Of a stretch of 64,000 nt of DNA, positions 1-64,000 are shown one piece after another. Positions within the stretch are counted from its first letter, which is position 1. The number at the start of each line of letters is the position of its first letter. A program made the position numbers and the translations under genes. The stretch lies in contig NZ_JAPZVP010000017.1 of NCBI RefSeq assembly GCF_027622875.1, positions 1 through 64,000 of the forward strand, written 5' to 3'. The notes beneath the pieces were generated by a model. The model saw only the letters and a list, made by a program, of their open reading frames with translations, had not been told where the DNA came from and ran no database searches. This DNA comes from Glycomyces luteolus (GTDB lineage: Bacteria > Actinomycetota > Actinomycetes > Mycobacteriales > Micromonosporaceae).

Positions 1-225
1 CGTTGGGCGAGCGGCGCCATCCGCGGGAACCGGCGACGGCGCTGTCCAGGGGGACGCCCACACTCTTGCGGCTCTGCGCCTAAGCGGGGACGCCGGCCCA
101 CCCACCCTCATCCGCTCTAGTCGGATACCGCAGTCCTACCAGTAGCTGTTCATGTCTGCCACTACGCATGCTTTGTGGACGAATCGTGCAATCACGCCAT
201 CACGCGGGGTTAGCATCCGATTTTG

Positions 226-248
226 ACCGCTTTCCGATACGAAGCGGT
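226..248 (+). promoter_or_regulatory. inverted repeat in the leader of the TasA-like gene
   Basis: Arms ACCGCTT (226-232) and AAGCGGT (242-248) are separated by 9 nt and lie 25 nt upstream of the ATG at 274. This could be an operator or an RNA hairpin. Positions 1-225 hold no gene I can support; a short open frame ending in TAA at 81-83 could be the 3' end of a gene outside the window, but nothing in it is recognisable. Confidence 0.3.
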
Positions 249-273
249 TCACCGGAGCATATGGAGGAGCAGC

Positions 274-864
274 ATGGCGCACTTCGCGGAGGAAGTCGAA
301 CCGCGCAGGCAGGCAGGCGGGAAGGTCTGGTTCATCGGCATCCTGGTCGCCGTCGCGGTGCTGGTCGCCGCGTGGCTGGTCTATCGCGCGTCGACCGCCG
401 CGTTCTCCGATCAAGCCCAGGTCGGCGGCGGCGTAGAGACCGCGGGAGCCCCGGACATCGCCGCGGAGATCACCCAGGGCGGCACCTCGTCGACCGCGTT
501 CGACCTCGCCGGACTGACCCCCGGTGACAGCAAGACCGTCGTGGTCAAGGCGAGCAATGTGGGCTCGGTGCCGTTCGACTTGAAGCTCTACTCGTCGGGC
601 TTGAGCGACGACAGCGGCGGATACCTCTCCGAACAGCTCGACCTCACCATCAGCAGCACCGGCGCGGCTTCAGCGGTCACGACCACGCTCGCCGAATTCG
701 GCAGCGCCACCGACTGGGCGAGCGGCCTCATGGAGGACTCCATGGCCGCCTCCGCCTCGATCGACTACACGTTCGAATTCACGCTCAACTCCGGGGCGAC
801 CAACGACGCCGCGGGCAAGAACGCGAGCATCACACTCGTCTGGGAAGCCCAGACGACGAGTTGA
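274..864 (+). CDS. TasA/camelysin-like secreted surface protein
   Basis: 196 aa. One N-terminal hydrophobic segment (about residues 16-34) is followed by TAAFSD, the kind of post-cleavage motif seen in substrates of SipW-type signal peptidases; the remainder is a Thr/Ser/Ala-rich, beta-strand-rich domain as in camelysin/TasA fibre proteins (inference from composition and context, not from a strict motif). ATG 274 is chosen because GGAGGA at 263-268 precedes it; the in-frame ATG at 223 has no ribosome binding site. The stop overlaps the start of the signal peptidase gene (TGATG), so the two are translationally coupled and the protein is the likely substrate of that peptidase. Confidence 0.7.
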   Translation: MAHFAEEVEPRRQAGGKVWFIGILVAVAVLVAAWLVYRASTAAFSDQAQVGGGVETAGAPDIAAEITQGGTSSTAFDLAGLTPGDSKTVVVKASNVGSVPFDLKLYSSGLSDDSGGYLSEQLDLTISSTGAASAVTTTLAEFGSATDWASGLMEDSMAASASIDYTFEFTLNSGATNDAAGKNASITLVWEAQTTS

Positions 865-1928
865 TGGACCGGGTCCGCAACCGCGTCGAAAGGGATCTGG
901 CGTACATCGAGCGGATGCCCTGGCCCACGGTCGTGCGCCTCGCGCTGTGCCTGGCCACCACGGTCCTCCTCATCACGCTGGTGGTCATCGCCTTCGTGCC
1001 GCGCCCGTTCGGCTTCCAGGGGTCCACGGTCATGAGCGGCTCGATGGAGCCGCTCATCTCGGTGGGCAGCCTGGTGCTCGTCTCGGAGATCGACACGGAC
1101 GAGCTGCGTCCGGGGCAGGTCATCTCCTTCGTCAACCCGGCCGACCCCGAGGAGCGGCTGCTGCACCGCATCCTGCAGATCAACGACGACGGCACGTTCG
1201 TCACCAAGGGCGACGCGAATTCCAGCGCCGATTCGACCCCGGTGCCGCCGGAGAACGTCATCGGACTCGGACGAATCCTCGTTCCCTGGATCGGCCTGCC
1301 GGTCGTCTGGATCCAGGCCGGCGACTGGCCGTCAGTGCTCATCGCGGCGGCGTTCCTGATCTTCCTGGTGCGCGGCTCATTCCCGGCCCCGCTCATCCCC
1401 CGAGGGCAGGCGGGGACGCGCACTGTCGCCGAAGGGCTCGTGGCCGTGGTGGTCCTGGCCTCCGGCGGGTACCTCGTCGTGATGCGCGGTGGCGGGACCG
1501 AGATGTCCGAGTTCACCGCGGCCGCCGAAGCCTCGGGCGCCATTGGAACCGGCGAGTGGGACTCGGGTGGCGGCGGCGACTGCGGCGTGCACTGGGACTT
1601 CTACGGCTACCAGGGGGCCGGAGGCACGGCGACGGTCTACAACCACTCCGACTTCGAGATCGTCTATCCGTGGCAGCTGAGCTGGACGTTCACCGCCGAT
1701 CAGATCGCGGCGGCCAGTCCCAACGGCGGAACGGTGGAGCAGTCGGGCGCGTCGGTGGTCTACACCAGCGCCGATTGGATGGGGCCGGTGCCCGCGAATG
1801 GGACGGCCTACATCCAGACCCTCAACATCACCGGAGGGGGCGAGTACGACGATCCCGAGGACACCTGGGCGATGGCCGTCCCGAACGACTTCGCGCTCAA
1901 CGGGACGGCCTGCGAGACCGTCCCGTGA
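864..1928 (+). CDS. sipW: SipW-type signal peptidase I with a C-terminal CBM2-like domain
   Basis: 354 aa. TM segment at about 25-45; catalytic Ser60 in SGSMEP; His101 in LLHRI takes the place of the general-base Lys, as in ER/SipW-type (Ser-His) signal peptidases. Further TM segments follow at about 155-170 and 190-210. Unusually, about 125 residues follow the last TM: Cys, WDFYGY, PWQLSWTF, QSGASVVYTSADW, LNITGGG, LNGTAC. The Cys-to-Cys bracket, the W-x-L-x-W-x-F strand and the sADWMGPVPANGTA segment parallel CBM2 domains such as that of the esterase encoded at 2502-3596. Co-transcribed with its probable substrate gene. The peptidase assignment is firm; the CBM2-like assignment of the tail is my inference. 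Confidence 0.85.
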   Translation: MDRVRNRVERDLAYIERMPWPTVVRLALCLATTVLLITLVVIAFVPRPFGFQGSTVMSGSMEPLISVGSLVLVSEIDTDELRPGQVISFVNPADPEERLLHRILQINDDGTFVTKGDANSSADSTPVPPENVIGLGRILVPWIGLPVVWIQAGDWPSVLIAAAFLIFLVRGSFPAPLIPRGQAGTRTVAEGLVAVVVLASGGYLVVMRGGGTEMSEFTAAAEASGAIGTGEWDSGGGGDCGVHWDFYGYQGAGGTATVYNHSDFEIVYPWQLSWTFTADQIAAASPNGGTVEQSGASVVYTSADWMGPVPANGTAYIQTLNITGGGEYDDPEDTWAMAVPNDFALNGTACETVP

Positions 1929-1940
1929 CAGCACACCGCG

Positions 1941-2345
1941 TCAGCGGTAGGCGGCCTCCGAGGGCTTCGGGGCCACCGCAATGGCCCAGATGCTGAAGAC
2001 CGCGAGGGCGATGATCAGCAGCGACCAGAACGGATAGAACGGCAGATACAGGAAGTTGTTGATGAGTACCAGGCTCGCCAGCGTGATGCCGAGGACCCGC
2101 GCCCAGGTGGCCCCGGTGAAGAGCGCGCAGCCCACCAGCGCCGTGATCACGCCGAGGATGAGGTGGACCCAGCCCCAGGCGGTGGTGTCGACGTTGACAA
2201 CGTAATCCGCGACTTCGGTGTAGAACTCATCGGTGGCTATCCCGAAGATGCCCTCGATCGCCTGCCAGACGCCGATCATGATCATGCTGATCGCGGCGAA
2301 CACCATGCCTCCGGCGGCCCAAGCCGCCTTCGTTTCCCCGTCCAT
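1941..2345 (-). CDS. DUF7144-family four-TM membrane protein
   Basis: 134 aa with four hydrophobic helices. The pattern (an N-terminal GGMVFAAISMIMIGVWQAIEG helix, then WGWVHLILG, then a central helix pair and YPFWSLLIIALAVFSIWAI) is typical of a small actinobacterial integral membrane family annotated as DUF7144. Function unknown. Convergent with sipW (12-nt gap). A good SD (GGAGGT in the leader) precedes the ATG at 2345. No further functional clue in its neighbours. Confidence 0.75.
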   Translation of the reverse strand: MDGETKAAWAAGGMVFAAISMIMIGVWQAIEGIFGIATDEFYTEVADYVVNVDTTAWGWVHLILGVITALVGCALFTGATWARVLGITLASLVLINNFLYLPFYPFWSLLIIALAVFSIWAIAVAPKPSEAAYR

Positions 2346-2435
2346 CTCGACCTCCTCGTGAAGGACTTTGCCCTCACGGTAAGCCTGATTCGTCCGTTTT
2401 CCAGGTGAAACACGGAAGTTTCCGCCGGACCGGAC

Positions 2436-2461
2436 GCCGGGCGCCGCGTGCGGCGCCCGGC
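2436..2461 (-). terminator. GC-rich hairpin downstream of the CE3 esterase gene
   Basis: A perfect 11-bp stem GCCGGGCGCCG / CGGCGCCCGGC with a 4-nt loop lies 41 nt past the stop of the esterase gene. It has no T-run, as is usual for actinobacterial terminators. Confidence 0.6.
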
Positions 2462-2501
2462 TTCCTCGGTCAGGAGAGGCTGCGTTCAGGAACGACCGCG
2501 C

Positions 2502-3596
2502 TCAGGAAAGGACCTGGTCGAGTGCTTCGAACCAGTTGGCGGCGAGCTTGACGTAGCCGTCCTCGTCGGGGTGGACGCCGTCGTAGGTGTCGACGGCGGG
2601 GTCGAAGCCGGTCCACTGGTCGACCACGACGATCGGGGACTCGGCGGTGGTGTGCTCGGCGGCCCAGGCCGGGATCGTGGCGTTGAAGTCGATCGCGCGC
2701 TGCGGGCAGTCGGTGCAGCCGAAGGACGCGTCGGGGTGGAGCGGGATGATCTGGGCGACCAGGATGACGGCGTCCGGGTTGAGTTCGCGCAGGTCCGCGA
2801 CGATCTGGGTGTAGGCCGCGAGGATCTGGGCGGGCGGGATGTTCGACCAGACGTCGTTGGTGGCGAAGTGCATCATGAGCACGTCCGGGGTGTTCTGCTC
2901 GAGCCAGGCGCGAACGTTGCCGTTCGCGACGGACTGGGTGACCTGGAAGCCGCCGTGCCCTTCGTGGTCGGGGTCCGAGCCCGCGGGGTTGCAGGCCTGG
3001 GAGAGGGAGCCGACGAAGTCGACCTCGTGGCCGGCCTTGTCGAGGAGGTCCCAGAGGTTGCCGCGCCAGCAGCCGGGGCTGCCGGTGATGGAGTCGCCGA
3101 GCGGCATGATCCTGACGGCTTCGCCGGGCGGGTCCTCGGTGGGCGTCTCGGTCGGGTCGGTCGGGGTCTCGGTGGGGTCGACCTGGCCGTCGCAGAGGTC
3201 TCCGTTGACCGAGATGGCCTGCGGGGCGGCGGTACTGCCGGAGCCGATGAAGCCGAAGACCTCGCGGGTCTGGCCGGAGCCGATGGCCGCGTTCCAGCCG
3301 ACGTCGGCGCCGGTGAAGTCGGTGCCGGACTGGTCCCAGTCGACGTTCCAGGCGCTGGAGACCTGGGTTCCTGCCGGGAAGTCCCAGGTGATCTCCCAGC
3401 CGTCGATCGGTTCGGCGGCGGTGACCGCGACGTTCGCCTGGAAGCCGCTGCCCCAGCTGCTGACGATCTTGTACTCGACTTCGCAGCCGTCTTCGGCGTG
3501 CGCCTGGTTGGCGGTGGCGATCGTCAGCGCCCCCGCGCCGAGGGCCGCGACCGCGGCGGTGGTGAGGGCCAGCCGCCTGCTTCGTTTACTTCGCAT
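2502..3596 (-). CDS. secreted CBM2 - SGNH (CE3-type) acetylxylan esterase
   Basis: 364 aa. Sec signal peptide (RSKRSRR, hydrophobic core, AHA cleavage near residue 34); CBM2-like cellulose-binding domain (about 36-132, Cys at both ends, W-E-I-T-W-D-F, QSG, VGWNAAIGSG, VNGDLC); Thr/Pro/Glu linker with TETPTDPT repeats; SGNH hydrolase domain with block I PLGDSITG, GCWRGNLW, VDFVGS, HEGHGGF, block III FATNDVW and block V DGVHPDEDGY (catalytic Asp/His). The IMPLGDSITGSPGCWR...DFVGS...GHGGF signature fits carbohydrate esterase family 3. Likely role: extracellular deacetylation of cellulose-associated xylan. A CebR-like palindrome sits between promoter and start, implying control by cello-oligosaccharides. 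Confidence 0.85.
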   Translation of the reverse strand: MRSKRSRRLALTTAAVAALGAGALTIATANQAHAEDGCEVEYKIVSSWGSGFQANVAVTAAEPIDGWEITWDFPAGTQVSSAWNVDWDQSGTDFTGADVGWNAAIGSGQTREVFGFIGSGSTAAPQAISVNGDLCDGQVDPTETPTDPTETPTEDPPGEAVRIMPLGDSITGSPGCWRGNLWDLLDKAGHEVDFVGSLSQACNPAGSDPDHEGHGGFQVTQSVANGNVRAWLEQNTPDVLMMHFATNDVWSNIPPAQILAAYTQIVADLRELNPDAVILVAQIIPLHPDASFGCTDCPQRAIDFNATIPAWAAEHTTAESPIVVVDQWTGFDPAVDTYDGVHPDEDGYVKLAANWFEALDQVLS

Positions 3597-3611
3597 ATCG
3601 CTACGTCCTTT

Positions 3612-3625
3612 CGGGAGCGCTCCCG
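3612..3625 (-). promoter_or_regulatory. CebR-box-like operator
   Basis: Perfect 14-bp palindrome CGGGAGCGCTCCCG. Streptomyces CebR boxes have the core TGGGAGCGCTCCCA, so only the outermost pair differs. It lies just downstream of the candidate -10 element and upstream of the start at 3596, a classical repressor position for a cellulose-related secreted enzyme. Confidence 0.75.
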
Positions 3626-3628
3626 GTG

Positions 3629-3658
3629 ATCGTAGCTAGCTTTAATTTACACAGTCAA
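3629..3658 (-). promoter_or_regulatory. sigma70-type promoter of the CE3 esterase gene
   Basis: On the minus strand: -35 TTGACT (3653-3658), 18-nt spacer, -10 TACGAT (3629-3634). Transcription would start inside or next to the CebR-like palindrome. Confidence 0.65.
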
Positions 3659-3739
3659 GTATATGAATGTGCCGCTCTCGCGGGATCGCTTGCCCGGCGT
3701 CGCGGAGTACGCTCCGATCAGGAGCGGAAGGGGCGGGAC

Positions 3740-4636
3740 GTGGCGAGTGGTGCGGAACGCGTTCCGAACGGCCTCGACGACGCCGCCGAGGTCTTCACGA
3801 GCGTGCGGCCGCGCCTGTTCGGCATCGCCTACCGGATGCTCGGCAGCGCCGCCGAGGCCGAGGACCTGGTGCAGGACGTCTGGCTGCGCTGGCAGGCGTA
3901 CGACCGCGCGAAGGTGGTGCACCCCGGCGCGTTCCTCGCGACCACCACGACGCGGCTCGCGATCAACGCACTCGAGTCGGCCCGGGCGCGGCGCGAGACC
4001 TACATCGGGCCGTGGCTGCCCGAACCGGTCGACACCGAGGCCGATCCGTACCTCGGCGCCGAGCGCGGCGAGGCCCTGGAGTTCGCGGCGCTGCTGCTCA
4101 TGGAGAAGCTCTCCCCCAACGAGCGCGCCGCGTACGTGCTGCGGGTGGCCTTCGACTATCCGTATGCGCAGATCGCCGAGATCCTGCGCTCGAGCGAGGC
4201 CGCCGTGCGGCAGCTGGTGAGCCGGGCCCGCAAGCACATGGCCGGAGGGCGGCGCGCGCCCGTGCGACCGGACGCGCAGCGCCGCCTCCTGTCCGTGTTC
4301 CTCGCCGCCGCGAAGTCGGGCGACCTGGACGAACTCGAGCGGCTGTTCGCCGCGGACGTGACCAGCCTGTCCGACGGCAATGGCGCGCACCAGGTCTCGC
4401 GGCGCGCGATCGTGGGCCCGATGCGGGTCGCGAAGTTCCTCGCGGCCATCGCGGACTGGTTCTGGGAGGCCGTCGAGATCGAGCTGGTCGACGTGAACGG
4501 CCAGGCCGGCGCGGTGCTGCGCCGCGACGGCGAGATCTACGGGGTCGTCACCGTCAGCGCCTCGGACGCGGGCATCCACCAGGTCCTGTGGATGGTGAAC
4601 CCCGAGAAGCTGCGGGCGCTGCCGCAGCGGGGTTGA
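3740..4636 (+). CDS. sigJ: ECF41-family RNA polymerase sigma factor (SigJ-like)
   Basis: 298 aa. Sigma2 (about 12-80: FGIAYRMLGSAAEAEDLVQDVWLRW) and sigma4 (about 120-175: LSPNERAAYVLRVAFDYPYAQIAEIL, SEAAVRQLVSRARKHM) are followed by the extra C-terminal SnoaL-like domain that defines ECF41. The family's linker motif WLPEP is intact, DGNGAH stands where DGGGK is usual, and NPEKL replaces NPDKL near the C-terminus; these elements modulate sigma activity without an anti-sigma factor. GTG 3740 is chosen because a purine-rich GGAAGGGGCGGG precedes it; the open frame runs further upstream but over the promoter of the divergent gene. Convergent with its predicted target gene. Confidence 0.9.
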   Translation: MASGAERVPNGLDDAAEVFTSVRPRLFGIAYRMLGSAAEAEDLVQDVWLRWQAYDRAKVVHPGAFLATTTTRLAINALESARARRETYIGPWLPEPVDTEADPYLGAERGEALEFAALLLMEKLSPNERAAYVLRVAFDYPYAQIAEILRSSEAAVRQLVSRARKHMAGGRRAPVRPDAQRRLLSVFLAAAKSGDLDELERLFAADVTSLSDGNGAHQVSRRAIVGPMRVAKFLAAIADWFWEAVEIELVDVNGQAGAVLRRDGEIYGVVTVSASDAGIHQVLWMVNPEKLRALPQRG

Positions 4637-4637
4637 G

Positions 4638-4663
4638 GCGGGCCCGCGCGGGCGCGGGCCCGC
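4638..4663. terminator. bidirectional hairpin between convergent genes
   Basis: Perfect 11-bp stem GCGGGCCCGCG / CGCGGGCCCGC with a 4-nt loop in the 32-nt gap between sigJ and the NmrA-like gene, so it can serve both. Confidence 0.6.
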
Positions 4664-4668
4664 ACCGG

Positions 4669-5403
4669 CTAACGCGCGAGCCATTCCCGGTAGGAGGTCT
4701 TCGCGATCACGGCCTCCCCCTTGGGAACCAAGGCGTCGCCCTTGACCGCGGCGAACATCCCGGCCGTGTCGTCGGTGACGACCGTGCGCGAATCGCCTTG
4801 GGCCGCAAGGGTGATCCGACCGAGCTCGTCGAGCGCGAACACCTCGGGCCCGGCCACGTCGCGCGTGCCCTGGAGCGGGGCGCCCGCGGCCGCCTCCGCC
4901 ACCGCGGCCGCGATGTCGGCTGCCGCGATCGGCTGGACGGGCGTGGCGGGCAGCCGCACCGCGGTGTCGTCCGAGGTCCAGGACATCACCGCGTCCATGA
5001 ACTCGAAGAACTGCGTGGAACGCACGATCGTGTAAGGCACCGGCCCGGCCTTGAGCAGATCCTCCTGGAGTGTCTTGGCGCGGTAGTAGTCGAGCTCCGG
5101 CACCAGGTCCACGCCCACGATCGAGAGGATCACCGCGTGCCCGACTCCGGCGGCGTCGGCGGCTTGCAGCATGTTGTCCATGCTCTGCTGGAAGAACTCG
5201 AACGACGCCTCGTCGAAGGTCGGCGAGTTCGTCAGGTTGACCACCACGTCGGCGCCCTCCAGCGCCTCCGGCATGCCCTGCCGGGACAGGACGTCGAGCC
5301 CGGTGGACGGCGAGTGCGGCACCGCCTCGTGCCCGCGGCCGTTCAGGATGTCCACGACCTGCGATCCGATGCGCCCGGTACCGCCGATGACAGCGATCTT
5401 CAT
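4669..5403 (-). CDS. NmrA-like NAD(P)-binding oxidoreductase/epimerase (ECF41 partner)
   Basis: 244 aa atypical SDR. Rossmann motif GGTGRIG near residue 8; VVNLTNSPTFDEASFEFF; YYRAKTLQEDLL in the region of the catalytic Tyr/Lys. ECF41 sigma genes are known to sit next to carboxymuconolactone decarboxylase, oxidoreductase or epimerase genes ('COE') that they transcribe; this gene fills that role. An AGGAGG-type SD lies just before ATG 5403 and an ECF41-like promoter upstream. Substrate unknown; a redox-stress or quinone function is often assumed for the family but is not visible here. Confidence 0.85.
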   Translation of the reverse strand: MKIAVIGGTGRIGSQVVDILNGRGHEAVPHSPSTGLDVLSRQGMPEALEGADVVVNLTNSPTFDEASFEFFQQSMDNMLQAADAAGVGHAVILSIVGVDLVPELDYYRAKTLQEDLLKAGPVPYTIVRSTQFFEFMDAVMSWTSDDTAVRLPATPVQPIAAADIAAAVAEAAAGAPLQGTRDVAGPEVFALDELGRITLAAQGDSRTVVTDDTAGMFAAVKGDALVPKGEAVIAKTSYREWLAR

Positions 5404-5450
5404 ATTTTCCTCCTGTTCGCGGGGCGGTGGGCCGCCCCGATACGAGCTAG

Positions 5451-5477
5451 GACAGCGCAGGCCCCGGGTTTGTGACA
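5451..5477 (-). promoter_or_regulatory. ECF41-type promoter
   Basis: On the minus strand TGTCACA (5471-5477), a 16-nt spacer and TGTC (5451-5454) precede the NmrA-like gene. The published ECF41 consensus is TGTCACA and CGTC about 16 nt apart, so only one base of the -10 differs. Confidence 0.7.
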
Positions 5478-5493
5478 GGAAAACCGGGAAAAC

Positions 5494-6171
5494 TCAGGCG
5501 CCGGGAGGGCGAGGCTCCTCGGTTCTGCCCGCCCACCAGCCGATCGCGTGGCGGATGTGCTGGCGCATGAGGGTCTCGGCGGCGCCCGTGTCACCCGCGG
5601 CGAGGTGGTCGAGGAGGCGGTGGTGCTCGTCCGCCGAGACGTGCAGGCGGCTCGACTCGACCATCGAGACGAGGCCGACGAGGCGGGTGCGCTCGCGCAG
5701 GTCCGCGATCGTCTCGACGAGCACGTCGTTGCCGAGCAGCGCGGTCAGTTCGAGATGGAAGCGCTGGTCGGCGAGGAGATAGGCGTGGAGGTCGCCCGTG
5801 CGGGCCCCGTCCACGATCGCGTCGGCCTGGGCGCGGAAGCCCGCCAGCCGCTCGGCCGGGAAGTCCCCGGCGACGCGGGCCATCGCGGGCGGCTCGAGCA
5901 GCAGGCGGATCTCGACGATGTCCTGGAGCAGTTCATCGCTCACCGCGGTGACCCGGAAGCCCTTGTTGCGCACCGTCTCCACGAACCCGCGGGTCTCGAG
6001 GTCGAGCATCGCCTCGCGGACCGGCGTCGCCGAGACCGCGAACCGCTCGGCCACTCGGGGCACGGTCATCAGCGTTCCCGGTGCGAGCTCGCCGGAGATG
6101 ATCGCGAGCGAGAGCATCCGGCCGATGCGCACGCGCAGGCTCTCGCCGGGTTCCAGGCGGCGGTCGCTCAT
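5494..6171 (-). CDS. GntR/FadR-type (FCD) transcriptional regulator
   Basis: 225 aa. N-terminal winged helix (about 10-75: SLAIISGELAPGTLMTVPRVAERFAVSATPVREAM, GFVETVRNKGFRV) and an all-helical FCD effector domain (about 85-215) with the acidic/His residues of the metal or ligand pocket (DQRFHLELT, DEHHRLLDHL, MRQHI). Last gene of the peptide/arabinofuranoside operon: its ATG overlaps the stop of GH127 by 4 nt. FCD regulators usually bind an organic or sugar acid and control their own operon; the repeats at 16801-16862 upstream of the first gene are plausible targets. Confidence 0.9.
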   Translation of the reverse strand: MSDRRLEPGESLRVRIGRMLSLAIISGELAPGTLMTVPRVAERFAVSATPVREAMLDLETRGFVETVRNKGFRVTAVSDELLQDIVEIRLLLEPPAMARVAGDFPAERLAGFRAQADAIVDGARTGDLHAYLLADQRFHLELTALLGNDVLVETIADLRERTRLVGLVSMVESSRLHVSADEHHRLLDHLAAGDTGAAETLMRQHIRHAIGWWAGRTEEPRPPGA

Positions 6172-8579
6172 CGAGCGCCGTCCTGCCCGGGGATCACGAG
6201 CCGCCGCCGCGGTTCCTCGTTGCCCGCTCGGTCGGTCGCGGCGTACTCGATCACCTGCGGCTCAGGGCCGATCGCGCGCACGAACGCCTCCTGGAAAGTC
6301 CCCCAGAACGTGCCCGGGCCCTCCCATTGGATGCGCTCGACGCCGGAGACCTCGTCGGCGGCGTGCAGGGTGATCTCCCAGCTCGATCCGAGTTCCTTCA
6401 CGGTGGCCCGCGATTTCGGCGGGGTCGTGTCGATGCTCAGTTCGCGGCCGGTGGTGGCGGTGCGGCCGCCGCTGTCGCGGACGCGGGCCTCGATGTACTG
6501 GGCGCCTTCGGCTTCGACCGGGAAGGGCGCCGTATAGGGCTGCCAGTCGCCCTCGCCGAGGCGCCATTCCAGTCGGAATGGGCCCGAGTCGGCGGTGTCG
6601 GCTTCGAGGGCGTGGAGGCGGATGGAGGGCGCGGTCGTGTACCAGCCCGAAGGGGCCGGTTCGCCGAGGATCTCGACGGCGACGGCGGGCATGCCGGTCT
6701 CCATGCCGCCGAACGCGATCTCGGCCTCGTGCGACCGGACGTACATGTGGTATCTCGTGTCCAGCCCCGACCAGCACGGCTCGAACGCGACGCCGTCGAG
6801 CGTCACGACGCCCTCCGCCGCGAGTTCGGCGAGCAGTTCGGGCCCCGTTCGGTCCGTGATGAGCCCTTCGCCGTCGCTGCGGGCCGCGAGCGGGAACGGG
6901 AGCGGGGTGGTCAGCTCCGAACAGGCCAGGAGGAGCGTCGGCCCGAGGAAGAGCGCGCATTGCCGATCGTCATCGGGCATCGGTTCGGCGCGGAGCCGGG
7001 CCGGGGTGGTGAGGTGGAGTTCGTCGCCGGATCGCCAAGCCCGGGTCAGCGACACATACGCACCGGGGACCGGGGTCGCCCCGGTCGGCCCGCCGTTGAG
7101 GCGCAGCTCGAGATCGCCTGCGGCCCAGGAGGGGACGCGCAGGTGGACCGTGCGTTCCTCGGCGGCCGCGCCGTCGAACGCGAGCGTGACGCCCTCGCCC
7201 AGCGGATAGCCCGAGCGGAGCCGGACGCGGAGCCCGGCTTCCCTCCAGTCGAGTTCGGAGTCGATCGGCAGGTTCACGTAGAGGTCGACCTCACCGTGGA
7301 AGTAGATCGTGTCCTGGTACTTGACGTGGTTCTCCAGGCCGGTGCCGCCGCAGCAGGTGCCGGTGTTGCCGTACTCGCGGAACGCGCCCGGGTGGACCGG
7401 GAACATGTAGGTGACCTCGGGGCTGACGTCTGAGGAGGCGGCCCGGCGCGAGCCGAGCACGTGGTTGAGGACCGTGCGCTCGTAGTAGTCCATATAGGCC
7501 GGATCGCGGGTGTGCGCGAAGAGCCTGCGCGCGAGTTTCAGCAGGTTGTAGGCGGCGCAGGTCTCGGCGTTGCGATGGCCCACGTCCCCGGCCACCGTGT
7601 CCGGCGGACCCCACAGCTCGCTCTCGCCGGTGCCGCCGTGCGCGTACATGCGGCCGGGCACGATCTGGTCCCAGATGCCCTGCGCCGCTTGGAGGTAGCG
7701 CGGCTCGCCGGTCTGCTCGTACTCGTCGACGTAGCCGATGAGCTGGGGCAGATGCTGGTTCGCGTGCATGTCCGTGAGGATGTCGGTGCCCGCCGCGCCC
7801 GCTTCGAGCACGTGCTCCTGGTCGAAGAACGAGGCGGTCTCCAGGAACAGCGGCACGCGTGCCGCGACCGCGAGCCGGGCCAGGGTCTCGTTCATTCCGC
7901 CGAACTCCCCCGCGATGTACAGGGACCACATCTTCTGGCGGCGTTCGGGAGCGAGGCGCGACAGGCGGTGGTGGACCCAGTGTCCCATCGCGGTGGCGAT
8001 GGGGAGGGCCTGCTTGCTGCCGGTGAGTTCGTGGGCGTCGAGCAGCCCGGCCATGAGCTTGTGGCAGGTGTAGTAGGGCGCCCAGATCTCGCCGTACGGG
8101 GCGTAGTCCTCGAGGCGCGCGAACTGCCATTCGCCGTAGGCGGCAAGAAAACCCGGGTGGGAGTAGCGCCCGGTCGCGGCGAGCGCGGACTGGACTTCGC
8201 CCAGGCCCATGACGAGTCCGTCCACCTTGGCTTTGAGGACGGGATCGCGCTCGCCCGCCGCCGCGATGGCGAGCATGGAGAGGAAGTGCCCGGCGTAGTG
8301 GCCTCGCAGGAGGTTCGCGGTGGGCGCGTGCTCGCGGCCGGGGTAGTCCGCCTCGCTCCATGCCTGTTCCGCGGGGTGGCCGAAGTCCTCCCAGTTGCCG
8401 GGCGGGGCGGCTCCGCGAGTGTCGAGTCCGGCGTTGCGGCGGAAGACGGCGAGGAGGCGGTCGACGGGGTAGACGCGCGCGAGGTGCAGCATCTCGTCGC
8501 GGGCGCGGGCGAAGACGCTCGCGTCGTCGACGCGGACCGCGCCGAGTGCGAAGGGCCGCAGGCGGGGAGGCACCGTCAT
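6168..8579 (-). CDS. GH127 (DUF1680) beta-L-arabinofuranosidase, cytoplasmic
   Basis: 803 aa, no signal peptide. (alpha/alpha)6-barrel domain with the GH127 zinc/nucleophile set: NAETCAAYN (Glu and Cys) and TCCGGTG (two Cys, the first being the nucleophile in Bifidobacterium longum HypBA1). Beta-sandwich domains follow, and the C-terminus (about 690-800) is an OmpL47/Ig-like module (SIDTTPP..., IEYAATDRAGNEEP). HypBA1 releases L-arabinose from hydroxyproline-linked beta-arabinofuranosyl oligosaccharides of plant extensin; being intracellular and embedded between proline peptidases and a peptide transporter, this enzyme probably works on imported glycopeptides. 4-nt overlaps on both sides (ATGA). 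Family assignment firm, substrate inferred. Confidence 0.88.
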   Translation of the reverse strand: MTVPPRLRPFALGAVRVDDASVFARARDEMLHLARVYPVDRLLAVFRRNAGLDTRGAAPPGNWEDFGHPAEQAWSEADYPGREHAPTANLLRGHYAGHFLSMLAIAAAGERDPVLKAKVDGLVMGLGEVQSALAATGRYSHPGFLAAYGEWQFARLEDYAPYGEIWAPYYTCHKLMAGLLDAHELTGSKQALPIATAMGHWVHHRLSRLAPERRQKMWSLYIAGEFGGMNETLARLAVAARVPLFLETASFFDQEHVLEAGAAGTDILTDMHANQHLPQLIGYVDEYEQTGEPRYLQAAQGIWDQIVPGRMYAHGGTGESELWGPPDTVAGDVGHRNAETCAAYNLLKLARRLFAHTRDPAYMDYYERTVLNHVLGSRRAASSDVSPEVTYMFPVHPGAFREYGNTGTCCGGTGLENHVKYQDTIYFHGEVDLYVNLPIDSELDWREAGLRVRLRSGYPLGEGVTLAFDGAAAEERTVHLRVPSWAAGDLELRLNGGPTGATPVPGAYVSLTRAWRSGDELHLTTPARLRAEPMPDDDRQCALFLGPTLLLACSELTTPLPFPLAARSDGEGLITDRTGPELLAELAAEGVVTLDGVAFEPCWSGLDTRYHMYVRSHEAEIAFGGMETGMPAVAVEILGEPAPSGWYTTAPSIRLHALEADTADSGPFRLEWRLGEGDWQPYTAPFPVEAEGAQYIEARVRDSGGRTATTGRELSIDTTPPKSRATVKELGSSWEITLHAADEVSGVERIQWEGPGTFWGTFQEAFVRAIGPEPQVIEYAATDRAGNEEPRRRLVIPGQDGAR

Positions 8580-10018
8580 GCGGCCTCCCGCAGGCGGGCC
8601 TGCGTCCATGCCTCGACCCCTGCGGCATCGATCGGGAGTGCGCCGGAGAGGACTTCCGCGCCGTCCTCGGTGACGAGGAGGTCGTCTTCTAGGCGCACGC
8701 CGATGCCGCGCAGCTCGGGCGGCACGGTGAGGTCGTTGGCATGGAAGTAGAGGCCGGGTTCGACGGTCATGACGACGCCGGGTTCGAGGTCGGCGGCCAT
8801 GTAGTCGTCGTATTCGGCGTGGCTGCAGTCGTGCACGTCGAGGCCGAGGTGGTGGCCGATGCCGCAGGCGAGGTAGCGGCGGTGGAACTGGCCCTCCGGG
8901 GAGAGCGACTCGTCGACCGAGACGGGGAGGAGGCCCCAGTCGTGGAGGCCTTGGGCGATGACTTCCATGGCAGCGAAGTGGAAGTCGAGGTACTGGACGC
9001 CGGGGCGGATCTGCGCCATGCCGGCGCGGTGGGCTCGCTCGACGAGGTCGTGGACTTCGCGCTGCTGCGGGCTGAAGGTGCCGCTCGCGGGGAGGGTCCG
9101 GGTGACGTCGGCGGTGTAGAGGCTGTCGGCTTCGACGCCCATGTCGAGCAGGAGCGCGGCGTCGGGGAGGACGGGGCCGTCGCAGCGGACCCAGTGGAGG
9201 ATGGGAGCGTTGGGGCCGGAGCCGACGATCGTGGTGTAGCCGACGCCGTTGCCGTGGGTTCGGGCGTGGCGGTCGAAGGTGCCTTGGAGCCAGCGCTCGC
9301 CGAGCCCCTCGCCTGTGCCGTCGCCGATCGCGCGCGGGATCTCGCGGGCGACTGCGGCGAAGCCCTCCACAGTGGTGTCGACGGCGAGGCGCATCTGCTC
9401 GATCTCCCACGCGTCCTTGACCATGCGGAGGACCGAGAGGTGGCGGTCGAGGAGTTCCGAGGGTTCGAGTCCGTGGTCGGCCGCGAAGGACGGGTCCACC
9501 GTCTGGATCGTCAACGCGCCCTTGAGGTCGGCGTCTTCGAGGTCCCGCAGTGGTGCCACGTCGATCTGGAGGGCTTCGGCCCAGGCGGGCAGGCCGGGTG
9601 AGGCGCCGACCCAGAGTTCGCCGTGGTTCATGTCGCGGAAGAAGCCGGTCTCTCCGGGTCGGAAGGGCGGCGGGATGTGGAGGCGGGCGTCGTGGCCGCC
9701 GGGGCGCGGGGTCATGACGAGCGCGGCGTCCTCGGCCTGGCAGCCGGTGAGCCACACGAAGTCGCTGTCGGGGCGGAAGGCGTAGGTGTTGTCGTCGTTG
9801 CGGGTGGGGGCGGTGCCGGAGTGGACCACGATCATCTCGCCGGGCAGGCGCTCGCTGAGGCGGCGGCGATGTGCGTGGGCGGCCTCGGCCGCGCCCGCGA
9901 CCGGGTTCGCGGGGACCGGGTCGGTGGCCCAACCGGTGGCGATGTGGTCGGTGAACGCCTTGAGCTCGGCGATCCTCGGGTAGCGGGTGCCCGCGTAGGG
10001 CGGCCTTGCGTCGGTCAT
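8576..10018 (-). CDS. pepP: M24B Xaa-Pro aminopeptidase
   Basis: 480 aa. An N-terminal creatinase-type domain (AMP_N) with the TGCQAEDAALVM segment precedes the pita-bread M24 domain. Metal ligands are visible in order: DMGVEADSLYTADVTRT (two Asp), GIGHHLGLDVHD (His), MTVEPGLYF (Glu), GVRLEDDLLV (Glu). It removes N-terminal residues preceding proline or hydroxyproline. ATG 10018 overlaps the stop of the S33 peptidase gene; the stop overlaps GH127. The combination with a second proline-directed peptidase argues that the transporter brings in proline-rich peptides. Confidence 0.9.
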   Translation of the reverse strand: MTDARPPYAGTRYPRIAELKAFTDHIATGWATDPVPANPVAGAAEAAHAHRRRLSERLPGEMIVVHSGTAPTRNDDNTYAFRPDSDFVWLTGCQAEDAALVMTPRPGGHDARLHIPPPFRPGETGFFRDMNHGELWVGASPGLPAWAEALQIDVAPLRDLEDADLKGALTIQTVDPSFAADHGLEPSELLDRHLSVLRMVKDAWEIEQMRLAVDTTVEGFAAVAREIPRAIGDGTGEGLGERWLQGTFDRHARTHGNGVGYTTIVGSGPNAPILHWVRCDGPVLPDAALLLDMGVEADSLYTADVTRTLPASGTFSPQQREVHDLVERAHRAGMAQIRPGVQYLDFHFAAMEVIAQGLHDWGLLPVSVDESLSPEGQFHRRYLACGIGHHLGLDVHDCSHAEYDDYMAADLEPGVVMTVEPGLYFHANDLTVPPELRGIGVRLEDDLLVTEDGAEVLSGALPIDAAGVEAWTQARLREAA

Positions 10019-11307
10019 CGCCGTTCTCCTCCACGGTCGCGCACCAGCTCCCGGAGGCGGGCGAAGACCCGCTCGGCGCCGATGCCGTCGTGCTCGTATT
10101 CGTTGGTGACCCACGCTTGGGCGTTGCCGAGGCCGCGCAGGGTGTCGAGTTGCAGTCCTGAGTCGACGAACATGTCGTCGAAGTAGACGGCCGCCGCGAC
10201 CGGGACCTCGTTGGCGCCCAGTCGTTCCGGGTCGAGGATCGGGCTCCACTCCTTGCGGGCGGCGAGGGCGTGCACGGCAGGGCCGAAGCCGCGCAGGAGC
10301 CGGACCTCCTCGAACATCCAGGGGAAGGCCATCTCGCCGGTGAACGGGAGCGGCCGCACACGCTCGTCGAATTCGGGGCGGCGGTCACGTTCGCGCTGGG
10401 CGGCCCACGCCGTGGGGCCGTTGGGCCCGTCGCCGTAGATGGACTCCTGGAGGGTCCAGAAGAGCGGGTTGGCGGCGGAGGAGGTGCGGGCGAGGACGGC
10501 GGCGAGGAAGCCTTCGGAGAGGCGGTCGCCCCTGACGAAGGCGTCCTCGACGAGCCAGTGCATGCGCTCGAAGCCGGGTTTCATGCCGAAGTCGTTGCCG
10601 AGGGACTGGAAGCGGCGCACGGTGAGCACGTCGCCGTCCGGTAGCAGGACCGGTTCCGCCGCAAGGCGGTCGGCGATCCTGGCGACCGCGTCGACGTCCT
10701 GCGGGTAGCGGCGGTAGTACTCGCGGGTCTTGGCGGCGACGCGGTCGAAGGTGCGGCGGTAGACCTCCTCGGCGCTCATCGGGTTGCCGGGGATGCCGCC
10801 GCACACGTACGCGGCGGCGAGGGCTTCGGGCTTGTGGGAGAGGTAGGCGAGGGTGAGCCAGCCGCCGTAGCTCTGCGCGAGCGTCGCCCACTTGCGTCCG
10901 TTGTAGATGGTGGCGCGGACGTGCTCGAGGTCGCGGACGATCGAGTCGGCGCGGTAGTGCGCCAGGTGATCCGCGCCAGTCTGGCCGTCCATTACGGACA
11001 GTATCTGAGCGTCGAGCGGAGTGCTGCGGCCGGTGCCGCGCTGGTCGACGAGGACGATCCGGTAGTGCCCCAGCGCCTCGGTGATCCATCCGCTCGGCTC
11101 GAGCGGGCGGGGGTTCGCCCCGCCGGGGCCGCCCTGCAGGTAGGTGAGGAGCGGGAGGTCGTCGCCGCGCTTCTCGGGGTCGACGAGCTCGCGCACGAAG
11201 ACTTCGATCTCGCCGTCCTCCGGGTGCCACCAGTCGAGCGGGACGGCCGTGTACCGCTCGCGCACCCAGATGCCCGGCAGCGCGTACTCCACTTGGGGCT
11301 CCTTCAT
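10015..11307 (-). CDS. S33 alpha/beta-hydrolase, prolyl-aminopeptidase-like
   Basis: 430 aa. Oxyanion loop QGGPGGANP (family HGGPGG), VDQRGTGRS, nucleophile elbow AQSYGGW, and the acid/His region near the end ([16 protein letters not shown]). These are the hallmarks of S33 proline iminopeptidases (tricorn-interacting factor/PepIP group), which cleave N-terminal proline from short peptides in the cytoplasm. The start is ATG 11307, which overlaps the preceding ABC ATPase stop as ATGA; a longer frame to 11367 has no SD. Complements the Xaa-Pro aminopeptidase encoded next. Confidence 0.88.
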
Positions 11308-12209
11308 GCTCCGGGGTCCTCTCGTTCGCGGCGGGCCTGGTCGTTCCGTCTTCTCGCCGCGTCCCACTCCGGCCGGATGCGCGGGACGGCGGCCAGGAGC
11401 TTACGCGTGTACTCGTGCTGCGGCGAGCCGAACACGGCGTCGCGGTCGCCGGCCTCGACGATCCGGCCGCCGTTCATCACCGCCACGCGGGTCGCTATCT
11501 GCCGCACGACGGCGAGGTCGTGGGCGATGAACAGGTAGCTGAAGCCCTCCTCGTCCTGGAGGCGTCTGAGCAGGTTGATGACCTGCGCCTGTACCGAGAC
11601 GTCGAGGGCCGACACCGCTTCGTCGGCGATGATCAGCTTGGGCGACACGGCGAGCGCGCGGGCGATGCCGATGCGCTGGGCCTGCCCGCCCGAGAACTGG
11701 GCGGGGAAGCGCGTCGCGTGGTCGGGGTCGAGGCCGACGCGCTCCATGAGCGCCCCGGCGAAGGCGCGCGCGCCACCGGGGATCGGGCGGCGCTGGTAGG
11801 CGAGCGGCGCGGTGACGATCCGCTCCACCGTGTGCTTCGGGTTGAGCGAGGAGTACGGGTCCTGGAAGACCATCTGCACTTCGCTGCGGAAACCGTGCAG
11901 CGCCTTCCCGGTGAGCGCGTGGACCTCACGGCCGTCGAACTCGATCGTGCCGCTCGTGGTGCCGATGAGCCGCGCGATGAGGCGCGCGGTGGTGGACTTG
12001 CCCGAGCCCGATTCGCCGACGAGCGCGAGGGTCTCGCCCTTGCGGACTTCGAGCGAGACGTCGTCCACGGCACGGAACTTCCCGGAGCGGCCGAGGAGCC
12101 CGCCGCCGGAGACGGTGAACTCCTTGACGAGATTGCTCGCGCGGAGCAGGGTCTCGGCGGACGAGGACTCGGTCGGCACGGTTTGGCGCGGCACGGTTTC
12201 GCCGGTCAT
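11304..12209 (-). CDS. peptide ABC transporter ATP-binding protein (DppF/OppF type)
   Basis: 301 aa. Walker [10 protein letters not shown] (about residue 55), Q-loop [14 protein letters not shown] signature [15 protein letters not shown], Walker [14 protein letters not shown]-loop AHDLAVV, and the C-terminal OppF-type extension ([17 protein letters not shown]). Fourth-in-line component of a five-gene Dpp/Opp importer whose genes all overlap by 4 nt. It energises import of oligopeptides (or, in some family members, oligosaccharides). Confidence 0.93.
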
Positions 12210-13045
12210 CGGGCCTCCTCGGTGGTCGGCAGGGTGCGGAGCAGCCCGATCTCGTCGTCGATGCGCGGCACGGCGTCCAGGAGCATCCGCGTGTACGGCG
12301 CCTGCGGATCGGTGAAGATCCGCTCGGCCGGGCCCTGCTCGACGAGGTCGCCGTCGCGCATGACGACGAGGTGGTCGGTGACCTCGCTGACGACGGCGAG
12401 GTCGTGGGTGATGAGGATGAGCCCGGCGCCGGTGTCGGAGCGGATCTCGGCCAGGAGGTCGAGGATCTGGGCCTGGACGGTGACGTCGAGGGCGGTGGTC
12501 GGCTCGTCGGCGATGATGAGCTCCGGCTCCATGCTCAGGGTCATCGCGATCATGACGCGCTGGCGCATGCCGCCGGAGAACTGGTGCGGGTAGTGGTCGA
12601 CCCGCTTCGCGGCGTCGCCGATGCGGACTCGTTCCATCGCCTCGATCGCGATGGTGCGGGCCTGGCGGCGGGTCACGCCGGAGCGGTGCGAGCGGTAGGC
12701 CTCCGCGATCTGCGTCCCCACCGTGTAATAGGGATTGAGGGAGGAGAGCGGATCCTGGAAGATCATGGCGATCCGGTCGCCCCGGTAGGAGCGCATCGCG
12801 CGTTCGGGCAGGTCGGTGAGCTCGGCGCCGTCGAACTCGATGGAGCCGGTGCGCTTGGCGCCCTTGGGGAGCAGGCCCATGATGGCGAGGCTCGTCATCG
12901 ACTTGCCGGAGCCGGACTCGCCGACGATGCCGAGCGCGCCGCCGCGTTCCAGGTCGAAGTCGAGGGACTTCACGACCTCGTTGGGGCCGTGCGCGTTCGG
13001 GAAGCCCACGGTGAGGCCGCGTACGTGGAGCAGCGTGTCCGTCAT
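12206..13045 (-). CDS. peptide ABC transporter ATP-binding protein (DppD/OppD type)
   Basis: 279 aa. Walker [11 protein letters not shown]-loop [11 protein letters not shown], signature [13 protein letters not shown], Walker [14 protein letters not shown]-loop THDLAVV, C-terminal OppD-like [18 protein letters not shown]. Pairs with the OppF-type ATPase encoded immediately downstream. ATG 13045 overlaps the permease stop. Confidence 0.93.
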
Positions 13046-14040
13046 GCCGAGCTCCCCACTCGCACTCGCGGGTCGATGGCCGTGTACAGGAGGTCGACCA
13101 CCATGTTGCCGACGACGACCAGGAAGGCCGCGAGCAGGGTGACGCCCATGATGACCGGCTGGTCGTTCTTCGTGATCGAATCGGCGGCCATCTTGCCGAT
13201 GCCGTTGAGCCCGAACACGGTCTCGGTGATGAGGGCCCCGCCGAGCAGGCCGGCGAAGTCCATGCCGAAGATCGTGACGATCGGCGTGAGGGCCGGGCGC
13301 AGCGCGTGCCGCCGCCACACCAGGCCGGGGCTGAGGCCCTTGGCGCGGGCGGTGCGCACGTAGTTCTCCTGCAGCGTCTCGATCACGTTCGCCCGCGTGA
13401 GTCTGGTGTAGACGGCGGCCATGCCGATGGCGAGCACGATCCAGGGCATCAGGAAGTTCTGGAACCACTGGAGCGGATCCTCCGAGAACGGCACGGCCTG
13501 CGGGAACGGCAGCCAGCCGAGGGTGACCACGAGCAGGAACTGGAGCGAGAGCGCCAGCACGTAGTTCGGGATCGACATGCCGGTGAGGGTGAGGCCCGCG
13601 ATGAAGCGGTCGGCGAACCTGCCCTCGCGCACGGCGCTGAGCAGGCCTCCGGCGACGCCCGCGAGGAGCCAGAGCACGGCCGCCCCGATCGCGACGGTGG
13701 CGGAGACCGGGAGGCGCTGGACGATCATGTCCGTAACGGCCTGGCTCGACTGGAACGAGTAGCCGAGGCACGGTGCGGCGCAGTCGATCGCGTTCGGTCC
13801 CGTCCCGTACGCGCGGCCCGCGAAGAGCCCGGAGAGGAAGGTCCCGAACTGGGTCCAGAACGGCTGGTCGACGCCGAGGTTCGCGCGGATCTGGTCGATC
13901 GCTTCGGGTGTGCAGTTCTTGCCGCAGATCTGCACCGCCGGGTCGGGCGAGAGCGCGAAGAAGATCACGAAGGTGAACAGGCACACCAGGAACAGCACGA
14001 TGAGCATCCCGAGCACCCGGTTGGCGACGAAGCGGATCAT
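13042..14040 (-). CDS. peptide ABC transporter permease (DppB type)
   Basis: 332 aa with six TM helices. N-terminal IRFVANRVLGMLIVLFLV..., a large extracytoplasmic loop containing four Cys (QICGKNC, AIDCAAPC), and the EAA-loop YVRTARAKGLSPGLVWRRHALR that contacts the ATPases. The long Cys-containing loop 1 is of the type found in many actinobacterial DppB proteins. Translational overlaps on both sides. Confidence 0.93.
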   Translation of the reverse strand: MIRFVANRVLGMLIVLFLVCLFTFVIFFALSPDPAVQICGKNCTPEAIDQIRANLGVDQPFWTQFGTFLSGLFAGRAYGTGPNAIDCAAPCLGYSFQSSQAVTDMIVQRLPVSATVAIGAAVLWLLAGVAGGLLSAVREGRFADRFIAGLTLTGMSIPNYVLALSLQFLLVVTLGWLPFPQAVPFSEDPLQWFQNFLMPWIVLAIGMAAVYTRLTRANVIETLQENYVRTARAKGLSPGLVWRRHALRPALTPIVTIFGMDFAGLLGGALITETVFGLNGIGKMAADSITKNDQPVIMGVTLLAAFLVVVGNMVVDLLYTAIDPRVRVGSSA

Positions 14041-15005
14041 GCCGTCCCCTCCCCCAGCAGTTTGCGGATGCGGTCGCCGAGCACGGTGAAGGAGAGCACG
14101 AGCAGGAACAGGAAGGCCCCCGGGATGAGGAAGTAGGCGGGATCGACGGCGTACCAGGGCACGGAGCTCGCGATCATCTGGCCCCATGACGGGGTCGGCG
14201 GTACGACGCCGACGCCGAGGAACGACAGGCCCGCCTCGGTGCCCACGTAGCCGGGCACGGCGAGCGTGGTCATGACGATGATCGTGGAGGCGAGGTTCGG
14301 CAGGATCTCCTTGAAGATGATCTGGGCGCTGGTGGCCCCCGAGGCCTTCGCGGCCTCCACGAACTCCCGTTCCTTGAGCGACATGGTCTGCCCGCGCACG
14401 ATGCGGGCCAGGTACGGCCAGCCGAAGAACGAGATCACCAGCACCAGCAGGATCTGGCGGTTCTCGGCGGGCAGGGCCGAGAGGACGGCGATCATGAAGA
14501 TGAGCGCCGGGAACGCCATGAGGAACTCCATGACGCGGGAGATCACCATGTCGACGCGGCCGCCGAAGTATCCGGCGATGAGCCCGAACACGACGCCCAG
14601 CGCGGTGGTCAGGAGCGTCGCCGAGATCGCGATGAGCATCGAGACCCTGGCGCCGTAGACGATCCGGGCGAAGATGTCGCGCCCGTTCCCCGGTTCGACG
14701 CCGAACCAGTGGTCGGCGCCCATGCCGCCCGCGGCCCCGAGCGGGATGCCGCCCAGGTTGGGGTCGACGGCGTCCTGGTCGAACTCCAGGGGCCCGTAGC
14801 CGCTGATCTTCACCAGCAGCGGCGCGGCGACCGCCATCAGGACGATCAGGACGATGTAGACGCTGCAGGCCACGGCCGCGCGGTCGCGGAGGAAGGCGCG
14901 GGCGACTCGCCGCCCGGAGGCGGGCGGCGGGACGGGTGCGCCCTCGCGCACCACCTCACCGCCCGCCGCGCCTTCGACTTCGAGCTCAGTCGGAGTGAAG
15001 GTCAT
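14037..15005 (-). CDS. peptide ABC transporter permease (DppC type)
   Basis: 322 aa. N-terminal cytoplasmic tail (Glu/Ala/Pro rich, about 40 residues) followed by an OppC_N helix (DRAAVACSVYIVLIVLMAV) and the BPD_transp_1 domain, six TM in all, with the EAA-loop REFVEAAKASGATSAQIIFKEILPN. Forms the heteromeric channel with the DppB-type permease. Follows the binding-protein gene by 6 nt. Confidence 0.93.
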   Translation of the reverse strand: MTFTPTELEVEGAAGGEVVREGAPVPPPASGRRVARAFLRDRAAVACSVYIVLIVLMAVAAPLLVKISGYGPLEFDQDAVDPNLGGIPLGAAGGMGADHWFGVEPGNGRDIFARIVYGARVSMLIAISATLLTTALGVVFGLIAGYFGGRVDMVISRVMEFLMAFPALIFMIAVLSALPAENRQILLVLVISFFGWPYLARIVRGQTMSLKEREFVEAAKASGATSAQIIFKEILPNLASTIIVMTTLAVPGYVGTEAGLSFLGVGVVPPTPSWGQMIASSVPWYAVDPAYFLIPGAFLFLLVLSFTVLGDRIRKLLGEGTA

Positions 15006-15011
15006 CGGTGA

Positions 15012-16703
15012 TCAGCCCCGCGAAGGGTCGCTCAGGCCGATGATCGTCAGGTCGGTCATGCTCGTGTTCGGGATGTACCCGGCGATGTTCTCGCCCGGCA
15101 GGAACACGCTCGGCTCCTGGAGCAGCGGGACGATGGGCGCCAGCGCCATGACCTCCTCGTCGAACTCGCCCCATTCGGTGTTCGCCGCTTCGAGGTCGGT
15201 CATCGCCCGGATCTCGTCGATGCGGGCGTTGATGCCCGGGTCGTTGATCTGCGCGATGTTGGTGTTGCCCTTCTCGGTGATGACGCGGCCGTCGACCAGC
15301 GGCGGGACCATGGTGCTGGAGCTGGAGGCCCAGTCGGGGCACCAGCCGGTGATCGCGGCGTCGTGCATCTGCGAGGGCGTGCCGATCGTCTCGTAGAAGG
15401 TGGAGGTGTCGATGACGTTGAGCTGCACGTCCACATTGATCTTGGCGAGGGCCTGCTGGATGGATTCGGCCTGCGCCTGCATGATCGGGTTGGAGCGGAT
15501 GTCGAGGGTGAACGAGAATCCGCCCTCGAGTCCCACGGACGCGAGCAGTTCCTTGGCCTTCTCCGGGTCGCCGGCGTTGCCTTCGCTCGGGTAGAGGTCG
15601 AAGTCCTTGTGGCCGTTGACCGCGTCGGGGATGATCGTGGTGGCCGGAAGGGCGAGCTGGTTGCCGCCCGAGGCGGTCTGGAGGGACGTGCGGTCGACGG
15701 CGTAGTTCATCGCCTGGCGCACTTCGAGTTTGTCGAAGGGCGCCTGGGTGGTGTCCATGCCCATGTAGGTGACGCAGTAGGCCTCGGCGCTGATGACCCG
15801 CTCCTGGAGTTCGGGGGTCTGGAGGCGCGCCAGAGTGGCCGGCTGGATCTTGCCGGAGATGGCGTTGACGTCGGAGCCCTGCCCGGCGAGGAGCCGCTCG
15901 TCGATCGTGGCGCCTTCGAGGCCGATCTCGAACTCCCACGCGTCCGGGTAGGCCTTGCGCACGTCGTCGGTGTCGGGGTCCCAGTGCTCGTTGCGCACCA
16001 GCTTGATGGAGCTGCCGGGCGTGTACGAGTCGAGGGTGTAAGGGCCTGAGGCGATGACGTCCTTGATGAACTCGTCGCCCGCGCCGGTGCCGACGGGGAA
16101 CGGCACGGCGTTGACCTGCGACACCACGTTGTCGAACTCCGGGAACGGGGCCTTGAGGTGGAAGACGATGGTGCGCTCGTCGGGCGTCTCGATGCCCGGG
16201 TGCTCGCCGGACTGGTAGGGGCCGAGGTAATCGGCGGGGGCCTCGACGGTGTTCTTGAGCCAGGGCGAGCCGATGCCGATCTCGGGGTCCCAGGCGCGGG
16301 AGATGCCGAATTCGAGCTCGGCCGAGGTGATGGGGTCGCCGTTGTCGAACTTCAGGCCCTCTTTGAGGGTGTAGGTCCAGGTGAGGCCGTCTTCCGAAGG
16401 CGTGCCGAGGCTTTCGGCCATGTCGGGGACGACGGCGTTCGGGTCTTCGGCGTCGCCCGCGGCCTGCATGGTGAGGCCGCGGTAGACGAGGCGGTAGAAG
16501 GCGTTGACGCCGCCGTCCCAGCCGCGGGCGGGGTCGAGGTAGGAGAAGTCGGCGTTCTGGAGCATGTGGACGGTACCGCCGGTCTGGGGCGTGCCGCCGG
16601 GGCCGTCGCCGCCGGTCGCTTCCTGGTCGCCGCCGGAACAGGCGGTGAGCAGCAGCGCCGCGGCTGCGAGCGCCGCCGCCGCACGGGTTGCTTTTCTGAT
16701 CAT
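15012..16703 (-). CDS. family-5 peptide-binding lipoprotein (DppA/OppA type)
   Basis: 563 aa. Lipoprotein signal with lipobox LLTAC (Cys near 22), Gly/Asp-rich linker, then an SBP_bac_5 domain (GGTVHMLQNADFSYLDPARG, LTWTYTLKEGLKFDNGDPITSAELEFGISRAWDP). It captures the substrate outside the membrane and sets transporter specificity. First gene of the operon that also carries two proline peptidases and GH127, so hydroxyproline/proline-rich (glyco)peptides are the suspected ligands. Family 5 also includes oligosaccharide binders, so a purely glycan ligand remains possible. Confidence 0.9.
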   Translation of the reverse strand: MIRKATRAAAALAAAALLLTACSGGDQEATGGDGPGGTPQTGGTVHMLQNADFSYLDPARGWDGGVNAFYRLVYRGLTMQAAGDAEDPNAVVPDMAESLGTPSEDGLTWTYTLKEGLKFDNGDPITSAELEFGISRAWDPEIGIGSPWLKNTVEAPADYLGPYQSGEHPGIETPDERTIVFHLKAPFPEFDNVVSQVNAVPFPVGTGAGDEFIKDVIASGPYTLDSYTPGSSIKLVRNEHWDPDTDDVRKAYPDAWEFEIGLEGATIDERLLAGQGSDVNAISGKIQPATLARLQTPELQERVISAEAYCVTYMGMDTTQAPFDKLEVRQAMNYAVDRTSLQTASGGNQLALPATTIIPDAVNGHKDFDLYPSEGNAGDPEKAKELLASVGLEGGFSFTLDIRSNPIMQAQAESIQQALAKINVDVQLNVIDTSTFYETIGTPSQMHDAAITGWCPDWASSSSTMVPPLVDGRVITEKGNTNIAQINDPGINARIDEIRAMTDLEAANTEWGEFDEEVMALAPIVPLLQEPSVFLPGENIAGYIPNTSMTDLTIIGLSDPSRG

Positions 16704-16799
16704 GGGGGGTCCTATCGCTAGTTCGCGCGGGCGTGCGGGGTGGGGGTGCGCATCGTTGGAACCCGCTGGCTGCCGGCCTCACGCCTTCGGATTCGCAGT

Positions 16800-16828
16800 A
16801 ACATATCACATATCACATACCATTGGAA
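16800..16828 (-). promoter_or_regulatory. candidate promoter of the peptide/GH127 operon
   Basis: On the minus strand TTCCAA (16823-16828), 17-nt spacer, TATGTT (16800-16805); a start point about 90 nt before ATG 16703. The -35 match is moderate. The heptamer repeats at 16801-16821 lie exactly across the -10 and spacer. Confidence 0.4.
16801..16821. repeat. three tandem heptamers (ACATATC)
   Basis: ACATATC, ACATATC, ACATACC in direct tandem in the divergent region between the peptide operon and the GH36 gene. Together with the inverted repeats CCATT/AATGG (16820-16831) and TTAACC/GGTTAA (16850-16862, 1-nt centre) they form a compact putative regulatory site, possibly for the FCD-GntR protein encoded in the operon. 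Confidence 0.5.
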
Positions 16829-16849
16829 TGGCGTGAGAATCGGGTTTCT

Positions 16850-16862
16850 TTAACCCGGTTAA
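16850..16862. promoter_or_regulatory. palindrome TTAACC-C-GGTTAA
   Basis: Perfect 6-bp inverted repeat around one base, between the divergent operon and the GH36 gene (start 16965). Size and symmetry suit a GntR- or LacI-type dimer. Confidence 0.45.
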
Positions 16863-16964
16863 GTCATGTACCGTGCCCATCGACATGCTGAAACGCGCTG
16901 CGGCGCCAAGACGATCGACTTCTCAAGCGCCGCAAGCCCTGTCCGCATCCTTCGAAGGAGCATC

Positions 16965-19115
16965 GTGAAGAACGGAACCTGGACACTCCTGCGCCGCGAC
17001 GGCGTGGCCCTCGTCTTGGACGGGCGCGGCGCCGCCGCGCCGGCATCGGGCCTCCCGGCCGTGCTCCACTGGGGCGCCGACCTCGGACCGCTCGAAGCCG
17101 CGGACCTCGACGGGCTCGACCGGCTGACGGGACGGCAGACCGCACCGGGCACCCTCGACGCCGCGTGGCGGCTCTCCTTGGCGCCGCAGGAGTCCGAGGG
17201 CTGGTCGGGTCGTCCGGCGCTCCTCGCCACGAGGGACGGGCGACCGCTCTTCCCGCGCTGGACGGCGACCGTCGAGCAGACCGGCGAAGCCTCCGCGGAG
17301 GTCACCGCCGTCGATGCCGAAGCGGGCCTGACGCTGCTGACCCGGCTCGCGATCGGCGCGGGCGGACTCGTCCTGGTCGGCCACGAGCTGCGCAACGACG
17401 GCGGCGGGACCGTGGAGGTCGCCTGGCTGGAGGCGACGCTGCCCGTGCCGAAGACCGCCGATCACCTCACCTCCTTCACCGGCCGCTGGGCCCGCGAGAA
17501 GGCCCCGGCGACGTCCGCGATCCCGCGCGGCACCACCGTGCGCGAGTCGCGGCGCGGCCGCGGCGGCCACGACTCGCCGTGGGTCGCCCTGGCCTCCAAC
17601 GGGACTCCGCGGAACCGGACCGGGAACGTGTGGGCCGTGCACCTCGGCTGGAGCGCCGACGTGCGCCACCGCACCGACCGCCACACCGACCACGTGACGC
17701 TGATCGGCGCGGGCGAGCTGCTGCGCCCCAACGAGATCCGCCTCGCGAGCGGCGATTCCTACCAGGCGCCGACCGCGTACTTCTCGTGGTCGGACACGGG
17801 CCTCGACGGCATCGCGGACCGCTTCCACACCTGGATGCGCGAGCGCCCCCAGCACCCGAAGACCGCCCGCCCGCTCGTGCTCAACACGTGGGAGGCCGTG
17901 TACTTCGACCACGACCCGGCGCGGCTGGAAGCCCTGGCGCGCAAAGCGGCCGAGATCGGCGTGGAGCGGTTCGTGCTCGACGACGGCTGGTTCATGGCCC
18001 GGCGCCACGACCGGTCCGGCCTCGGCGACTGGGAGGTCGACCCCGCGGTCTGGCCCGACGGCCTCGAACCGCTCGCCGAGCTAGTGCGGTCCCTCGGCAT
18101 GCAGTTCGGCCTCTGGTTCGAGCCGGAGATGGTGAACCTCGACTCCGACCTCGCCCGCGCGCATCCCGACTGGCTGCTCGCCAATCCGGCCTCCGTGCCG
18201 TCCCCCGAAGGGATCTCGTTCCGCACGCAGTACGTGCTCGACCTCGCCAATCCCGCAGCGTTCGAGCACATCCGCTCGCAGATGTCGACGCTCGTCGAGC
18301 GGCTCGGCATCGCGTTCATCAAATGGGACCACAACCGCGACCTGGTCGAAGCGGTCCATGACGGGCGGCCGGGCACGCACCCGCAGACCCTCGCGACCTA
18401 CCGGCTCATCGACCGGCTCAAGGCCGACCACCCCGGCCTCGAGATCGAGTCGTGCTCGTCCGGCGGCGCCCGCACCGACCTCGGGATCCTCGCGCGCACC
18501 GACCGGGTCTGGGCCTCCGACTCGAACGATCCCGTCGAGCGCCAGGAGATCCAGCGCTGGACGGAACTCGTGCTGCCGCCCGAGATGATCGGCGCCCACG
18601 TGGGCCCCTCCCCCGCCCACTCCTCCGGGCGGGCCACGCCGCTGTCTTACCGGATCGCGACCTCGCTGCAGGGATCGGCCGGGTTCGAATGGGACATCAT
18701 GTCCTGCAACGAATCGGAGACCGAGCAGATCAAGGCGTTCGGCGCGCTCTACAAGGAGCTGCGCGGCCTGCTGCACACCGGCCGAGTCGTCCACCCCGAC
18801 GTGGTGGACCCGGCGCTGCGCGTGCGCGGCGTCGTCGCGGCCGACCGCTCCGAAGCGGTGTTCACCATCGCCACGGTCGCCTCCATCGAAGACGCGCTGC
18901 CCGAGCGGGTCCGGCTCGACGGGCTCGACCCGCAGCGCCGCTACATGCTGCGGGTGCGGGACGAGATCGGCGACTCGAAGCACGGCTGGACGACGCCGCC
19001 GTGGCTCGGCAAGGACCCGGTCACCGTCTCGGGCCGCGTCCTCGCCGAGGTCGGACTGCAACCGCCGGGCCTATGGCCGGTGCAGGCGGTCATGATCCAC
19101 CTGACCGCAGAATGA
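16965..19115 (+). CDS. GH36 alpha-galactosidase, cytoplasmic
   Basis: 716 aa, the usual length for bacterial GH36, without signal peptide. N-terminal beta-supersandwich, then the (beta/alpha)8 barrel with FVLDDGWF, FGLWFEPEMVN, FIKWDHNRD (nucleophile Asp), ESCSSGGARTD and WASDSND (acid/base Asp), and a C-terminal beta domain. GTG 16965 is preceded by GAAGGAG; upstream in-frame codons would extend into the regulatory region. It hydrolyses terminal alpha-galactosides. Divergent from the GH127/proline-peptidase operon and sharing its control region; plant extensins carry single alpha-galactose residues on serine, a possible substrate link, whereas raffinose-type sugars are the conventional alternative. 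Confidence 0.9.
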   Translation: MKNGTWTLLRRDGVALVLDGRGAAAPASGLPAVLHWGADLGPLEAADLDGLDRLTGRQTAPGTLDAAWRLSLAPQESEGWSGRPALLATRDGRPLFPRWTATVEQTGEASAEVTAVDAEAGLTLLTRLAIGAGGLVLVGHELRNDGGGTVEVAWLEATLPVPKTADHLTSFTGRWAREKAPATSAIPRGTTVRESRRGRGGHDSPWVALASNGTPRNRTGNVWAVHLGWSADVRHRTDRHTDHVTLIGAGELLRPNEIRLASGDSYQAPTAYFSWSDTGLDGIADRFHTWMRERPQHPKTARPLVLNTWEAVYFDHDPARLEALARKAAEIGVERFVLDDGWFMARRHDRSGLGDWEVDPAVWPDGLEPLAELVRSLGMQFGLWFEPEMVNLDSDLARAHPDWLLANPASVPSPEGISFRTQYVLDLANPAAFEHIRSQMSTLVERLGIAFIKWDHNRDLVEAVHDGRPGTHPQTLATYRLIDRLKADHPGLEIESCSSGGARTDLGILARTDRVWASDSNDPVERQEIQRWTELVLPPEMIGAHVGPSPAHSSGRATPLSYRIATSLQGSAGFEWDIMSCNESETEQIKAFGALYKELRGLLHTGRVVHPDVVDPALRVRGVVAADRSEAVFTIATVASIEDALPERVRLDGLDPQRRYMLRVRDEIGDSKHGWTTPPWLGKDPVTVSGRVLAEVGLQPPGLWPVQAVMIHLTAE

Positions 19116-19139
19116 TCTAGCGGCGCAACACGGTTCGGG

Positions 19140-19172
19140 CGGGGCCGCGCACTCGGTGCGAGGCCCCGTTTT
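19140..19172 (+). terminator. rho-independent terminator after GH36
   Basis: Stem CGGGGCC...GGCCCCG (19140-19146/19162-19168), extended by an inner GCGCAC/GTGCG pairing, is followed by TTTT. It lies 24 nt after the GH36 stop. Confidence 0.75.
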
Positions 19173-19235
19173 CCGTGCACCCCGGTGTTAGGGTGAGCGC
19201 GCCGCGCGTCCCCCTCACCGCCCCTGGAGACCTCG

Positions 19236-20234
19236 ATGGCGAACCGGCCTTCGGTCAGCCTTGTCATGGCGACCTGCGACAAGCGCGAATACCTCGCGTT
19301 CACGCTCGAATCGCTGCTCGCGCAGACCGAGTCGCGGTTCGAGGTGGTGGTGTGCGACGACGGGACGCGGGGCGGTGTAGCCGATGTGGTGGCGCCCTTC
19401 GCGAACCGGCTCGATCTCCAGGTCGTGGTGCAGGAGAACCGGGGCCGGGCGGCGGCTCGGAACGCGGCCCTTGAACGGGTCCAAGGGGATCTGGTCGTCT
19501 TCATCGACGACGACCGGCTGGCCGCACCCGGTTTCGTGGCCGCGCACGCGGACGCCGCGGACGGCGGCGGCGTGATCGGCTGGAAGCGGCGGGCGCTCAC
19601 GTGGTGGCGGCCGGGGATGCTGCCGATCGGCGAGGCCGACCTGATGCGCCTGGCGTTCAGGGTGGGCGGGACCGCGCGGCTGCGCGAGCCGCTGCGGCTC
19701 CTGGAGGCGGGCGAGCTGGAGGCGGACGCCGAGGGCGCGCTGGCCCGCGTCGACCTGGGCGAGGAGCGGGACAACTACCGGCAGGTCGTCGAGGAGTTCG
19801 GGCCGGACCTGGAGGACTTCCGGTTCGGCTGGGGCCTGGCCACGACCGCGAACCTGGCGGTGCCGCGCGAGGCCGTCGCGGCGGTCGGCGGTTTCGATGA
19901 GGCCTTCACGGGCTGGGGTATGGAGGACACCGACCTGAGTTACCGGCTGCACCGGTCCGGGCTGCGGTTCACGGTGAACGCGGAGGCGGTGAACTATCAC
20001 CAGGTGCACCCGCTCGCCGATCCCGATCCGGTCGCTGCCGGGCGGATCATGAAGGCGCAGTTGATGCGGAACCTCGCGCACTTCTGCGATCGGCACCGGT
20101 CGCTCGACGCGTACCTGTTCCGGGGGTACTGGTCGAACGCGATGAGCCTGACCGAGGCTGACGGGTTGCTGAAGCGGGCCGAGGCCGATCCGGCACTGCT
20201 CCGAGAACTGGAAACTTTTTATATGTCTCGGTAA
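19236..20234 (+). CDS. family-2 glycosyltransferase with galactosyltransferase-type C-domain
   Basis: 332 aa. GT-A fold: SLVMATCDKREYLAFTLESLLAQ, VVVCDDGT, NRGRAAARNAALE, the DXD-equivalent FIDDDRLA, and the GT7-C-like acceptor segment VGGFDEAFTGWGMEDTDLSYRL. No TM segment, so cytosolic or peripheral. Probably transfers a hexose to a polysaccharide, lipid or secondary metabolite; no polysaccharide gene lies nearby to say which. The ATG has GGAG 11 nt upstream. Confidence 0.85.
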   Translation: MANRPSVSLVMATCDKREYLAFTLESLLAQTESRFEVVVCDDGTRGGVADVVAPFANRLDLQVVVQENRGRAAARNAALERVQGDLVVFIDDDRLAAPGFVAAHADAADGGGVIGWKRRALTWWRPGMLPIGEADLMRLAFRVGGTARLREPLRLLEAGELEADAEGALARVDLGEERDNYRQVVEEFGPDLEDFRFGWGLATTANLAVPREAVAAVGGFDEAFTGWGMEDTDLSYRLHRSGLRFTVNAEAVNYHQVHPLADPDPVAAGRIMKAQLMRNLAHFCDRHRSLDAYLFRGYWSNAMSLTEADGLLKRAEADPALLRELETFYMSR

Positions 20235-20303
20235 ATCAGCATCGGCCGGGAAGACCGTTGCGGTCGGTCGCGCCATCGGCTACGGTCGATCCGCGAGGCA
20301 TGA

Positions 20304-20311
20304 AAACGATT
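20304..20311 (+). promoter_or_regulatory. LacI-type half-site motif upstream of thuA-like gene
   Basis: AAACGATT fits the LacI-family core AAnCGnTT, 37 nt before the ATG at 20348. A similar core, AATCGATT, lies at 61507-61514 before the secreted DUF1680 gene, and a one-mismatch version (AAGCGCTA) at 60209-60216. A LacI gene is encoded at 57237-58256. Confidence 0.25.
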
Positions 20312-20347
20312 CGACAAGCGGTGTCAGAGCACCGGCGAAGGAACCAT

Positions 20348-21049
20348 ATGAGCGAGCGAAAAGCCCTGGTCGTCCGAGGCGGATGGGAGGGGCACGCACC
20401 GGTCGAGGCGACTGAACTGTTTCTTCCCTTCCTGCGGGAGAACGGCTTCGAAGTGCGGGTCGAGGAGTCCCCCGAGGTGTACGCCGACACGGAAGCCCTC
20501 GCCGCGACCGACCTCATCGTCCAGAGCGTGACGATGTCCGAGATCAGCCACGACCAGCTCAAAGGCCTGCGCGACGCCGTCGCGGCGGGCACCGGCATGG
20601 TCGGCTGGCACGGCGGCATCGCCGACTCCTACCGGAACTCCTCGGACTACCTGCAGCTCATCGGCGGCCAGTTCGCGACCCACCCCTCCAAGGAACCGGG
20701 TATGTGCAAGGGGAGCCAGGAGGACAACTACCTGCCCTACACCGTCGAACTCACCGAGCTCGGCCGCAAGCACCCGATCATGGAGGGCCTCGAGGACTTC
20801 GAGCTCGACACCGAGCAGTACTGGGTGCTGCACGACGACCTCATCGACGTCCTCGCCACGACCACCCACCCCGTTCGGCCGTGGCACCCGTGGCACCGGC
20901 CGATCACCTCCCCGGCCGTGTGGACGCGCCAGTGGGGCGAGGGACGCATCGTCGTCGCCACCCCCGGCCACAGCGTCGACATCCTCCAGGACGAGAACGT
21001 CCGCACCATCATCGAAAGGGGCATGCTGTGGGCGACCCGCACGGCGTAG
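20348..21049 (+). CDS. ThuA-domain protein
   Basis: 233 aa, glutamine-amidotransferase-like ThuA fold: ALVVRGGWEGHAPVEATELFLPFL, SISHDQLKGLRDAV, GMVGWHGGIADSYRNSSDYLQLIGGQFATHP, TSPAVWTRQWGEGRIVVATPGHS. ThuA proteins accompany Gfo/Idh-type dehydrogenases in disaccharide or 3-keto-glycoside catabolism. ATG 20348 is preceded by GAAGGAA; the upstream in-frame ATG at 20258 lacks a SD. The 3' end overlaps the next gene by 22 nt, indicating coupling. Confidence 0.85.
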   Translation: MSERKALVVRGGWEGHAPVEATELFLPFLRENGFEVRVEESPEVYADTEALAATDLIVQSVTMSEISHDQLKGLRDAVAAGTGMVGWHGGIADSYRNSSDYLQLIGGQFATHPSKEPGMCKGSQEDNYLPYTVELTELGRKHPIMEGLEDFELDTEQYWVLHDDLIDVLATTTHPVRPWHPWHRPITSPAVWTRQWGEGRIVVATPGHSVDILQDENVRTIIERGMLWATRTA

Positions 21050-22125
21050 GCATTGTCGGCCTCGGAGCCATCTCCGGCCAGTACCTCAACACGTTCTCGG
21101 CTTGCCCGGGCATCCGCATCGCGGCCGTCGCCGATCTCAACGAGGCGCGCGCGGCCGAGGTCGCCGAGGCCACCGGGGCCGCGCCGCTCAGCGTGGACGA
21201 ACTCGTCGCACACCCCGATGTGGACACCGTCCTCAACCTCACGATCCCCGCGGCCCACGCCGACATCGCACTGCGGGCCATCGCGGCGGGCAAGCACGTG
21301 TACGGAGAGAAGCCGCTCGCGGCCGCCTTCGACGACGCCGTGCGCGTGGTCGAGGCCGGCGACGCGGCGGGCGTGCGGGTCGGCTGCGCACCGGACACGG
21401 TGCTGGGCACCGGAACCCAGACCGCGCGAGCCGCGATCGACAAGGGCGACATCGGCACCCCGACGTTCGCCACGGCGACGATGATCGCCTCCGGCCACGA
21501 GCGCTGGCACCCGAACCCGGACTTCTACTACACCGAGGGCGGCGGGCCGCTGCTCGACATGGGGCCGTACTACGTGACCGCGCTCGTGCACCTGCTCGGC
21601 CCGGTCGTCTCGGTCACGGGCGCCTCCAGCCGCTCCCGCGACCAGCGGACCATCCACTCCGGTCCCCGTGCGGGCGAACAGGTTCCGGTCTCGATCGACA
21701 CGCACGTCACCGGCATCCTCGAACACGCGGGCGGCGCGCTGAGCACCCTCGTGATGAGCTTCGACGGGCACGCCACGCAGGCCCCGAACATCGAAGTGCA
21801 CGGCACCGAGGGCACCATCGGCGTGCCCGACCCGAACCACTTCGACGGCGAGGTGAGCCTCCACCGGATCGGCGACGACCGGATCGTGCTCCCGGCCAGC
21901 GCCGGGTACGCCGAATCGGGCCGGGGCGTCGGGCTCATCGACATGGCCCGGGCGCAGGGGGATCGGGCCCCGCGGGCGGACGGCGCGCTCGCGCTGCACG
22001 TCCTCGAGGTGATGACCTCGCTGCTGCGCTCTGCCGAAACGGGCGGGCGGCTGGACATCCGGACCACGGTGGCACGCCCGGAGCTGGTGCCGCTCACGGC
22101 TCATGCCGACTGGACCGCCGCCTGA
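21028..22125 (+). CDS. Gfo/Idh/MocA-family oxidoreductase
   Basis: 365 aa. N-terminal NAD(P)-binding Rossmann domain (GIVGLGAISGQYL, AVADLNEARAAEVAEATG), the family EKP motif in GKHVYGEKPLA, and a C-terminal alpha/beta domain with the GGGPLLDMGPYYVTALVHLLG segment characteristic of sugar or inositol dehydrogenases. GTG 21028 preceded by AAAGGGG is chosen, giving a 22-nt overlap with the ThuA gene. The pair probably oxidises and recycles a glycoside; the sugar is not deducible. Confidence 0.88.
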   Translation: MGDPHGVGIVGLGAISGQYLNTFSACPGIRIAAVADLNEARAAEVAEATGAAPLSVDELVAHPDVDTVLNLTIPAAHADIALRAIAAGKHVYGEKPLAAAFDDAVRVVEAGDAAGVRVGCAPDTVLGTGTQTARAAIDKGDIGTPTFATATMIASGHERWHPNPDFYYTEGGGPLLDMGPYYVTALVHLLGPVVSVTGASSRSRDQRTIHSGPRAGEQVPVSIDTHVTGILEHAGGALSTLVMSFDGHATQAPNIEVHGTEGTIGVPDPNHFDGEVSLHRIGDDRIVLPASAGYAESGRGVGLIDMARAQGDRAPRADGALALHVLEVMTSLLRSAETGGRLDIRTTVARPELVPLTAHADWTAA

Positions 22126-22153
22126 AATATCGAAATTGATCAATCCGACAATC

Positions 22154-22182
22154 TTCACATTACCGTGGAGTAACGGTAGTCT
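22154..22182 (+). promoter_or_regulatory. promoter with embedded inverted repeat, upstream of SGNH-ricin gene
   Basis: -35 TTCACA (22154-22159), 17-nt spacer, -10 TAGTCT (22177-22182). The spacer holds TACCGT / ACGGTA (22161-22166/22173-22178), an inverted repeat placed where a repressor or MerR-type activator would act. A palindrome ATTGATCAAT (22135-22144) lies just upstream. Confidence 0.5.
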
Positions 22183-22229
22183 CGCTTTTACGATCCGTCG
22201 ACAGCGATGTTTCCGAACAGGAGACTGCC

Positions 22230-23798
22230 ATGTCCACTCCCCGGAACAGGATCACCGCTGCGCTGGCCGCAGCGGTGTTCTCTACCCTTACTCTGTCCAC
22301 AATGGCCTCATCGGCCCAGGCGGCGGAACGGCCCGATCCCGTTCCGCTGCCCGACCACCTCGAGGCCGTGCGCGCCGCCGAAGCGACCGAGCTCTACGGC
22401 GGCCCCGGCATCCTCCCCCTCGAGCAGCGCAAGACCTCGCTGGTCTCCATGGGCGACAGCGAGATCTCCGGCGAAGGCGTCGGCAACTACGAGCCCGGCA
22501 CGCACACGGACGGCAACTGGTGCGACCGCTCGCTCGACCAGGCGCTCTTCCGCACCGGCATCGAGAGCGACGAGCGGTACAACGTCGCGTGCTCCGGCGC
22601 CGCCTCCCCGCACCTGCTCGAGGGCAGCGGCGAGCAGCAGTGGAACGAGCTCAACCAGGGCGACCAGCTCGCGATCAAGGCCCGCAATACCCACGTGAAG
22701 CTGGTGTGGATCGTGGTGGGCGCCAACGATGCCGGCGGCATCGAGTTCGGGCCGGTCGCCACCGAGTGCGCTACCAACCGCATCCTGTTCCTCGGGCCGT
22801 GCTGGGACAGCCACACCGACGACTGGGCGGCCCGCGTCGAGGTCAGCCAGGAGGGCGTCGAGAACGCCATCGACGGCGTCCGCGAGACCATGAACGACGC
22901 CGGTTACCTCGCCACGGACTACGACCTCGTCGTCATGTCCTACCCCAGTCCCGGCGGGCCCGATGTGGAGGACAACCCGGACTTCCCCGGCTGGTACGCG
23001 GGAGGCTGCCTGCTCTACCTCGCTGACGCGGCCTTCGCGCGGAACAAGGCCGTGCCCCTGTTCGAGCAGGGCATCCGCGAGGCCGCGCTCGGGAAGGGCG
23101 CGCGCTACCTCGACGCGCAGCGTCTCTTCGACGGCCACGGCGTGTGCGAGGCGCAGCCGTGGGCGCGCGGCGTCTACGTCGAAGTGGGCGAGCTGCCTTC
23201 AGAGCACGCGTTCCGGCAGTCGCTGCACCCCAACTACCTCGGGCACGGGGCGTTCGCGCAGTGCATCACCGAGTTCTACGAGCATCCGGAGTGGCCGACC
23301 TCGACGTGCGTCGACCCGGCGAGCACCGGCAGCGCCGTGCTCTACGAAGGGCTGCTCGAATTCCAGGACCTCAAGAGTTCGGGCGGCTTGTGCGCCGACG
23401 CCGAGGGCTACGACTCCCGCAACGGCACCGAACTCATCGCCTGGAACTGCAACGGCGCCCGCAATCAGGGCTTCTGGTTCGACGAGGAGCGGGGCTCGCT
23501 GCACGTGGAGCTGAGCCACGACCGCTGCGTCGACGTCGAGAGCGGCCGGATGCAGGCCGGGACCCCGCTGGTCCTGTGGGACTGCCACGGCGGGCTGAAC
23601 CAGGAGTTCGACGCGACCGGCACCGGCATCCACCCCGTCGGCCACCCGGACCTGTGCCTCGGCTTCGACGGCACTGGGACGGGTGCATCGCTGGTCCTGA
23701 CGCAGTGCGGACCGACTGCCTTGGTCCTCACCGACCGCGACTACGCCGACCCGGCAGGTTACGGTTACGACGACTGGATCGGAGCGAGCGTCTACTAA
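22230..23798 (+). CDS. secreted SGNH-like hydrolase with C-terminal ricin-B lectin domain
   Basis: 522 aa. Sec signal peptide (AQA cleavage near 32). SGNH-type domain: block I variant MGDSEISGEG (GDSE for GDSL), block III GANDAGG, C-terminal SLHPNYLGHG (Asp replaced by Leu-His-Pro context, His present). Residues about 380-500 form a ricin-B/CBM13 lectin repeat (GLCADAEG, LIAWNCNGARNQGFWF, CVDVESG, LVLWDCHGGLNQEF, CLGFDG). The tail YGYDDWIGASVY is unassigned. Likely an extracellular carbohydrate-associated esterase or lipase. SD AACAGGAG precedes ATG 22230. Confidence 0.8.
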   Translation: MSTPRNRITAALAAAVFSTLTLSTMASSAQAAERPDPVPLPDHLEAVRAAEATELYGGPGILPLEQRKTSLVSMGDSEISGEGVGNYEPGTHTDGNWCDRSLDQALFRTGIESDERYNVACSGAASPHLLEGSGEQQWNELNQGDQLAIKARNTHVKLVWIVVGANDAGGIEFGPVATECATNRILFLGPCWDSHTDDWAARVEVSQEGVENAIDGVRETMNDAGYLATDYDLVVMSYPSPGGPDVEDNPDFPGWYAGGCLLYLADAAFARNKAVPLFEQGIREAALGKGARYLDAQRLFDGHGVCEAQPWARGVYVEVGELPSEHAFRQSLHPNYLGHGAFAQCITEFYEHPEWPTSTCVDPASTGSAVLYEGLLEFQDLKSSGGLCADAEGYDSRNGTELIAWNCNGARNQGFWFDEERGSLHVELSHDRCVDVESGRMQAGTPLVLWDCHGGLNQEFDATGTGIHPVGHPDLCLGFDGTGTGASLVLTQCGPTALVLTDRDYADPAGYGYDDWIGASVY

Positions 23799-23864
23799 AG
23801 AATGAAGGGCTCGCCTTGAGGCGCGCGACCGAGATCGGCCCGCGTCTCAGGCGAGCTTCAATCC

Positions 23865-24220
23865 GTCAGCGACGAAGAAGTAAGAGTTCACCCAGTGTCG
23901 TTGGCGGGGCTGGATGGTGTCGCTGGCGGCCCGATGGCGGGGTGGCGCCGGGTGGCGTCGGTGGATCGGGGGCGCTTTGGTTGCGCCACAGGCTGTCAGC
24001 GACGGCGAAGTGGCGAGCCGATCGCGATTGGTTGGCCGGGCCGGGATGTCTTCGGGCCGGCTTCAAGCGGTCAGCGACGGAGAGGCGAGAGGTTGCTCGG
24101 GGCGGCTGGCCGGGGCCGGGTCGTCTTCGGCGTGCGGTTCAGGCGGGCAGCGATGAAGAGGTGAGCGGCTGCCCGGGGTGCGTCGCCGGGGTGGGGCCGG
24201 TCGTCGCCACCGAACAGGCG
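23865..24220 (+). repeat. degenerate direct repeats, about 75-bp period
   Basis: Units start with GTCAGCGACG-like sequence at 23865, 23995, 24070 and 24146 (GGCAGCGATG in the last). The 23995 and 24070 units share further blocks (GGCCGGG...GTCTTCGG...TTCA.GCG) in the same order. Spacings are 130, 75 and 76 bp. 75 bp is 25 codons, so a decayed repeat protein cannot be excluded. Confidence 0.55.
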
Positions 24221-24582
24221 ATGCGGGCCGGGCGGGCGGGGCCGGTTGCCGCTTCCGGCCGGGCCGGGCGGATTCGTGCCGGTGCCGAAGCGACCGGGCG
24301 AGTCCGGCTCGAAGCCACAGCGACCGTGGTGGACTGCGGAGCGACAAAGCAGGCGGCGATGCGGGAGCCGTCAGCGGCGGGCATCCCCTCGGTCGCGGCT
24401 GCGGTGCGGGCCATGCGCACGGTCGTGGTCGTCATGTCCTCTCGCCTCCTTCCCGCTACTCCTCGCGCTTCCCGTGCCTCGGCCTCCCTGGCCTAGGCTT
24501 CCGATTCAGGCTTCGGCTTTCGCCTGAGCCTGCGATCAGCGACCCGACCTTCACAGGCACCAGCCGCCAGACCCCTGCCTCC

Positions 24583-24690
24583 GCATACTTCGGGGCACCG
24601 GCCTCCAAACCATTGCCCCTCTTGCACATCGGGGGGCGCTGGCCTCCAGACCCTCACTCCCACTCGCATATCGGGGGGCGCTGGCCTCTT
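24583..24690 (+). repeat. degenerate tandem repeats, about 42-bp period
   Basis: ATCGGGGGGCGCTGGCCTC occurs identically at 24628-24646 and 24670-24688, and a diverged copy (TTCGGGGCACCGGCCTCC) lies about 41 bp before the first. Spacers differ between copies. Confidence 0.6.
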
Positions 24691-25305
24691 CATTCTTGGC
24701 CCTTGGCTCCTGATCCTCCGATCGGGCCTGGACCTGCCGGCAGGCACCGTTCAAGCGCCTGCCGCTGTCCGTCCCGGGTCTTACCCGGTCCGGGGGTGCA
24801 TGCCGTGTCACCTGTCCCTGCCAGGACAGTTCAACGGCTGATCGCAAAGGGCCGTGGCCGAGTGACGCCGGAGCTCCTCATGGCTCCGACACCGGTCTCA
24901 ACGTCCGTGCAATGCAGGCATATGGCCAGAGGCTTATGTCGTAGTCTGCTTACCACCATATCGTTCACCTACACGGATTCCGTATCCCTGTACGTAACTC
25001 AATTATCCCCACCGCAGACCCCGCCGTCATCACCCACACGCAGGGAAAACCCTCACGTTCGACGCCCGGTCGCGCCCAAACCCGACCAGACCCCTTGCGC
25101 CCCAAGCCAACACAAACCCGCCACCCGACATCCGAGGCCATCCATCCACCTCCCCGTCGCTGCCCGCTTGAACTCCGGGAAACTCGCGAGCAGTTTCGAA
25201 CAGACGCCCTCGGTTGAACCCAGCCTCAAGGAGGGCGAACCTCTTCGCGGGCACGTCGAGACGCGTAGGCTTCGTCCTTGGGACGCATCGGGAAGGGACT
25301 TGCAG

Positions 25306-26730
25306 ATGGCATCCGAGGAGCGCGAAGTCGACCTGGTCGTGATCGGCGCCGGGGCGGTCGGTGAGAACGTCGCCGACCGCGCAGTCAAAGGCGGCCTGGA
25401 GACGGTGATCGTCGAACGCGAACTCGTGGGCGGAGAATGCTCGTACTGGGCGTGCATGCCGTCGAAGGCGCTGCTCCGCCCGGTGCAGGTGCTCGGCGCG
25501 GCCCGGGCGCTCCCGGGGGTGGCCGAGGCCGTTGACGGCGGGCTCGATGTGCCTGCGGTGCTTCGCAGGCGCGACGCGATCACCAAAGGATGGTCCGACG
25601 ACGGCCAAGTGAGCTGGCTCGAGAGCGCGGACATCGACCTGGTGCGCGGCAGCGCCGAGTTGAGCGGCGAACGCGAGGTCACCGTGACGGCGAAGGACGG
25701 GAGCACCACGGTGCTGCGGGCCCGGCACGCCGTCGCGCTCGTGACCGGGTCGACCCCGAACCTGCCGGACATTCCCGGTCTGCGCGAAGCGAAGCCGTGG
25801 ACGAGCCGGGACGCGACGAGCGCGAAGTCCATCCCGAAAAGCCTCGCGATCATCGGCGGCGGCGTGGTCGCGGTCGAGATGGCCACCGTGTTCAAGGCGC
25901 TCGGCGCGGCGGTCACGATGATCGCCCGGCGCGGCGTGCTCGACGTCGTCGAGCCGTTCGCGGCCGAGCGCGTGGCCGGGTCGCTGCGGTCGCAAGGGGT
26001 CGAGATCCTCACGGACACCACGACACTGCGCGTCGAGCGCACTGAAGGCGATGTCCTGGTCGAGACCGACAACGGCACGGTCGCGACCACCGAGCTGCTG
26101 GTCGCCGCAGGTCGTTCGCCCGCCACCGCCGGGCTCGGCCTGGAGCGGATCGGGCTCGACCCCGGGAAGCGGCTCGAGGTCGACGACACGTTGCGCGTCA
26201 ACGGCTTCGACTGGCTGTACGCCGTCGGCGACGTCAACGGGCGGGCGCTGCTGACCCACCAGGGCAAGTACCAGGCGCGCGCGGCGGGCGACGTGATCGC
26301 TGCCCGCGCCGCGGGCCGACCGGTCGACGACGCGCCTTGGGGCGCGCACGTCGCCACCGCCGACCACGACGCGGTCCCGCAGGTCATCTTCACCGACCCG
26401 GAGATCGCGGCAGTCGGGCCCACGGCCGAACAGGCTCGCGCGCAAGGCAGGTCGATCCGGGTCGTGGACTACGACCTCGGCTGGGTCGCCGGCGCGAGCG
26501 TCGCCCGCGACGACTTCCAGGGCGCCGCGCGGATGATCGTGGACGAGGACCGCGGCGTCATGATCGGGGCGACGTTCGTGGGCCCGGACGTGGCCGAGCT
26601 CGTGCACGCGGCGACCACCGCCATCGTCGGCGAGGTCCCCATCGACCGGCTCTGGCACGCCGTGCCGTCCTACCCCACGGTGAGTGAGATCTGGCTGCGG
26701 CTGCTCGAGGAGTACGGGCGACCGTCCTAG
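25306..26730 (+). CDS. FAD-dependent pyridine nucleotide-disulfide oxidoreductase
   Basis: 474 aa, class I flavoprotein disulfide reductase (lipoamide dehydrogenase/mercuric reductase group). FAD motif VVIGAGAVGENVADRA, redox-active pair in GGECSYWACMPSK (Cys-x4-Cys), NAD(P) motif AIIGGGVVAVEMATVF, second FAD motif LYAVGDVNGRALLTHQGKYQAR, and the dimerisation domain (VPQVIFTDPEIAAVGPT). The C-terminal His-Glu-like motif appears as LWHAVPSYPTVSEIW. No lipoyl or mercury genes are nearby, so the substrate is open. ATG 25306 follows GGGAAGGGAC. Its stop codon lies in the left end of the MITE-like element. Confidence 0.88.
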   Translation: MASEEREVDLVVIGAGAVGENVADRAVKGGLETVIVERELVGGECSYWACMPSKALLRPVQVLGAARALPGVAEAVDGGLDVPAVLRRRDAITKGWSDDGQVSWLESADIDLVRGSAELSGEREVTVTAKDGSTTVLRARHAVALVTGSTPNLPDIPGLREAKPWTSRDATSAKSIPKSLAIIGGGVVAVEMATVFKALGAAVTMIARRGVLDVVEPFAAERVAGSLRSQGVEILTDTTTLRVERTEGDVLVETDNGTVATTELLVAAGRSPATAGLGLERIGLDPGKRLEVDDTLRVNGFDWLYAVGDVNGRALLTHQGKYQARAAGDVIAARAAGRPVDDAPWGAHVATADHDAVPQVIFTDPEIAAVGPTAEQARAQGRSIRVVDYDLGWVAGASVARDDFQGAARMIVDEDRGVMIGATFVGPDVAELVHAATTAIVGEVPIDRLWHAVPSYPTVSEIWLRLLEEYGRPS

Positions 26731-27800
26731 GGCCTGTCCGGTGAATCCGGGTGCGGCGATATCCGCGTCGATGTGTTCGCTGGCAAGGCGGAAGGGCCGC
26801 TGAATACCGGTGTTGCGTGCAGAGGCCCGGCACCGCGGCGAGCGGGATAGCGGCCTTCCGGATTCACCGGAGAGGCCCTGAGCATGACGCTCGCGAGGCG
26901 GGCGCGCACGGCGAGGGCCGCGCAGGCGATCACGGCGAGCCCGCCCGCCACAGTGGACCAGGTGAGCGGTTCGCCGAGGAGCAGCGCCGCCCAGGCGATC
27001 GTCATCACCGGCTGCGTGAGCTGCACTTGGCTGACTTGCGCCATCGGGCCGATAGCAAGGCCCCGGTACCAGGCGAAGAAGCCCAGGTACATGCTCACGG
27101 CGGCAAGGTAGGCGAACGCCAGCCACTGCACGGCTGTCGCCGACGGCGGCTCCTGCGCGATCGCGATGCCGCCCAACGCGATCATGACCGGAGCGGCGAG
27201 GATCAGCGCCCACGACACCGTCTGCCAGGCGCCGAGTTCGCGCGAGAGCAGCCCGCCTTCCGCGTAGCCGATCGCGGCGGCCGCCACCGCCCCGAAGAAG
27301 AGCAGGTCGCTGACGCCCAGCGACCCGAACCCGCCGCCCTGCAACGCCGCGAAGCACACCGCGGCGACAGCGCCGAGACCGGCGAACGTCCAGAACGAGC
27401 GCGCCGGGCGCTCCTTCACCCGCAGCACCACCATGATCGCCGTCGCCGCCGGGAGCAGGGCGACCACCACCGCACCGCGCCCGGCGGTGGAGGTGGTGAG
27501 CGCGTACGAGGTGAGCATAGGGAAGCCGACCACCACCCCGCCCGCGACGATCGCGAGCCGACCCCATTGGGCCGCAGAGGGAAAGCGCTGTCGGGTCGCG
27601 GCCAGCGCGACGGCCGCGAGCCCCGCTGCGATGACGGCGCGGCCGGAGCCGATGAACAGCGGCGAGAGGCCCGCGACCGCGATGCGGGTGAACGGGAGGG
27701 TGAAGGAGAACGCCAGGACCCCGAGGAAGCCCCACCACAGGCCCGCGTGCTGCGATAGCGCGGGCCGTGAATCTACGATAGTGCTACTATCTATCTTCAT
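26727..27800 (-). CDS. EamA (DMT superfamily) transporter with element-encoded C-terminus
   Basis: 357 aa, ten predicted TM helices in two EamA repeats (GVLAFSFTLPFTRIAVAGLSP, GRGAVVVALLPAATAIMVVL, LGFFAWYRGLAIGPMAQVSQVQLTQPVMT, LLLGEPLTWSTVAGGLAVIACAA). Exports metabolites or amino acids. The family domain ends near residue 305; the last 50 or so residues (from about SPVNPEG) are translated from the MITE-like element, so the original C-terminus has been replaced. The start (ATG 27800) overlaps the start codon of the divergent MocR gene in CATG. MocR proteins often regulate an adjacent exporter or amino-acid gene, suggesting this is its target. Confidence 0.85.
   Translation of the reverse strand: MKIDSSTIVDSRPALSQHAGLWWGFLGVLAFSFTLPFTRIAVAGLSPLFIGSGRAVIAAGLAAVALAATRQRFPSAAQWGRLAIVAGGVVVGFPMLTSYALTTSTAGRGAVVVALLPAATAIMVVLRVKERPARSFWTFAGLGAVAAVCFAALQGGGFGSLGVSDLLFFGAVAAAAIGYAEGGLLSRELGAWQTVSWALILAAPVMIALGGIAIAQEPPSATAVQWLAFAYLAAVSMYLGFFAWYRGLAIGPMAQVSQVQLTQPVMTIAWAALLLGEPLTWSTVAGGLAVIACAALAVRARLASVMLRASPVNPEGRYPARRGAGPLHATPVFSGPSALPANTSTRISPHPDSPDRP
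26729..26879. mobile_element. 151-bp MITE-like element with 22-bp terminal inverted repeats
   Basis: The left end 26729-26750 (beginning AGGGCCTGTCCGG) and the reverse complement of the right end 26858-26879 (beginning AGGGCCTCTCCGG) match at 21 of 22 positions. No transposase is encoded, and the interior is short and without a good gene. The GGCCTGTCCGG-type ends resemble those of actinobacterial IS5-like elements (from memory, not searched). A target-site duplication is not evident. The stops of the two flanking convergent genes coincide in CTAG at 26727-26730, at its left edge. Confidence 0.75.
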
Positions 27801-27816
27801 GTCGAATGGTAGCACT
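27780..27816. promoter_or_regulatory. inverted repeat spanning the shared EamA/MocR start
   Basis: Arms AGTGCTAC (27780-27787) and GTAGCACT (27809-27816) are centred at 27798, on the overlapping start codons. TACTAT at 27785-27790 could be a -10 for a leaderless MocR transcript beginning at ATG 27799. Binding of one dimer would cover both starts. Confidence 0.55.
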
Positions 27817-29208
27817 CAGCGGATTGTGAACGGCCTGCGCGCGTGGATCGCGACCGCGCCGCCGGGTGCGAAGGTCCCTACGAACCGGGAGCTGATGCGG
27901 GAGTATGGGGCCGGGCCGGTCACCGTGCAGAAGGCGATGCACGCCCTCAACGCGCTCGGACTGGTGGAGAGCCGGCCCGGGGTGGGCACCTTCGTGCGGG
28001 CGGTGCGCGCGCCGCGGGCGGCGGACTTCGGTTGGCAGACGGCTGCTTTGGGTGCTCCTCATGCACGTCTGCCGATCGTGTCCTCGACGCAGCGGTCGGC
28101 GGCGCCGGACGCGATCAGCCTGCATTCGGGTTATCCGGACCGGGAACTGCTTCCGGAGCGGATGGTGCGGGCGGCGCTTTCGCGGGCGGCGAAGTCCGAG
28201 GCGGCGCTGACGCGCTCGCCGATGCGCGGGCTGCCGGAACTGCAGTCGTGGTTCGCGGCCGAGCTGGGTGCTACCGCCCCGGCCGGGACGGCCGCGCCGA
28301 CGGCCCGCGACGTGATGATCGTGTCGGGCAGCCAAAGCGGTCTCAGCTCGGTGTTCCGCTCGGTCGTGGGTCCGGGCCGCCCGCTCCTCATCGAGTCGCC
28401 CACGTACTGGGGCGCGATCCTCGGTGCCGAGCAGTCCGGGTTGACGCTGGTGCCGATCCCCAGCGGCCCTGAGGGTCCGGACCCGGAGGAGCTGGACCGG
28501 GCGTTCCGGCAGACGGGGGCGCGGGCGTTCTACGCGCAGCCCACGTTCGCGAACCCGACCGGGGTGCAGTGGTCGCCGCGGCGCGGGCGGGAAGTGCTTG
28601 CGGTCGTGCGGGAGCACGGGGCGTTCCTCATCGAGGACGACTGGGCGCATGATCTCGCGATCGACGCGGAGCCGGCTCCCCTTGCGGCCCATGACGACGG
28701 CGGGCACGTGATCTATCTGCGGTCGCTGACGAAGAGCGTGTCCCCCGCGCTGCGGGTGGCGGCGGTGGTCGCGCGCGGGCCGGTGCGCGACCGGATCGTG
28801 GCCGACCAGGGGTCCGAGGCGATGTACGTCAGCGGCGTCCTGCAGGCGGCCGCGCTCGACGTGGTCACGCAGCCGGGGTGGCGAAACCACTTGCGCGGCT
28901 TCAGGAACCAGGTGCGACTGCGCCGGGACCTCCTCATCGACGCGCTCAGTGAGCACACCCCGGGCGCGGCGCTCGAGCGCGTCCCGGCCGGCGGTCTCAA
29001 CCTGTGGCTGCGCGTGCCCGAAGGCACCGATGTCGAACGGCTGGTGCGGGACTGCGATTCCCGGGGGCTCCTCATCGCTCCCGGCACGGAGTGGTTTCCG
29101 GCCGAGGCCGCCGGGCCCTACGTCAGGGTCAATTTCGCGGGCCCGGCGCCGGACCGGTTCCCGGAGGCGGCGCGGCTCCTGCAGGCCGGGTTGGAAGAGC
29201 AGTCTTGA
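27799..29208 (+). CDS. MocR-type (GntR-aminotransferase) PLP-dependent regulator
   Basis: 469 aa. N-terminal GntR winged helix (about 5-68: VPTNRELMREYGAGPVTVQKAMHAL, VESRPGVGTFV) fused to a fold-type I aminotransferase domain (SLHSGYPDRELLP, SGSQSGLSSVF, ANPTGVQWS, IEDDWAHDL, PLP-binding Lys in RSLTKSVSP). MocR/PdxR proteins sense PLP or amino acids. It is likely translated from a leaderless mRNA because ATG 27799 lies only 9 nt beyond the -10 candidate. Confidence 0.92.
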   Translation: MSNGSTQRIVNGLRAWIATAPPGAKVPTNRELMREYGAGPVTVQKAMHALNALGLVESRPGVGTFVRAVRAPRAADFGWQTAALGAPHARLPIVSSTQRSAAPDAISLHSGYPDRELLPERMVRAALSRAAKSEAALTRSPMRGLPELQSWFAAELGATAPAGTAAPTARDVMIVSGSQSGLSSVFRSVVGPGRPLLIESPTYWGAILGAEQSGLTLVPIPSGPEGPDPEELDRAFRQTGARAFYAQPTFANPTGVQWSPRRGREVLAVVREHGAFLIEDDWAHDLAIDAEPAPLAAHDDGGHVIYLRSLTKSVSPALRVAAVVARGPVRDRIVADQGSEAMYVSGVLQAAALDVVTQPGWRNHLRGFRNQVRLRRDLLIDALSEHTPGAALERVPAGGLNLWLRVPEGTDVERLVRDCDSRGLLIAPGTEWFPAEAAGPYVRVNFAGPAPDRFPEAARLLQAGLEEQS

Positions 29209-29215
29209 AAACGGC

Positions 29216-29244
29216 TTGGCATCGCGACCTATCCTAGGTACCTT
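29216..29244 (+). promoter_or_regulatory. promoter of the TetR-family gene
   Basis: TTGGCA (29216-29221), 17-nt spacer, TACCTT (29239-29244), overlapping the CCTAGG-rich operator candidate. Confidence 0.45.
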
Positions 29245-29268
29245 AGGTTAAAACCTAGGAAGGTTAGG
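29233..29268. promoter_or_regulatory. CCTAGG-rich TetR operator candidate
   Basis: Two CCTAGG cores (29233-29238 and 29254-29259) and two related TTAGG half-sites (29243-29247, 29264-29268) lie within 36 bp just upstream of ATG 29275. Their overlapping dyads are typical of TetR autoregulation. Confidence 0.5.
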
Positions 29269-29274
29269 AAACCC

Positions 29275-29844
29275 ATGCCGCGCGTAGGACTCACCCGGGA
29301 CGCATTGATCAGTGCCGCGGCGGACGTCGCCGACGAGATCGGCTTCGAGCACCTCACACTCGCGGTGCTGGCCAAGCGGTTCGGCGTGCGCGACGCGAGC
29401 CTGTACACGCATGTACGCGGGCTCTCCGACCTCATGGAGGGCGTGGCGCTGCTCGCCCACGACGAGTGGGCGGAGGTCCTAGGGCAGGCCGTGGCCGGAC
29501 GCTCCGGCCACGCGGCCCTGACCGCCTTCGCCGACGCGTACCGGGCGTTCGCGACCGGGCATCCGGGCCGGTACGCCGCCACCCGGTACCCCATCGCGCC
29601 TGAGCGGCTCGCGGCCTCCCAGGGCGTCGCCCGCATCATCGAGGCCTGCTACGCCCTGCTGCGCGGCTACGACCTGCCCGAACCGGACGCCACTGACGCG
29701 GTCCGGTTGCTGCGCAGCACCTTCCACGGTTTCAGCGACCTTGAGGCCACCGGCGGCTTCACCGCCGACCGCTCCCTGGACGCGTCGTGGCGGCGCGCGG
29801 TCGACGCGCTGCACCACACCCTGACCGAATGGTCGCGGATTTGA
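29275..29844 (+). CDS. TetR-family regulator (WHG-type C-domain)
   Basis: 189 aa. HTH at about 8-55 (LTRDALISAAADVADEIGFEHLTLAVLAKRFGVRDASLYTHV) with C-terminal ligand domain containing RLLRSTFHGFSDLEATGGF, the TetR_C_13/WHG signature. Followed at 20 nt by an alpha/beta-hydrolase gene, its probable target together with itself. Ligand unknown. Confidence 0.9.
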   Translation: MPRVGLTRDALISAAADVADEIGFEHLTLAVLAKRFGVRDASLYTHVRGLSDLMEGVALLAHDEWAEVLGQAVAGRSGHAALTAFADAYRAFATGHPGRYAATRYPIAPERLAASQGVARIIEACYALLRGYDLPEPDATDAVRLLRSTFHGFSDLEATGGFTADRSLDASWRRAVDALHHTLTEWSRI

Positions 29845-29864
29845 ACCCAGACAGGAGCAACCCC

Positions 29865-30758
29865 ATGCGGCAACGCAACATCACCCGCGAGAACACCGCT
29901 GTGGCGTACAACCGCCGCGGCGAGGGCCCGCCGCTGCTGCTCATCCCCGGCGGCTCGGGCCACGGCGGCGTCCTCGAGCGGCTCGCCGACCAGCTCGCGG
30001 ACGCCTACGACGTCGTCACCATGAGCAGCCGCGTCGCCTCACCGCAGCAGCCCGGCACCGTGCTCGGCGACCAGCACCCGAAGACCCACGCCGAAGACGC
30101 CGTCGGCCTGGTCGACGCGCTCTTCGACGAGGCGCCGATCGTGGTCGGCTTCAGTTCCGGGGCCGTCACCACCCTCGAACTGCTCGCCCACCACCCCGAG
30201 CACGTCCGCCTCGCCGTGGTCCACGAACCCCCGCTCGTGCACCTGCTGCCCGAGGCCGCGAGACTGCTGGCCGAAATCAAGGCCGTGCGCGAAATGGCGC
30301 GCGCCGAGAACTTCGCCGGAGCGGGAACCGCCATGGCCGCCTTGATGATCGACACCGACATCAGGTTCGAGGCCCCGGCAGTGCGGCAATTCGGTTCCTG
30401 GACCGAGGGCTACGCGGACACCGCGTCCGAATCGCCGACCCCGGAGCTGCTGGAGCTCATCGGCCGGCTCGGCGACCTGCAGCCGCTGTTCCTGGAGCAC
30501 GTGCTGGTCCAGTTCACCGGCTATGAACCGGATCTGGCCGCGCTCGAAGCGCAGGCCGACCGGCTCTTCCTGGCCGTGGGAATCGACTCGAGAAAGGACC
30601 TGCCGTTCCAGACCGCGGCAGCCCTGGCCTCCCGGCTCGGCCTGCCACTCACCGAATTGCCGGGCGGGCACCTGGGTTCGGTCGAGCGCCCGACGCAGTT
30701 CGGTGGCGCACTCAAGGCGCTCCTCAGTGCGAGCTCTGATCACGTTCCGCCACAATAG
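29865..30758 (+). CDS. alpha/beta-hydrolase
   Basis: 297 aa. Oxyanion region LLLIPGGSGHGG, nucleophile elbow GFSSGA, terminal His region PGGHLGSVERP. No signal peptide. ATG 29865 has ACAGGAG upstream. Probably co-transcribed with the TetR gene; could be a lactone, ester or epoxide hydrolase acting on a TetR-sensed compound. Substrate not inferable. Confidence 0.85.
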   Translation: MRQRNITRENTAVAYNRRGEGPPLLLIPGGSGHGGVLERLADQLADAYDVVTMSSRVASPQQPGTVLGDQHPKTHAEDAVGLVDALFDEAPIVVGFSSGAVTTLELLAHHPEHVRLAVVHEPPLVHLLPEAARLLAEIKAVREMARAENFAGAGTAMAALMIDTDIRFEAPAVRQFGSWTEGYADTASESPTPELLELIGRLGDLQPLFLEHVLVQFTGYEPDLAALEAQADRLFLAVGIDSRKDLPFQTAAALASRLGLPLTELPGGHLGSVERPTQFGGALKALLSASSDHVPPQ

Positions 30759-30762
30759 ACCG

Positions 30763-31308
30763 ATGGAAACCTTTACCGCCCCAGAGAAGATGAGCCGCGA
30801 CATGCGCCGCAACGGCGTCACGATCTGCGCGTTCTTCGCCCTCGGCTGGTTCATCGGCGGCGCCGGAGCGCTCGGCGACGGCGCCGCCTACTGGATCGGG
30901 CTCGCACTGGCGGCCGCCGTGAGCATCGGCCTCGTCATCGCGGTCCCCCGCGTCGGCTCCTCCCGCGAGCGGCCGCGCGAACTGCCGAAGGACTGGCGGC
31001 GCCGGTACGGGATCTGGATCGCCTTCGAGGTCGTGCTCATCGTCGCCGCGATCCTCGTGCTCCGCGGACTCGACCTCACAGGCTTCCTTCCGGGAACGAT
31101 CGCGGCCATCGTCGGCGCGCACTTCATCCCGCTGGCCCGCGCGTTCGACGAGCCGAAGTACCGCTGGACCGGGTACGCGATGATCGTCGCCGGGATCGCG
31201 GGCATCGCCGCGGGTACCGGCGGGGTCGTCCTCGCCGGGGCGGTGGCCGGTTTCGGTTCGGCTGCAGCGCTTTGGGCCACCGGCGTGGCGGTCGTCAAGC
31301 GCGGCTGA
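30763..31308 (+). CDS. uncharacterised five-TM membrane protein
   Basis: 181 aa with about five hydrophobic helices (CAFFALGWFIGGAGALG, AAAVSIGLVIAV, WIAFEVVLIVAAILVL, FLPGTIAAIVGAHFIPLA, GYAMIVAGIAGIAAGTGGVVLAG). The positively charged loop RERPRELPKDWRRRYG is cytoplasmic by the positive-inside rule. No family recognised with certainty. Only 4 nt after the hydrolase stop, so in the same transcript. Confidence 0.7.
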   Translation: METFTAPEKMSRDMRRNGVTICAFFALGWFIGGAGALGDGAAYWIGLALAAAVSIGLVIAVPRVGSSRERPRELPKDWRRRYGIWIAFEVVLIVAAILVLRGLDLTGFLPGTIAAIVGAHFIPLARAFDEPKYRWTGYAMIVAGIAGIAAGTGGVVLAGAVAGFGSAAALWATGVAVVKRG

Positions 31309-31360
31309 GCCCTCGCCGCCGCGATACAGTCGGCGCATCGCGACGGAGACGAGGGACGGG

Positions 31361-32288
31361 ATGACGGCACCGATCGAGGCTTCGCGGCGGTCGCGCGTGC
31401 GAGGATCGCTGCTGCTCGCGGCGTGCGCGGACGCCCTGGGCTCGGCCTTTGAGGGACAGCGGGCCATTCGGCCCGGACTCGTGGACCGCGCCGTCGACCG
31501 CGCGGAACCGCCCTTCGGCTGGACCGACGACACCGCGCAGATGCTCGTCCTCGCCGAACACCTCGCCGGCCGACGCGGCCGGATCGAACCCGGCGCGCTC
31601 GCCGCGGCCTTCGCCGCCGCGTGGACGGCCGAGCCCTGGCGGCTACGGACTCGGTGCGGCGCAGATGCTCTCGCAGATCACCGGCGGCACGCCGTGGCAG
31701 CGGGCGGCCCGGGCGGTCTTCGGCGGCGCCGGGTCGCTCGGCAACGGCGCGGCCATGCGCGTCGCCCCGGTCGGGCTCGTCCCGGGCAGGAGCCTCGACG
31801 AGGTGGCCGCCATCGCGATCGATTCGGCCGAGGTCACGCACGTCCACCCCGAGGGTGTCGAAGGCGCGGTCGCGCAGGCGCTGACGGTCGCCATCGCCTC
31901 CAGAGGCCTACTCCCCCAAGCGAACGAGGTGATCGAGCAGATCGCCTCCCGCACCGGCACCGCGTTCGCCGCCGAACTGCGGGCGGTTCCAGCGCTCCTC
32001 GAAGGCCCGCCTCAGGCCATCAGTGAACGCTTCCACTGCGATGCAACGGCTCTGGGCTCGGTACCGGCGGCGATCGCGGTGTTCCTGCGCCATCCCGACG
32101 ACCCGGTGGCCCTCGTCAAGGAGGCGATCGGGCTCGGCGGCGACACCGACACCATCGCCGCGATGGCGGCGGCCGCATGCGGAGCCTACTGCGGTGAAAC
32201 CGCCGTCCCCGAAACGTGGACGGCGGGCCTCGAGCAGGCCGAGCGGGTGCGCACCGCCGCCGACCGCATCGCCGCGCTGGTGCCCTGA
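31361..32288 (+). pseudogene. ADP-ribosylglycohydrolase, frameshifted
   Basis: The 5' part (31361 to about 31640) encodes RGSLLLAACADALGSAFEGQ and the metal-binding FGWTDDTAQM; the 3' part, in the +1 frame from about 31640 to 32288, encodes GYGLGAAQMLSQI, GNGAAMRVAPVGL, VTHVHPEGVEGAVAQA and the second metal motif GLGGDTDTIAAMA. Together they make a complete ADP-ribosyl-(dinitrogen reductase) glycohydrolase of about 308 aa that removes ADP-ribose from protein. Homologues read R-G-Y-G across the break, so a loss of one CG dinucleotide in TGGCGGCTAC explains it. Either a real inactivation or a sequencing error. Confidence 0.8.
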
Positions 32289-32413
32289 GGCCTCCTTGAG
32301 AGGTTGCCGTGTCCGACGACGGGCCACGGATCGACCGGCTCGGGAGACGCGCCCGCGAGCCGGTGCGAGGATTGATCGGAGACCAACGGCGGCTATAGAA
32401 GTCAGGAGTGCTC

Positions 32414-32923
32414 ATGGAGGTCAGCGGAGTCTTCGCGGACGCGTTCTCACGGGTGCGGGAGGAAGTGCACGCGGTGCTGGACGGGCTCTCGCAGGAGGAC
32501 CTGGACGCGCGACCGGGACCCGGGGCGAATTCGATCGGGTGGCTGGTGTGGCATATCGCCCGCGTCCAGGACGACCACGTCTCGGACGTTGCCGGGCGGG
32601 AGCAGACCTGGACCGCGGGCGGCTGGCACGACCGATTCGCACTCGAGCTCGAGCCCCGCGACATCGGATACGGGCACACGAGCGAACAGGCGGAGCAGGT
32701 CAGCGGCATCAAAGCGGCCGAGCTGCGGACGTATTACGACGCTGTCCACGCGGCGACCCTCGAGTACGTCGAGACCCTCACAGCCGACGACCTCGACCGG
32801 ATCGTGGACACGCGCTGGGACCCGGCGGTGACCCTCGGCGTGCGGCTGGTGAGCGTCGTCAACGACAACCAGCAGCACACTGGTCAGGCGGCGTACGTGC
32901 GCGGCCTGCTCGGATCACGTTGA
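32414..32923 (+). CDS. DinB/DUF664-family protein
   Basis: 169 aa four-helix bundle. Putative metal-binding His residues lie in LVWHIARVQDDH and NDNQQHTGQ, the DinB pattern. Such proteins include thiol-dependent (mycothiol/bacillithiol) S-transferases; the specific reaction is unknown. ATG 32414, with AGGAG at 32404-32408, is preferred to the GTG two codons earlier. Confidence 0.85.
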   Translation: MEVSGVFADAFSRVREEVHAVLDGLSQEDLDARPGPGANSIGWLVWHIARVQDDHVSDVAGREQTWTAGGWHDRFALELEPRDIGYGHTSEQAEQVSGIKAAELRTYYDAVHAATLEYVETLTADDLDRIVDTRWDPAVTLGVRLVSVVNDNQQHTGQAAYVRGLLGSR

Positions 32924-32932
32924 GCCGCAGCG

Positions 32933-33691
32933 TCAGGAGTCGCTGAGGAGCCCGGGCAGCACGTCGCCGATCGGTTCGCGGAGCACGGTGTCGGCGACCT
33001 CGTCGTACGGGGTCGGTTCGGCGTTGAGGATCACGAGGCGGGCGCCGTGGGCCAGCGCGTAGTCGCAGAGCCCGGCGGCGGGGTAGACGCCGAGCGAGGT
33101 GCCGATCGCGATGAAGAGGTCGGCTTCGCGGGTGGCCTCGACGGCGGCGTCGAGGACGTCGCCGTCGAGCTGCTGGCCGAAGGAGATGGTCGCTGATTTG
33201 AGGATGCCGCCGCAGGTGAGGCAGGGCGGATCGGTCTCGCCCGCTTCGAGTCGGGGCAGGACCTCGGTCATGGGCATCCTTGCCCCGCAATCGAGGCAGG
33301 CGGCGTCGCGGGCGGTGCCGTGGATCTCGATGACGCGTGCGGGGTCGGAGCCGGCGGCCTGGTGGAGGCCGTCGGTGTTCTGGGTGACGATGGCGCGCAG
33401 CCGTCCGGTGCGTTCGAAGTCGGCGAGGGCGCGGTGGGCGGCGTTCGGCTTGGCGGTCCACAGGGGACTTTTGCGGCGGGCGGCCCACGCCTGGCGGCGG
33501 ACGTCGGGGTCGGCGAGGTAGTTGTCGATGGTGAAGAGCTTCTCGGCGGCGGGATTCTTGGTCCAGACCCCTTGGGGGCCGCGGAAGTCGGGGATACCGG
33601 AGTCGGTGGAGACTCCGGCGCCGGTGAGGACCGTGATCGAGGCGGCCTCGCCGAGCAGGCGGGCCACCTCGGCGGCGGTAGTGGTGCTCAT
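32933..33691 (-). CDS. Sir2-family NAD-dependent protein deacylase
   Basis: 252 aa sirtuin. NAD motif GAGVSTDSGIPDFRG, TQNTDGLH, catalytic His in IEIHGT, Cys4 zinc site (CLDC and CLTC), GTSLGVYPAAGL. Uses NAD to remove acyl groups from lysines, giving O-acyl-ADP-ribose and nicotinamide. It sits between the ADP-ribosylglycohydrolase remnant and the NrtR/NAD-kinase-like genes, so this stretch is enriched in NAD-linked functions. Confidence 0.92.
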   Translation of the reverse strand: MSTTTAAEVARLLGEAASITVLTGAGVSTDSGIPDFRGPQGVWTKNPAAEKLFTIDNYLADPDVRRQAWAARRKSPLWTAKPNAAHRALADFERTGRLRAIVTQNTDGLHQAAGSDPARVIEIHGTARDAACLDCGARMPMTEVLPRLEAGETDPPCLTCGGILKSATISFGQQLDGDVLDAAVEATREADLFIAIGTSLGVYPAAGLCDYALAHGARLVILNAEPTPYDEVADTVLREPIGDVLPGLLSDS

Positions 33692-33720
33692 CTGACGGAA
33701 GGTACCGCAGACCGAGCGGC

Positions 33721-34182
33721 TCAGGCGCCCGCGGGCATGGTCTCGGGGGCGAAGGCGAAGGAGATCCGCTCCATGAGGGCTTTGTGCTTGGTGTTGTGGA
33801 AGGACGCGATCCGCCAGTGCCCGTCGGCCTCGCGGACGATGGTGTAGGTCTGGGCCTTGGTGAGTTTGACGCCCTCCGGTCGCTTGCCGCCCTTGACGAC
33901 GTCGCCGTTGCTGGAGACGATCGCGGCGTCGGGGCCGATGAAGCGGACGGCGACGATCTCGTCGGCGAGGGTGGAGCCTTTGAGGAACATGCGGAAGAGG
34001 GCGGCGTGGGCGCGGGCGATCTCCTGGCGGCCCTGGTAGCGGGTGCCGACCCAGGTCACGTAGGTGGCGTCGGCGGTGAAGCAAGCGCCGTACGCGGTGG
34101 CGTCGCCCGCGTTCCAGGCGGCGACGGTGTCGCGGATGACGGCCTCGACGGCTTCGGTGTCGGCGGTGCGCTCGGTGTTCAC
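33721..34182 (-). CDS. SnoaL-like / SgcJ-EcaC family protein
   Basis: 153 aa NTF2-like fold (AVIRDTVAAWNAGDATAYGACFTADATYVTWVGTRYQGR, AHAALFRMFLKGS, DAAIVSSNGDVV, WRIASFHNT). GTG 34182 is chosen because AGAAGGAGA precedes it; ATG codons further upstream would overlap the MarR operator. Divergent from the marR-like gene and probably controlled by it. Family members bind or transform small hydrophobic molecules; activity unknown. Confidence 0.85.
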   Translation of the reverse strand: MNTERTADTEAVEAVIRDTVAAWNAGDATAYGACFTADATYVTWVGTRYQGRQEIARAHAALFRMFLKGSTLADEIVAVRFIGPDAAIVSSNGDVVKGGKRPEGVKLTKAQTYTIVREADGHWRIASFHNTKHKALMERISFAFAPETMPAGA

Positions 34183-34224
34183 GGCGGTCTCCTTCTGGTA
34201 ACTTGTTAGCTGCATTGAAGCATT

Positions 34225-34242
34225 ATCTGCATTCATGCAGAT
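34225..34242. promoter_or_regulatory. MarR-type operator
   Basis: Perfect inverted repeat ATCTGCAT / ATGCAGAT with a 2-nt centre in the 86-nt divergent region between the SnoaL-like and MarR genes; a weaker TGC...GCA dyad lies just beside it (34211-34222). Confidence 0.7.
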
Positions 34243-34268
34243 ATTAGATTAGCGAAGGTGACCTTGAG

Positions 34269-34724
34269 ATGTCAAGACCCGACCTGGAGCGGCTCGGCGC
34301 GGTCTACCCGCGCTACCTCAACGCGATCGTCCTCCACGGCCTCGCGACCGCCCAGGCGGTCGGCCTCGGGCCCACCGACCTGTACGCGGTGGGCACACTC
34401 TCCTTCTACGGCCGCATGACCTCCGGCGACCTCGCCGCCAAGACGGGGCTCACCACCGGGGCCACCACGCGCCTCATCGACCGACTCGAGCAGCGCGGCC
34501 TCGTCCGCCGCGTCACGGACCCGGCCGACCGCCGCCGGGTGCTGGTCGAAGCCGTCGAAACCGATGCGCTCGAGCTGGACGCCGCGCTCGCGCCCGCGCG
34601 CGACAAGCTCGGCGAGGTCTTCGCGGCCTGCTCCCCCGCCGAGATCGCCGCCCTCACCGACCACTTCGAACGGGCGACCCCGGCGTTCCACGAGGCGATC
34701 GAGATGATCCGGGAATCGGACTGA
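34269..34724 (+). CDS. MarR-family regulator
   Basis: 151 aa. Winged helix at about 40-110 (MTSGDLAAKTGLTTGATTRLIDRLEQRGLVRRVTDPADRRRVLVE) flanked by dimerisation helices. Likely represses itself and the divergent SnoaL-like gene through the palindrome in between. Confidence 0.92.
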   Translation: MSRPDLERLGAVYPRYLNAIVLHGLATAQAVGLGPTDLYAVGTLSFYGRMTSGDLAAKTGLTTGATTRLIDRLEQRGLVRRVTDPADRRRVLVEAVETDALELDAALAPARDKLGEVFAACSPAEIAALTDHFERATPAFHEAIEMIRESD

Positions 34725-34810
34725 AGGACACGACTCGACACTGGACAGCACACTCTCGGCCCTGCGAGAATGGCGCGCGTTCACAGCCTCACGGATGGGA
34801 AGCAACCCCT

Positions 34811-36013
34811 ATGCGCCGCAAGTCCATGACCACGAGCGTCCTCAACGTGCTGCTGCAGCCGACGATGTCGACCCGGCGCGATCCCGACAAGATCTTCGAC
34901 GGCATCGTCGCGAAAGCCGAGCGGTCCACCCGGGGCGACCGCGCCGCGATCGGCGAGTTCCTCGACGGGATGCGGTACCTGACGCGCTGCTTCGCCGAGA
35001 GCCCGCGCCTGAGCCCGATGGGCTGGCAGAGCGTCCAGGGCGACCTGCGCCTGCGGATCGAGAACCGCCTGCGCGTGCAGCGCCTGGTCACCGAGCATCC
35101 CGAGATCGCCGCCGAGCCGATCGAGAAGCCGGTCTTCATCGTCGGGCTCCCTCGCACTGCGACCACCTTGGCCCACAACATCATCGCCAAGTCCGCCGAC
35201 CACCGCGGCCCGGCCCTGTGGGAGTGGATGTTCACCGACATCGACCGCGGCGAGGAGGAGCGGCGCCGCCGCATCCGGCAGACCGAGCGCCTGGTCGGCA
35301 CGTTCATGCGCCTCGCCCCGGCGTTCAAGGTCATCCACCCGCTGAACGCCCAGAAGCCCGACGAGTGCAACTACCTGCTGCCGCACGGCCACCAGCACCT
35401 CGCCCGGGTCCACATGCCGAGGTACTACAAGTGGATCGGGCAGCACGACGTGCTGCCCGACTACGAGTACTTGAAGCTCGCGCTGCAGGTGCTGCAGTTC
35501 GGGCGCGAGCGCAAGCGGTGGATCCTCAAGTCGCCCATGCATCTCGACCACCTGCCGGAGATCCGGAAGGTCTTCCCGGACGCGACCATCGTGTGGACGC
35601 ACCGCGACCCGATCACCGTGCTCGGCTCCCTGTGCTCGCTCGTCGAGTCCTCGCAGGTCATGCACGAGCGCAACCCGGACCTGCACGCCATCGGCGAGAC
35701 CTGGCTCCGCATCCAGTCGACCGCGATCGACCGCGCCCGGAAGGCGCGCGTCGACTGGCCGCGGTCCTCGTTCGTCGACGTCCCATACCCGTGGCTGGCC
35801 GCCGAGCCGCACGACAAGGTGCCGCTCCTGTACGAACGCCTGGGTGCCAAGTGGACCGACGCCGACGCCCGCGCCCTTGACTCCGTCCTCGCCCGCCCCG
35901 GCGTCGGCCGCCAGCACGAATACGAACTCGCCCGCTACGGCCTCAGCCCCCAGCGGGTGGAGGACGCTTTCGGCGACTACCCGAGAATGGTGGAGAAGCT
36001 CCGCCTCGACTGA
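34811..36013 (+). CDS. sulfotransferase-family protein (Sulfotransfer_3)
   Basis: 400 aa. 5'-phosphosulfate loop FIVGLPRTATT, conserved LLPHGHQ region, WILKSPMHLDHLPEI and the 3'-phosphate motif WTHRDPITVLGSLCSL. Uses PAPS to sulfate a hydroxyl or amine. No biosynthetic cluster flanks it. The 3' end overlaps the convergent uncharacterised gene by 37 nt. Confidence 0.85.
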   Translation: MRRKSMTTSVLNVLLQPTMSTRRDPDKIFDGIVAKAERSTRGDRAAIGEFLDGMRYLTRCFAESPRLSPMGWQSVQGDLRLRIENRLRVQRLVTEHPEIAAEPIEKPVFIVGLPRTATTLAHNIIAKSADHRGPALWEWMFTDIDRGEEERRRRIRQTERLVGTFMRLAPAFKVIHPLNAQKPDECNYLLPHGHQHLARVHMPRYYKWIGQHDVLPDYEYLKLALQVLQFGRERKRWILKSPMHLDHLPEIRKVFPDATIVWTHRDPITVLGSLCSLVESSQVMHERNPDLHAIGETWLRIQSTAIDRARKARVDWPRSSFVDVPYPWLAAEPHDKVPLLYERLGAKWTDADARALDSVLARPGVGRQHEYELARYGLSPQRVEDAFGDYPRMVEKLRLD

Positions 36014-36750
36014 CGCGCCATGACCTCGTCGTACTCGGAGAAGTAGCCGTCGATCCCCACGAGCACTTGCAGGGCCTCCTCGGAGTCAGCGAAGTCGACC
36101 GCTTCGGCCACGGCTCGGCGCACCTCGGGGCTGATGGACCAGCGGAGCATCTGCTGCCGCAGGTCCGAGGCAGGAGGCTCCACCGGACCGAGCATGCTGT
36201 GCAGTAGCTCAGGCGCGTATATCTGCAGGTCGGCGAGATGGGCCGCTGCGGCCGGCTGCCGCAGCGACGCCGTCCACTCGTTCAAGTGGGGGGTGAGATC
36301 GGGTTCGGCTAGACCGATGGCGAAGAGCAGATCCTCGGCATCGACGTCGCTCGGGTAGGTCGCGAGCGTCCTGGTCCAGAGAATTTGCTCCAGCTCGCGG
36401 ATCGCTTGCCGCTCTTCGGGAGCCCAGTCGGCACAGCCTGCGATAGCCAACCGGGAGAGAACGTGGTCGAGCTCGGGAAAGTTGAACCCGGTCGTGCAGG
36501 CGATCTCGAGGAGCCGAGGCAGGAAGTAGCGGAAGTCGGCCTCCGAGCCGATGGTGGACATGACACTCGCGAGATACGGCCGCAGCGAGTCGGCGGACAG
36601 CTCTCGCAAGGGCACCGGTGCCAGCAGTGCCGCTTGCTCACGCTCGTTCCAGCAGTGCGAGCAGCCTTCGATCGTCGCGGGCTTCGGCACCGAGGCGAAG
36701 GCGGTGTACAGCCGGTCGCCGGCGCCTTGGAGGGAGTCCGGTGAGGTCAC
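35977..36750 (-). CDS. uncharacterised protein with CSHCW motif
   Basis: 257 aa, soluble and mostly helical. Opening LYTAFASVPKPATIEGCSHCW and repeats of the kind FRYFLPRLLEIA, FPELDHVLSRL, WAPEERQAIRELEQILW resemble a conserved actinobacterial family of unknown function in which CxxC-type cysteines follow VPKP. GTG 36750 is the start that gives the family-like N-terminus; its SD is weak. It lies 29 nt after the NrtR-like gene on the same strand. Confidence 0.6.
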   Translation of the reverse strand: MTSPDSLQGAGDRLYTAFASVPKPATIEGCSHCWNEREQAALLAPVPLRELSADSLRPYLASVMSTIGSEADFRYFLPRLLEIACTTGFNFPELDHVLSRLAIAGCADWAPEERQAIRELEQILWTRTLATYPSDVDAEDLLFAIGLAEPDLTPHLNEWTASLRQPAAAAHLADLQIYAPELLHSMLGPVEPPASDLRQQMLRWSISPEVRRAVAEAVDFADSEEALQVLVGIDGYFSEYDEVMARQSRRSFSTILG

Positions 36751-36779
36751 TCGTGGACTGTAATCCCGCGGATGCACTC

Positions 36780-37460
36780 TCAGCCATCGAGTTTGCGGCG
36801 GAGGATCGGGGGGTTGAGGAGGGCGGCGTCTCCTCGGCGGTAGAGGCGGGCCGGGCGGCCTGGTTCGCCTTCGGTTGAGCGGCCGGTGGATTCGACGAAG
36901 CCGGGCGTGGTCGTGGCCTTGCGGTGGAAGTTGCGCGGGTCGATCTTCTCGCCCCAGACCGCCTCGTAGACCTGCCGGAGCGCGGCGATGGTGAACTCGG
37001 GCGGGCAGAACGCCGCTGCCAGAGGCGTGTACTCCAGTTTGGAGCGGGCGCGTTCGATGCCGTCGGCGAGGATGCGGTCGTGGTCGAACGCGAGGCCGTG
37101 GGCGCCGATCGGCTTCCAGGCGGCCGCCGCCGCGTCCGTTCCCGCTGTCGGGGCGGGCAAGTCGGGCAGGAACGCCAGGTAGGCGACGGTGACGACGCGG
37201 CCGCGCGGGTCGCGGTCGGGGTCGCCATAGCTGCCGAGCTGTTCCAAGTGGCCGCCCGGACCGTCGAGGCCGGTCTCCTCCCCGAGCTCGCGACGCGCGG
37301 CCGAAGTCAGGTCCTCGTCGGCGTGGACGAAGCCGCCGGGCAGCGCCCACTGGTTGAGGTGGGGTTCCAGACCCCGTTGCACGAGAAGCACGTTCAACTC
37401 GCCGTCGCGGACCGTGAGGACCACGAGGTCGACAGTGACGGCAAACACCGGATAACTCAT
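36780..37460 (-). CDS. nrtR: NrtR-type Nudix-winged-helix regulator
   Basis: 226 aa. N-terminal Nudix domain (about 1-140) with box GGFVHADEDLTSAARRELGEETGLD and a C-terminal NrtR winged helix (about 150-225: LEYTPLAAAFCPPEFTIAALRQVYEAVWGEKIDPRNFHRK, LYRRGD). NrtR senses ADP-ribose or NAD-related compounds and represses NAD metabolism genes. The Nudix box lacks the usual second Glu pair of active hydrolases (RELGEETG retained; full activity uncertain). A strong palindrome lies in the divergent promoter shared with the SPFH and NAD-kinase-like genes. Confidence 0.9.
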   Translation of the reverse strand: MSYPVFAVTVDLVVLTVRDGELNVLLVQRGLEPHLNQWALPGGFVHADEDLTSAARRELGEETGLDGPGGHLEQLGSYGDPDRDPRGRVVTVAYLAFLPDLPAPTAGTDAAAAAWKPIGAHGLAFDHDRILADGIERARSKLEYTPLAAAFCPPEFTIAALRQVYEAVWGEKIDPRNFHRKATTTPGFVESTGRSTEGEPGRPARLYRRGDAALLNPPILRRKLDG

Positions 37461-37471
37461 TATCACCACCT

Positions 37472-37502
37472 TGACGATAATCTATCACGTGCATTATCGT
37501 CA
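37472..37502. promoter_or_regulatory. NrtR-type operator
   Basis: Perfect 10-bp arms TGACGATAAT (37472-37481) and ATTATCGTCA (37493-37502) with 11-nt spacer between nrtR and the SPFH gene. A further TTATC/GATAA dyad (from 37460) abuts the nrtR start, suggesting autoregulation. Confidence 0.8.
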
Positions 37503-37527
37503 GAATGACGAGAAAAAGGAGGCCCCC

Positions 37528-38529
37528 ATGGCCGATGTCACCAAGCTCCTCCACCTGCGCCACCTGCGCGGCACCCCCACCGTCTGGGTCCGGTACCAGA
37601 AGCGCGGCCGCTCCTTCCGCGAAGGCACCAGCCAATCGTTCTGGTACCGCCCGCTGGTGGCCGTGCTCTCGGAAGTGCCGGTCGACGACCGCGAACTCCC
37701 TCTGATGTTCCACGCCCGCACCGCCGACTTCGCCGACGTCACCGTCCAGGCCACCGTCACCTACCGCATCGACGACCCGGCCCTCGCCGCCACCCGCCTC
37801 GACTTCTCGGTCGACCCCTACCGCGGACAGGCCCGCGCCCGGCCGCTCGACCAGGTCGCCACCCTGCTCACCGAGCTCGCGCAGCAGCCCGCGATCGACC
37901 TGCTCGCCCGGCTGCCGCTGGCCGAGGCGCTCACCAGCGCGGTCCCGCAGCTCCGCGAGGACGTCGCAGCGGCACTCGCCGCCGACGCCCGGCTAGCCGA
38001 CATCGGCGTCGCCGTCGTCAGCGCCCGCGTCGTCGCGGTACGCCCCGAACCGGAGCTGGAGCGTTCACTGCAGACCCCCACTCGCGAAGCGGTGCAACGG
38101 GACGCGGACAAGGCCACCTACTCGCGGCGCGCCCAGGCCGTCGAGCAGGAGCGGGCCATCGCCGAGAACGAACTGCAGAACAAGATCGAGCTGGCCCGGC
38201 GTGAGCAGCAATTGGTCGAGCAGAAGGGAGCCAACGCCCAACGGCAGGCCGAACTGGCGGCATCCGCCGGACTCGCTGCGGCCCAAGGCGAAGCCGAACG
38301 GGAGCGCACGCTGGCGATCGCCCACGCCGACAAGGTGCGGGCCGTCGGCGCGGCCGAGGCCGAAGCGGAGGCGGCCCGCCTCGCCGCCTACCGGGACCTG
38401 CCGCCCTCGGTGCTGCAGGCGCTGGCGCTGCGTGAACTCGCGGGGCAGCTGCCGGAGATCGGCCAGATCACGATCACACCGGACCTGCTGACCGGGACGC
38501 TCGCGCGCCTCGCGGACGGGTCGCGATGA
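37528..38529 (+). CDS. SPFH/Band-7 domain protein
   Basis: 333 aa. PHB/SPFH domain (about 25-180: LMFHARTADFADVTVQATVTYRIDDP, ALTSAVPQLREDVAAALAADARLADIGVAVVSARVVAVRP), a long Glu/Ala/Arg coiled coil (about 195-300) and a short C-terminal domain. No N-terminal TM is evident, unlike most flotillins. ATG 37528 has AAAAAGGAGG upstream. Its stop overlaps the NAD-kinase-like start (ATGA), so they are co-translated under the NrtR-type operator. Confidence 0.88.
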   Translation: MADVTKLLHLRHLRGTPTVWVRYQKRGRSFREGTSQSFWYRPLVAVLSEVPVDDRELPLMFHARTADFADVTVQATVTYRIDDPALAATRLDFSVDPYRGQARARPLDQVATLLTELAQQPAIDLLARLPLAEALTSAVPQLREDVAAALAADARLADIGVAVVSARVVAVRPEPELERSLQTPTREAVQRDADKATYSRRAQAVEQERAIAENELQNKIELARREQQLVEQKGANAQRQAELAASAGLAAAQGEAERERTLAIAHADKVRAVGAAEAEAEAARLAAYRDLPPSVLQALALRELAGQLPEIGQITITPDLLTGTLARLADGSR

Positions 38530-39431
38530 GCGCGACCCTAGCGCCGCGAGTGGTGGTGGTCAGCCGCCGCAGCGAACTGGACGAGCTGCTCGTCCGGCAC
38601 GGCACCCGCGCGGCGGCGGACCACTTCCTGCGCCAGCGCGGGCGCGACCTGGACGAGGTCGCGGCCCGGCACGAGGCGCTGCAGGCGGCGCTCACCACAG
38701 TGGACGCGGCGGTCCCGGCGGATTGGCGCCGGGGCAGGGTCGACCGCGAGGACCTGCCGAGGTTCCTGTTCGGGCCCGAGGACATCGTCGTCGCGGTCGG
38801 CCAGGACGGGCTCGTGGCGAACCTCGCGAAGTACCTTGCGGGCCAGCCGGTGCTGGGTGTGGATCCGGAGCCGGGACGCAACCCGGGCGTGCTGATCCGG
38901 TTCCACGCAGGCAAGGTCGGTGCCGCGCTCCGGGCGGTGGCCGCGGAGACGGCGACGATCAGTCGGCTCACGATGGTCGCGGCGCGGCTCGACGACGGGC
39001 AGGTGCTGGCCGGGCTCAACGAGGTGTACGCGGGCCACGCCGCCCACCAGTCCGCGCGCTACCGGCTGGTCGGGGCTGACGGCCGGGCCGAGCGCCAGTC
39101 CTCGTCCGGCGTGCTGATCGGCACCGGCACCGGGGCGACCGGCTGGACCGCCTCGATCGCGGCCGACCGAAGCTGGGGCGGGAAGCTGCCGGGACCGGAG
39201 GATGCGTCGCTGTCCTGGTTCGTCAGGGAGGCGTGGCCGTCCCCGGCGACCGGCGCGACCCTGACTGCGGGGGTGCTCAACCGCGGCGAGGAACTGCGGC
39301 TGGTCTGCGAGAGCGAACGGCTGGTGGTCTTCGCCGACGGCGTCGAGTCCGACCACCTCACCGTCACCTGGGGCCAGCAGCTCACGATCGGCCTGGCGGA
39401 CCGCCATCTGCATCTGGTCGTCCCCGGGTAG
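38526..39431 (+). CDS. NAD-kinase-like protein
   Basis: 301 aa of the NAD kinase/diacylglycerol kinase fold. GQDGLVANLAKYL stands for the GGDGT signature and is followed by GVDPEPGRNPGVLIRF (compare GIN-x-G-x-LGFL), with the later SSSGVLIGTGTGATGWTAS matching the second conserved region (D-G-x-x-x-S/T-P-T-G-S-T-A). The altered first motif suggests changed phosphoryl donor use or a sensory role. Operonic with an SPFH protein under an NrtR-like site. Probably acts on NAD or a related dinucleotide. Confidence 0.75.
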   Translation: MSATLAPRVVVVSRRSELDELLVRHGTRAAADHFLRQRGRDLDEVAARHEALQAALTTVDAAVPADWRRGRVDREDLPRFLFGPEDIVVAVGQDGLVANLAKYLAGQPVLGVDPEPGRNPGVLIRFHAGKVGAALRAVAAETATISRLTMVAARLDDGQVLAGLNEVYAGHAAHQSARYRLVGADGRAERQSSSGVLIGTGTGATGWTASIAADRSWGGKLPGPEDASLSWFVREAWPSPATGATLTAGVLNRGEELRLVCESERLVVFADGVESDHLTVTWGQQLTIGLADRHLHLVVPG

Positions 39432-39518
39432 CGCCGGACCGCCGTGCCGCCGGAGCCCCCGGTGGCACGGCGGTACTCCGGGTGGCGGACGAGCGGCGAA
39501 TGGGGAATCGTTGCGGGC

Positions 39519-40272
39519 ATGACGAACCCGTTCCCCGCCACGGCACTCGCCGACGCGCCCCGACTCCAAGCCCGCAATTCCGCCGCGTTCTGGGCGGCGA
39601 CCGGCCGCTCCCGCAAGCACGAGGTGATCCGCCGCCGTGGCTTCCTCGCCGTGCTCGGCGACGAGCGCGCGGGCCTGCGTGTGCTGCTGCAGGAACCGGA
39701 CCTCGCTGATGAGGAGCTCGCCGAGATCGCCGAGCTCGCGCGGCGCCGTCGGCCCGGTCGACATGGAGGACCCGTTCAGCGCGACCGAGCTCGGGCACTT
39801 GGGCATGGGTTCCTGGCAGATGCCGGTCATGCTTCGCCAACCTGGCGCGGTGGACGCGCCTTCCGTTGCGGTGCAAAGAGTCAGCGAGGAAGCGGACCTG
39901 TACGGCGCGGAGCGGGCCGTGATCGAGAGCTTCGGACTCGACCGTTTCGAGCCGCGCAAGCCCGGTGAGCTGTTCCCGGTGTCGCTCCTCGACGAGCCCG
40001 GGGTGGCGATATTCGTCGCGCGAGTCGACGGGACGGTCGCCGGGGCGTGTGTCACCGTGACCGCCAACGGTTTCGCGAGCCACTACTGGGTCGGGACCAC
40101 CGAGGCCGCCCGCTCGCGGGGCATCGGCCGCGCCGTCATGCTCGGCTCGCTCGCACCCCTCTCGCAGGTCCCGGTCACCCTCACCGCCTCGAAGCTCGGC
40201 CTGCCGCTGTACGAGAAGCTCGGGTTCGCCGAGGCGGCGTCGGCCACCTGGTGGTCCTCGAGCCGGGCCTGA
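39519..40272 (+). pseudogene. GNAT acetyltransferase, frameshifted
   Basis: The 5' part (39519 to about 39740) gives a typical N-terminus (NPFPATALADAPRLQARNSAAFWAATGRS); the 3' part in the +1 frame gives VDMEDPFSATELGHLGMGSWQMPVM and the acetyl-CoA domain (FVARVDGTVAGACVTVTANGFASHYWVGTTEAARSRGIGRAV, YEKLGFAEA). The break lies in CTCGCGCGGCGCC; restoring one CG gives a continuous frame. Product would be about 250 aa, acting on an unknown amine. Confidence 0.75.
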
Positions 40273-40278
40273 CCGGGC

Positions 40279-41235
40279 TCAACGGGCTTCGAGGGCTCGA
40301 GCGGCCTCTTCGGCCACCTGCCTGCGGAAGCCGTCCGAGCCGAGGGTCAGGACCGCTTCGAGGGCTCGGCGGTGGGCCTCCGCCAGCGCGTCGGCGGCCG
40401 AGGTCGGCACGTCGGGTTCGACGCCGGTGCCCTCCCAGTTGCCGCCGGAGATCGGGCTGACCGAGCGGGCGACGGGGAGGGCGAGTTCGAGATGGGAGTC
40501 CACTTTGATGCTGTCGCGGGGGTGCGCGCCGCCGCGCGTGCGCTCGCCGACCACGGTGGCCCGCTGGTGCTCTTGCAGGTCGAAGCTCAGGGCCTCGCCG
40601 CCTGAGAACGTCTTCGCGCTGGTCAGTACCCAGACTGGTTTGGTGCCACCGAATTTGGGGCCGGGGACGTGCGAGGTCCACAGTTGCTTGAGGTCCTCCG
40701 GGTCGCGGTGGGCCATGCCCGAGAGCTGCACGGGCTCGGTGTCGGTGAGGAAGCCGTAGGCCCAGGCGACCATGGTCGGGTCGCCGCCGAGGCATTCGCG
40801 CAGGTCGAGGATCAGGGCGTCGGTGGACGCGAGCAGGTGCATCGCGGCGGTGACGCGTTCGGCGGCGACCGAGGGCGGGAAGAAGAGCGGGGCGATCGCA
40901 AGCAGGCCGACGTTGCCGGGGAGGCGCTGCGCGTTCGCGACGCCGCCGCAGGTCAGGTCGCTCCATTCGGCCATCTGGCGAAGCTGGGTTTCCTCGTCGT
41001 CGTGGGTGTCGCTCAGTTCGGTCGGACTGTGCATGAGCCGCAGGTGGAGGTCGCCGTTGACCGATTGCAGGTCGGCGGTGACGAGATCGGCGAGACGGGC
41101 CTGGTCGGCGCCCTCGTAGCGGCCGTCGGCGGTCGCGGCGGTCAGGACCGCGGCGATCTCGGCGGCGACTTCGGGGAAGACGTAGCGCTCGAGGAGCAGT
41201 TTCGCGATCTGCGGAACGACTGCGGCAGTGGACAT
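40279..41235 (-). CDS. S41-family (IRBP/tail-specific-like) peptidase
   Basis: 318 aa, no signal peptide. N-terminal helical Peptidase_S41_N domain, then NVGLLAIAPLFFPP, ALILDLRECLGGDPTMVAWAYGFL, WVLTSAKTFSGGEALSFDLQ (nucleophile Ser in TFSGGE) and VVGERTRGGAHPRD. These are the IRBP-type S41 motifs; no PDZ domain. Divergent from arsR-type gene and possibly its target through the shared palindrome region. Confidence 0.85.
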   Translation of the reverse strand: MSTAAVVPQIAKLLLERYVFPEVAAEIAAVLTAATADGRYEGADQARLADLVTADLQSVNGDLHLRLMHSPTELSDTHDDEETQLRQMAEWSDLTCGGVANAQRLPGNVGLLAIAPLFFPPSVAAERVTAAMHLLASTDALILDLRECLGGDPTMVAWAYGFLTDTEPVQLSGMAHRDPEDLKQLWTSHVPGPKFGGTKPVWVLTSAKTFSGGEALSFDLQEHQRATVVGERTRGGAHPRDSIKVDSHLELALPVARSVSPISGGNWEGTGVEPDVPTSAADALAEAHRRALEAVLTLGSDGFRRQVAEEAARALEAR

Positions 41236-41281
41236 CGGGACCTCCAGAGGGGCGAGTGCTGGCTAGTAGTGAACCACTGAT

Positions 41282-41311
41282 TTGACAAAGTGTCCAGTAT
41301 TCTGGACACTT
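41282..41311 (+). promoter_or_regulatory. ArsR promoter-operator
   Basis: TTGACA (41282-41287), 17-nt spacer and GACACT (41305-41310) precede ATG 41317 by 6 nt, implying a leaderless or near-leaderless mRNA. A perfect 10-bp inverted repeat, AAGTGTCCAG (41288-41297) and CTGGACACTT (41302-41311), fills the spacer and -10. Confidence 0.75.
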
Positions 41312-41316
41312 GATTC

Positions 41317-41820
41317 ATGGACGACTCCGATCCCGTGGAGATGACGCTCTCGACCGCGCAGCAGCACCGCGCGCTCGCCCACCCCGTGCGGCACCGACTG
41401 CTGTTCATGCTCGGGCGGCGGACCGCGACCTTGAGCGAGCTCGCGGCCGAGCTCGGCATCAGCAAGGGCAGCGCGGCCCATCACCTGAAGGTCCTGCGCG
41501 AGGCCGGGCTCATCCGGATCGACAGCACGCGGACGGTCAGGGGCGGCACCGAGCAGCGCTTCAAGCGCACCGCCGAGCGGATCCGCTTCGACCACGGCGA
41601 GACCACGAAAGCGGTGCTCGCGGCGGTCGCCGATGAGGTCGTGAACGATGTCGACCCGCTGCTGACGCTCCGCAGCGTCCGCTTGAGCGAATCCCAGGTG
41701 CAGCGCCTGCGCCGGACGTTGGAGGAGCTGGTCCACGAGCTTCCCGACGAGGACGGCGAATCGCGGTACGGCGTGCTGGTCGGCCTCTACCGGCCCCGGA
41801 CGGGCGACCGCGTCAGCTGA
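41317..41820 (+). CDS. ArsR-family winged-helix regulator
   Basis: 167 aa. HTH_20-type domain (about 15-85: RALAHPVRHRLLFMLGRRTATLSELAAELGISKGSAAHHLKVLREAGLIRI) and a C-terminal helical domain (VRLSESQVQRLRRTLEELVHELP). No clustered cysteines for metal sensing. Probably represses itself and the divergent S41 peptidase via the 24-bp palindrome. The 3' end overlaps the convergent response regulator gene by 8 nt. Confidence 0.9.
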   Translation: MDDSDPVEMTLSTAQQHRALAHPVRHRLLFMLGRRTATLSELAAELGISKGSAAHHLKVLREAGLIRIDSTRTVRGGTEQRFKRTAERIRFDHGETTKAVLAAVADEVVNDVDPLLTLRSVRLSESQVQRLRRTLEELVHELPDEDGESRYGVLVGLYRPRTGDRVS

Positions 41821-42475
41821 CCTCGTCCTGGCCTCGCACGCGGCCGGACTCGTGCGCCCACATCGCGGCCTCGACCCGGTTGCGGACGCCGAGCTTGGCG
41901 AGGACGCCCGCGATATGGGTCTTGACCGTCCCGAGCGAGAGGAAGAGCCGCGCGCCGATCTCGGTGTTCGTCAACCCGGAGGCCAGGAGCGCCAGCACCT
42001 CCTCCTCGCGTGCGGTGAGCGGCGAGGACGGCTGCCGGACCCGCCGGGTCGGGCGCGAGAACTCGCCGAGGAGGCGCAGCGTCACCTGCGGTGCGATGAG
42101 CGCGTCCCCATTGGCGGCCGCGCGGACGGCCTCGCCGATCAGGTGCGGGCCCGCCTCCTTCAGCAGGAAGCCCTTGGCGCCGGCGCGGAGTGCACCGTGC
42201 ACGTACTCGTCGAGGTCGAACGTAGTGATGACCACGACCGCGATCGGGTCGGCGATCCGGTCGCCCGCGAGCAGCGCGGTCACCTCGATCCCGTTGAGAC
42301 CCGGCATCCTGATGTCCACAAGGGCCACATCGGGCCGGACCCGCTGCGCGAGGCGGACCGCCTCCACGCCGTCGGCGGCCTCGCCGACGACCTCGATGCC
42401 CGGTTGCGAGTCGAGCAGCAGGCGCAGTCCAGTGCGCACCGGCTCCTGGTCGTCGGCCACGATCACCCGGATCAT
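41813..42475 (-). CDS. NarL/LuxR-type response regulator
   Basis: 220 aa. Receiver domain with phospho-acceptor Asp in VALVDIRMPG, Thr/Lys switch residues (VITTF, FLLKEA), and a C-terminal LuxR HTH (LTAREEEVLALLASGLTNTEIGARLFLSLGTVKTHIAGVLAKLGVRNRVEA). Coupled by a 4-nt overlap to the histidine kinase gene. Targets unknown; the DUF2306 gene leads the operon. Confidence 0.94.
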   Translation of the reverse strand: MIRVIVADDQEPVRTGLRLLLDSQPGIEVVGEAADGVEAVRLAQRVRPDVALVDIRMPGLNGIEVTALLAGDRIADPIAVVVITTFDLDEYVHGALRAGAKGFLLKEAGPHLIGEAVRAAANGDALIAPQVTLRLLGEFSRPTRRVRQPSSPLTAREEEVLALLASGLTNTEIGARLFLSLGTVKTHIAGVLAKLGVRNRVEAAMWAHESGRVRGQDEVS

Positions 42476-43602
42476 CGCTTGTCTCCCAACGGCAGTGAGG
42501 CGCGCAGCGTCCAGCCGCCGCCTGACTCCGGCCCAGCGCTCACGTCGCCGCCGAGCAGCGCCGCTCGCTCGGCCATGCCCTGCAGGCCGTGGCCGCCGTT
42601 CGAGCCCGGACGCGAGGGCGCGCCGTCGTCGCGCACGGCGATCCTCGCGGCGTCCGGTTCCACGGTGACCGCGACCTCGATGCGGGAGGCGTCGCGGGCG
42701 TGGCGGCGCGCGTTCGTGACGCCTTCCTGGGCGATCCGGAACAGGGTGGAGGCGACGACGACCGGCAGCTCCTCGGGCGCCTTGATCTGGACGGTGACCT
42801 TGGGCGGCCCCGGATCGGCGAGGCGTGCGAGCTCGGGCAGGCCCGCGGTCGGCGCGTAGTCGGCGGGCGCGCGAAGCGTCCGCACCAGCGAACGCATCTC
42901 CCCCAGCACCGCCTGCGCCTCGCGCTCGATCACGTCGAGCGACTCGGCCACCCGCTCCGCGTCCGCGCTCGCCACCTGCGCGCGGATCACGATCGCCGAG
43001 ACATGGTGCGCCACAGTGTCATGCAGATCGCGGGCCAAGGCCTCGCGCTCGCGCGCCCGCACCGAGTCGAGCAACCGCGCCCGCGCCTCCAGACGCTCGC
43101 GACGCAGCGCCCCGATCAGGCAGGCCCCGCCCATGAACGCGACCCCGGCGGCGATGTCCGCGATCGGATCCGAGCCGAGCGAACTCGAGCACACCAGCCC
43201 GACCGCGATGACGGCGCCGCCGACGAGCCGGTCCCGCCCTGAGCCCCAACGGAACAGGGCGTACGGCACGGTGAGGAACACGAACGTGGCGATCAGCGCG
43301 TTCGGCTCGATCCCGGCCGCGGAGTGCGCGAGCGCGAACGCCGCCGTCGAGCCGGTCAGGACGACCGCGCTCAAGAGCGGCCTCGTCCGCCGCCACAGCA
43401 GCACCGGCAGGATCGCGATCGTGGCGAGCACCGTCGCCGCCCGCCATTCGAGGTCGGGTCGCACCGCGCCTTCGAGGACGCCGATCGCGGCGATCGCGCC
43501 CGCGAGCACCGCGTCCCGCGTCCGCGGGCCGTCGGCGCCCGCGACGCGGGGCCTCGACCACGCGCCGCGCATCGTCCGCCGAAAGGCGCTCACGTCGATC
43601 AC
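42472..43602 (-). CDS. HisKA_3-type sensor histidine kinase
   Basis: 376 aa. About five N-terminal TM helices without a large extracellular loop, then the dimerisation helix with phospho-His in REALARDLHDTVAHHVSAI and an HATPase_c domain (ASTLFRIAQEGVTNARRHA, VRDDGAPSRPGSNGGHGLQGMAERAALLGG). GTG 43602 overlaps the DUF2306 stop as GTGA; an internal ATG 15 codons later is the alternative. Intramembrane-sensing kinases of this kind often respond to envelope-active antibiotics. Confidence 0.92.
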   Translation of the reverse strand: MIDVSAFRRTMRGAWSRPRVAGADGPRTRDAVLAGAIAAIGVLEGAVRPDLEWRAATVLATIAILPVLLWRRTRPLLSAVVLTGSTAAFALAHSAAGIEPNALIATFVFLTVPYALFRWGSGRDRLVGGAVIAVGLVCSSSLGSDPIADIAAGVAFMGGACLIGALRRERLEARARLLDSVRAREREALARDLHDTVAHHVSAIVIRAQVASADAERVAESLDVIEREAQAVLGEMRSLVRTLRAPADYAPTAGLPELARLADPGPPKVTVQIKAPEELPVVVASTLFRIAQEGVTNARRHARDASRIEVAVTVEPDAARIAVRDDGAPSRPGSNGGHGLQGMAERAALLGGDVSAGPESGGGWTLRASLPLGDKR

Positions 43603-44282
43603 GCGATCATCGTCGCAGGCCGGCGCGAGGCCGCGCGTCTGCGGGCGATGATCAACTCGGCGACGAGGGCGTTGATGATCCAGCCCGCGTCCATTTGGAG
43701 CAGCCGCGCGAGCTCGGTCGGCTCGCCGAAGAGGAGCAGCGGCGGACCCGAGGTGAGGACCTGCGTGCCCGCGCCCATCGCCAGCGCGTAGGCGCGGATC
43801 ATCCAGGACCCGTGGGCGAAGTAGTCGTGGCGCCGCACGGCGGCCACGCCGAGGAGGATGCAGGCGAGCATGGCCGCACCGATGACGTACCGGGAGACGG
43901 CGACGGCGCGGTCGTCGACGGCGGGCGTGTCGTAGAACGCGGTCATCCACAGCCCGGTTCCGGCGACGACGAGCCCGGCGGGCACCAGGAGGTAGCGGCC
44001 CGCGAAGCGGTGCCAGCCCGTGTGGCCGCGCCGCAGGCGCGGCAGGAACTGGAAGGCGCCCACGGTGGAGTAGAGGAGCGCGCCGGCGATGTGCAGCGCC
44101 ACCGGCAGGGGCATCTGCATGAAGCGGGCGTTGGCGGCCGTTTCCGGTGCGCCTGAGGCGATCTCGCCGATGCGGAAGGCTCCGGCGATGGAGGGCACGA
44201 GGGCGAGCAGCAGGAGTCCGGCGGCGATCGGCCACTCGCGGCGCGGGCGTCGGGTCTGGAGGTGCAGTTGAGGAGTGTCCAT
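43599..44282 (-). CDS. DUF2306 membrane protein
   Basis: 227 aa with about six TM helices. Conserved DUF2306 features HIAGALLYSTVGAFQFLPRLRRGHTGWHRFAGR and RRHDYFAHGSWMIRAYALAMGAGTQ. His-rich membrane family, possibly haem-binding; function unknown. First gene of the operon with the two-component system. Confidence 0.88.
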   Translation of the reverse strand: MDTPQLHLQTRRPRREWPIAAGLLLLALVPSIAGAFRIGEIASGAPETAANARFMQMPLPVALHIAGALLYSTVGAFQFLPRLRRGHTGWHRFAGRYLLVPAGLVVAGTGLWMTAFYDTPAVDDRAVAVSRYVIGAAMLACILLGVAAVRRHDYFAHGSWMIRAYALAMGAGTQVLTSGPPLLLFGEPTELARLLQMDAGWIINALVAELIIARRRAASRRPATMIA

Positions 44283-44697
44283 GACTCAATGCTGTGCGCG
44301 GCGGGGTCCGCGCCGCTTCAGCCATGTGGCCGAATGCGATCGGGAGGCGTGTCAGCATTTGCGCTCTTGGTCCTAAATGAGCGCACAAACTGTCGGTGGG
44401 CCCGTGCGTTCTCTTCGTGATGTGATACCCGACACGGCGATCTCGGACGGGTTTGTGCGCGCTCCCACGACGGAACGCTCCGGAGCTGCGACAACGGCGG
44501 CGCCGCGGCGCGAACCATCCGGTTGGACCAGTGGGACCCCAGTGGCGAATGTTCAACAAGGGATCAAACGATTTCTATGTGAATGGATCCATTTTCCACT
44601 GTCCTCGACAAGTGGATTAGAGCCGTTATGATTCTCCACAGGCCGCCTCACAAGGGACCCGGCACCCCTCGAAGCACCCTGAACGAAATGAGTCCCC
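44283..44697. other. 415-nt intergenic region upstream of the microcompartment operon
   Basis: Divergent region between the two-component operon and the BMC operon. GC content drops toward the BMC genes. It contains the palindrome AATGGATCCATT (44582-44593), a TCCACT/AGTGGA dyad and a promoter candidate near 44605-44632, plus two direct CCAGTGG copies around 44527-44545. No coding sequence is supported. Confidence 0.6.
44595..44632 (+). promoter_or_regulatory. promoter and operator of the microcompartment operon
   Basis: -35 TCGACA (44605-44610), 16-nt spacer, -10 TATGAT (44627-44632); 5' leader about 60 nt. The -35 is bracketed by inverted repeats TCCACT (44595-44600) and AGTGGA (44611-44616), an operator-like arrangement. 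Confidence 0.5.
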
Positions 44698-44949
44698 ATG
44701 AGGATAGGGACGGTCAAACGATCGCTGGTGGCCACCACCCGGGATCCGAGACTCGGCTCGTCGAGCATTCTGGAAGTCGAAATCGACGGCACTCGCATTG
44801 CGGCATTGGACAACCTCAGCACGCATGTCGGACAAGAAGTCCTCATCCTGACCGGATGTGCGGCACAAACCCTTGCAAGCGACATGGACAGGGTCGCCGA
44901 TGCAGTGATCGTGGCGATCGTCGACAGCGGAACCAAACCTCTGGAATGA
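44698..44949 (+). CDS. BMC-P pentameric shell vertex protein (EutN/CcmL family)
   Basis: 83 aa, the normal length of EutN/CcmL proteins. It opens with MRIGTVKRSLVATTRDPRL (the family's G-x-V-x-G/S-x-x-V-A-T-x-K pattern), then ILEVEIDG, VGQEVLILTGCAAQ and DRVADAVIVAIVDSG (A-V-D-A-A-I-V-A-I-V-D in relatives). Such proteins cap the twelve vertices of bacterial microcompartments. The SD is weak (GAAATGAG), and it overlaps the next gene by 4 nt. First gene of a 14-gene operon. Base composition is slightly less GC-rich than the enzymes downstream. Confidence 0.9.
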   Translation: MRIGTVKRSLVATTRDPRLGSSSILEVEIDGTRIAALDNLSTHVGQEVLILTGCAAQTLASDMDRVADAVIVAIVDSGTKPLE

Positions 44950-45233
44950 ACGTACAAGCAGGTCATAAGGCCATGGTTGTGGCCACCTCATTTGGATTCA
45001 CCTCGATCTTCACGATCGTCGACCTACTCGCGAAGCATCTTGGAATGGTCGGCGCCACCATCACCTCGGAAAGAGGCGGCGGGCGCGTCATCGCCATCTG
45101 GCACTGCTCCGCGGATATCGCCTCGGAAGCGCGGCTCTGCCGTGCCCGCATAGCGAACGAGATCAATCATCCGTTTGAACTTGAAATCTTCCTCAATGCC
45201 ACCGGCCGCGAATCGGAAACGTTCGGCGACTGA
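44946..45233 (+). CDS. divergent BMC-domain-like protein
   Basis: 95 aa. Not matched by a clear sequence motif, but its secondary-structure order follows a BMC domain: strand AMVVATS, helix FTSIFTIVDLLAKHLGM, strand VGATITSERG, a Gly-rich turn, strand GRVIAIWHC, helix IASEARLCRARIANEI, strand FELEIFLNA. Aligned to the BMC-H product at 45252-45530, VDLLAKHLGMVGATITSERGG lies over [20 protein letters not shown]. The pore loop would be SERGGG instead of EKIGS. It overlaps the BMC-P stop (ATGA) and precedes BMC-H by 18 nt. Either a second shell hexamer/trimer or an adaptor; alternative: unrelated small alpha/beta protein. Confidence 0.55.
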   Translation: MNVQAGHKAMVVATSFGFTSIFTIVDLLAKHLGMVGATITSERGGGRVIAIWHCSADIASEARLCRARIANEINHPFELEIFLNATGRESETFGD

Positions 45234-45251
45234 ACAGAAAGGGAACTCTCA

Positions 45252-45530
45252 ATGAACACCGCACTGGGACTACTCGAGACCAAAGGACTGATTCCGGCGA
45301 TAGCGGGAGCGGATGCAATGGTGAAAGCCGCGACCGTCGAGGTCGCTTCAGTGGAGAAGATCGGGTCCGCGTTCGTCACCGTCCTCATTCGCGGCGACGT
45401 CGCCGCCGTCAAGGCCGCCATCGAATCCGGCGTCGAGGCCGCGAGCCGCCACGGCGAGGTCATCAGTACCAACGTCATCCCCCGGCCCCACGACGAGGTC
45501 GTGCGCGCCTTCGGCCTCGCCGGCGAATAG
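45252..45530 (+). CDS. BMC-H hexameric shell protein (PduA/EutM-like)
   Basis: 92 aa canonical BMC domain: [58 protein letters not shown] and the C-terminal [14 protein letters not shown]. The pore loop KIGS is identical to that of PduA, which favours passage of small polar or alcohol-type molecules. AAAGGGAA provides the SD. With the BMC-P protein this is sufficient in principle for a minimal icosahedral shell. No BMC-T gene lies in the window. Confidence 0.95.
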
Positions 45531-45542
45531 AGGACCGCACCG

Positions 45543-47171
45543 ATGACCGCCCCGCGCTACTGGTACAACATCGCCGCCGACCATCCCGAGCTCGCCGAGG
45601 ACTACCTCGATCCCGCCACCGGCCGGGCGCTGAAGGCCGAGGACCTCGCCGACGTCTTCCCGCCCGAACTCGCCGAGCAGGAATTCGACCACGACCGCAC
45701 GTGGATTCCGATCCCCGAGCCGGTCCGCGAGGCCTACTCGCGGTGGCGCCCCTCGCCGCTGCGGCGGGCCAGGGGGCTCGAGCGGGCCCTCGGCACCAAG
45801 TGCCGCCTGTACTACAAGTACGAGGGCGGGTCCCCGATCGGCAGCCACAAGGCGAACTCCGGTGTCGCCCAAGCCCACTACGCCAAGCGAGCTGGGGCGC
45901 GGCGGGTCGTGGCCGAGACCGGGGCGGGCCAGTGGGGCACCGCGATCAGCATGGGCTCGGCGTTCCAGGAGCTCGACTGCGAAGTCTTCATGGTGCGCAA
46001 CAGCTTCGACTCGAAGCCCGGCAGGCGCCTGTACATGGAGACCTTCGGCTCCACCGTCCACGCCAGCCCGAGCCCACTGACGTCCGTGGGCAAGGAGGCG
46101 CTGCGCGCCGACCCCGACTCCCCCGGCAGCCTCGGCCTCGCCATCGCCGAGGCGGTGGAGAGCGCCAAAGAGGACCGCCGCACCTTCTACAGCCTCGGGT
46201 CGGCGTTCAACTTCGTGTGCATGCACCAGACCGTGATCGGGCTCGAACTCGCCGGGCAGCTGGCCGAAGCCGATGTGGAGCCGGACCTGCTCATCTCCTG
46301 CATCGGTGGCGGCAGCAGCTTCGCGGGGCTGGTCTTCCCGTTCTTCGGCATGGGCGCCAAGGGACGCAAGCAGCCGAAATTCCTCGCCGTCGAGTCCAAC
46401 GCGGTGCCCACCGTCACCGCGGGCGAGTTCGCTTACGACCACGGCGATTCGGCCAAGCTCACGCCGCTGGTGCGCATGTACACCCTCGGCCACCGCTTCT
46501 CGCCTCCCGGCATCCACGCCGGGGGCCTGCGCTACCACGGGCTCTCCCCGCAGGTCTCGAAGTTCATCCACGACGGGCACGGCTCGGCCGTCGCCATCCC
46601 GCAGATCGAGGTGTTCGAGGCCGCCCTCAAGTTCACCAGGAGCGAGGGCATCATCCCCGCTCCCGAAGCGGCGCACTCGGTCGCGGCGGCGATTCGCACC
46701 GCCACCGAACACCGCGGCGAGGAGCTGGACATCGTCTTCCTCCTCACCGGCCACGGCCACTTCGACATGACCGCGTACGGGACGTACATCGGCGGCGGCA
46801 TGGAGGAGTCGGCGACGCCGACCGAGACGATCTCGGCGTCGCTTCGCGAGTCCATCGGGGGCATCGACAGGCCTGAGCCGCAGCAGGTGTCGAAACCCGT
46901 CGCCTCCGGGAAGGGCAGCGACTCCTTCCAGGAGTGGTGGCGGCGGCACTTCGACGGCGCCGCAACGCCGGCAACGGCCGAAGCGAAACCCGCGCCCGCC
47001 GCGCCGAAAGGCGCCGCCGACCTGAGCGGGCACGCGGTCGTCACCACGCGGACGCTCGGCGACCTCGCGGCCGACGCCACCGAGGTGCGCCTGGCCGCGG
47101 GCGCGGTGGTCACGCCGCTGGCGCAGGACGAACTGTCGCGCAGGTCCATCAGGATCGTCCGGAACTCATGA
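45543..47171 (+). CDS. TrpB2-like PLP enzyme with C-terminal EutQ-N-like module
   Basis: 542 aa. Residues about 1-440 are a TrpB2-type tryptophan synthase beta subunit: RPSPLRRARGLERAL, PLP Lys in GSPIGSHKANSG, ETGAGQWGTAISMGSA, phosphate-binding IGGGSSFAG, GGLRYHG, GHGHFD. Such enzymes couple a nucleophile (indole in TrpB) to dehydroalanine from serine. No trpA is present. After a linker (about 470-494, Ala/Pro/Lys rich), the last 48 residues (VVTTRTLGDLAAD, AAGAVVTPLAQDEL, IRIVR) resemble the EutQ N-terminal module (LITANDIREA..., IITPEAREVAELLGV) that recurs in microcompartment proteins. This is direct physical evidence linking the enzyme to the shell genes 12 nt upstream. Confidence 0.85.
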   Translation: MTAPRYWYNIAADHPELAEDYLDPATGRALKAEDLADVFPPELAEQEFDHDRTWIPIPEPVREAYSRWRPSPLRRARGLERALGTKCRLYYKYEGGSPIGSHKANSGVAQAHYAKRAGARRVVAETGAGQWGTAISMGSAFQELDCEVFMVRNSFDSKPGRRLYMETFGSTVHASPSPLTSVGKEALRADPDSPGSLGLAIAEAVESAKEDRRTFYSLGSAFNFVCMHQTVIGLELAGQLAEADVEPDLLISCIGGGSSFAGLVFPFFGMGAKGRKQPKFLAVESNAVPTVTAGEFAYDHGDSAKLTPLVRMYTLGHRFSPPGIHAGGLRYHGLSPQVSKFIHDGHGSAVAIPQIEVFEAALKFTRSEGIIPAPEAAHSVAAAIRTATEHRGEELDIVFLLTGHGHFDMTAYGTYIGGGMEESATPTETISASLRESIGGIDRPEPQQVSKPVASGKGSDSFQEWWRRHFDGAATPATAEAKPAPAAPKGAADLSGHAVVTTRTLGDLAADATEVRLAAGAVVTPLAQDELSRRSIRIVRNS

Positions 47172-47187
47172 TGCCGGAGCACACAGC

Positions 47188-48627
47188 ATGAAGGCTGAGG
47201 AGATCGAGGACCTGCGCTCCGCGCTTGAGTTCCTCACCGTGAACGGCGAGGCCCCGACGGTGGTCGAGGAGCCGCTGTCACCGGTCCACGAGATCGCCGC
47301 CCACCACGCGGCGGCCGGCGGCGGCGTGCCCTCGCAGCACAACCTCGCCGACGCCCGCCCGACCATCTACTCGAATCCGGTCGGCTTCGACGTCCCGGTC
47401 GTCATGGGCGTCCACGGGAGGCGCGCCGACTGCGCGGCCATGATCGGGATGGCACCCGAGCGGATCGCGCTCGACCTTGCGGCGCATGTCAACGCGGACC
47501 ACCCGCCGGCCAGGGTCCAGGGGCCGCCGCCGTGCCAGGAGGTCGTCCTCGACGGCCCCGACCTGGACGTGCGCCGCGTCATCCCGGCACTGACGCACAC
47601 GCCGCAGGACGCCGGGCCGTACATCACGATGGGCCTGATGTACGCCGTCGACGAGGAGACCGGCGAGCAGGACGTCACCATCCACCGGCTCTGCCTGCAA
47701 GGACCGAACACGCTGAGCGCGTACTTCGTGCCCGGCAGGCACATCGACCGGCTCCGCCGCCGCGCCGTCGAGCGCGGCGGACGCCTGCCGATCACCATCA
47801 GCATCGGGCTCGACCCGGCGATCTACCTGGTCGCGGCCTTCACCTACCCGACGACCCCGTTCGGCTTCAACGAACTCAACGTCGCCGGGTCGATCCGCGG
47901 CCGCGGCGTCCCGGTCTGCGAGGCGGCCACTGTGCCGGGCCTGGCGATCGCGAACGCCGAGATCGTCATCGAGGGCTACCTCTCGGACACGATGATGCGC
48001 GAGCACCCCACGGACGATGAGGGCGGCTCGCTCCCCGAGTTCCTGGGCTACCAGGGATCGGCGCAGTCCGCACTGCCACGAGTGGAGGTCACGGCGGTCA
48101 CGCACCGGCGCAACCCGCTGTACCAGTGCCTGCTCGGCCCCGGCAGCGAGCAGTCGAACATCCTGGCCCTGCCGACCGAGGCGAGCCTCTACCAGTCGCT
48201 CACGGCCGGGGTGACCGGATCGCTGGTCAACTGCCACTGCCCGCACCACGGCGGCGGAAAGCTCTCGGCCGTCCTCCAGTTCGACAAGACCGGCCCGGTC
48301 GACGACGCGACCGCCCGGCAGGCCGGGCTCGCCGCGTTCGCGGCCTTCCACGAGCTCAAGCACGTCTACCTGGTCGACCGGGACGTGGACCTGTTCAGCG
48401 AGCAGGACGTGCTGTGGGCGATGACGACCCGGTTCCAGGCCGACACGTCGCTGATCTCCGTGCCGTTCCTCAACGGGCACCCGCTCGACCCGTCCCAGAA
48501 CCCGCAGTTCAACCCGGCCAACCGGCACGTCGGCACCACCACCAAGGCGGTGTTCGACTGCACCGCGCCGTTCGAGATGCGCCGGCGGTTCCGCCGCGCC
48601 GACTTCCTGGGAGGTGGGGCGTCATGA
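47188..48627 (+). CDS. UbiD-family prenyl-FMN-dependent decarboxylase
   Basis: 479 aa. UbiD fold: N-terminal domain, prFMN-binding region (PYITMGLMYAVDEETGEQDVTIHRL), the acidic catalytic pair in AIANAEIVIEGYL, and the C-terminal domain with MTTRFQADTSLISVPFLNGHPLDPSQ. It would add or remove a carboxyl group on an aromatic or alpha,beta-unsaturated acid. Its cofactor-maker UbiX is in the same operon. Given the 3-amino-4-hydroxybenzoate-type genes downstream, decarboxylation to 2-aminophenol is a reasonable hypothesis. It is not for ubiquinone, which actinomycetes lack. 16 nt after TrpB2; GGAG SD. Confidence 0.88.
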   Translation: MKAEEIEDLRSALEFLTVNGEAPTVVEEPLSPVHEIAAHHAAAGGGVPSQHNLADARPTIYSNPVGFDVPVVMGVHGRRADCAAMIGMAPERIALDLAAHVNADHPPARVQGPPPCQEVVLDGPDLDVRRVIPALTHTPQDAGPYITMGLMYAVDEETGEQDVTIHRLCLQGPNTLSAYFVPGRHIDRLRRRAVERGGRLPITISIGLDPAIYLVAAFTYPTTPFGFNELNVAGSIRGRGVPVCEAATVPGLAIANAEIVIEGYLSDTMMREHPTDDEGGSLPEFLGYQGSAQSALPRVEVTAVTHRRNPLYQCLLGPGSEQSNILALPTEASLYQSLTAGVTGSLVNCHCPHHGGGKLSAVLQFDKTGPVDDATARQAGLAAFAAFHELKHVYLVDRDVDLFSEQDVLWAMTTRFQADTSLISVPFLNGHPLDPSQNPQFNPANRHVGTTTKAVFDCTAPFEMRRRFRRADFLGGGAS

Positions 48628-49628
48628 CCCGTCCACCGGCGGCCGTGGCGACCTTCGGCCAGCTCGCCGACCTCCAGGCCAAGATGGGCCACGGCATCGC
48701 CCGCTTCTGCGAGCACATCGTGGCCGTCATCGACGCCGCGCACGCGGGCAAGCGCGCAGACCAGGTAGTGCCCTACATCGGACGGCCGATTCCCGTGGTC
48801 GCCGGCCTGGACGAGGCCTGCGCTCTCGGCGCGGAAGAAGTCGTCCTGGGCGGCTCGCCCCCCGGCGGCGGGTCGACCGCGGCCGTGTTCCCGTTCGTGC
48901 GGGACGTGCTCGACCGCGGCATGTGGCTCGTCAGCGGCCTGCACGAGCGCCTCGCCGACCGGTTCCCGAGCGCCGAACGGCTCATCGACCTCCGCCATCT
49001 GCCCGTTGAAGACCGGATCGGGTCGGGCAAGGCGGCCGAACTCGAGGCCTCCGTGCTGCTCACGGTCGGATCCGACTGCGCCTCAGGCAAGATGACCACC
49101 GTCCTCGAAATCGAGCGGATGCTCCGCGGCCGCCGCCGCACAGCGGTCGTGGCCACCGGCCAGACCGGCATGTACATCACCGGATCTGGCCGGGCGGTCG
49201 ACGCGGTCAAGGCCGACTTCCTCGCGGGAGTGGTCGAGCACGAGGTCATGAAGGCCGCCGAGGCCGACCTGATCCTCGTCGAAGGCCAGGGCTCGCTGTT
49301 CCACCCCGCGTACTCGGGGGTCGCCCTCGGTCTGATGCACGGCGCCGCACCCGACAAGCTCGTGTTCTGCCACGACCTGAGCCGCACCCGCCTCGCCTAC
49401 TTCGGGCAGGCCATCGGCGACCTGGGCGAGCAGATCGCGCTGACGCAGGCGCTGGCCGCGCGCCTGCGACCGGCCGAGGTCGTCGCCGTGAGCGTCATGT
49501 TCGACGCCGACCTCCGCATCGACGAGGCCCGTCGGCACATGGCCAGGATCGAATCCGATCTCGGCCTGCCCGTGGTCAGCCCGCGGCTGGGACTCGAGCC
49601 GCTCGCCGATCGGCTGGTGGCCCGATGA
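48624..49628 (+). CDS. DUF1611 P-loop protein (DgcN-like)
   Basis: 334 aa. N-terminal Rossmann-like domain (GKRADQVVPYIGRPIPVV) and a P-loop domain with VGSDCASGKMTT, VATGQTGMYITG, VDFLAG-type and VEGQGSLFHPAYSGVAL motifs, exactly the DUF1611 layout. A DUF1611 protein, DgcN, was described as a D-glutamate N-acetyltransferase acting with the enolase-superfamily racemase DgcA; here too the next gene encodes a dipeptide-epimerase-like enolase-superfamily protein, overlapping by 4 nt. In this operon the pair more likely acylates and epimerises a non-proteinogenic amino acid. Start overlaps UbiD stop (ATGA). Confidence 0.85.
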   Translation: MTRPPAAVATFGQLADLQAKMGHGIARFCEHIVAVIDAAHAGKRADQVVPYIGRPIPVVAGLDEACALGAEEVVLGGSPPGGGSTAAVFPFVRDVLDRGMWLVSGLHERLADRFPSAERLIDLRHLPVEDRIGSGKAAELEASVLLTVGSDCASGKMTTVLEIERMLRGRRRTAVVATGQTGMYITGSGRAVDAVKADFLAGVVEHEVMKAAEADLILVEGQGSLFHPAYSGVALGLMHGAAPDKLVFCHDLSRTRLAYFGQAIGDLGEQIALTQALAARLRPAEVVAVSVMFDADLRIDEARRHMARIESDLGLPVVSPRLGLEPLADRLVAR

Positions 49629-50596
49629 AGCTGACCTGCGAGAGCGAAGACCGCGGCCTGCTGTTCCCGCTCGCCGTGTCGCACACCGTGGTCCGGGAGG
49701 TGCGCGTGCACCGCTTCGTCTACACGGGAGCCGGGACGCGCGGCTGGTCCGAGGTCGCCACCGGCCCTTGGGCGCCCGTCTCGGCGAACGCGATGCGCGA
49801 AGCCGCCGACCAGATCGCTGAAGCGGTGGAGGACCGGAACGTCGCCGACGCCGACGACCTCGCGGACTTCCTCGCCCCCTACTACGGGAAACTGCCGACG
49901 GCGGCCACGCTCGGCGTCGAGATGGCGGTCCTGGACGCGCTCGCCACGGCCGCGAACGAGCCGCTGTGGTCATACCTCGGCCTGCCGCGACCGGACGGCG
50001 CCCCGCTGTTCACCACTGTGGACCTGCTCGACACCGACAGGCCTTGGACGCACACGCCGGGCCGCTACAAGGTCAAGCTCGGCGGACCCGACGACGCCGC
50101 GATCATCGCTTCGTGCCGCGGCACCGGCAGCCGGTTCCTCTTCGACGTCAACAGCGGCTGGGACCTCGCCGAGTACGATGCGCTCGCCCCGGCGCTGCGC
50201 GAATGCGATCCGATCGGCGTCGAAGACCCGGTCCGGTCCCTGGAGGCGATCGTTCCCCGCCGCGCGCAGTGGCGGCGCGACCGGATCTTCCTCGACGAGT
50301 CGGTGCGCGACACCGACGCCGTCCGCCGCCACGGCGACGCGGCCGCCGGGATCAACTTCAAACTGCTCAAGTTCGGCGGCCTCCTGCCCGTCCTCGACGG
50401 CATCCGGATCGCGCGGGCCGCCGGAGCCGAGATCGGCATCGGCTGCTTCATCGAACCCGAGCGGTCCATCGCCTACGCGGGAGCCCTCACCGGCCTCGCC
50501 GACCACGTCGACCTCGACGGCGACCGCTGGCTCACCGGGGCCGAGCGGTCCCGCCTCCGGCTCGACGACGGACCCGGCATCGGGAGGACGGCATGA
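49625..50596 (+). CDS. enolase-superfamily epimerase (dipeptide epimerase/DgcA-like)
   Basis: 323 aa, mandelate racemase/muconate-lactonising group. Catalytic Lys in YKVKLGG, metal ligands Asp (FDVNSGW), Glu (GVEDP), Asp (FLDESV), second catalytic Lys in NFKLLKFGG, and GCFIEPERS, as in L-Ala-D/L-Glu epimerases. It should abstract the alpha proton of an N-acylated amino acid. The tight coupling with the DUF1611 gene matches the DgcN-DgcA gene pair known from D-glutamate catabolism. Confidence 0.85.
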   Translation: MKLTCESEDRGLLFPLAVSHTVVREVRVHRFVYTGAGTRGWSEVATGPWAPVSANAMREAADQIAEAVEDRNVADADDLADFLAPYYGKLPTAATLGVEMAVLDALATAANEPLWSYLGLPRPDGAPLFTTVDLLDTDRPWTHTPGRYKVKLGGPDDAAIIASCRGTGSRFLFDVNSGWDLAEYDALAPALRECDPIGVEDPVRSLEAIVPRRAQWRRDRIFLDESVRDTDAVRRHGDAAAGINFKLLKFGGLLPVLDGIRIARAAGAEIGIGCFIEPERSIAYAGALTGLADHVDLDGDRWLTGAERSRLRLDDGPGIGRTA

Positions 50597-51177
50597 GCAC
50601 CGAGCGATATGTCGTGGCGATCACCGGCGCGTCCGGATCGGAGTACGCCCTGCGGCTCATCGAGATCCTCGTCGAGGCCGGCCACGAGGCCTACGTGGTG
50701 ATCTCCGCGGGCGGCCTCGTGACATTGCGGCACGAAGTCGAACCCGAACGCCTGCACCAGGTGCTGGCGCTGGCGACGGAGGTCTTCGACGACGCCGACA
50801 TCGGCGCGTCGATCGCCTCCGGCTCGTTCGTGTTCGACGGCCTCGCCGTGGTGCCGTGCTCCATGAACTCGCTGGCCCGCCTCAACGCCCACATGGCCGA
50901 CACGCTGATCACCCGCGCGGCGATGGTCGCCATGAAAGAGCGGCGGCGCATGGTCGTCGTCCCCCGCGAGATGCCCATGGCCACCGGGACGCTCGAGCAG
51001 ATGGCGCGGCTCTCCGGGCTCGGCGTCATCATCGCCCCCGCGTCACCCGGCTTCTACCACCGACCTCAGTCGATGGAGGAACTCGTCGAATTCGTGGCCG
51101 CCAAGACCGCCGCCTGCCTCGGCGTGCGCTCGTGGCGGCTCAAAGCATGGAAGGCGAATCAACTGTGCGACACCTGA
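50593..51177 (+). CDS. ubiX: UbiX-family flavin prenyltransferase
   Basis: 194 aa. FMN-binding VAITGASGSEYALRLIEIL, dimethylallyl-phosphate region (SIASGSFVFDGLAVVPCSMNSLARL), PREMPMATGTLEQMARLSGLG and ASPGFYHRPQSMEELVEFVAAK. Makes prenylated FMN for the UbiD enzyme of the same operon. Overlaps the epimerase gene by 4 nt. The Ser-for-usual-residue changes in GASGSEYAL are minor. Confidence 0.92.
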   Translation: MSTERYVVAITGASGSEYALRLIEILVEAGHEAYVVISAGGLVTLRHEVEPERLHQVLALATEVFDDADIGASIASGSFVFDGLAVVPCSMNSLARLNAHMADTLITRAAMVAMKERRRMVVVPREMPMATGTLEQMARLSGLGVIIAPASPGFYHRPQSMEELVEFVAAKTAACLGVRSWRLKAWKANQLCDT

Positions 51178-51211
51178 GTTCGAAAACACCTGCCAGGAAA
51201 GGAGTCCCGTC

Positions 51212-52030
51212 GTGAAGGAACTGCGTCTGCGGCGATTGCGGCACCCCGAGACGGGACGCGTCGTCATCTGCCCGATGGACCACGGTGTCACCTTGGGCCC
51301 CATCAAAGGCCTGACCGACCTGGAGCTGGCCGTCGAGCGCGTGAAGCGCCACGTCGACGCCATCGTCGTCCACAAGGGCCAGATCCCGGTCGTGTCCCGC
51401 CAACTGGGCGACCACCCCGAGGTCGCGGTGCTGGTGCACCTCAACGCCTCCGTGCAGGGGGCCTCGAGCCACCCGGCGAAGGTTCTGGTCGCCGAAGTCG
51501 AAGAGGCCGCCGGGCTCGGCGCCGACGGCGTCTCGGTGCAGCTCAACCTCGGCTGCGAAGGCGACGCGGACATGCTGGCCACGGTCGGTCGGGTCACCCG
51601 CGAGGCCCGGCTGCTCGGACTGCCGGTGCTCGCCATGACCTACCCGCAGCCGCCCGGCATGAGCGGCGAGGCCACCGACGACATCGTCCACGTGGCCCGC
51701 GCCGCCGCCGAGCTGGGCGCGGACCTGGTGAAGGTGTCGATGCCCCTCGTTCCCGAAGAGGTCGAGCGCATCGTCGCCGGAGCGGGCGTCCCCGTGGTCG
51801 TCTCGGGCGGGCCGTACAACGACGACCGCCAGGCCGTCCTCGACGGCGTCCGCCTCGCGATGGAGGCCGGAGCCAGCGGTGTCGCCTTGGGCCGCAACGT
51901 GTTCCAGGACGCCGACCCGCAGCGCTCGGCCAAGGAGCTGTACGCGGCGGTACACGGCCAGTCCCGCGTGCGGTCCTTCGAAGACCTGGACGCCTACCCG
52001 ATCCCCGACCTCCCCCGCAACCCGTTCTGA
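51212..52030 (+). CDS. class I DhnA/ADH-synthase-type aldolase (GriI-like)
   Basis: 272 aa. CPMDHGVTLGP, VVHKGQIP, VLAMTYPQPPGM (catalytic Tyr) and GADLVKVSMP (Schiff-base Lys), VVVSGGP, ALGRNVFQ. Family members are 2-amino-3,7-dideoxy-heptulosonate synthase of archaea and GriI of Streptomyces griseus, which joins aspartate semialdehyde with a triose phosphate on the way to 3-amino-4-hydroxybenzoate. Its immediate neighbour is the matching second enzyme, making the GriI-like role the best reading. GTG start with AGGAAAGGAG SD. Confidence 0.85.
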   Translation: MKELRLRRLRHPETGRVVICPMDHGVTLGPIKGLTDLELAVERVKRHVDAIVVHKGQIPVVSRQLGDHPEVAVLVHLNASVQGASSHPAKVLVAEVEEAAGLGADGVSVQLNLGCEGDADMLATVGRVTREARLLGLPVLAMTYPQPPGMSGEATDDIVHVARAAAELGADLVKVSMPLVPEEVERIVAGAGVPVVVSGGPYNDDRQAVLDGVRLAMEAGASGVALGRNVFQDADPQRSAKELYAAVHGQSRVRSFEDLDAYPIPDLPRNPF

Positions 52031-52049
52031 GCCGACCGAGAGGACCACC

Positions 52050-53225
52050 ATGACCGCCCCGACCACTGAGAACCCCGTCGCCCGCGACACCCGCCCCGGC
52101 AAGCGCGGCGACCAGCAGGCCTGGCTCTGGGTCGACGCCTCGACCCCGGTCGCCGTCGTCGACCGCGCCTGCCAGTCCGGATACGAACGCTTCATGGCCA
52201 CTGTGGACGGCCTCGATGTGCTGGCCTCCTACCAGTTGCCGCAACGGGCTTTGATCAGCCCCGTCATCGAGCAGGCGGAGGACGCCGCCGCCATCCTGGA
52301 GCACCCGGTGATCGAAGGCAGGCTCGACTGCCTGGTCGGCACCTCCCCCGAGGCGCTGCCGTCCAGCGGCTACGACGGCCCCGTCGGGCTGCTCGAACAC
52401 GTCGACGACCACGACTCGCTGATGCGGGTCGTCGAGCACCTCGGCCGCGTCGACCTCGTCGCGATCGTCTTCAAGGACCCCACCAACATCCCGCTCGAAC
52501 TGGTGCTCGCCGAGGCCCAGCACACCAGCACCCGGGTCGCGAAAATCGTCCAGAGCGGCACCGACGGCGAGGTCAGCTTCATGACGATGGAGTCCGGGGC
52601 CGACATCATCGTGCTGCGCTCCACCGACATCGTCGAGGTCACCAGGCTGGCCGACATCGCGAGCGAGAGCACCCGCCAGCAGCTCGCGCTCCGCCCCGCC
52701 ACGGTCACCGCCGTCACCCACGTGCCGATGGGGACCCGGGTCTGCGTCGACACCACCTCCGCACTGGGCGTCGACGAGGGCATGCTCATCGGCTCGACCT
52801 CCACCGGCGGGCTCATGACCTGCAGCGAGACCCACTTCCTGCCGTACATGAACCTGCGGCCCTTCAGGGTCAACGCGGGGGCGCTGCACCTGTACGTCTG
52901 GGGCCCGAACGACCGGGCCGTCTATCTCAGCGACCTGCGCGCCGGCTCCGAGGTCCTGGCGGTCAACGCCGAAGGCCGCGCCCGGCCGGTCACGGTGGGG
53001 CGGGTCAAGATCGAACGGCGGCCGCTGCTGCTGATCGAAGCCGAGATCGACGGGCGCGAGGTCAACACCTTCATCCAGGACGACTGGCACGTCCGAATGA
53101 TGGGCGCCGACGGCGAGATCCGGCCCTCCGCCGAGATCAAGCTCGGCGACCGGCTGCTCGGCTACCTCGACCGCCCCGGACGGCACGTCGGGATCCGCAT
53201 CGACGAGACCATCGACGAGCGATGA
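52050..53225 (+). CDS. 3-dehydroquinate synthase II-type enzyme (GriH-like)
   Basis: 391 aa of the archaeal DHQ synthase II family: WLWVDASTPVAVVDRACQSGYERFM, GLLEHVDDHDSLMRV, the MESGADIIVLRS and DTTSALGVDEGMLIGSTSTGGLMTCSETH segments, FRVNAGALHLYV. With the aldolase 19 nt upstream it reproduces the GriI/GriH pair that forms 3-amino-4-hydroxybenzoate outside the shikimate pathway (grixazone, asukamycin, platensimycin-type clusters). An N-terminal extension of about 22 polar residues precedes the domain; whether it targets the shell is unknown. Confidence 0.87.
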   Translation: MTAPTTENPVARDTRPGKRGDQQAWLWVDASTPVAVVDRACQSGYERFMATVDGLDVLASYQLPQRALISPVIEQAEDAAAILEHPVIEGRLDCLVGTSPEALPSSGYDGPVGLLEHVDDHDSLMRVVEHLGRVDLVAIVFKDPTNIPLELVLAEAQHTSTRVAKIVQSGTDGEVSFMTMESGADIIVLRSTDIVEVTRLADIASESTRQQLALRPATVTAVTHVPMGTRVCVDTTSALGVDEGMLIGSTSTGGLMTCSETHFLPYMNLRPFRVNAGALHLYVWGPNDRAVYLSDLRAGSEVLAVNAEGRARPVTVGRVKIERRPLLLIEAEIDGREVNTFIQDDWHVRMMGADGEIRPSAEIKLGDRLLGYLDRPGRHVGIRIDETIDER

Positions 53226-53710
53226 GCCCCAGTGAACCGGTCTTCGAGCCGGCCACTGAGGACGACGTCGACGACCTGCTGAAACTGCAGTACCTCTGCT
53301 ACCAGGGCGAAGCCGAGCGCTACGACGAGTGGCGGCTGCCCGCGCTCGTTGAGCCCCGCGACACGCTGCTCTCGGTGCTCAAGCGCGAAACGGTGATCGC
53401 CTGCCGGCTCGACGGCGAGCTCATCGCGAGCGTCCGCGCCGAGACCGACAGCCTGAGATTCCACATCGGACGGCTGATCGTGCACCCGCGCTTCCGGCGG
53501 GCCGGCATCGGGCGGCGCCTCCTGCGCGGCATCGAGGCCGCCGCCCCGCCGGGAGCCGAGCTCGAGTTCTACACCGGCCACCGCAGCGTGGAGTACCTGG
53601 CGCTGCTGGAGAGCGAGGGGTACCGCGAGACGCGCCGCGAACCGGTCTCGACCCGGCTCACCCTCGTGTACCTCACCAAACAGACAGAACGAAAGGACGG
53701 ATCCCCATGA
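53222..53710 (+). CDS. GNAT-family N-acetyltransferase
   Basis: 162 aa. Acetyl-CoA site IVHPRFRRAGIGRRLLRGIEAA and the conserved ESEGY near the C-terminus. Overlaps both neighbours by 4 nt. In an aminohydroxybenzoate pathway it might acetylate an aromatic or amino-acid amine, as protective acetylation is known in grixazone-type metabolism; this is inference. Confidence 0.82.
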   Translation: MSPSEPVFEPATEDDVDDLLKLQYLCYQGEAERYDEWRLPALVEPRDTLLSVLKRETVIACRLDGELIASVRAETDSLRFHIGRLIVHPRFRRAGIGRRLLRGIEAAAPPGAELEFYTGHRSVEYLALLESEGYRETRREPVSTRLTLVYLTKQTERKDGSP

Positions 53711-54693
53711 GACTCCTGGTGCTGTCGGGCGACGAAGTCCACAAGCATCTGACCGCGCGCGACTGCCGCGACCTGATGCGCGAGGCGCTCCTGGCCCTGG
53801 CGGGCGGCGAGGTGTTCCTGCCGCTGCGCACCGTCGTCCGGCCCCCGGGCCTGGCCGGGCTGCTCGCCCTCATGTCGACGCATGTGGACGGTGAACGGCC
53901 GAGCTTCGGCATGAAGTCGGTGTGCGTCTTCCACGGCAACCCCGAGCGCGGCAAGGACGCCCACCAGGGCGTCGTGACCCTGTTCGACCACGAGACCGGC
54001 GAACCGCTCGCGATCATGAACGCCGCCGCGATCACCGAGGTCCGCACCGCGGCCGTCTCGGCGCTCGCCACCGAGGCCCTCGCCCGGCGGGACGCGAACG
54101 TGCTCACCATCTTCGGCACCGGGACCCAGGCCAAGGCCCACTTGCGGGCGCTCGCCGACGTGCGGCCGTTCACCGAAGTGCGCGTCGTCAGCCGCGACCC
54201 CGCCAACGCCAGGGCCTTCGCCGAGACCGAGACCTCGGGCGTCGCTGTGCCGATCACCGCCTTCAGCGATCCCGAGGAGGCGGTGGCGGGCGCCGACGTG
54301 ATCGTCACCGCCACCACCTCGCACGACCCGGTCCTGTTCCGCGACTGGGTCGCCCCCGGTGCGCACGTCAACGCGGTCGGATCCTCCATTCCGGTTGCGG
54401 CCGAACTCGACCCGCACCTCATCGCGGCCGCGTCGCTCTGGTGCGACCGCAAGGAGTCGCTGGTGAACGAGTCCGGCGACTACCTGCGCGCGGTCGAGGC
54501 GGGCGTGGTGACCGAACCGGACGTGCGCGGCGAACTCGGCGAGATCCTCGCCGGGACCATCGCGGCGCGCACGTCCGATGCGGAGATCACGGTGTTCAAA
54601 TCCCTCGGCCTCGCCGTCGAGGACGTGGTGGCCGCCCGGCACCTCTACGAGGTCGCCGTGCGCGCCGGCCTCGGCCAATGGGTCGAGTTCTGA
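53707..54693 (+). CDS. ornithine cyclodeaminase/mu-crystallin-family enzyme
   Basis: 328 aa. HTFP-type N-terminal dimer domain (PLRTVVRP, FGMKSVCVFHGNPERGKDAHQGVVTLFD), AAAITEVRTAAVSALATEALARRD, NAD(P) motif LTIFGTGTQAKAHL and GADVIVTATTSHDPVLF, SLGLAVEDVVAARHLYE. Family reactions include ornithine cyclodeamination, alanine dehydrogenase and imine or ketimine reduction. In context it could reduce an imine or deaminate a pathway amino acid. Start overlaps the GNAT stop. Confidence 0.87.
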   Translation: MRLLVLSGDEVHKHLTARDCRDLMREALLALAGGEVFLPLRTVVRPPGLAGLLALMSTHVDGERPSFGMKSVCVFHGNPERGKDAHQGVVTLFDHETGEPLAIMNAAAITEVRTAAVSALATEALARRDANVLTIFGTGTQAKAHLRALADVRPFTEVRVVSRDPANARAFAETETSGVAVPITAFSDPEEAVAGADVIVTATTSHDPVLFRDWVAPGAHVNAVGSSIPVAAELDPHLIAAASLWCDRKESLVNESGDYLRAVEAGVVTEPDVRGELGEILAGTIAARTSDAEITVFKSLGLAVEDVVAARHLYEVAVRAGLGQWVEF

Positions 54694-54707
54694 GGAGCGA
54701 CGCGAAC

Positions 54708-55382
54708 ATGATGCAACTCCTCGTATACGGCGGCGTGTTCATCCTCGGCGCCGCCTCGCCCGGACCGGACTTCCTCATCGTCACCAAGCACGCGATGACC
54801 GGCCGCCGCCCCGGCCTCGCCGCGGCGGCCGGCATCGCGGGCGGCGTCGGCGTGCACGCGGCGGTCGCGCTGGCCGGACTCGGCGCGGTCCTCCTCGCCT
54901 CGCCCGGCCTGTACGCCGCGGTGCGCCTCATCGCCGCCGGGTACCTGGTCTACCTCGGCGCGACGGCACTGTGGGCGATCAGGCCCCGCCGCCCCGGCGA
55001 CACGGCGGAAGCGAGCGAACCTTCGGAGGACGAAGCGCCGCTCACCGGAGCGGGCCAGGCGACGACGGTGCGGACGAAGTCCTGGACCGCGTTCCGCCAA
55101 GGGCTGCTGACGAACGTCCTCAACGCGAAGGTCGTCGCGTTCCTCATCACCCTCATGCCCGGGTTCCTGCCCACCCGGCCCGACCTGCTCGACATGACCG
55201 CGATCTGGGTCGTGTCGGTGGCCGTCACGTTGGTGTGGTTCGGCTTGCTCGCGCTCGCCGTCGCGCACTTCTCGGCGTTCCTGCAGCGGCCTCGGGTCAA
55301 TTTCGCGCTCACCCTCATCGTCGGCTGCGCGCTGCTGGCCATCGGCGGCTACATGGCCGTCTCAACCCTGGCGGGACTATGA
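54708..55382 (+). CDS. LysE-family amino-acid exporter
   Basis: 224 aa with six TM helices; LysE/RhtB signature GAASPGPDFLIVTKHAMTGRRPGLAAAAGIAGG, then GYLVYLGATALW and FRQGLLTNVLNAKVVAFLITLMPGF. The central loop is long (about 35 acidic residues). It exports amino acids or derivatives, so the operon probably ends in a secreted amino-acid-like product. GAGGAG lies 11 nt upstream of ATG 54708. Confidence 0.92.
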   Translation: MMQLLVYGGVFILGAASPGPDFLIVTKHAMTGRRPGLAAAAGIAGGVGVHAAVALAGLGAVLLASPGLYAAVRLIAAGYLVYLGATALWAIRPRRPGDTAEASEPSEDEAPLTGAGQATTVRTKSWTAFRQGLLTNVLNAKVVAFLITLMPGFLPTRPDLLDMTAIWVVSVAVTLVWFGLLALAVAHFSAFLQRPRVNFALTLIVGCALLAIGGYMAVSTLAGL

Positions 55383-56452
55383 CCGAATACCACGATCCCC
55401 AACTGGCGCAGCAGATCCGGGCGCTGGACCCGCTCCGCGCCGACGAGCTGCTCGCCGACCTCCCCAAGCTGAACCGGGCCGGCGACCGCGCCGCCCTCGC
55501 GATGACCCTGACGCTCCTCGTCGACAACGGCCTCGCGCAACCGGCGCGCTCCCTTCCCGAGGCGAACGCGGCGATGCGGGACCTCGGCATGGTGCTCAGC
55601 TCGGTACGGCGCCACGGCGACGAACCGGTCGAGGCGGTGCCCCGCCTGGAGGCGCTGCTGCTCGACCTCGCCGACCGCACGGGCCTCGTCCCGCGCGACA
55701 TGATCCTGCACTACACGGTGTGGAACCCGACCGGAGACCGCGAGCGGACCTTCACCGGCGATCCGATGGAGCGGGCGCTGATCGAATCGGTGCGCCTGGT
55801 CGGCGACGACCTCGAGGCCGCCATCCGCCGCTGCGACCGGATCCTGGCCGCGCCGTCCCTCGAAGCGGTGCCGCCGCTCCTGCTCGACGAGCTGGCCGCC
55901 GACCTCCAGTGCATGGTGGACTCGATGGACATGGTCATCGACGAGGTGCGGCCGGAGTTCTTCTTCACCGACATCCGCCCCTACCTCGATCCCGTTCTCG
56001 TGGAAGGGAAGTCCTACTACGGCGCTGCCGCCGCGCAGATGCCGATCTGGCTGATCGACCAGGCCCTGTGGGCCGCCGACGACGGCCACGCCGAGTACCG
56101 GGATTTCGCCGCGTCCATGCTCCCGTACGCCCTCCCCCACTGGGTCGGCCACTACCGGGACTGGACCGCGAAGCCGTCCATCAGCGGCCGCATCCGCACC
56201 GCCCTCGCCCCGTACGGCACCGACGACCCGCCGCCGCACCTCGAGCGCATCGCCAAGGCGCACACCGGGGTCCTCCGGACGCTGCTCACGTTCCGGGGCC
56301 GCCACATGGGCATCACCAAGCGCGCCTATGCGGGAGCGCCGAACATGAGCGGCAGCGGCGGCGGCAGCGTCGCCCTCCTCCAGGAGATCATCGAGCTGAC
56401 CCGGGCCCACGCCCGCCTGACCGCCCCGACCAGGGCGAGCGCACCTTCCTGA
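55379..56452 (+). CDS. PrnB-like haem enzyme (indoleamine-dioxygenase superfamily)
   Basis: 357 aa, collinear over its length with PrnB (monodechloroaminopyrrolnitrin synthase) of pyrrolnitrin biosynthesis: LPKLNRAGD, AAMRDLGMVLSSVRRHGDEP, MILHYTVWNPTG, RTFTGDPMERALIESVRL, FFTDIRPYLDP, SYYGAAAAQMP, and FRGRHMGITKRAY with the expected proximal His near 309, then the SGSGGGS loop. PrnB converts (7-chloro)tryptophan into an aminophenylpyrrole. There is no halogenase here, so an unhalogenated tryptophan-like amino acid, possibly the product of the TrpB2 enzyme, is the suspected substrate. Last gene of the operon (4-nt overlap with LysE gene). Confidence 0.85.
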   Translation: MTEYHDPQLAQQIRALDPLRADELLADLPKLNRAGDRAALAMTLTLLVDNGLAQPARSLPEANAAMRDLGMVLSSVRRHGDEPVEAVPRLEALLLDLADRTGLVPRDMILHYTVWNPTGDRERTFTGDPMERALIESVRLVGDDLEAAIRRCDRILAAPSLEAVPPLLLDELAADLQCMVDSMDMVIDEVRPEFFFTDIRPYLDPVLVEGKSYYGAAAAQMPIWLIDQALWAADDGHAEYRDFAASMLPYALPHWVGHYRDWTAKPSISGRIRTALAPYGTDDPPPHLERIAKAHTGVLRTLLTFRGRHMGITKRAYAGAPNMSGSGGGSVALLQEIIELTRAHARLTAPTRASAPS

Positions 56453-56475
56453 GGAGCCGCGGCCGCCGGTCCGGC

Positions 56476-57174
56476 TCATCCCCTCGGTTTCGGGATGAGG
56501 TCCGACCTGCCCTGCCACGACCCGTGTTCGGACAGCGGCCGGAAACGCAGGGTGGTGAACTCGTGGTGGAAGTCCCGCCGGTCGCGTTCCGCCATGGCCG
56601 CGCTGTGGCGCGCGGCGGCATCGCCTTCGCCGCGGCCGAAGACCATGCCCGTCATCGCGCGGGAGCTGGTCCAGACCGAGAACGTCGAGACCGTCCGGAC
56701 CGGCCGCATCGCCGCGAGCGCCAGCGTCGTCTCGGGGTGGTCCCGGACCTGGCGTTCGACGGGCCTGCCCCAGTGGATGAAACGCGGCAGTTCCGGCAGC
56801 CGCACCCGGGCCAGGGTCACCGCGACCACGGGCTCACCGGGATCCGTGCGCCCGGCTTCGGCGGGCAGGTGCGCGAGCTCGCGGACGCTGCCCCAACGGC
56901 GCAGGAACTCAAGCCGCACATGCCATCCGGCGCCGAGCGCTCGACCGAGCGGCTGCTCGGCGAGAAACGCGTCGAGGGCCGCCTCGTCCTCCCACTCGGC
57001 GAACACGGCGAGCTGCCGCAGCTGCATCCGGCGCGGGGACGCCACGGGCGCGCCCAGCTCCATCCCGGCGAGGACTTCGACGTGCCGGAGCCCTTGCGCC
57101 GCAGGCGGACGCAGCATCGCACCGACGGATCGGCGCACCGGCGCCGGCGCGAGATGGAAGGAGTGAACGCTCAT
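56476..57174 (-). CDS. spheroidene-monooxygenase (CrtA)-like protein
   Basis: 232 aa. Parts typical of CrtA-like proteins: LAVTLARVRLPELPRFIHWGRPVERQVRDHP, ALAAMRPVRTVSTFSVWTSSRAMTGMVFG, HSAAMAERDRRDFHHEFTTLRFRPLSEHGSWQG. CrtA is a haem-dependent oxygenase of carotenoids; actinobacterial relatives have no known substrate. Convergent with the PrnB-like gene, so not in the BMC operon, but possibly functionally connected. Confidence 0.6.
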   Translation of the reverse strand: MSVHSFHLAPAPVRRSVGAMLRPPAAQGLRHVEVLAGMELGAPVASPRRMQLRQLAVFAEWEDEAALDAFLAEQPLGRALGAGWHVRLEFLRRWGSVRELAHLPAEAGRTDPGEPVVAVTLARVRLPELPRFIHWGRPVERQVRDHPETTLALAAMRPVRTVSTFSVWTSSRAMTGMVFGRGEGDAAARHSAAMAERDRRDFHHEFTTLRFRPLSEHGSWQGRSDLIPKPRG

Positions 57175-57236
57175 GATGGCGATTCAACCCTACGATGCGC
57201 CCGAAGCGGGCGGCCCGTCCGAGTGAACCCGCAGTC

Positions 57237-58256
57237 TCAAGCCGATGCGCGCCAGAGCATTTTTGATCGAATCGTGCGGTGGATCGGGTCGATGCGGGCG
57301 AAATCGGCCTTCTCGATGCGCTCCACGATGTCGAGCGTGTTCGATGCGAGGCCTTGACGGTCGAGGGAGATCGAGGTGAGCGGCGGGTCCACCGCTTCGC
57401 CGAGGGCCAGCCCGTCGACGCCGACGATGCGGACCTGCCCGGGGACGTCGACGCCGATCGCGTGCGCGCTCTGGACCGCCCCGAGTGCCATCAGGTCGTT
57501 GAACATGAGCACCGCGTCGGTCTCGGGGTGCAGCCGCAGCAGCTCGGCGAAGGCGCTGCCGCCGCCGGAGATGGTCTCCTCGCCGACGACGACACCGGTC
57601 AGCTGATCGCCGACGGCGCGCTCGAACCACTCGCGTCTGGGCGAGGGCTCGTACGCGCCGCGGTCGCGCTCCGAATAGTTCGAGTCGACCATGCCGAAGC
57701 GGCTCGCTCCGCGCCCGCGGAGCGCCTCGACCGCCTCGATGATCCCGGACTCGATGTCGACCTCGACCGAATGCAATCCCGGCAGATCGCTCCACGATTC
57801 GAGGCAGACGATAGGCAGGCCTCGCGCCGCTTCGAGCAACTCGGGACCGGCGAGGCTGAAGTGGCCGACCACGACATCCACCTGAGTCGACAAGAGCGCC
57901 AAGGCCTCGCGTTCCCCGCCCTCTGCAGCGGCCATCATCAGCTGCCAACCGCGTTCCACCGCCTCCGAGAGCATGTCGGCGGCGATGTCGGTGAAGTACG
58001 GGTTGCGGAACGAGGCCACCAGGAGGCCCAGCGCGTGCGTCTTGTCCCTGGTCACGAGATTGCGCGCGAAACGGCTCGGGCGGTACCCGAGCCGATCGGC
58101 GGCTTCGAGGACCTTACGGCGCGTCCCGTCGCTGATGTCCGCCATGTCGTTCATCGCCCGTGTCACCGTCTGCCGGGAAACCCCGGCCTCGGCTGCGACA
58201 TCGAGGATCGTCACCCGTTTGGCCACGTCGCCGTCCTTCCATTGGTCCTCGTCCAT
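57237..58256 (-). CDS. LacI-family regulator
   Basis: 339 aa. LacI HTH with hinge (about 12-66: VTILDVAAEAGVSRQTVTRAMNDMADISDGTRRKVLEAADRLGYRPSRFARNL) and a periplasmic-binding-type ligand domain (ALGLLVASFRNPYFTDIAADML ... DAVLMFNDLMALGAVQSAHAIGVDVPG). ATG 58256 has GGAGGT upstream; a longer frame to 58292 lacks one. Encoded downstream of the CBM42 polysaccharide-lyase-like gene, presumably its target. Confidence 0.92.
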   Translation of the reverse strand: MDEDQWKDGDVAKRVTILDVAAEAGVSRQTVTRAMNDMADISDGTRRKVLEAADRLGYRPSRFARNLVTRDKTHALGLLVASFRNPYFTDIAADMLSEAVERGWQLMMAAAEGGEREALALLSTQVDVVVGHFSLAGPELLEAARGLPIVCLESWSDLPGLHSVEVDIESGIIEAVEALRGRGASRFGMVDSNYSERDRGAYEPSPRREWFERAVGDQLTGVVVGEETISGGGSAFAELLRLHPETDAVLMFNDLMALGAVQSAHAIGVDVPGQVRIVGVDGLALGEAVDPPLTSISLDRQGLASNTLDIVERIEKADFARIDPIHRTIRSKMLWRASA

Positions 58257-58308
58257 GCTATTGACCTCCGGATGCGCTCGTCCGACCCGCATCGCGTGAG
58301 CACGGCAG

Positions 58309-58337
58309 GGCCGCGATCTTCGGCGAAGATCGCGGCC
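58309..58337 (-). terminator. strong hairpin between lyase-like gene and lacI
   Basis: Perfect 13-bp stem GGCCGCGATCTTC / GAAGATCGCGGCC with 3-nt loop, about 60 nt beyond the lyase-like stop. No T-run. Confidence 0.65.
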
Positions 58338-58398
58338 GCTGAGACTGCCCGAGGCGGCACGGCCGGGCCCGGTCGCCTTGGGCCCGGACGTGATCGGA

Positions 58399-60051
58399 TC
58401 AGGTCGTGATGCGGAAGGTCGCGTCGGCGCGTCCGGTGGCCGTGCTGACCGACTCGAGCTTCAGCAGGTAGTCGTAGTGCCTGATGTAGCGGTCGGGGTG
58501 GCTGTGCGACCGGAACGAGCGCCACGAGCCGTCGGCGAGGCCCGCCACCGAGTGGAAGGTCGCGTCGGCGGCGAACGTCGAGGAGCCGTTGTTCGGGTCC
58601 AGCCGGAAGTCGTAGTTGTAGTGGCGCAGGTAGTAACCGGGCTTGTTCGCCGCCTCGAACGAGACCCCGGCCGCATCGGCCAGGCCGGGCACCAGCCGGA
58701 ACTGCGCGTCCGCCGCAGGGCTGATCGTGTTGTCCAAGCGGACGTCGTATTGGATGTGGCGCACGTACCGGTCCTGGTAGTTGTAGGACTGGAGCCGGTT
58801 GAGCGTGGTCGGCTTCCGTTCCTGCACGTAGGCGAGCGTGCCGAGACCGAGCGAGTCGAAGCCGCCGGAGGCGGTGCCGTAGTCGCCTCCTCCGCCCTCG
58901 GGCCGGACCTTGGAGAGCATCTCCAACACGTTCGGCATCGCGCGGCCGAGCCGCCCGTAGTAGTGGGAGTACACCAGCTCCCACACCGGTCGGATCTGGC
59001 CGCGCCCGCCCTCGGAGATCACGGTCTGCTCGTTGTAGGTGCAGTTGTGGCCGTTGTACCAGACGAACTTGGTGAAGGGCACGCTGTGCCCGTTGTTGTA
59101 GCGGGCCACGTACTCGGCGGCCTTGGCGAAGGCGCTGTCGCGGGCGGAGTAGAGGTCGATGCCCTGGCTCCAGGCCATCTCCATGAACTCGGCCATCAAT
59201 CCGATGCCCATCATCGTGTGGGCCTGGTCGCGGCCCGACTCCTGCCACTGGGCGAGGTCGCCGTGGATGAAGGGGATCACGTGCTCGATCGAGCCCTGGC
59301 CCTTGCCGTTCCAGAAGTACTCGATCGCCTGGTCGACCTTGGCCTTGTCGTCGTTGAAGATGCCGATCGAGAGGATCGATGCCATGTTGCACAGGTCCCA
59401 GTTGGCCCAGTAGTGGCCGTCGCAGGTGCCGTGGCGGCGGACGAGGAAGTCGTTGTTCAGCGTGTAGAACACGTTGGCGAGCATCGTCCGGAAGCGGGCC
59501 CGGTCGAAGCCGGGTGCGTCGCGGACCAGCTCGGCGGCGTTGGCCGCCTGGTAGCCGTAGATCCCGGCGGCGAGGGAGGTCTCGGTCCAGCCGCCGATCT
59601 CCTTGAGGGTCCCCGACCAGGCGTTGAGGATTCGCACGGCGCAGTCGCGGTGAGCGGTGTCGCCGCTGATCCTCCAGCGCAGCCCGTTCTGGTAGGCCGC
59701 GTGCATGTCGTTCATGAGCAGCCAGTAGTTCTCGGGGTCGGTGCCGTTGTTGCCGCGGATGATTCGCTCGACCGGCCGCGGGTTCCAGGTGGAGAAGGAG
59801 TGCGAGTTGTTGATCAGCCGGTTCCAACCCGAGATCCACGGCTCCCGGTTGCCCTGGACGGCGCTCCGCATCCGGTCGATGTCGTCGTTCTGGATCAGCA
59901 TCCCCGGGTGGGAATAGGCCTGGGCCTGGGCGATCCCGAGGGCGCCGGCTCCGGCGGCGGCGATGCCTCCGGCGACGATCGCTCCTCTGAGGAGGTTCCG
60001 CCGCCCGATGCTCGGGCTGCGGCGGGTTCCGCTCTGCTGTTGTTCGGACAT
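58399..60051 (-). CDS. Tat-exported alginate-lyase-family protein with AbfB (CBM42) domain
   Basis: 550 aa. Tat signal (RRNLLRGAIVAGG, AQA cleavage near 45); (alpha/alpha) toroid lyase domain (about 50-400) with YWLLMNDMHAAYQNGLRW, GHYWANWDLCNMASILSIGIF, CTYNEQTVISEGGRGQIRP; C-terminal AbfB beta-trefoil (about 410-548) with three YVRHIQYDVRLD / YYLRHYNYDFRLD / YIRHYDYLLKLE repeats that bind arabinofuranose side chains in other enzymes. Probably attacks an arabinose-decorated plant polysaccharide outside the cell. The exact uronic-acid substrate is unknown. Confidence 0.8.
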   Translation of the reverse strand: MSEQQQSGTRRSPSIGRRNLLRGAIVAGGIAAAGAGALGIAQAQAYSHPGMLIQNDDIDRMRSAVQGNREPWISGWNRLINNSHSFSTWNPRPVERIIRGNNGTDPENYWLLMNDMHAAYQNGLRWRISGDTAHRDCAVRILNAWSGTLKEIGGWTETSLAAGIYGYQAANAAELVRDAPGFDRARFRTMLANVFYTLNNDFLVRRHGTCDGHYWANWDLCNMASILSIGIFNDDKAKVDQAIEYFWNGKGQGSIEHVIPFIHGDLAQWQESGRDQAHTMMGIGLMAEFMEMAWSQGIDLYSARDSAFAKAAEYVARYNNGHSVPFTKFVWYNGHNCTYNEQTVISEGGRGQIRPVWELVYSHYYGRLGRAMPNVLEMLSKVRPEGGGGDYGTASGGFDSLGLGTLAYVQERKPTTLNRLQSYNYQDRYVRHIQYDVRLDNTISPAADAQFRLVPGLADAAGVSFEAANKPGYYLRHYNYDFRLDPNNGSSTFAADATFHSVAGLADGSWRSFRSHSHPDRYIRHYDYLLKLESVSTATGRADATFRITT

Positions 60052-60418
60052 GGTGCTCCCTTGCGCCATGCGGTGAGCGACGCCGGGGAAACGCCACCGC
60101 GGTCAACGACGGTCGACGCGGGGGCGCGTCTCCTGTCGTAGAGAACGGTATCTCATAATGCTTACATATTTCAATATCTGACTCGAGATTCATCGGACTG
60201 CTGCGCGAAAGCGCTACAGCTACCGGGCACTCTTGCGGCACAGCAACCGAATACACCAGATGAACCCGCGATCAGCATTACAGATAACGGTTTCTGTCTT
60301 GCTCGGCACGCACCTCACCACGATCGTCGCCATCCCCGAACCCGATCGGACAGGAACCTGAGCGACACCCCCGAGAACTCCCTCGGTATCGCGGGCACGC
60401 GGCGCACAATCACTGCGC
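60052..60418. other. 367-nt divergent intergenic region
   Basis: Lies between the lyase-like gene and the carbonic anhydrase gene. It contains the minus-strand promoter candidate at 60145-60174 and an imperfect LacI-type core at 60209-60216. Beyond these I see only unremarkable AT-richer sequence; no gene. Confidence 0.5.
60145..60174 (-). promoter_or_regulatory. candidate promoter of the CBM42 lyase-like gene
   Basis: On the minus strand TTGAAA (60169-60174), 18-nt spacer, TACCGT (60145-60150), about 90 nt before the start at 60051. Confidence 0.4.
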
Positions 60419-61105
60419 ATGAAGCACCAGAAGTACCCGACGCGACGCGGACTGCTCCGCGGCGCGGGGGCAGTCGGCATCGGGACGCTCCTCACCGGCG
60501 CCTCCTCGCGTCATGACGAGTCCGGCGCCGCGGCCGGCAGCGCCTGGACTTTTCTCATGGAGGGCAACCGGCGCTGGTCGGGCGACCGCCCGCTCCACCC
60601 GCACGACGACGCCGCGCTGCGCCACTCCCTGGTCTGGAGCCAGCATCCGCGCGCGATCGTCTTCACCTGCATCGACTCCCGCGTACCGCCCGAGTACCTG
60701 TTCGATGCCGGCAACGGCGACCTCATGGACGTCCGCACCGCGGCCCACACCCTCGACCCGATGGTCGCCGAATCAGTCGCGTACGGACCCGTCGAGCTGC
60801 GCACCCCGCTGGTCGTGGTGCTCGGCCACCAGCACTGCGGCGCGGTCACCTTGGCCTGGAACACCCTTGACTGCGGCGGCGACGCCGCGGGCTTCGACCG
60901 GCTCGTCGAACATCTCGCCCCCGCGTACGAGGCCAGCCTGGACGCCGTCGGCGACCCGGTGGACGCGATGATCCGCGCCCACACCCGCCTCACCGTCGGC
61001 AATCTCCGCGCCCTGCCGGCACTGGCGGCTCTCGCCGAGGCCCGCGAGCTGGCGATCGTCGGCGCCTACTACTCCCTCGAGACCGGCGTCGTCGAGCGAA
61101 TCTGA
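60419..61105 (+). CDS. Tat-exported beta-carbonic anhydrase
   Basis: 228 aa. N-terminal Tat signal (TRRGLLRGAGAVGIGTLL), then a beta-CA domain: FLMEGNRRWSGDRP, zinc ligands Cys in FTCIDSRVPPE and His/Cys in GHQHCGAV, with the Asp-Arg dyad in CIDSR. Beta-CAs are normally cytoplasmic; Tat export suits a folded zinc enzyme and would put CO2/bicarbonate interconversion at the cell surface. No obvious SD at ATG 60419. Confidence 0.88.
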   Translation: MKHQKYPTRRGLLRGAGAVGIGTLLTGASSRHDESGAAAGSAWTFLMEGNRRWSGDRPLHPHDDAALRHSLVWSQHPRAIVFTCIDSRVPPEYLFDAGNGDLMDVRTAAHTLDPMVAESVAYGPVELRTPLVVVLGHQHCGAVTLAWNTLDCGGDAAGFDRLVEHLAPAYEASLDAVGDPVDAMIRAHTRLTVGNLRALPALAALAEARELAIVGAYYSLETGVVERI

Positions 61106-61202
61106 ACGCCGCCAACACGAATCGCCTGATCGATCACCGAGCGCCCCAGCCTCCGGCCGGAACGCAGTCCCTCCTCAACCGGGGCGGTGCAGCGCTGAGC
61201 CG

Positions 61203-61231
61203 TTGACTGGATATCGACAAGTATCTATAGT
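61203..61231 (+). promoter_or_regulatory. strong sigma70-type promoter
   Basis: TTGACT (61203-61208), 17-nt spacer, TATAGT (61226-61231), the closest match to consensus in the window. It points to the mini-ORF at 61314; GTATC is repeated around the -10 (61221-61225, 61237-61241). Confidence 0.7.
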
Positions 61232-61313
61232 CTCAGGTATCTTGTTTTCGACGCCTCCCTCGAATGTTTCGAATCCTTCGCTTCGCCGTCATCGCCTCCC
61301 ATGAGGAGTGAGC

Positions 61314-61406
61314 ATGGCGCTCTCCACCGATCGCAGGAACTTCCTGACCCTGACCGCGGCCACCGCCGTCGCGGCCGGGACCGGCTACCGGCTGGTCCCT
61401 CAGTAG
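61314..61406 (+). pseudogene. orphan Tat-signal mini-ORF (probable gene remnant)
   Basis: 30 codons encode a Tat-type leader (DRRNFLTLTAATAVAAG) followed only by TGYRLVPQ and a TAG stop. It has a perfect SD (GAGGAG, 61303-61308), a strong promoter and a following hairpin terminator, so the 5' and 3' control signals of a secreted-protein gene survive while the mature coding part is missing. Either an internal deletion has removed the enzyme or it is a short leader peptide gene. Confidence 0.6.
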
Positions 61407-61460
61407 AGCGCCCGCGTCCCGAACGCCCGCAGCGCGACCGGCGACTCCTGTCCACACGCC

Positions 61461-61503
61461 GCCGCCGCGAGAAGCCCCATGCCGGAGGGCTTCTCGCGGC
61501 GGC
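61461..61503 (+). terminator. 17-bp perfect hairpin
   Basis: Arms at 61461-61477 and 61487-61503 (GCCGCCGCGAGAAGCCC and its complement) with a 9-nt loop, between the mini-ORF and the DUF1680 gene; weakly AT-rich tail. Confidence 0.75.
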
Positions 61504-61557
61504 TTAAATCGATTATCGTCTATGTGATCGTGCTCATTACGATTCAAGGAGTTTCGA

Positions 61558-63870
61558 ATGCACTCGTCCCCGATGAGCCGCCGCAGGCTCTTCCAGACCG
61601 CCGGCGTCACCGCGATCGCCGCTGCCGCAACCGGACTCGTCGCGAACCCGGTCCACGCGACGATCGCCCCAGCCCGTGAGGACATCGGCGCGCTCGCCGA
61701 GCCCTTCCCCCTCGGTCAAGTCCGGCTCAACGCGGGCCGCTGGCTCGACAACCAGAACCGCACCCTCTCGTTCCTGCGGTTCGTCGACGTCAACCGGCTC
61801 CTCTACAACTTCCGCGCCAACCACCGCCTCTCGACCGGCGGCGCCGCGGCCCTCGGCGGCTGGGAGGCCCCGAACTTCCCGTTCCGCACCCACTCGCAGG
61901 GCCACTTCCTGACCGCCTGGGCCCAAGCCTGGGTCGCCCTGGGCGACACGACCTGCCGCGACAAGGCGAACACCATGGTCGCCGAACTCGCCAAATGCCA
62001 GGCCAACAACGGCGCCGCCGGGTTCGCCGCCGGATACCTCTGCGGCTTCCCCGAATCCGACTTCACCGCCCTGGAGAACGGCACGCTCACCAACGGGAAC
62101 GTCCCGTACTACGTCATCCACAAGACCCTCGCCGGGCTCCTGGACGTCTGGCGCTACATGGAGAGCACCCAGGCCCGCGACGTGCTCCTCGCCCTCGCCG
62201 GCTGGGTCGACACCCGCACCGCCCGCCTCTCCTCCTCCCAGATGCAGACCGTGCTCGGCCGCGAGTTCGGCGGGATGAACGCTGTCCTCACCGACCTCTA
62301 CCAGCAGACCGGCGATGCGCGCTGGCTCACCGCCGCCAAGCGGTTCGACCACGCCGCCGTCTTCGACCCGCTCGCCGCGGGCCAGGACCGGCTCAACGGC
62401 TTGCACGCGAACACCCAGGTGCCCAAGGCGATCGGCGCCGCCCGCGAGTACAAGGCCACCGGCACCACCCGCTACCGGGACATCGCCGACAACTTCTGGA
62501 CCATCGTCACCGACGCGCACACCTACGCCATCGGCGGGAACAGCGAGGCCGAGCACTTCCGACCGCCGAACGCCGTCGCCGGATACCTCGACACCGACAC
62601 GTGCGAGGGCTGCAACACCTACAACATGCTCAAGCTGACCCGCGAGCTATGGCTCCTCGACCCCGACGACGCGTCCTATTTCGACTACTACGAGCGGGCG
62701 ATGCTGGGCCACATGATCGGCTGGCAGAACCCGGCCGACGCCCACGGGCACATCACCTACTTCACCCCGCTCAAACCGGGCGGCCGCCGGGGCGTGGGCC
62801 CGGCCTGGGGCGGCGGCACCTGGTCCACCGACTACGACTCGTTCTGGTGCTGCCAGGGCACCGGCATCGAGACGTTCACGAAGCTCATGGACTCCGTCTA
62901 CTTCCACGACGACGCCGGACTCTATGTCAACCTCTACACGCCCTCGACCCTCACCTGGTCCCAGCGCGGCGTCACCGTCACCCAGGCCACGACCTACCCG
63001 GTCGGCGACAGCTCGACCCTCACCGTGACCGGCACGAGTGGACAGTGGACGATGCGGCTGCGCATCCCCGCCTGGACCCAGAACGCCACGGTCAGCGTCA
63101 ACGGCACCGTCCAGAACATCGACACCAGCCCCGGGCAGTACGCCGAGCTCAACCGCAGCTGGGCCTCGGGCGACACAGTCACGGTCAAGCTCCCGATGCG
63201 CGTCGTCATCGAAGCGGCCAACGACAACCCGAACGTCGCCGCCGCAATCTACGGGCCGGTCGTGCTCTCGGGGAACTACGGCAGCACCGCCCTCAGCGCC
63301 CTGCCCGCGCTCACCGTGGGCTCGATCCAGCGGACCAGCACCTCGTCGCTGGCCTTCACCGCGACCGCCAACGGCGCCAACGTGAACCTGGGTCCGTTCT
63401 ACGACGCCCACGGACACAACTACACCGTCTACTGGAACACCGGTGGCGGGACTGCGGGCCAGGTCGTCAAGCTCCAGAACGTGGGCACCGGGATGGTCCT
63501 CGGCGTCCAGAACATGTCCAAAGCCGACGGCGGACTGGCCGTCCAGTGGCACGACACGAGCACCGCCGACCACTACTGGGAGATCGTGGCCTCCGGCTCG
63601 ATCGTGAAGCTGCGCAACCGCAACAGCGGCAAGGTCCTCGGCGTCGAGAACATGTCCACGGCCGACAACGCCCGGGTCCTCCAGTGGGGCGACAACGGCA
63701 CCGCCGACCACAACTGGACGCTCGTCAACCTCGGCGACGGGACCTACAAGATCAGGAACGCCAACAGCGGCAAGCTGCTCGGCATCCTCAACGGCTCGAC
63801 CTCGGCTGGCGCCCAGGCCGTGCAGACCCCGGACGACGGCACCGCCGACAACCGGTGGAGGCTCGTGTGA
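61558..63870 (+). CDS. Tat-secreted DUF1680/GH127-like glycosidase with ricin-type lectin domain
   Basis: 770 aa. Tat signal (SRRRLFQTAGVTAIAAAATG, VHA cleavage near 39). DUF1680 domain (about 45-600): GWEAPNFPFRTHSQGHFLTAWAQ, REFGGMNAVLTDLY, LHANTQVPK, the Glu/Cys motif DTCEGCNTYNML and WCCQGTGIETF, i.e. the same zinc-cysteine site as GH127. C-terminal beta-trefoil (about 638-770) with three VLGVQNMS / VLGVENMS / LLGILNGS repeats and QW motifs (CBM13-like). Extracellular counterpart of the cytoplasmic GH127 at 6168-8579. AAGGAG SD; a LacI-type core AATCGATT lies 44 nt upstream. Confidence 0.85.
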   Translation: MHSSPMSRRRLFQTAGVTAIAAAATGLVANPVHATIAPAREDIGALAEPFPLGQVRLNAGRWLDNQNRTLSFLRFVDVNRLLYNFRANHRLSTGGAAALGGWEAPNFPFRTHSQGHFLTAWAQAWVALGDTTCRDKANTMVAELAKCQANNGAAGFAAGYLCGFPESDFTALENGTLTNGNVPYYVIHKTLAGLLDVWRYMESTQARDVLLALAGWVDTRTARLSSSQMQTVLGREFGGMNAVLTDLYQQTGDARWLTAAKRFDHAAVFDPLAAGQDRLNGLHANTQVPKAIGAAREYKATGTTRYRDIADNFWTIVTDAHTYAIGGNSEAEHFRPPNAVAGYLDTDTCEGCNTYNMLKLTRELWLLDPDDASYFDYYERAMLGHMIGWQNPADAHGHITYFTPLKPGGRRGVGPAWGGGTWSTDYDSFWCCQGTGIETFTKLMDSVYFHDDAGLYVNLYTPSTLTWSQRGVTVTQATTYPVGDSSTLTVTGTSGQWTMRLRIPAWTQNATVSVNGTVQNIDTSPGQYAELNRSWASGDTVTVKLPMRVVIEAANDNPNVAAAIYGPVVLSGNYGSTALSALPALTVGSIQRTSTSSLAFTATANGANVNLGPFYDAHGHNYTVYWNTGGGTAGQVVKLQNVGTGMVLGVQNMSKADGGLAVQWHDTSTADHYWEIVASGSIVKLRNRNSGKVLGVENMSTADNARVLQWGDNGTADHNWTLVNLGDGTYKIRNANSGKLLGILNGSTSAGAQAVQTPDDGTADNRWRLV

Positions 63871-63874
63871 CCGG

Positions 63875-64000
63875 AACGCCGAGCAGGTCCTCGAGGTCGC
63901 CGACCGGGTCGAGGTGATGCGCCTGGGTCGTCGCACCGCCCGCTTCAACGCGGCCGATGCGACGACCGACGATCTCATGGCGGCCATGACCGGGTCGCTC
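63875..64000 (+). pseudogene. 3' fragment of a sugar ABC transporter ATPase gene
   Basis: In this frame 42 codons read NAEQVLEVADRVEVMRLG, GRRTARFNAADATTDDL, MAAMTGSL, which matches the C-terminal end of RbsA/XylG/ChvE-associated sugar-importer ATPases (H-N-x-x-Q-V-F-E-V-A-D-R-I-x-V-x-R-x-G-R...T). The Walker, signature and H-loop regions are absent: the fragment starts directly after the DUF1680 gene stop at 63870. Coding sequence may run past the window edge by a few codons. Confidence 0.65.

Follow-up and report, generated by a model that had tools for sequence, protein, structure and literature searches.

A PrnB-family heme enzyme gene at the end of a microcompartment shell operon in Glycomyces luteolus

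Organization of the operon

The window, a 64,000-nucleotide stretch of contig NZ_JAPZVP010000017.1 of Glycomyces luteolus, contains an operon of 14 co-directional genes (44698-56452, forward strand), all of them with open reading frames and separated by gaps of -4 to +34 bp. The shell genes come first and a PrnB-type gene comes last. The features of the operon are listed below, with profile scores where there are any.

44698..44949, +, BMC-P, microcompartment vertex protein (EutN/CcmL), 83 aa; PF03319, 48.9 bits, cut-off 25
44946..45233, +, possible divergent or degenerate BMC-H-like shell protein, 95 aa; AF2 model, pLDDT 79
45252..45530, +, BMC-H, hexameric shell protein with PRPH motif, 92 aa; PF00936, 92.8 bits, cut-off 24.5
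45543..47171, +, TrpB2 (TrpB-like PLP enzyme), 542 aa; TIGR01415, 533 bits, cut-off 518.85
46833..47168, +, C-terminal extension of TrpB2 (from about residue 431), candidate shell-targeting part, common to Paractinoplanes pyxinae
47188..48627, +, UbiD family decarboxylase, AroY-like; PF01977, 171.6 bits
48624..49628, +, DUF1611/DgcN-like protein; PF07755, 187 bits
49625..50596, +, enolase-superfamily DgcA-like racemase/epimerase; PF13378, 45.8 bits
50593..51177, +, UbiX-type flavoprotein; PF02441, 125 bits
51212..52030, +, DhnA/DeoC-type aldolase (ADH-synthase or BagB-FevI-like); PF01791, 149.4 bits
52050..53225, +, DHQ synthase II-type enzyme (DHQS-II), 3,4-AHBA synthase-like; PF01959, 318.8 bits
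53222..53710, +, GNAT acetyltransferase; PF00583, 35.4 bits
53707..54693, +, ornithine cyclodeaminase/mu-crystallin family protein (OCD), ketimine reductase-like; PF02423, 258.1 bits
54708..55382, +, LysE-type amino acid exporter; PF01810, 90.5 bits for a start at 54690
55379..56452, +, PrnB-family heme enzyme; PF08933, 136.9 bits, cut-off 27

The initial annotation was correct that the PrnB gene closes an operon which also encodes a TrpB2, although at 14 genes the operon is longer than it described. It had overlooked the shell genes at the operon head, which accompany PrnB again in two other genera, and the genes pointing to 2-aminophenol as an aromatic building block.

The PrnB-family enzyme

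The gene at 55379-56452 (+) is an intact ORF of 357 codons, verified in start, stop and frame, and its identity as a genuine PrnB-family heme enzyme was confirmed. The collinear match to PrnB that had been claimed for it was borne out by the Pfam score, by collinear alignments with Pseudomonas fluorescens PrnB (PDB 2v7i; 1.4e-59, 37% identity) and FbPrnB (PDB 9dfg; 7.2e-45, 32% identity), and by the AF2 model (pLDDT 92.5, pTM 0.89, from an alignment of 38 sequences), with which a structure search ranked PrnB crystals 1 to 12 (TM 0.85-0.90), followed by SO4414 and IDO. H309, the conserved His near the C-terminal end, aligned to Pf H313, which we take to be the proximal heme ligand; calling this residue distal, as had been done, is wrong chemically. 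Y317 aligned with Pf Y321, and G325-S326-G327-G328 aligned with the carboxylate loop GSGG of PfPrnB. According to the available text of PMC11791213, the substrate carboxylate in FbPrnB is bound by Gly210, Gly211 and Ser319; the glycine pair is replaced by Ala-Ala in the window protein (GAGGG versus GAAAA).

Relatives were obtained when genome contigs were scanned with a PrnB alignment; a single-protein scan gave none. Across 89 relatives, 57 alignment columns reach a conservation of at least 97%. The window PrnB agrees with 51 of these, H309, Y317 and S326 among them, and departs at the other six, three of which (S74, M108 and T313 in the window) are invariant in 89/89 relatives. M108, where all 89 have T, is four positions away from Y112, a residue of the pocket. 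One divergent PrnB (28%; L037) was included in the tree but not in these counts, and five high scorers with PF08933 (L038-L042), which look like an SO4414-type subfamily, were excluded from the comparison: tblastn with the window PrnB matched none of four of them, and L042 at only 27.6%. In the full-length tree the window PrnB groups with that of P. pyxinae (support 80/98), whereas the tree of the N-terminal half places it beside FbPrnB (support 0.146). Since the trees disagree, our argument does not rest on this grouping.

Halogenases in the genome and at related loci

No match to Trp_halogenase (PF04820) was obtained at E 1e-3 across the 5.74 Mb, 49-contig genome. This search is a loose net, because at the same setting 5 of 14 control genomes gave a match. 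It also covers the check for flavin halogenases that had been proposed along with the first description, and finds none. No Rieske N-oxygenase of the PrnD kind was recognized among the operon genes. Filing the locus as a pyrrolnitrin cluster was rejected, as PrnA/PrnC-type halogenases were not found in the genome.

The initial annotation was thus right that this PrnB is unaccompanied by a halogenase, but the fact is not remarkable. A Trp halogenase lies within about 10 kb in only 3 of 95 related PrnB loci, each of them from the genus to which the window belongs, so that its lack is no mark of a special locus and was rejected as a distinguishing feature. The usual picture of PrnB is itself corrected by the 92 loci with no Trp halogenase nearby. 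Other halogenase-free clusters, from Streptomyces and others (L048-L127), encode PrnB proteins 38-45% identical to the window's. In 81/95 loci a relative of an FAD_binding_3/LCM protein stands near PrnB, and relatives of HpaB, MFS and NmrA are frequently there too. Of the 80 named PrnB loci, only that of P. pyxinae gave a BMC-H match. The earlier suggestion of a tryptophan-analogue substrate is reasonable, given that the genome has no recognized halogenase and the gene shares its operon with a dedicated TrpB2.

Shell genes

The BMC-P gene, which overlaps the next gene by ATGA, and the BMC-H gene are the sole matches in the genome to PF03319 and PF00936, respectively, and searches with these two profiles found no second shell locus in it. 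The BMC-H protein retains PRPH, a facet motif of this family in the available text of PMC8217296. Concerning the 95-aa protein encoded between them, no relevant Pfam match was found and it scored 0.8 bits against an HMM of 49 BMC-H sequences. Its single-sequence AF2 model (pLDDT 79) has the order E-H-E-E-H-E, and BMC shell chains made up 28 of the 50 Foldseek matches listed, none of them below E 1e-3, with other ferredoxin-like or engineered proteins as the top four. On this modelled fold it is possibly a degenerate BMC-H-like shell protein.

The shell genes could be remnants, or could encode scaffolds such as a BMC-H sheet or tube, with PrnB cytosolic and no compartment formed. There is one recognized BMC-H and one BMC-P only, and the first three genes of the operon have a lower GC content (0.58-0.66) than the operon as a whole (0.70), both of which would suit such an origin. 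We regard it as unlikely, however, because the shell ORFs are uninterrupted and each overlaps or adjoins the gene that follows, the facet motif is retained, and the association is repeated in two other genera.

TrpB2 and the aminophenol-type genes

TrpB2 scored 585.6 bits with NF009057, and its nearest solved relative is 6hul (5.4e-106). The protein retains the glutamate of indole-using enzymes ('ETGAGQWG'); in engineered TrpB, phenols are favoured once this Glu is replaced. A second TrpB-like protein, 32% identical, is encoded elsewhere in the genome (C1:210207-211241). The C-terminal extension carries a short aromatic/charged stretch at residues 459-472 and matches that of P. pyxinae TrpB2 with 33% identity over 93 aa (E 1e-5). 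It is absent in 9/9 ordinary TrpB2 proteins compared, whose ends lie 436-442 aa past the start of the match. Searches with its last 50 residues gave neither a Pfam domain nor a relevant homologue, and did not support a suspected likeness of this end to the EutT N-terminus. The extension may target the enzyme to the shell.

Four further genes point to an aminohydroxybenzoate or aminophenol. The UbiD protein has a protocatechuate decarboxylase (5o3m) as its nearest solved relative (1.3e-116, residues 5-474 of 479) and reached 293.8 bits with the VdcC NCBIfam, under the cut-off of 650. We take the PF02441 flavoprotein to be of the UbiX type because a UbiD is encoded in the same operon; it is the likely supplier of prenyl-FMN to that enzyme. 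The aldolase passed NF005556 (245 bits, cut-off 241) and scored 171.4 bits with BagB/FevI, under the cut-off of 500, and DHQS-II scored 230.7 bits with BagC/FevH, under the cut-off of 750. Homologues of DHQS-II occur in 68 genomes, and in 10/10 neighbourhoods examined they adjoin an aldolase.

As for the remaining enzymes, the DgcN-like protein scored 194.7 bits with NF041892 (DgcN; cut-off 480, not reached) and the DgcA-like protein 72.4 bits with the DgcA model, under the cut-off of 400. The latter has the KxK, D, E, D and K positions, presumably the motif of the enolase-superfamily fold. The nearest solved relative of OCD is a delta1-pyrroline-2-carboxylate reductase (6t3e, 3.3e-58).

Related loci in Micromonosporaceae

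Among 354 Micromonosporaceae genomes, 28 others were BMC-positive, and one BMC locus was examined in each. Two of the 28, P. pyxinae (G617) and G744, carry the set shell-TrpB2-DgcN-DgcA-GNAT-OCD-LysE-PrnB. The association of PrnB with shell genes and a recurring gene set is thus directly observed in two other genera, with one copy intact and one decayed. The G744 locus is decayed or misassembled, with TrpB2 and OCD remnants and a frame change in PrnB, so that the intact examples are two, the window and P. pyxinae.

The P. pyxinae locus (NZ_JAPNTZ010000016.1; L057, L200, L201) shares with the window BMC-H (64% identity), TrpB2 (57% over 538 aa), DgcN (54%), DgcA (38%), GNAT (53%), OCD (56%), LysE (41%) and PrnB (43%); its BMC-P scored 71.5 bits. 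With one BMC-H from each of the two sister loci, the window BMC-H shares 64% and 67% identity, and its GNAT shares 53% and 46% with theirs. The PRPH motif of the window BMC-H is missing from the sister BMC-H proteins. In the sister loci TrpA, TrpB and TDO take the place of UbiD, UbiX, aldolase and DHQS-II, and in the two stretches of P. pyxinae examined no match to any of these four was found. Compared with the window, the P. pyxinae locus additionally has TrpA, TrpB, TDO-like, PEP-utilising and luciferase-like enzymes and two more BMC-domain genes.

A possible biosynthetic microcompartment

Shell genes open the 14-gene operon and PrnB closes it, and therefore an unusual aromatic amino acid may form in or beside the organelle. 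We put forward, as a reading with an even chance of being right, that the PrnB gene closes an operon encoding a new, biosynthetic type of microcompartment in which an aromatic is captured by TrpB2 and then passed to PrnB. The substrates, encapsulation and product that we infer are as follows. The aldolase/DHQS-II pair would make 3-amino-4-hydroxybenzoate, which the AroY-like UbiD with UbiX would decarboxylate to 2-aminophenol, a small, toxic compound that crosses membranes. TrpB2, as shell cargo held via its C-terminal extension, would join it to serine or phosphoserine and yield an amino-hydroxyphenylalanine; in the sister loci, the aromatic captured in this way would be indole from TrpA. The PrnB-type enzyme would grip the amino acid via the conserved carboxylate loop, the ring being oxidized or rearranged, and OCD would then reduce a cyclic imine. 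DgcA, DgcN and GNAT may work on the amino group or on the stereochemistry there, and the product may leave through LysE. At more than 100 uM, 2-aminophenol is toxic to Micromonospora rosaria in the available text of PMC10470539, and this toxicity would give a motive for confinement.

We counted in favour of this reading the shell genes, the continuity of the operon, the recurrence of the set, the shared TrpB2 extension, the two feeder modules (aldolase/DHQS-II/UbiD/UbiX here and TrpA/TrpB in the sister loci) and the PrnB residues retained. Counted against it were the missed BagB/BagC, VdcC and DgcN/DgcA NCBIfam cut-offs, the indole-type Glu of TrpB2, the six changed PrnB columns, the lack of any match for the end of the TrpB2 extension, the second shell protein unrecognized by sequence, the lack of PRPH in sister BMC-H proteins, the state of the G744 locus and the disagreement between the PrnB trees.

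One alternative lies close to the idea of the initial annotation. TrpB2 could use cellular indole and PrnB could carry out its classical chemistry on unhalogenated tryptophan, giving 3-(2-aminophenyl)pyrrole or the preceding pyrroline-carboxylate, which OCD may trap as an aryl-proline, while the aminophenol genes serve another moiety. It accords with the retained H309, Y317 and S326, with TrpA/TrpB in the sister loci, with the nearest solved relative of OCD, with the indole-type Glu of TrpB2, and with tryptophan being an alternative substrate of PrnB (PMC11791213, available text). Yet TrpA is missing from the window operon, no enzyme coupling aminophenol to arylpyrrole was recognized among its genes, the four aminohydroxybenzoate/aminophenol genes are left unexplained and the window-only M108 sits close to the pocket; we consider this route somewhat unlikely.

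A catabolic compartment akin to ARO (2-aminophenol/catechol meta-cleavage), in which UbiD would convert an aromatic acid to 2-aminophenol, with this compound or an amino acid being broken down in the compartment, appears quite improbable. The operon genes include neither a recognized LigB-type dioxygenase for ring opening nor an aldehyde dehydrogenase, a gene content on which filing the locus as ARO was rejected, and DHQS-II/aldolase, TrpA/TrpB and the LysE exporter speak for synthesis and export. Such a compartment would agree with the TDO-like gene in P. pyxinae and, in the available text of PMC10470539, with the occurrence of ARO in the same order, its similarly simple shell (one BMC-P and two BMC-H) and the unknown precursor of its 2-aminophenol.

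Extending the biosynthetic reading, we tentatively suggest, with somewhat less than even confidence, that the shell serves synthesis rather than CO2 fixation or catabolism: TrpB2 would be confined with a leaky, reactive aromatic nucleophile (2-aminophenol or indole) and make a non-protein amino acid, PrnB would rearrange it toward a specialized metabolite, and the feeder would be exchangeable between genera. Among published microcompartments, the available text of PMC8217296 gives CO2 fixation as the anabolic example, the others being catabolic. A comparable type was not found in the literature consulted; the supplementary tables of the microcompartment catalogue may list a match. If true, microcompartments would reach into specialized metabolism, with TrpB2, an aminophenol module and a PrnB-type oxygenase, and a protein shell would naturally stand in place of the TrpA-TrpB indole tunnel. 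The operon would also give PrnB, which showed no activity in vitro when purified (PMC11791213, available text), a setting with candidate partners.

Comparison with known systems

The window enzyme shares family, fold, heme-ligand His and carboxylate loop with the PrnB of pyrrolnitrin biosynthesis, but its gene lies in a shell operon and its genome has no PrnA/PrnC-type halogenase that we could find. The ARO microcompartment, as far as the available texts of PMC10470539 and PMC8217296 describe it, is alike in its occurrence in Micromonosporales, its simple shell and its likely aromatic, 2-aminophenol; against the two BMC-H proteins of ARO (PMC10470539), the window has one, and one possible degenerate BMC-H, beside a single BMC-P in each. 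Unlike in ARO, 2-aminophenol would here be made and captured, not degraded. In 3,4-AHBA synthesis by GriI/GriH, a DhnA-type aldolase adjoins a DHQS-II-type enzyme. BagB/BagC (FevI/FevH) resemble the window in the same neighbouring pair, whereas the window pair falls under their NCBIfam cut-offs and shares its operon with an AroY-like decarboxylase. Finally, the window UbiD is like the protocatechuate decarboxylase AroY (5o3m, 5ny5) and has a UbiX-type partner in the operon, but its proposed substrate would be 3-amino-4-hydroxybenzoate.

The PrnB homologue and its relatives

An intact ORF at 55379-56452(+) encodes a member of the PrnB family, as the initial annotation had recognized. It scores 136.9 bits against the Pfam profile PF08933, of which it is the only match in the window's genome, it aligns with PrnB of P. 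fluorescens (PDB 2v7i) at 1.4e-59, and its AF2 model (pLDDT 92.5) retrieves PrnB structures at all Foldseek ranks from 1 to 12. The reported lack of a halogenase also stands, a profile search of the whole genome having found no Trp_halogenase, but the novelty attached to this lack does not, as PrnB without a nearby halogenase is the usual state among the relatives. Of 95 PrnB loci, three, all of the window's own genus, gave a Trp halogenase match at a distance of up to about 10 kb. The 95 loci comprise 15 from the same family and 80 named ones (the best 80 of 117 relatives), and 5 of the 95 carry a PrnB identical to that of another locus. As judged, like the halogenase, by single-query tblastn (E 1e-12) on loci of which some are cut short by a contig end, the other genes near PrnB include relatives of the L035 FAD_binding_3/LCM protein (81 loci), HpaB (60), NmrA (62), MFS (56) and ketosynthase (22). 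The window PrnB was matched in 4 of 22 genomes of its genus, and PF08933 in 21 of 300 family genomes and 2 of 396 phylum genomes.

Two types of PrnB cluster were observed among these relatives. At L023, L024 and L025 (genomes G522, G502 and G545, of the window's genus) a PrnB 42% identical to that of the window directly adjoins a Trp_halogenase-type gene and a FAD_binding_3/LCM relative, with a ketosynthase relative close by; we found no published description of this prnAB-like cluster. Loci L048 to L127 represent a widespread, mostly actinobacterial cluster without halogenase, in which a FAD_binding_3/LCM relative lies behind PrnB, often with HpaB, MFS and NmrA and sometimes with ketosynthase.

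An alignment of 89 relatives (locus L037 left out) has 57 columns that are at least 97% conserved; the window PrnB retains 51 of these, among them H309, Y317 and S326 (H313, Y321 and S332 in P. fluorescens). It deviates at S74, M108 and T313, where 89/89 relatives have G, T and A, and at D143, F196 and M323, where 88/89 have P, A and L. In FbPrnB (9dfg) the substrate carboxylate is bound by Gly210, Gly211 and Ser319, and Val117/Tyr104 is the site of a pocket-size difference (PMC11791213). The window PrnB, like most relatives, has Ala-Ala in place of the glycine pair and a tyrosine (Y112) at the pocket position. From this residue pattern, its substrate is therefore probably still an alpha-amino acid.

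A shell-encoding operon

PrnB is the last of 14 co-directional genes separated by intergenic gaps of -4 to +34 bp:

44698-56452 (+), operon, in the order:
Genes 1-5: BMC-P, 95-aa ORF, BMC-H, TrpB2, UbiD
Genes 6-10: DgcN-like, DgcA-like, UbiX-type, aldolase, DHQS-II
Genes 11-14: GNAT, OCD, LysE, PrnB (55379-56452)

The first two or three genes are predicted to encode a bacterial microcompartment shell. BMC-H (PF00936, 92.8 bits) and BMC-P (PF03319, 48.9 bits) are each the sole match of their Pfam family genome-wide. The 95-aa ORF between them was not recognized by sequence profiles; in its single-sequence AF2 model, strands and helices follow each other as in a ferredoxin-like domain of BMC type, and shell chains make up 28 of the 50 Foldseek matches listed for it, none at E 1e-3 or below. 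The GC content of the shell genes at 44698-45530 (0.58-0.66) is lower than that of the remaining operon (0.68-0.72). Downstream, at 58399-63870, lie apparently unrelated genes for an alginate lyase with an AbfB domain, a carbonic anhydrase and a GH127 protein with a ricin-type lectin.

TrpB2 is a putative cargo of this shell. Its Lys is retained, as is the ETGAGQWG motif with its Glu. An extension adds about 110 residues; it is common to the Paractinoplanes pyxinae enzyme (33% across 93 aa, E 1e-5) and absent from the nine ordinary TrpB2 compared. At an E-value of 1e-100 or lower, TrpB2 was matched in 74 of 397 order genomes; among the matches listed, which do not include the P. pyxinae protein, all but the window itself stop by residue 506 of the 542-residue TrpB2. 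Moreover, the window and P. pyxinae enzymes have in common 51 residues and one gap by which they depart from eight or all nine of the ordinary enzymes. Several of these differences adjoin the catalytic Lys (SHKANSG versus SHKPNTA) or fall in the GGGS loop; the 6hul enzyme agrees with some of the 51. These differences suggest that the substrate may not be that of ordinary TrpB2. The genome has a gene for another TrpB-like protein at a different site.

Recurrence of the gene set

BMC domains were present in 29 of 354 family genomes, the window's genome alone representing its genus. One BMC locus (10.8-20 kb) was inspected in each of the other 28, second loci of genomes G646, G698 and G731 lying outside this comparison. 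The gene set recurred in two, P. pyxinae and G744. The P. pyxinae locus, the one intact shell-PrnB locus found besides that of the window, corresponds at BMC-P, BMC-H (64%), TrpB2 (57% over 538 aa), DgcN (54%), DgcA (38%), OCD (56%), GNAT (53%), LysE (41%) and PrnB (43%), and also encodes TrpA, TrpB, a luciferase-like protein, a TDO-like protein, two further BMC domains and an alpha/beta hydrolase. The TDO-like (tryptophan 2,3-dioxygenase-type) gene, at L201:1556-2335, thus shares the shell locus with a PrnB of its own enzyme superfamily. Trees conflict on a sister relationship between the PrnB of the window and that of P. pyxinae.

The G744 locus (L206, L210) shows BMC-H (67%), a DgcN end (58%) to which the N-terminus of TrpB2 is joined as a remnant, DgcA (34%), GNAT (46%), LysE (45%) and an OCD match of 35 residues. 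It also encodes TrpB, TrpA, a TDO-like protein and a PrnB with a change of frame, and a BMC-P-like ORF was seen by eye in its translation. This locus would represent either a decayed copy of the shell locus or an assembly error.

The remaining 26 loci gave BMC-type matches alone at E 1e-5, save one GntR-like match at L205. Conversely, among the 80 named PrnB loci (best 80 of 117), a BMC-H match at E 1e-2 or better was found in P. pyxinae only. At L205 (G447) BMC-P (37%) adjoins BMC-H (53%), with no TrpB2 or PrnB match nearby. Another type of BMC locus occurs in the same family at L202, L203, L204, L209 and L222; it pairs a BMC-H (60% identity to that of the window) with a further BMC some 3.2 kb away.

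Proposed pathway and comparison with known compartments

A DhnA-type aldolase gene adjoining one for a DHQS-II-type enzyme is the layout of 3,4-AHBA synthesis, as in GriI/GriH. The window aldolase and DHQS-II match the BagB/BagC families with scores below the family cut-offs. Among 300 family genomes, 68 have a DHQS-II homologue of the window type; in the 10 neighborhoods examined the aldolase always lay next to it, and UbiD, TrpB2 and PrnB had no match. The closest solved relative of the window UbiD is AroY, a protocatechuate (3,4-dihydroxybenzoate) decarboxylase, and therefore the conversion of 3,4-AHBA to 2-aminophenol is a natural guess for its reaction. The closest solved relative of OCD is delta1-pyrroline-2-carboxylate reductase.

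We propose that aldolase and DHQS-II would supply 3,4-AHBA, UbiD would convert it to 2-aminophenol, and TrpB2 would trap the latter as an amino acid; at the P. pyxinae and G744 loci, indole from TrpA would take the place of 2-aminophenol at TrpB2. From the presence of PrnB, OCD, DgcN/DgcA, GNAT and LysE, the further steps may be an oxidation, the reduction of an imine, chemistry on the amino group and export. We read the operon as shell-encoding and probably biosynthetic, and the real discovery lies in the surroundings of the PrnB gene rather than in the absent halogenase.

Our literature search on microcompartments with UbiD or tryptophan synthase listed no paper on such a compartment, and a search of the main text of a catalogue of microcompartments found no mention of tryptophan (PMC8217296). 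The aromatic type in that catalogue is ARO, the 2-aminophenol/catechol microcompartment, for which the origin of 2-aminophenol is described as unknown; in Micromonospora rosaria this compound is toxic above 100 uM (PMC10470539).
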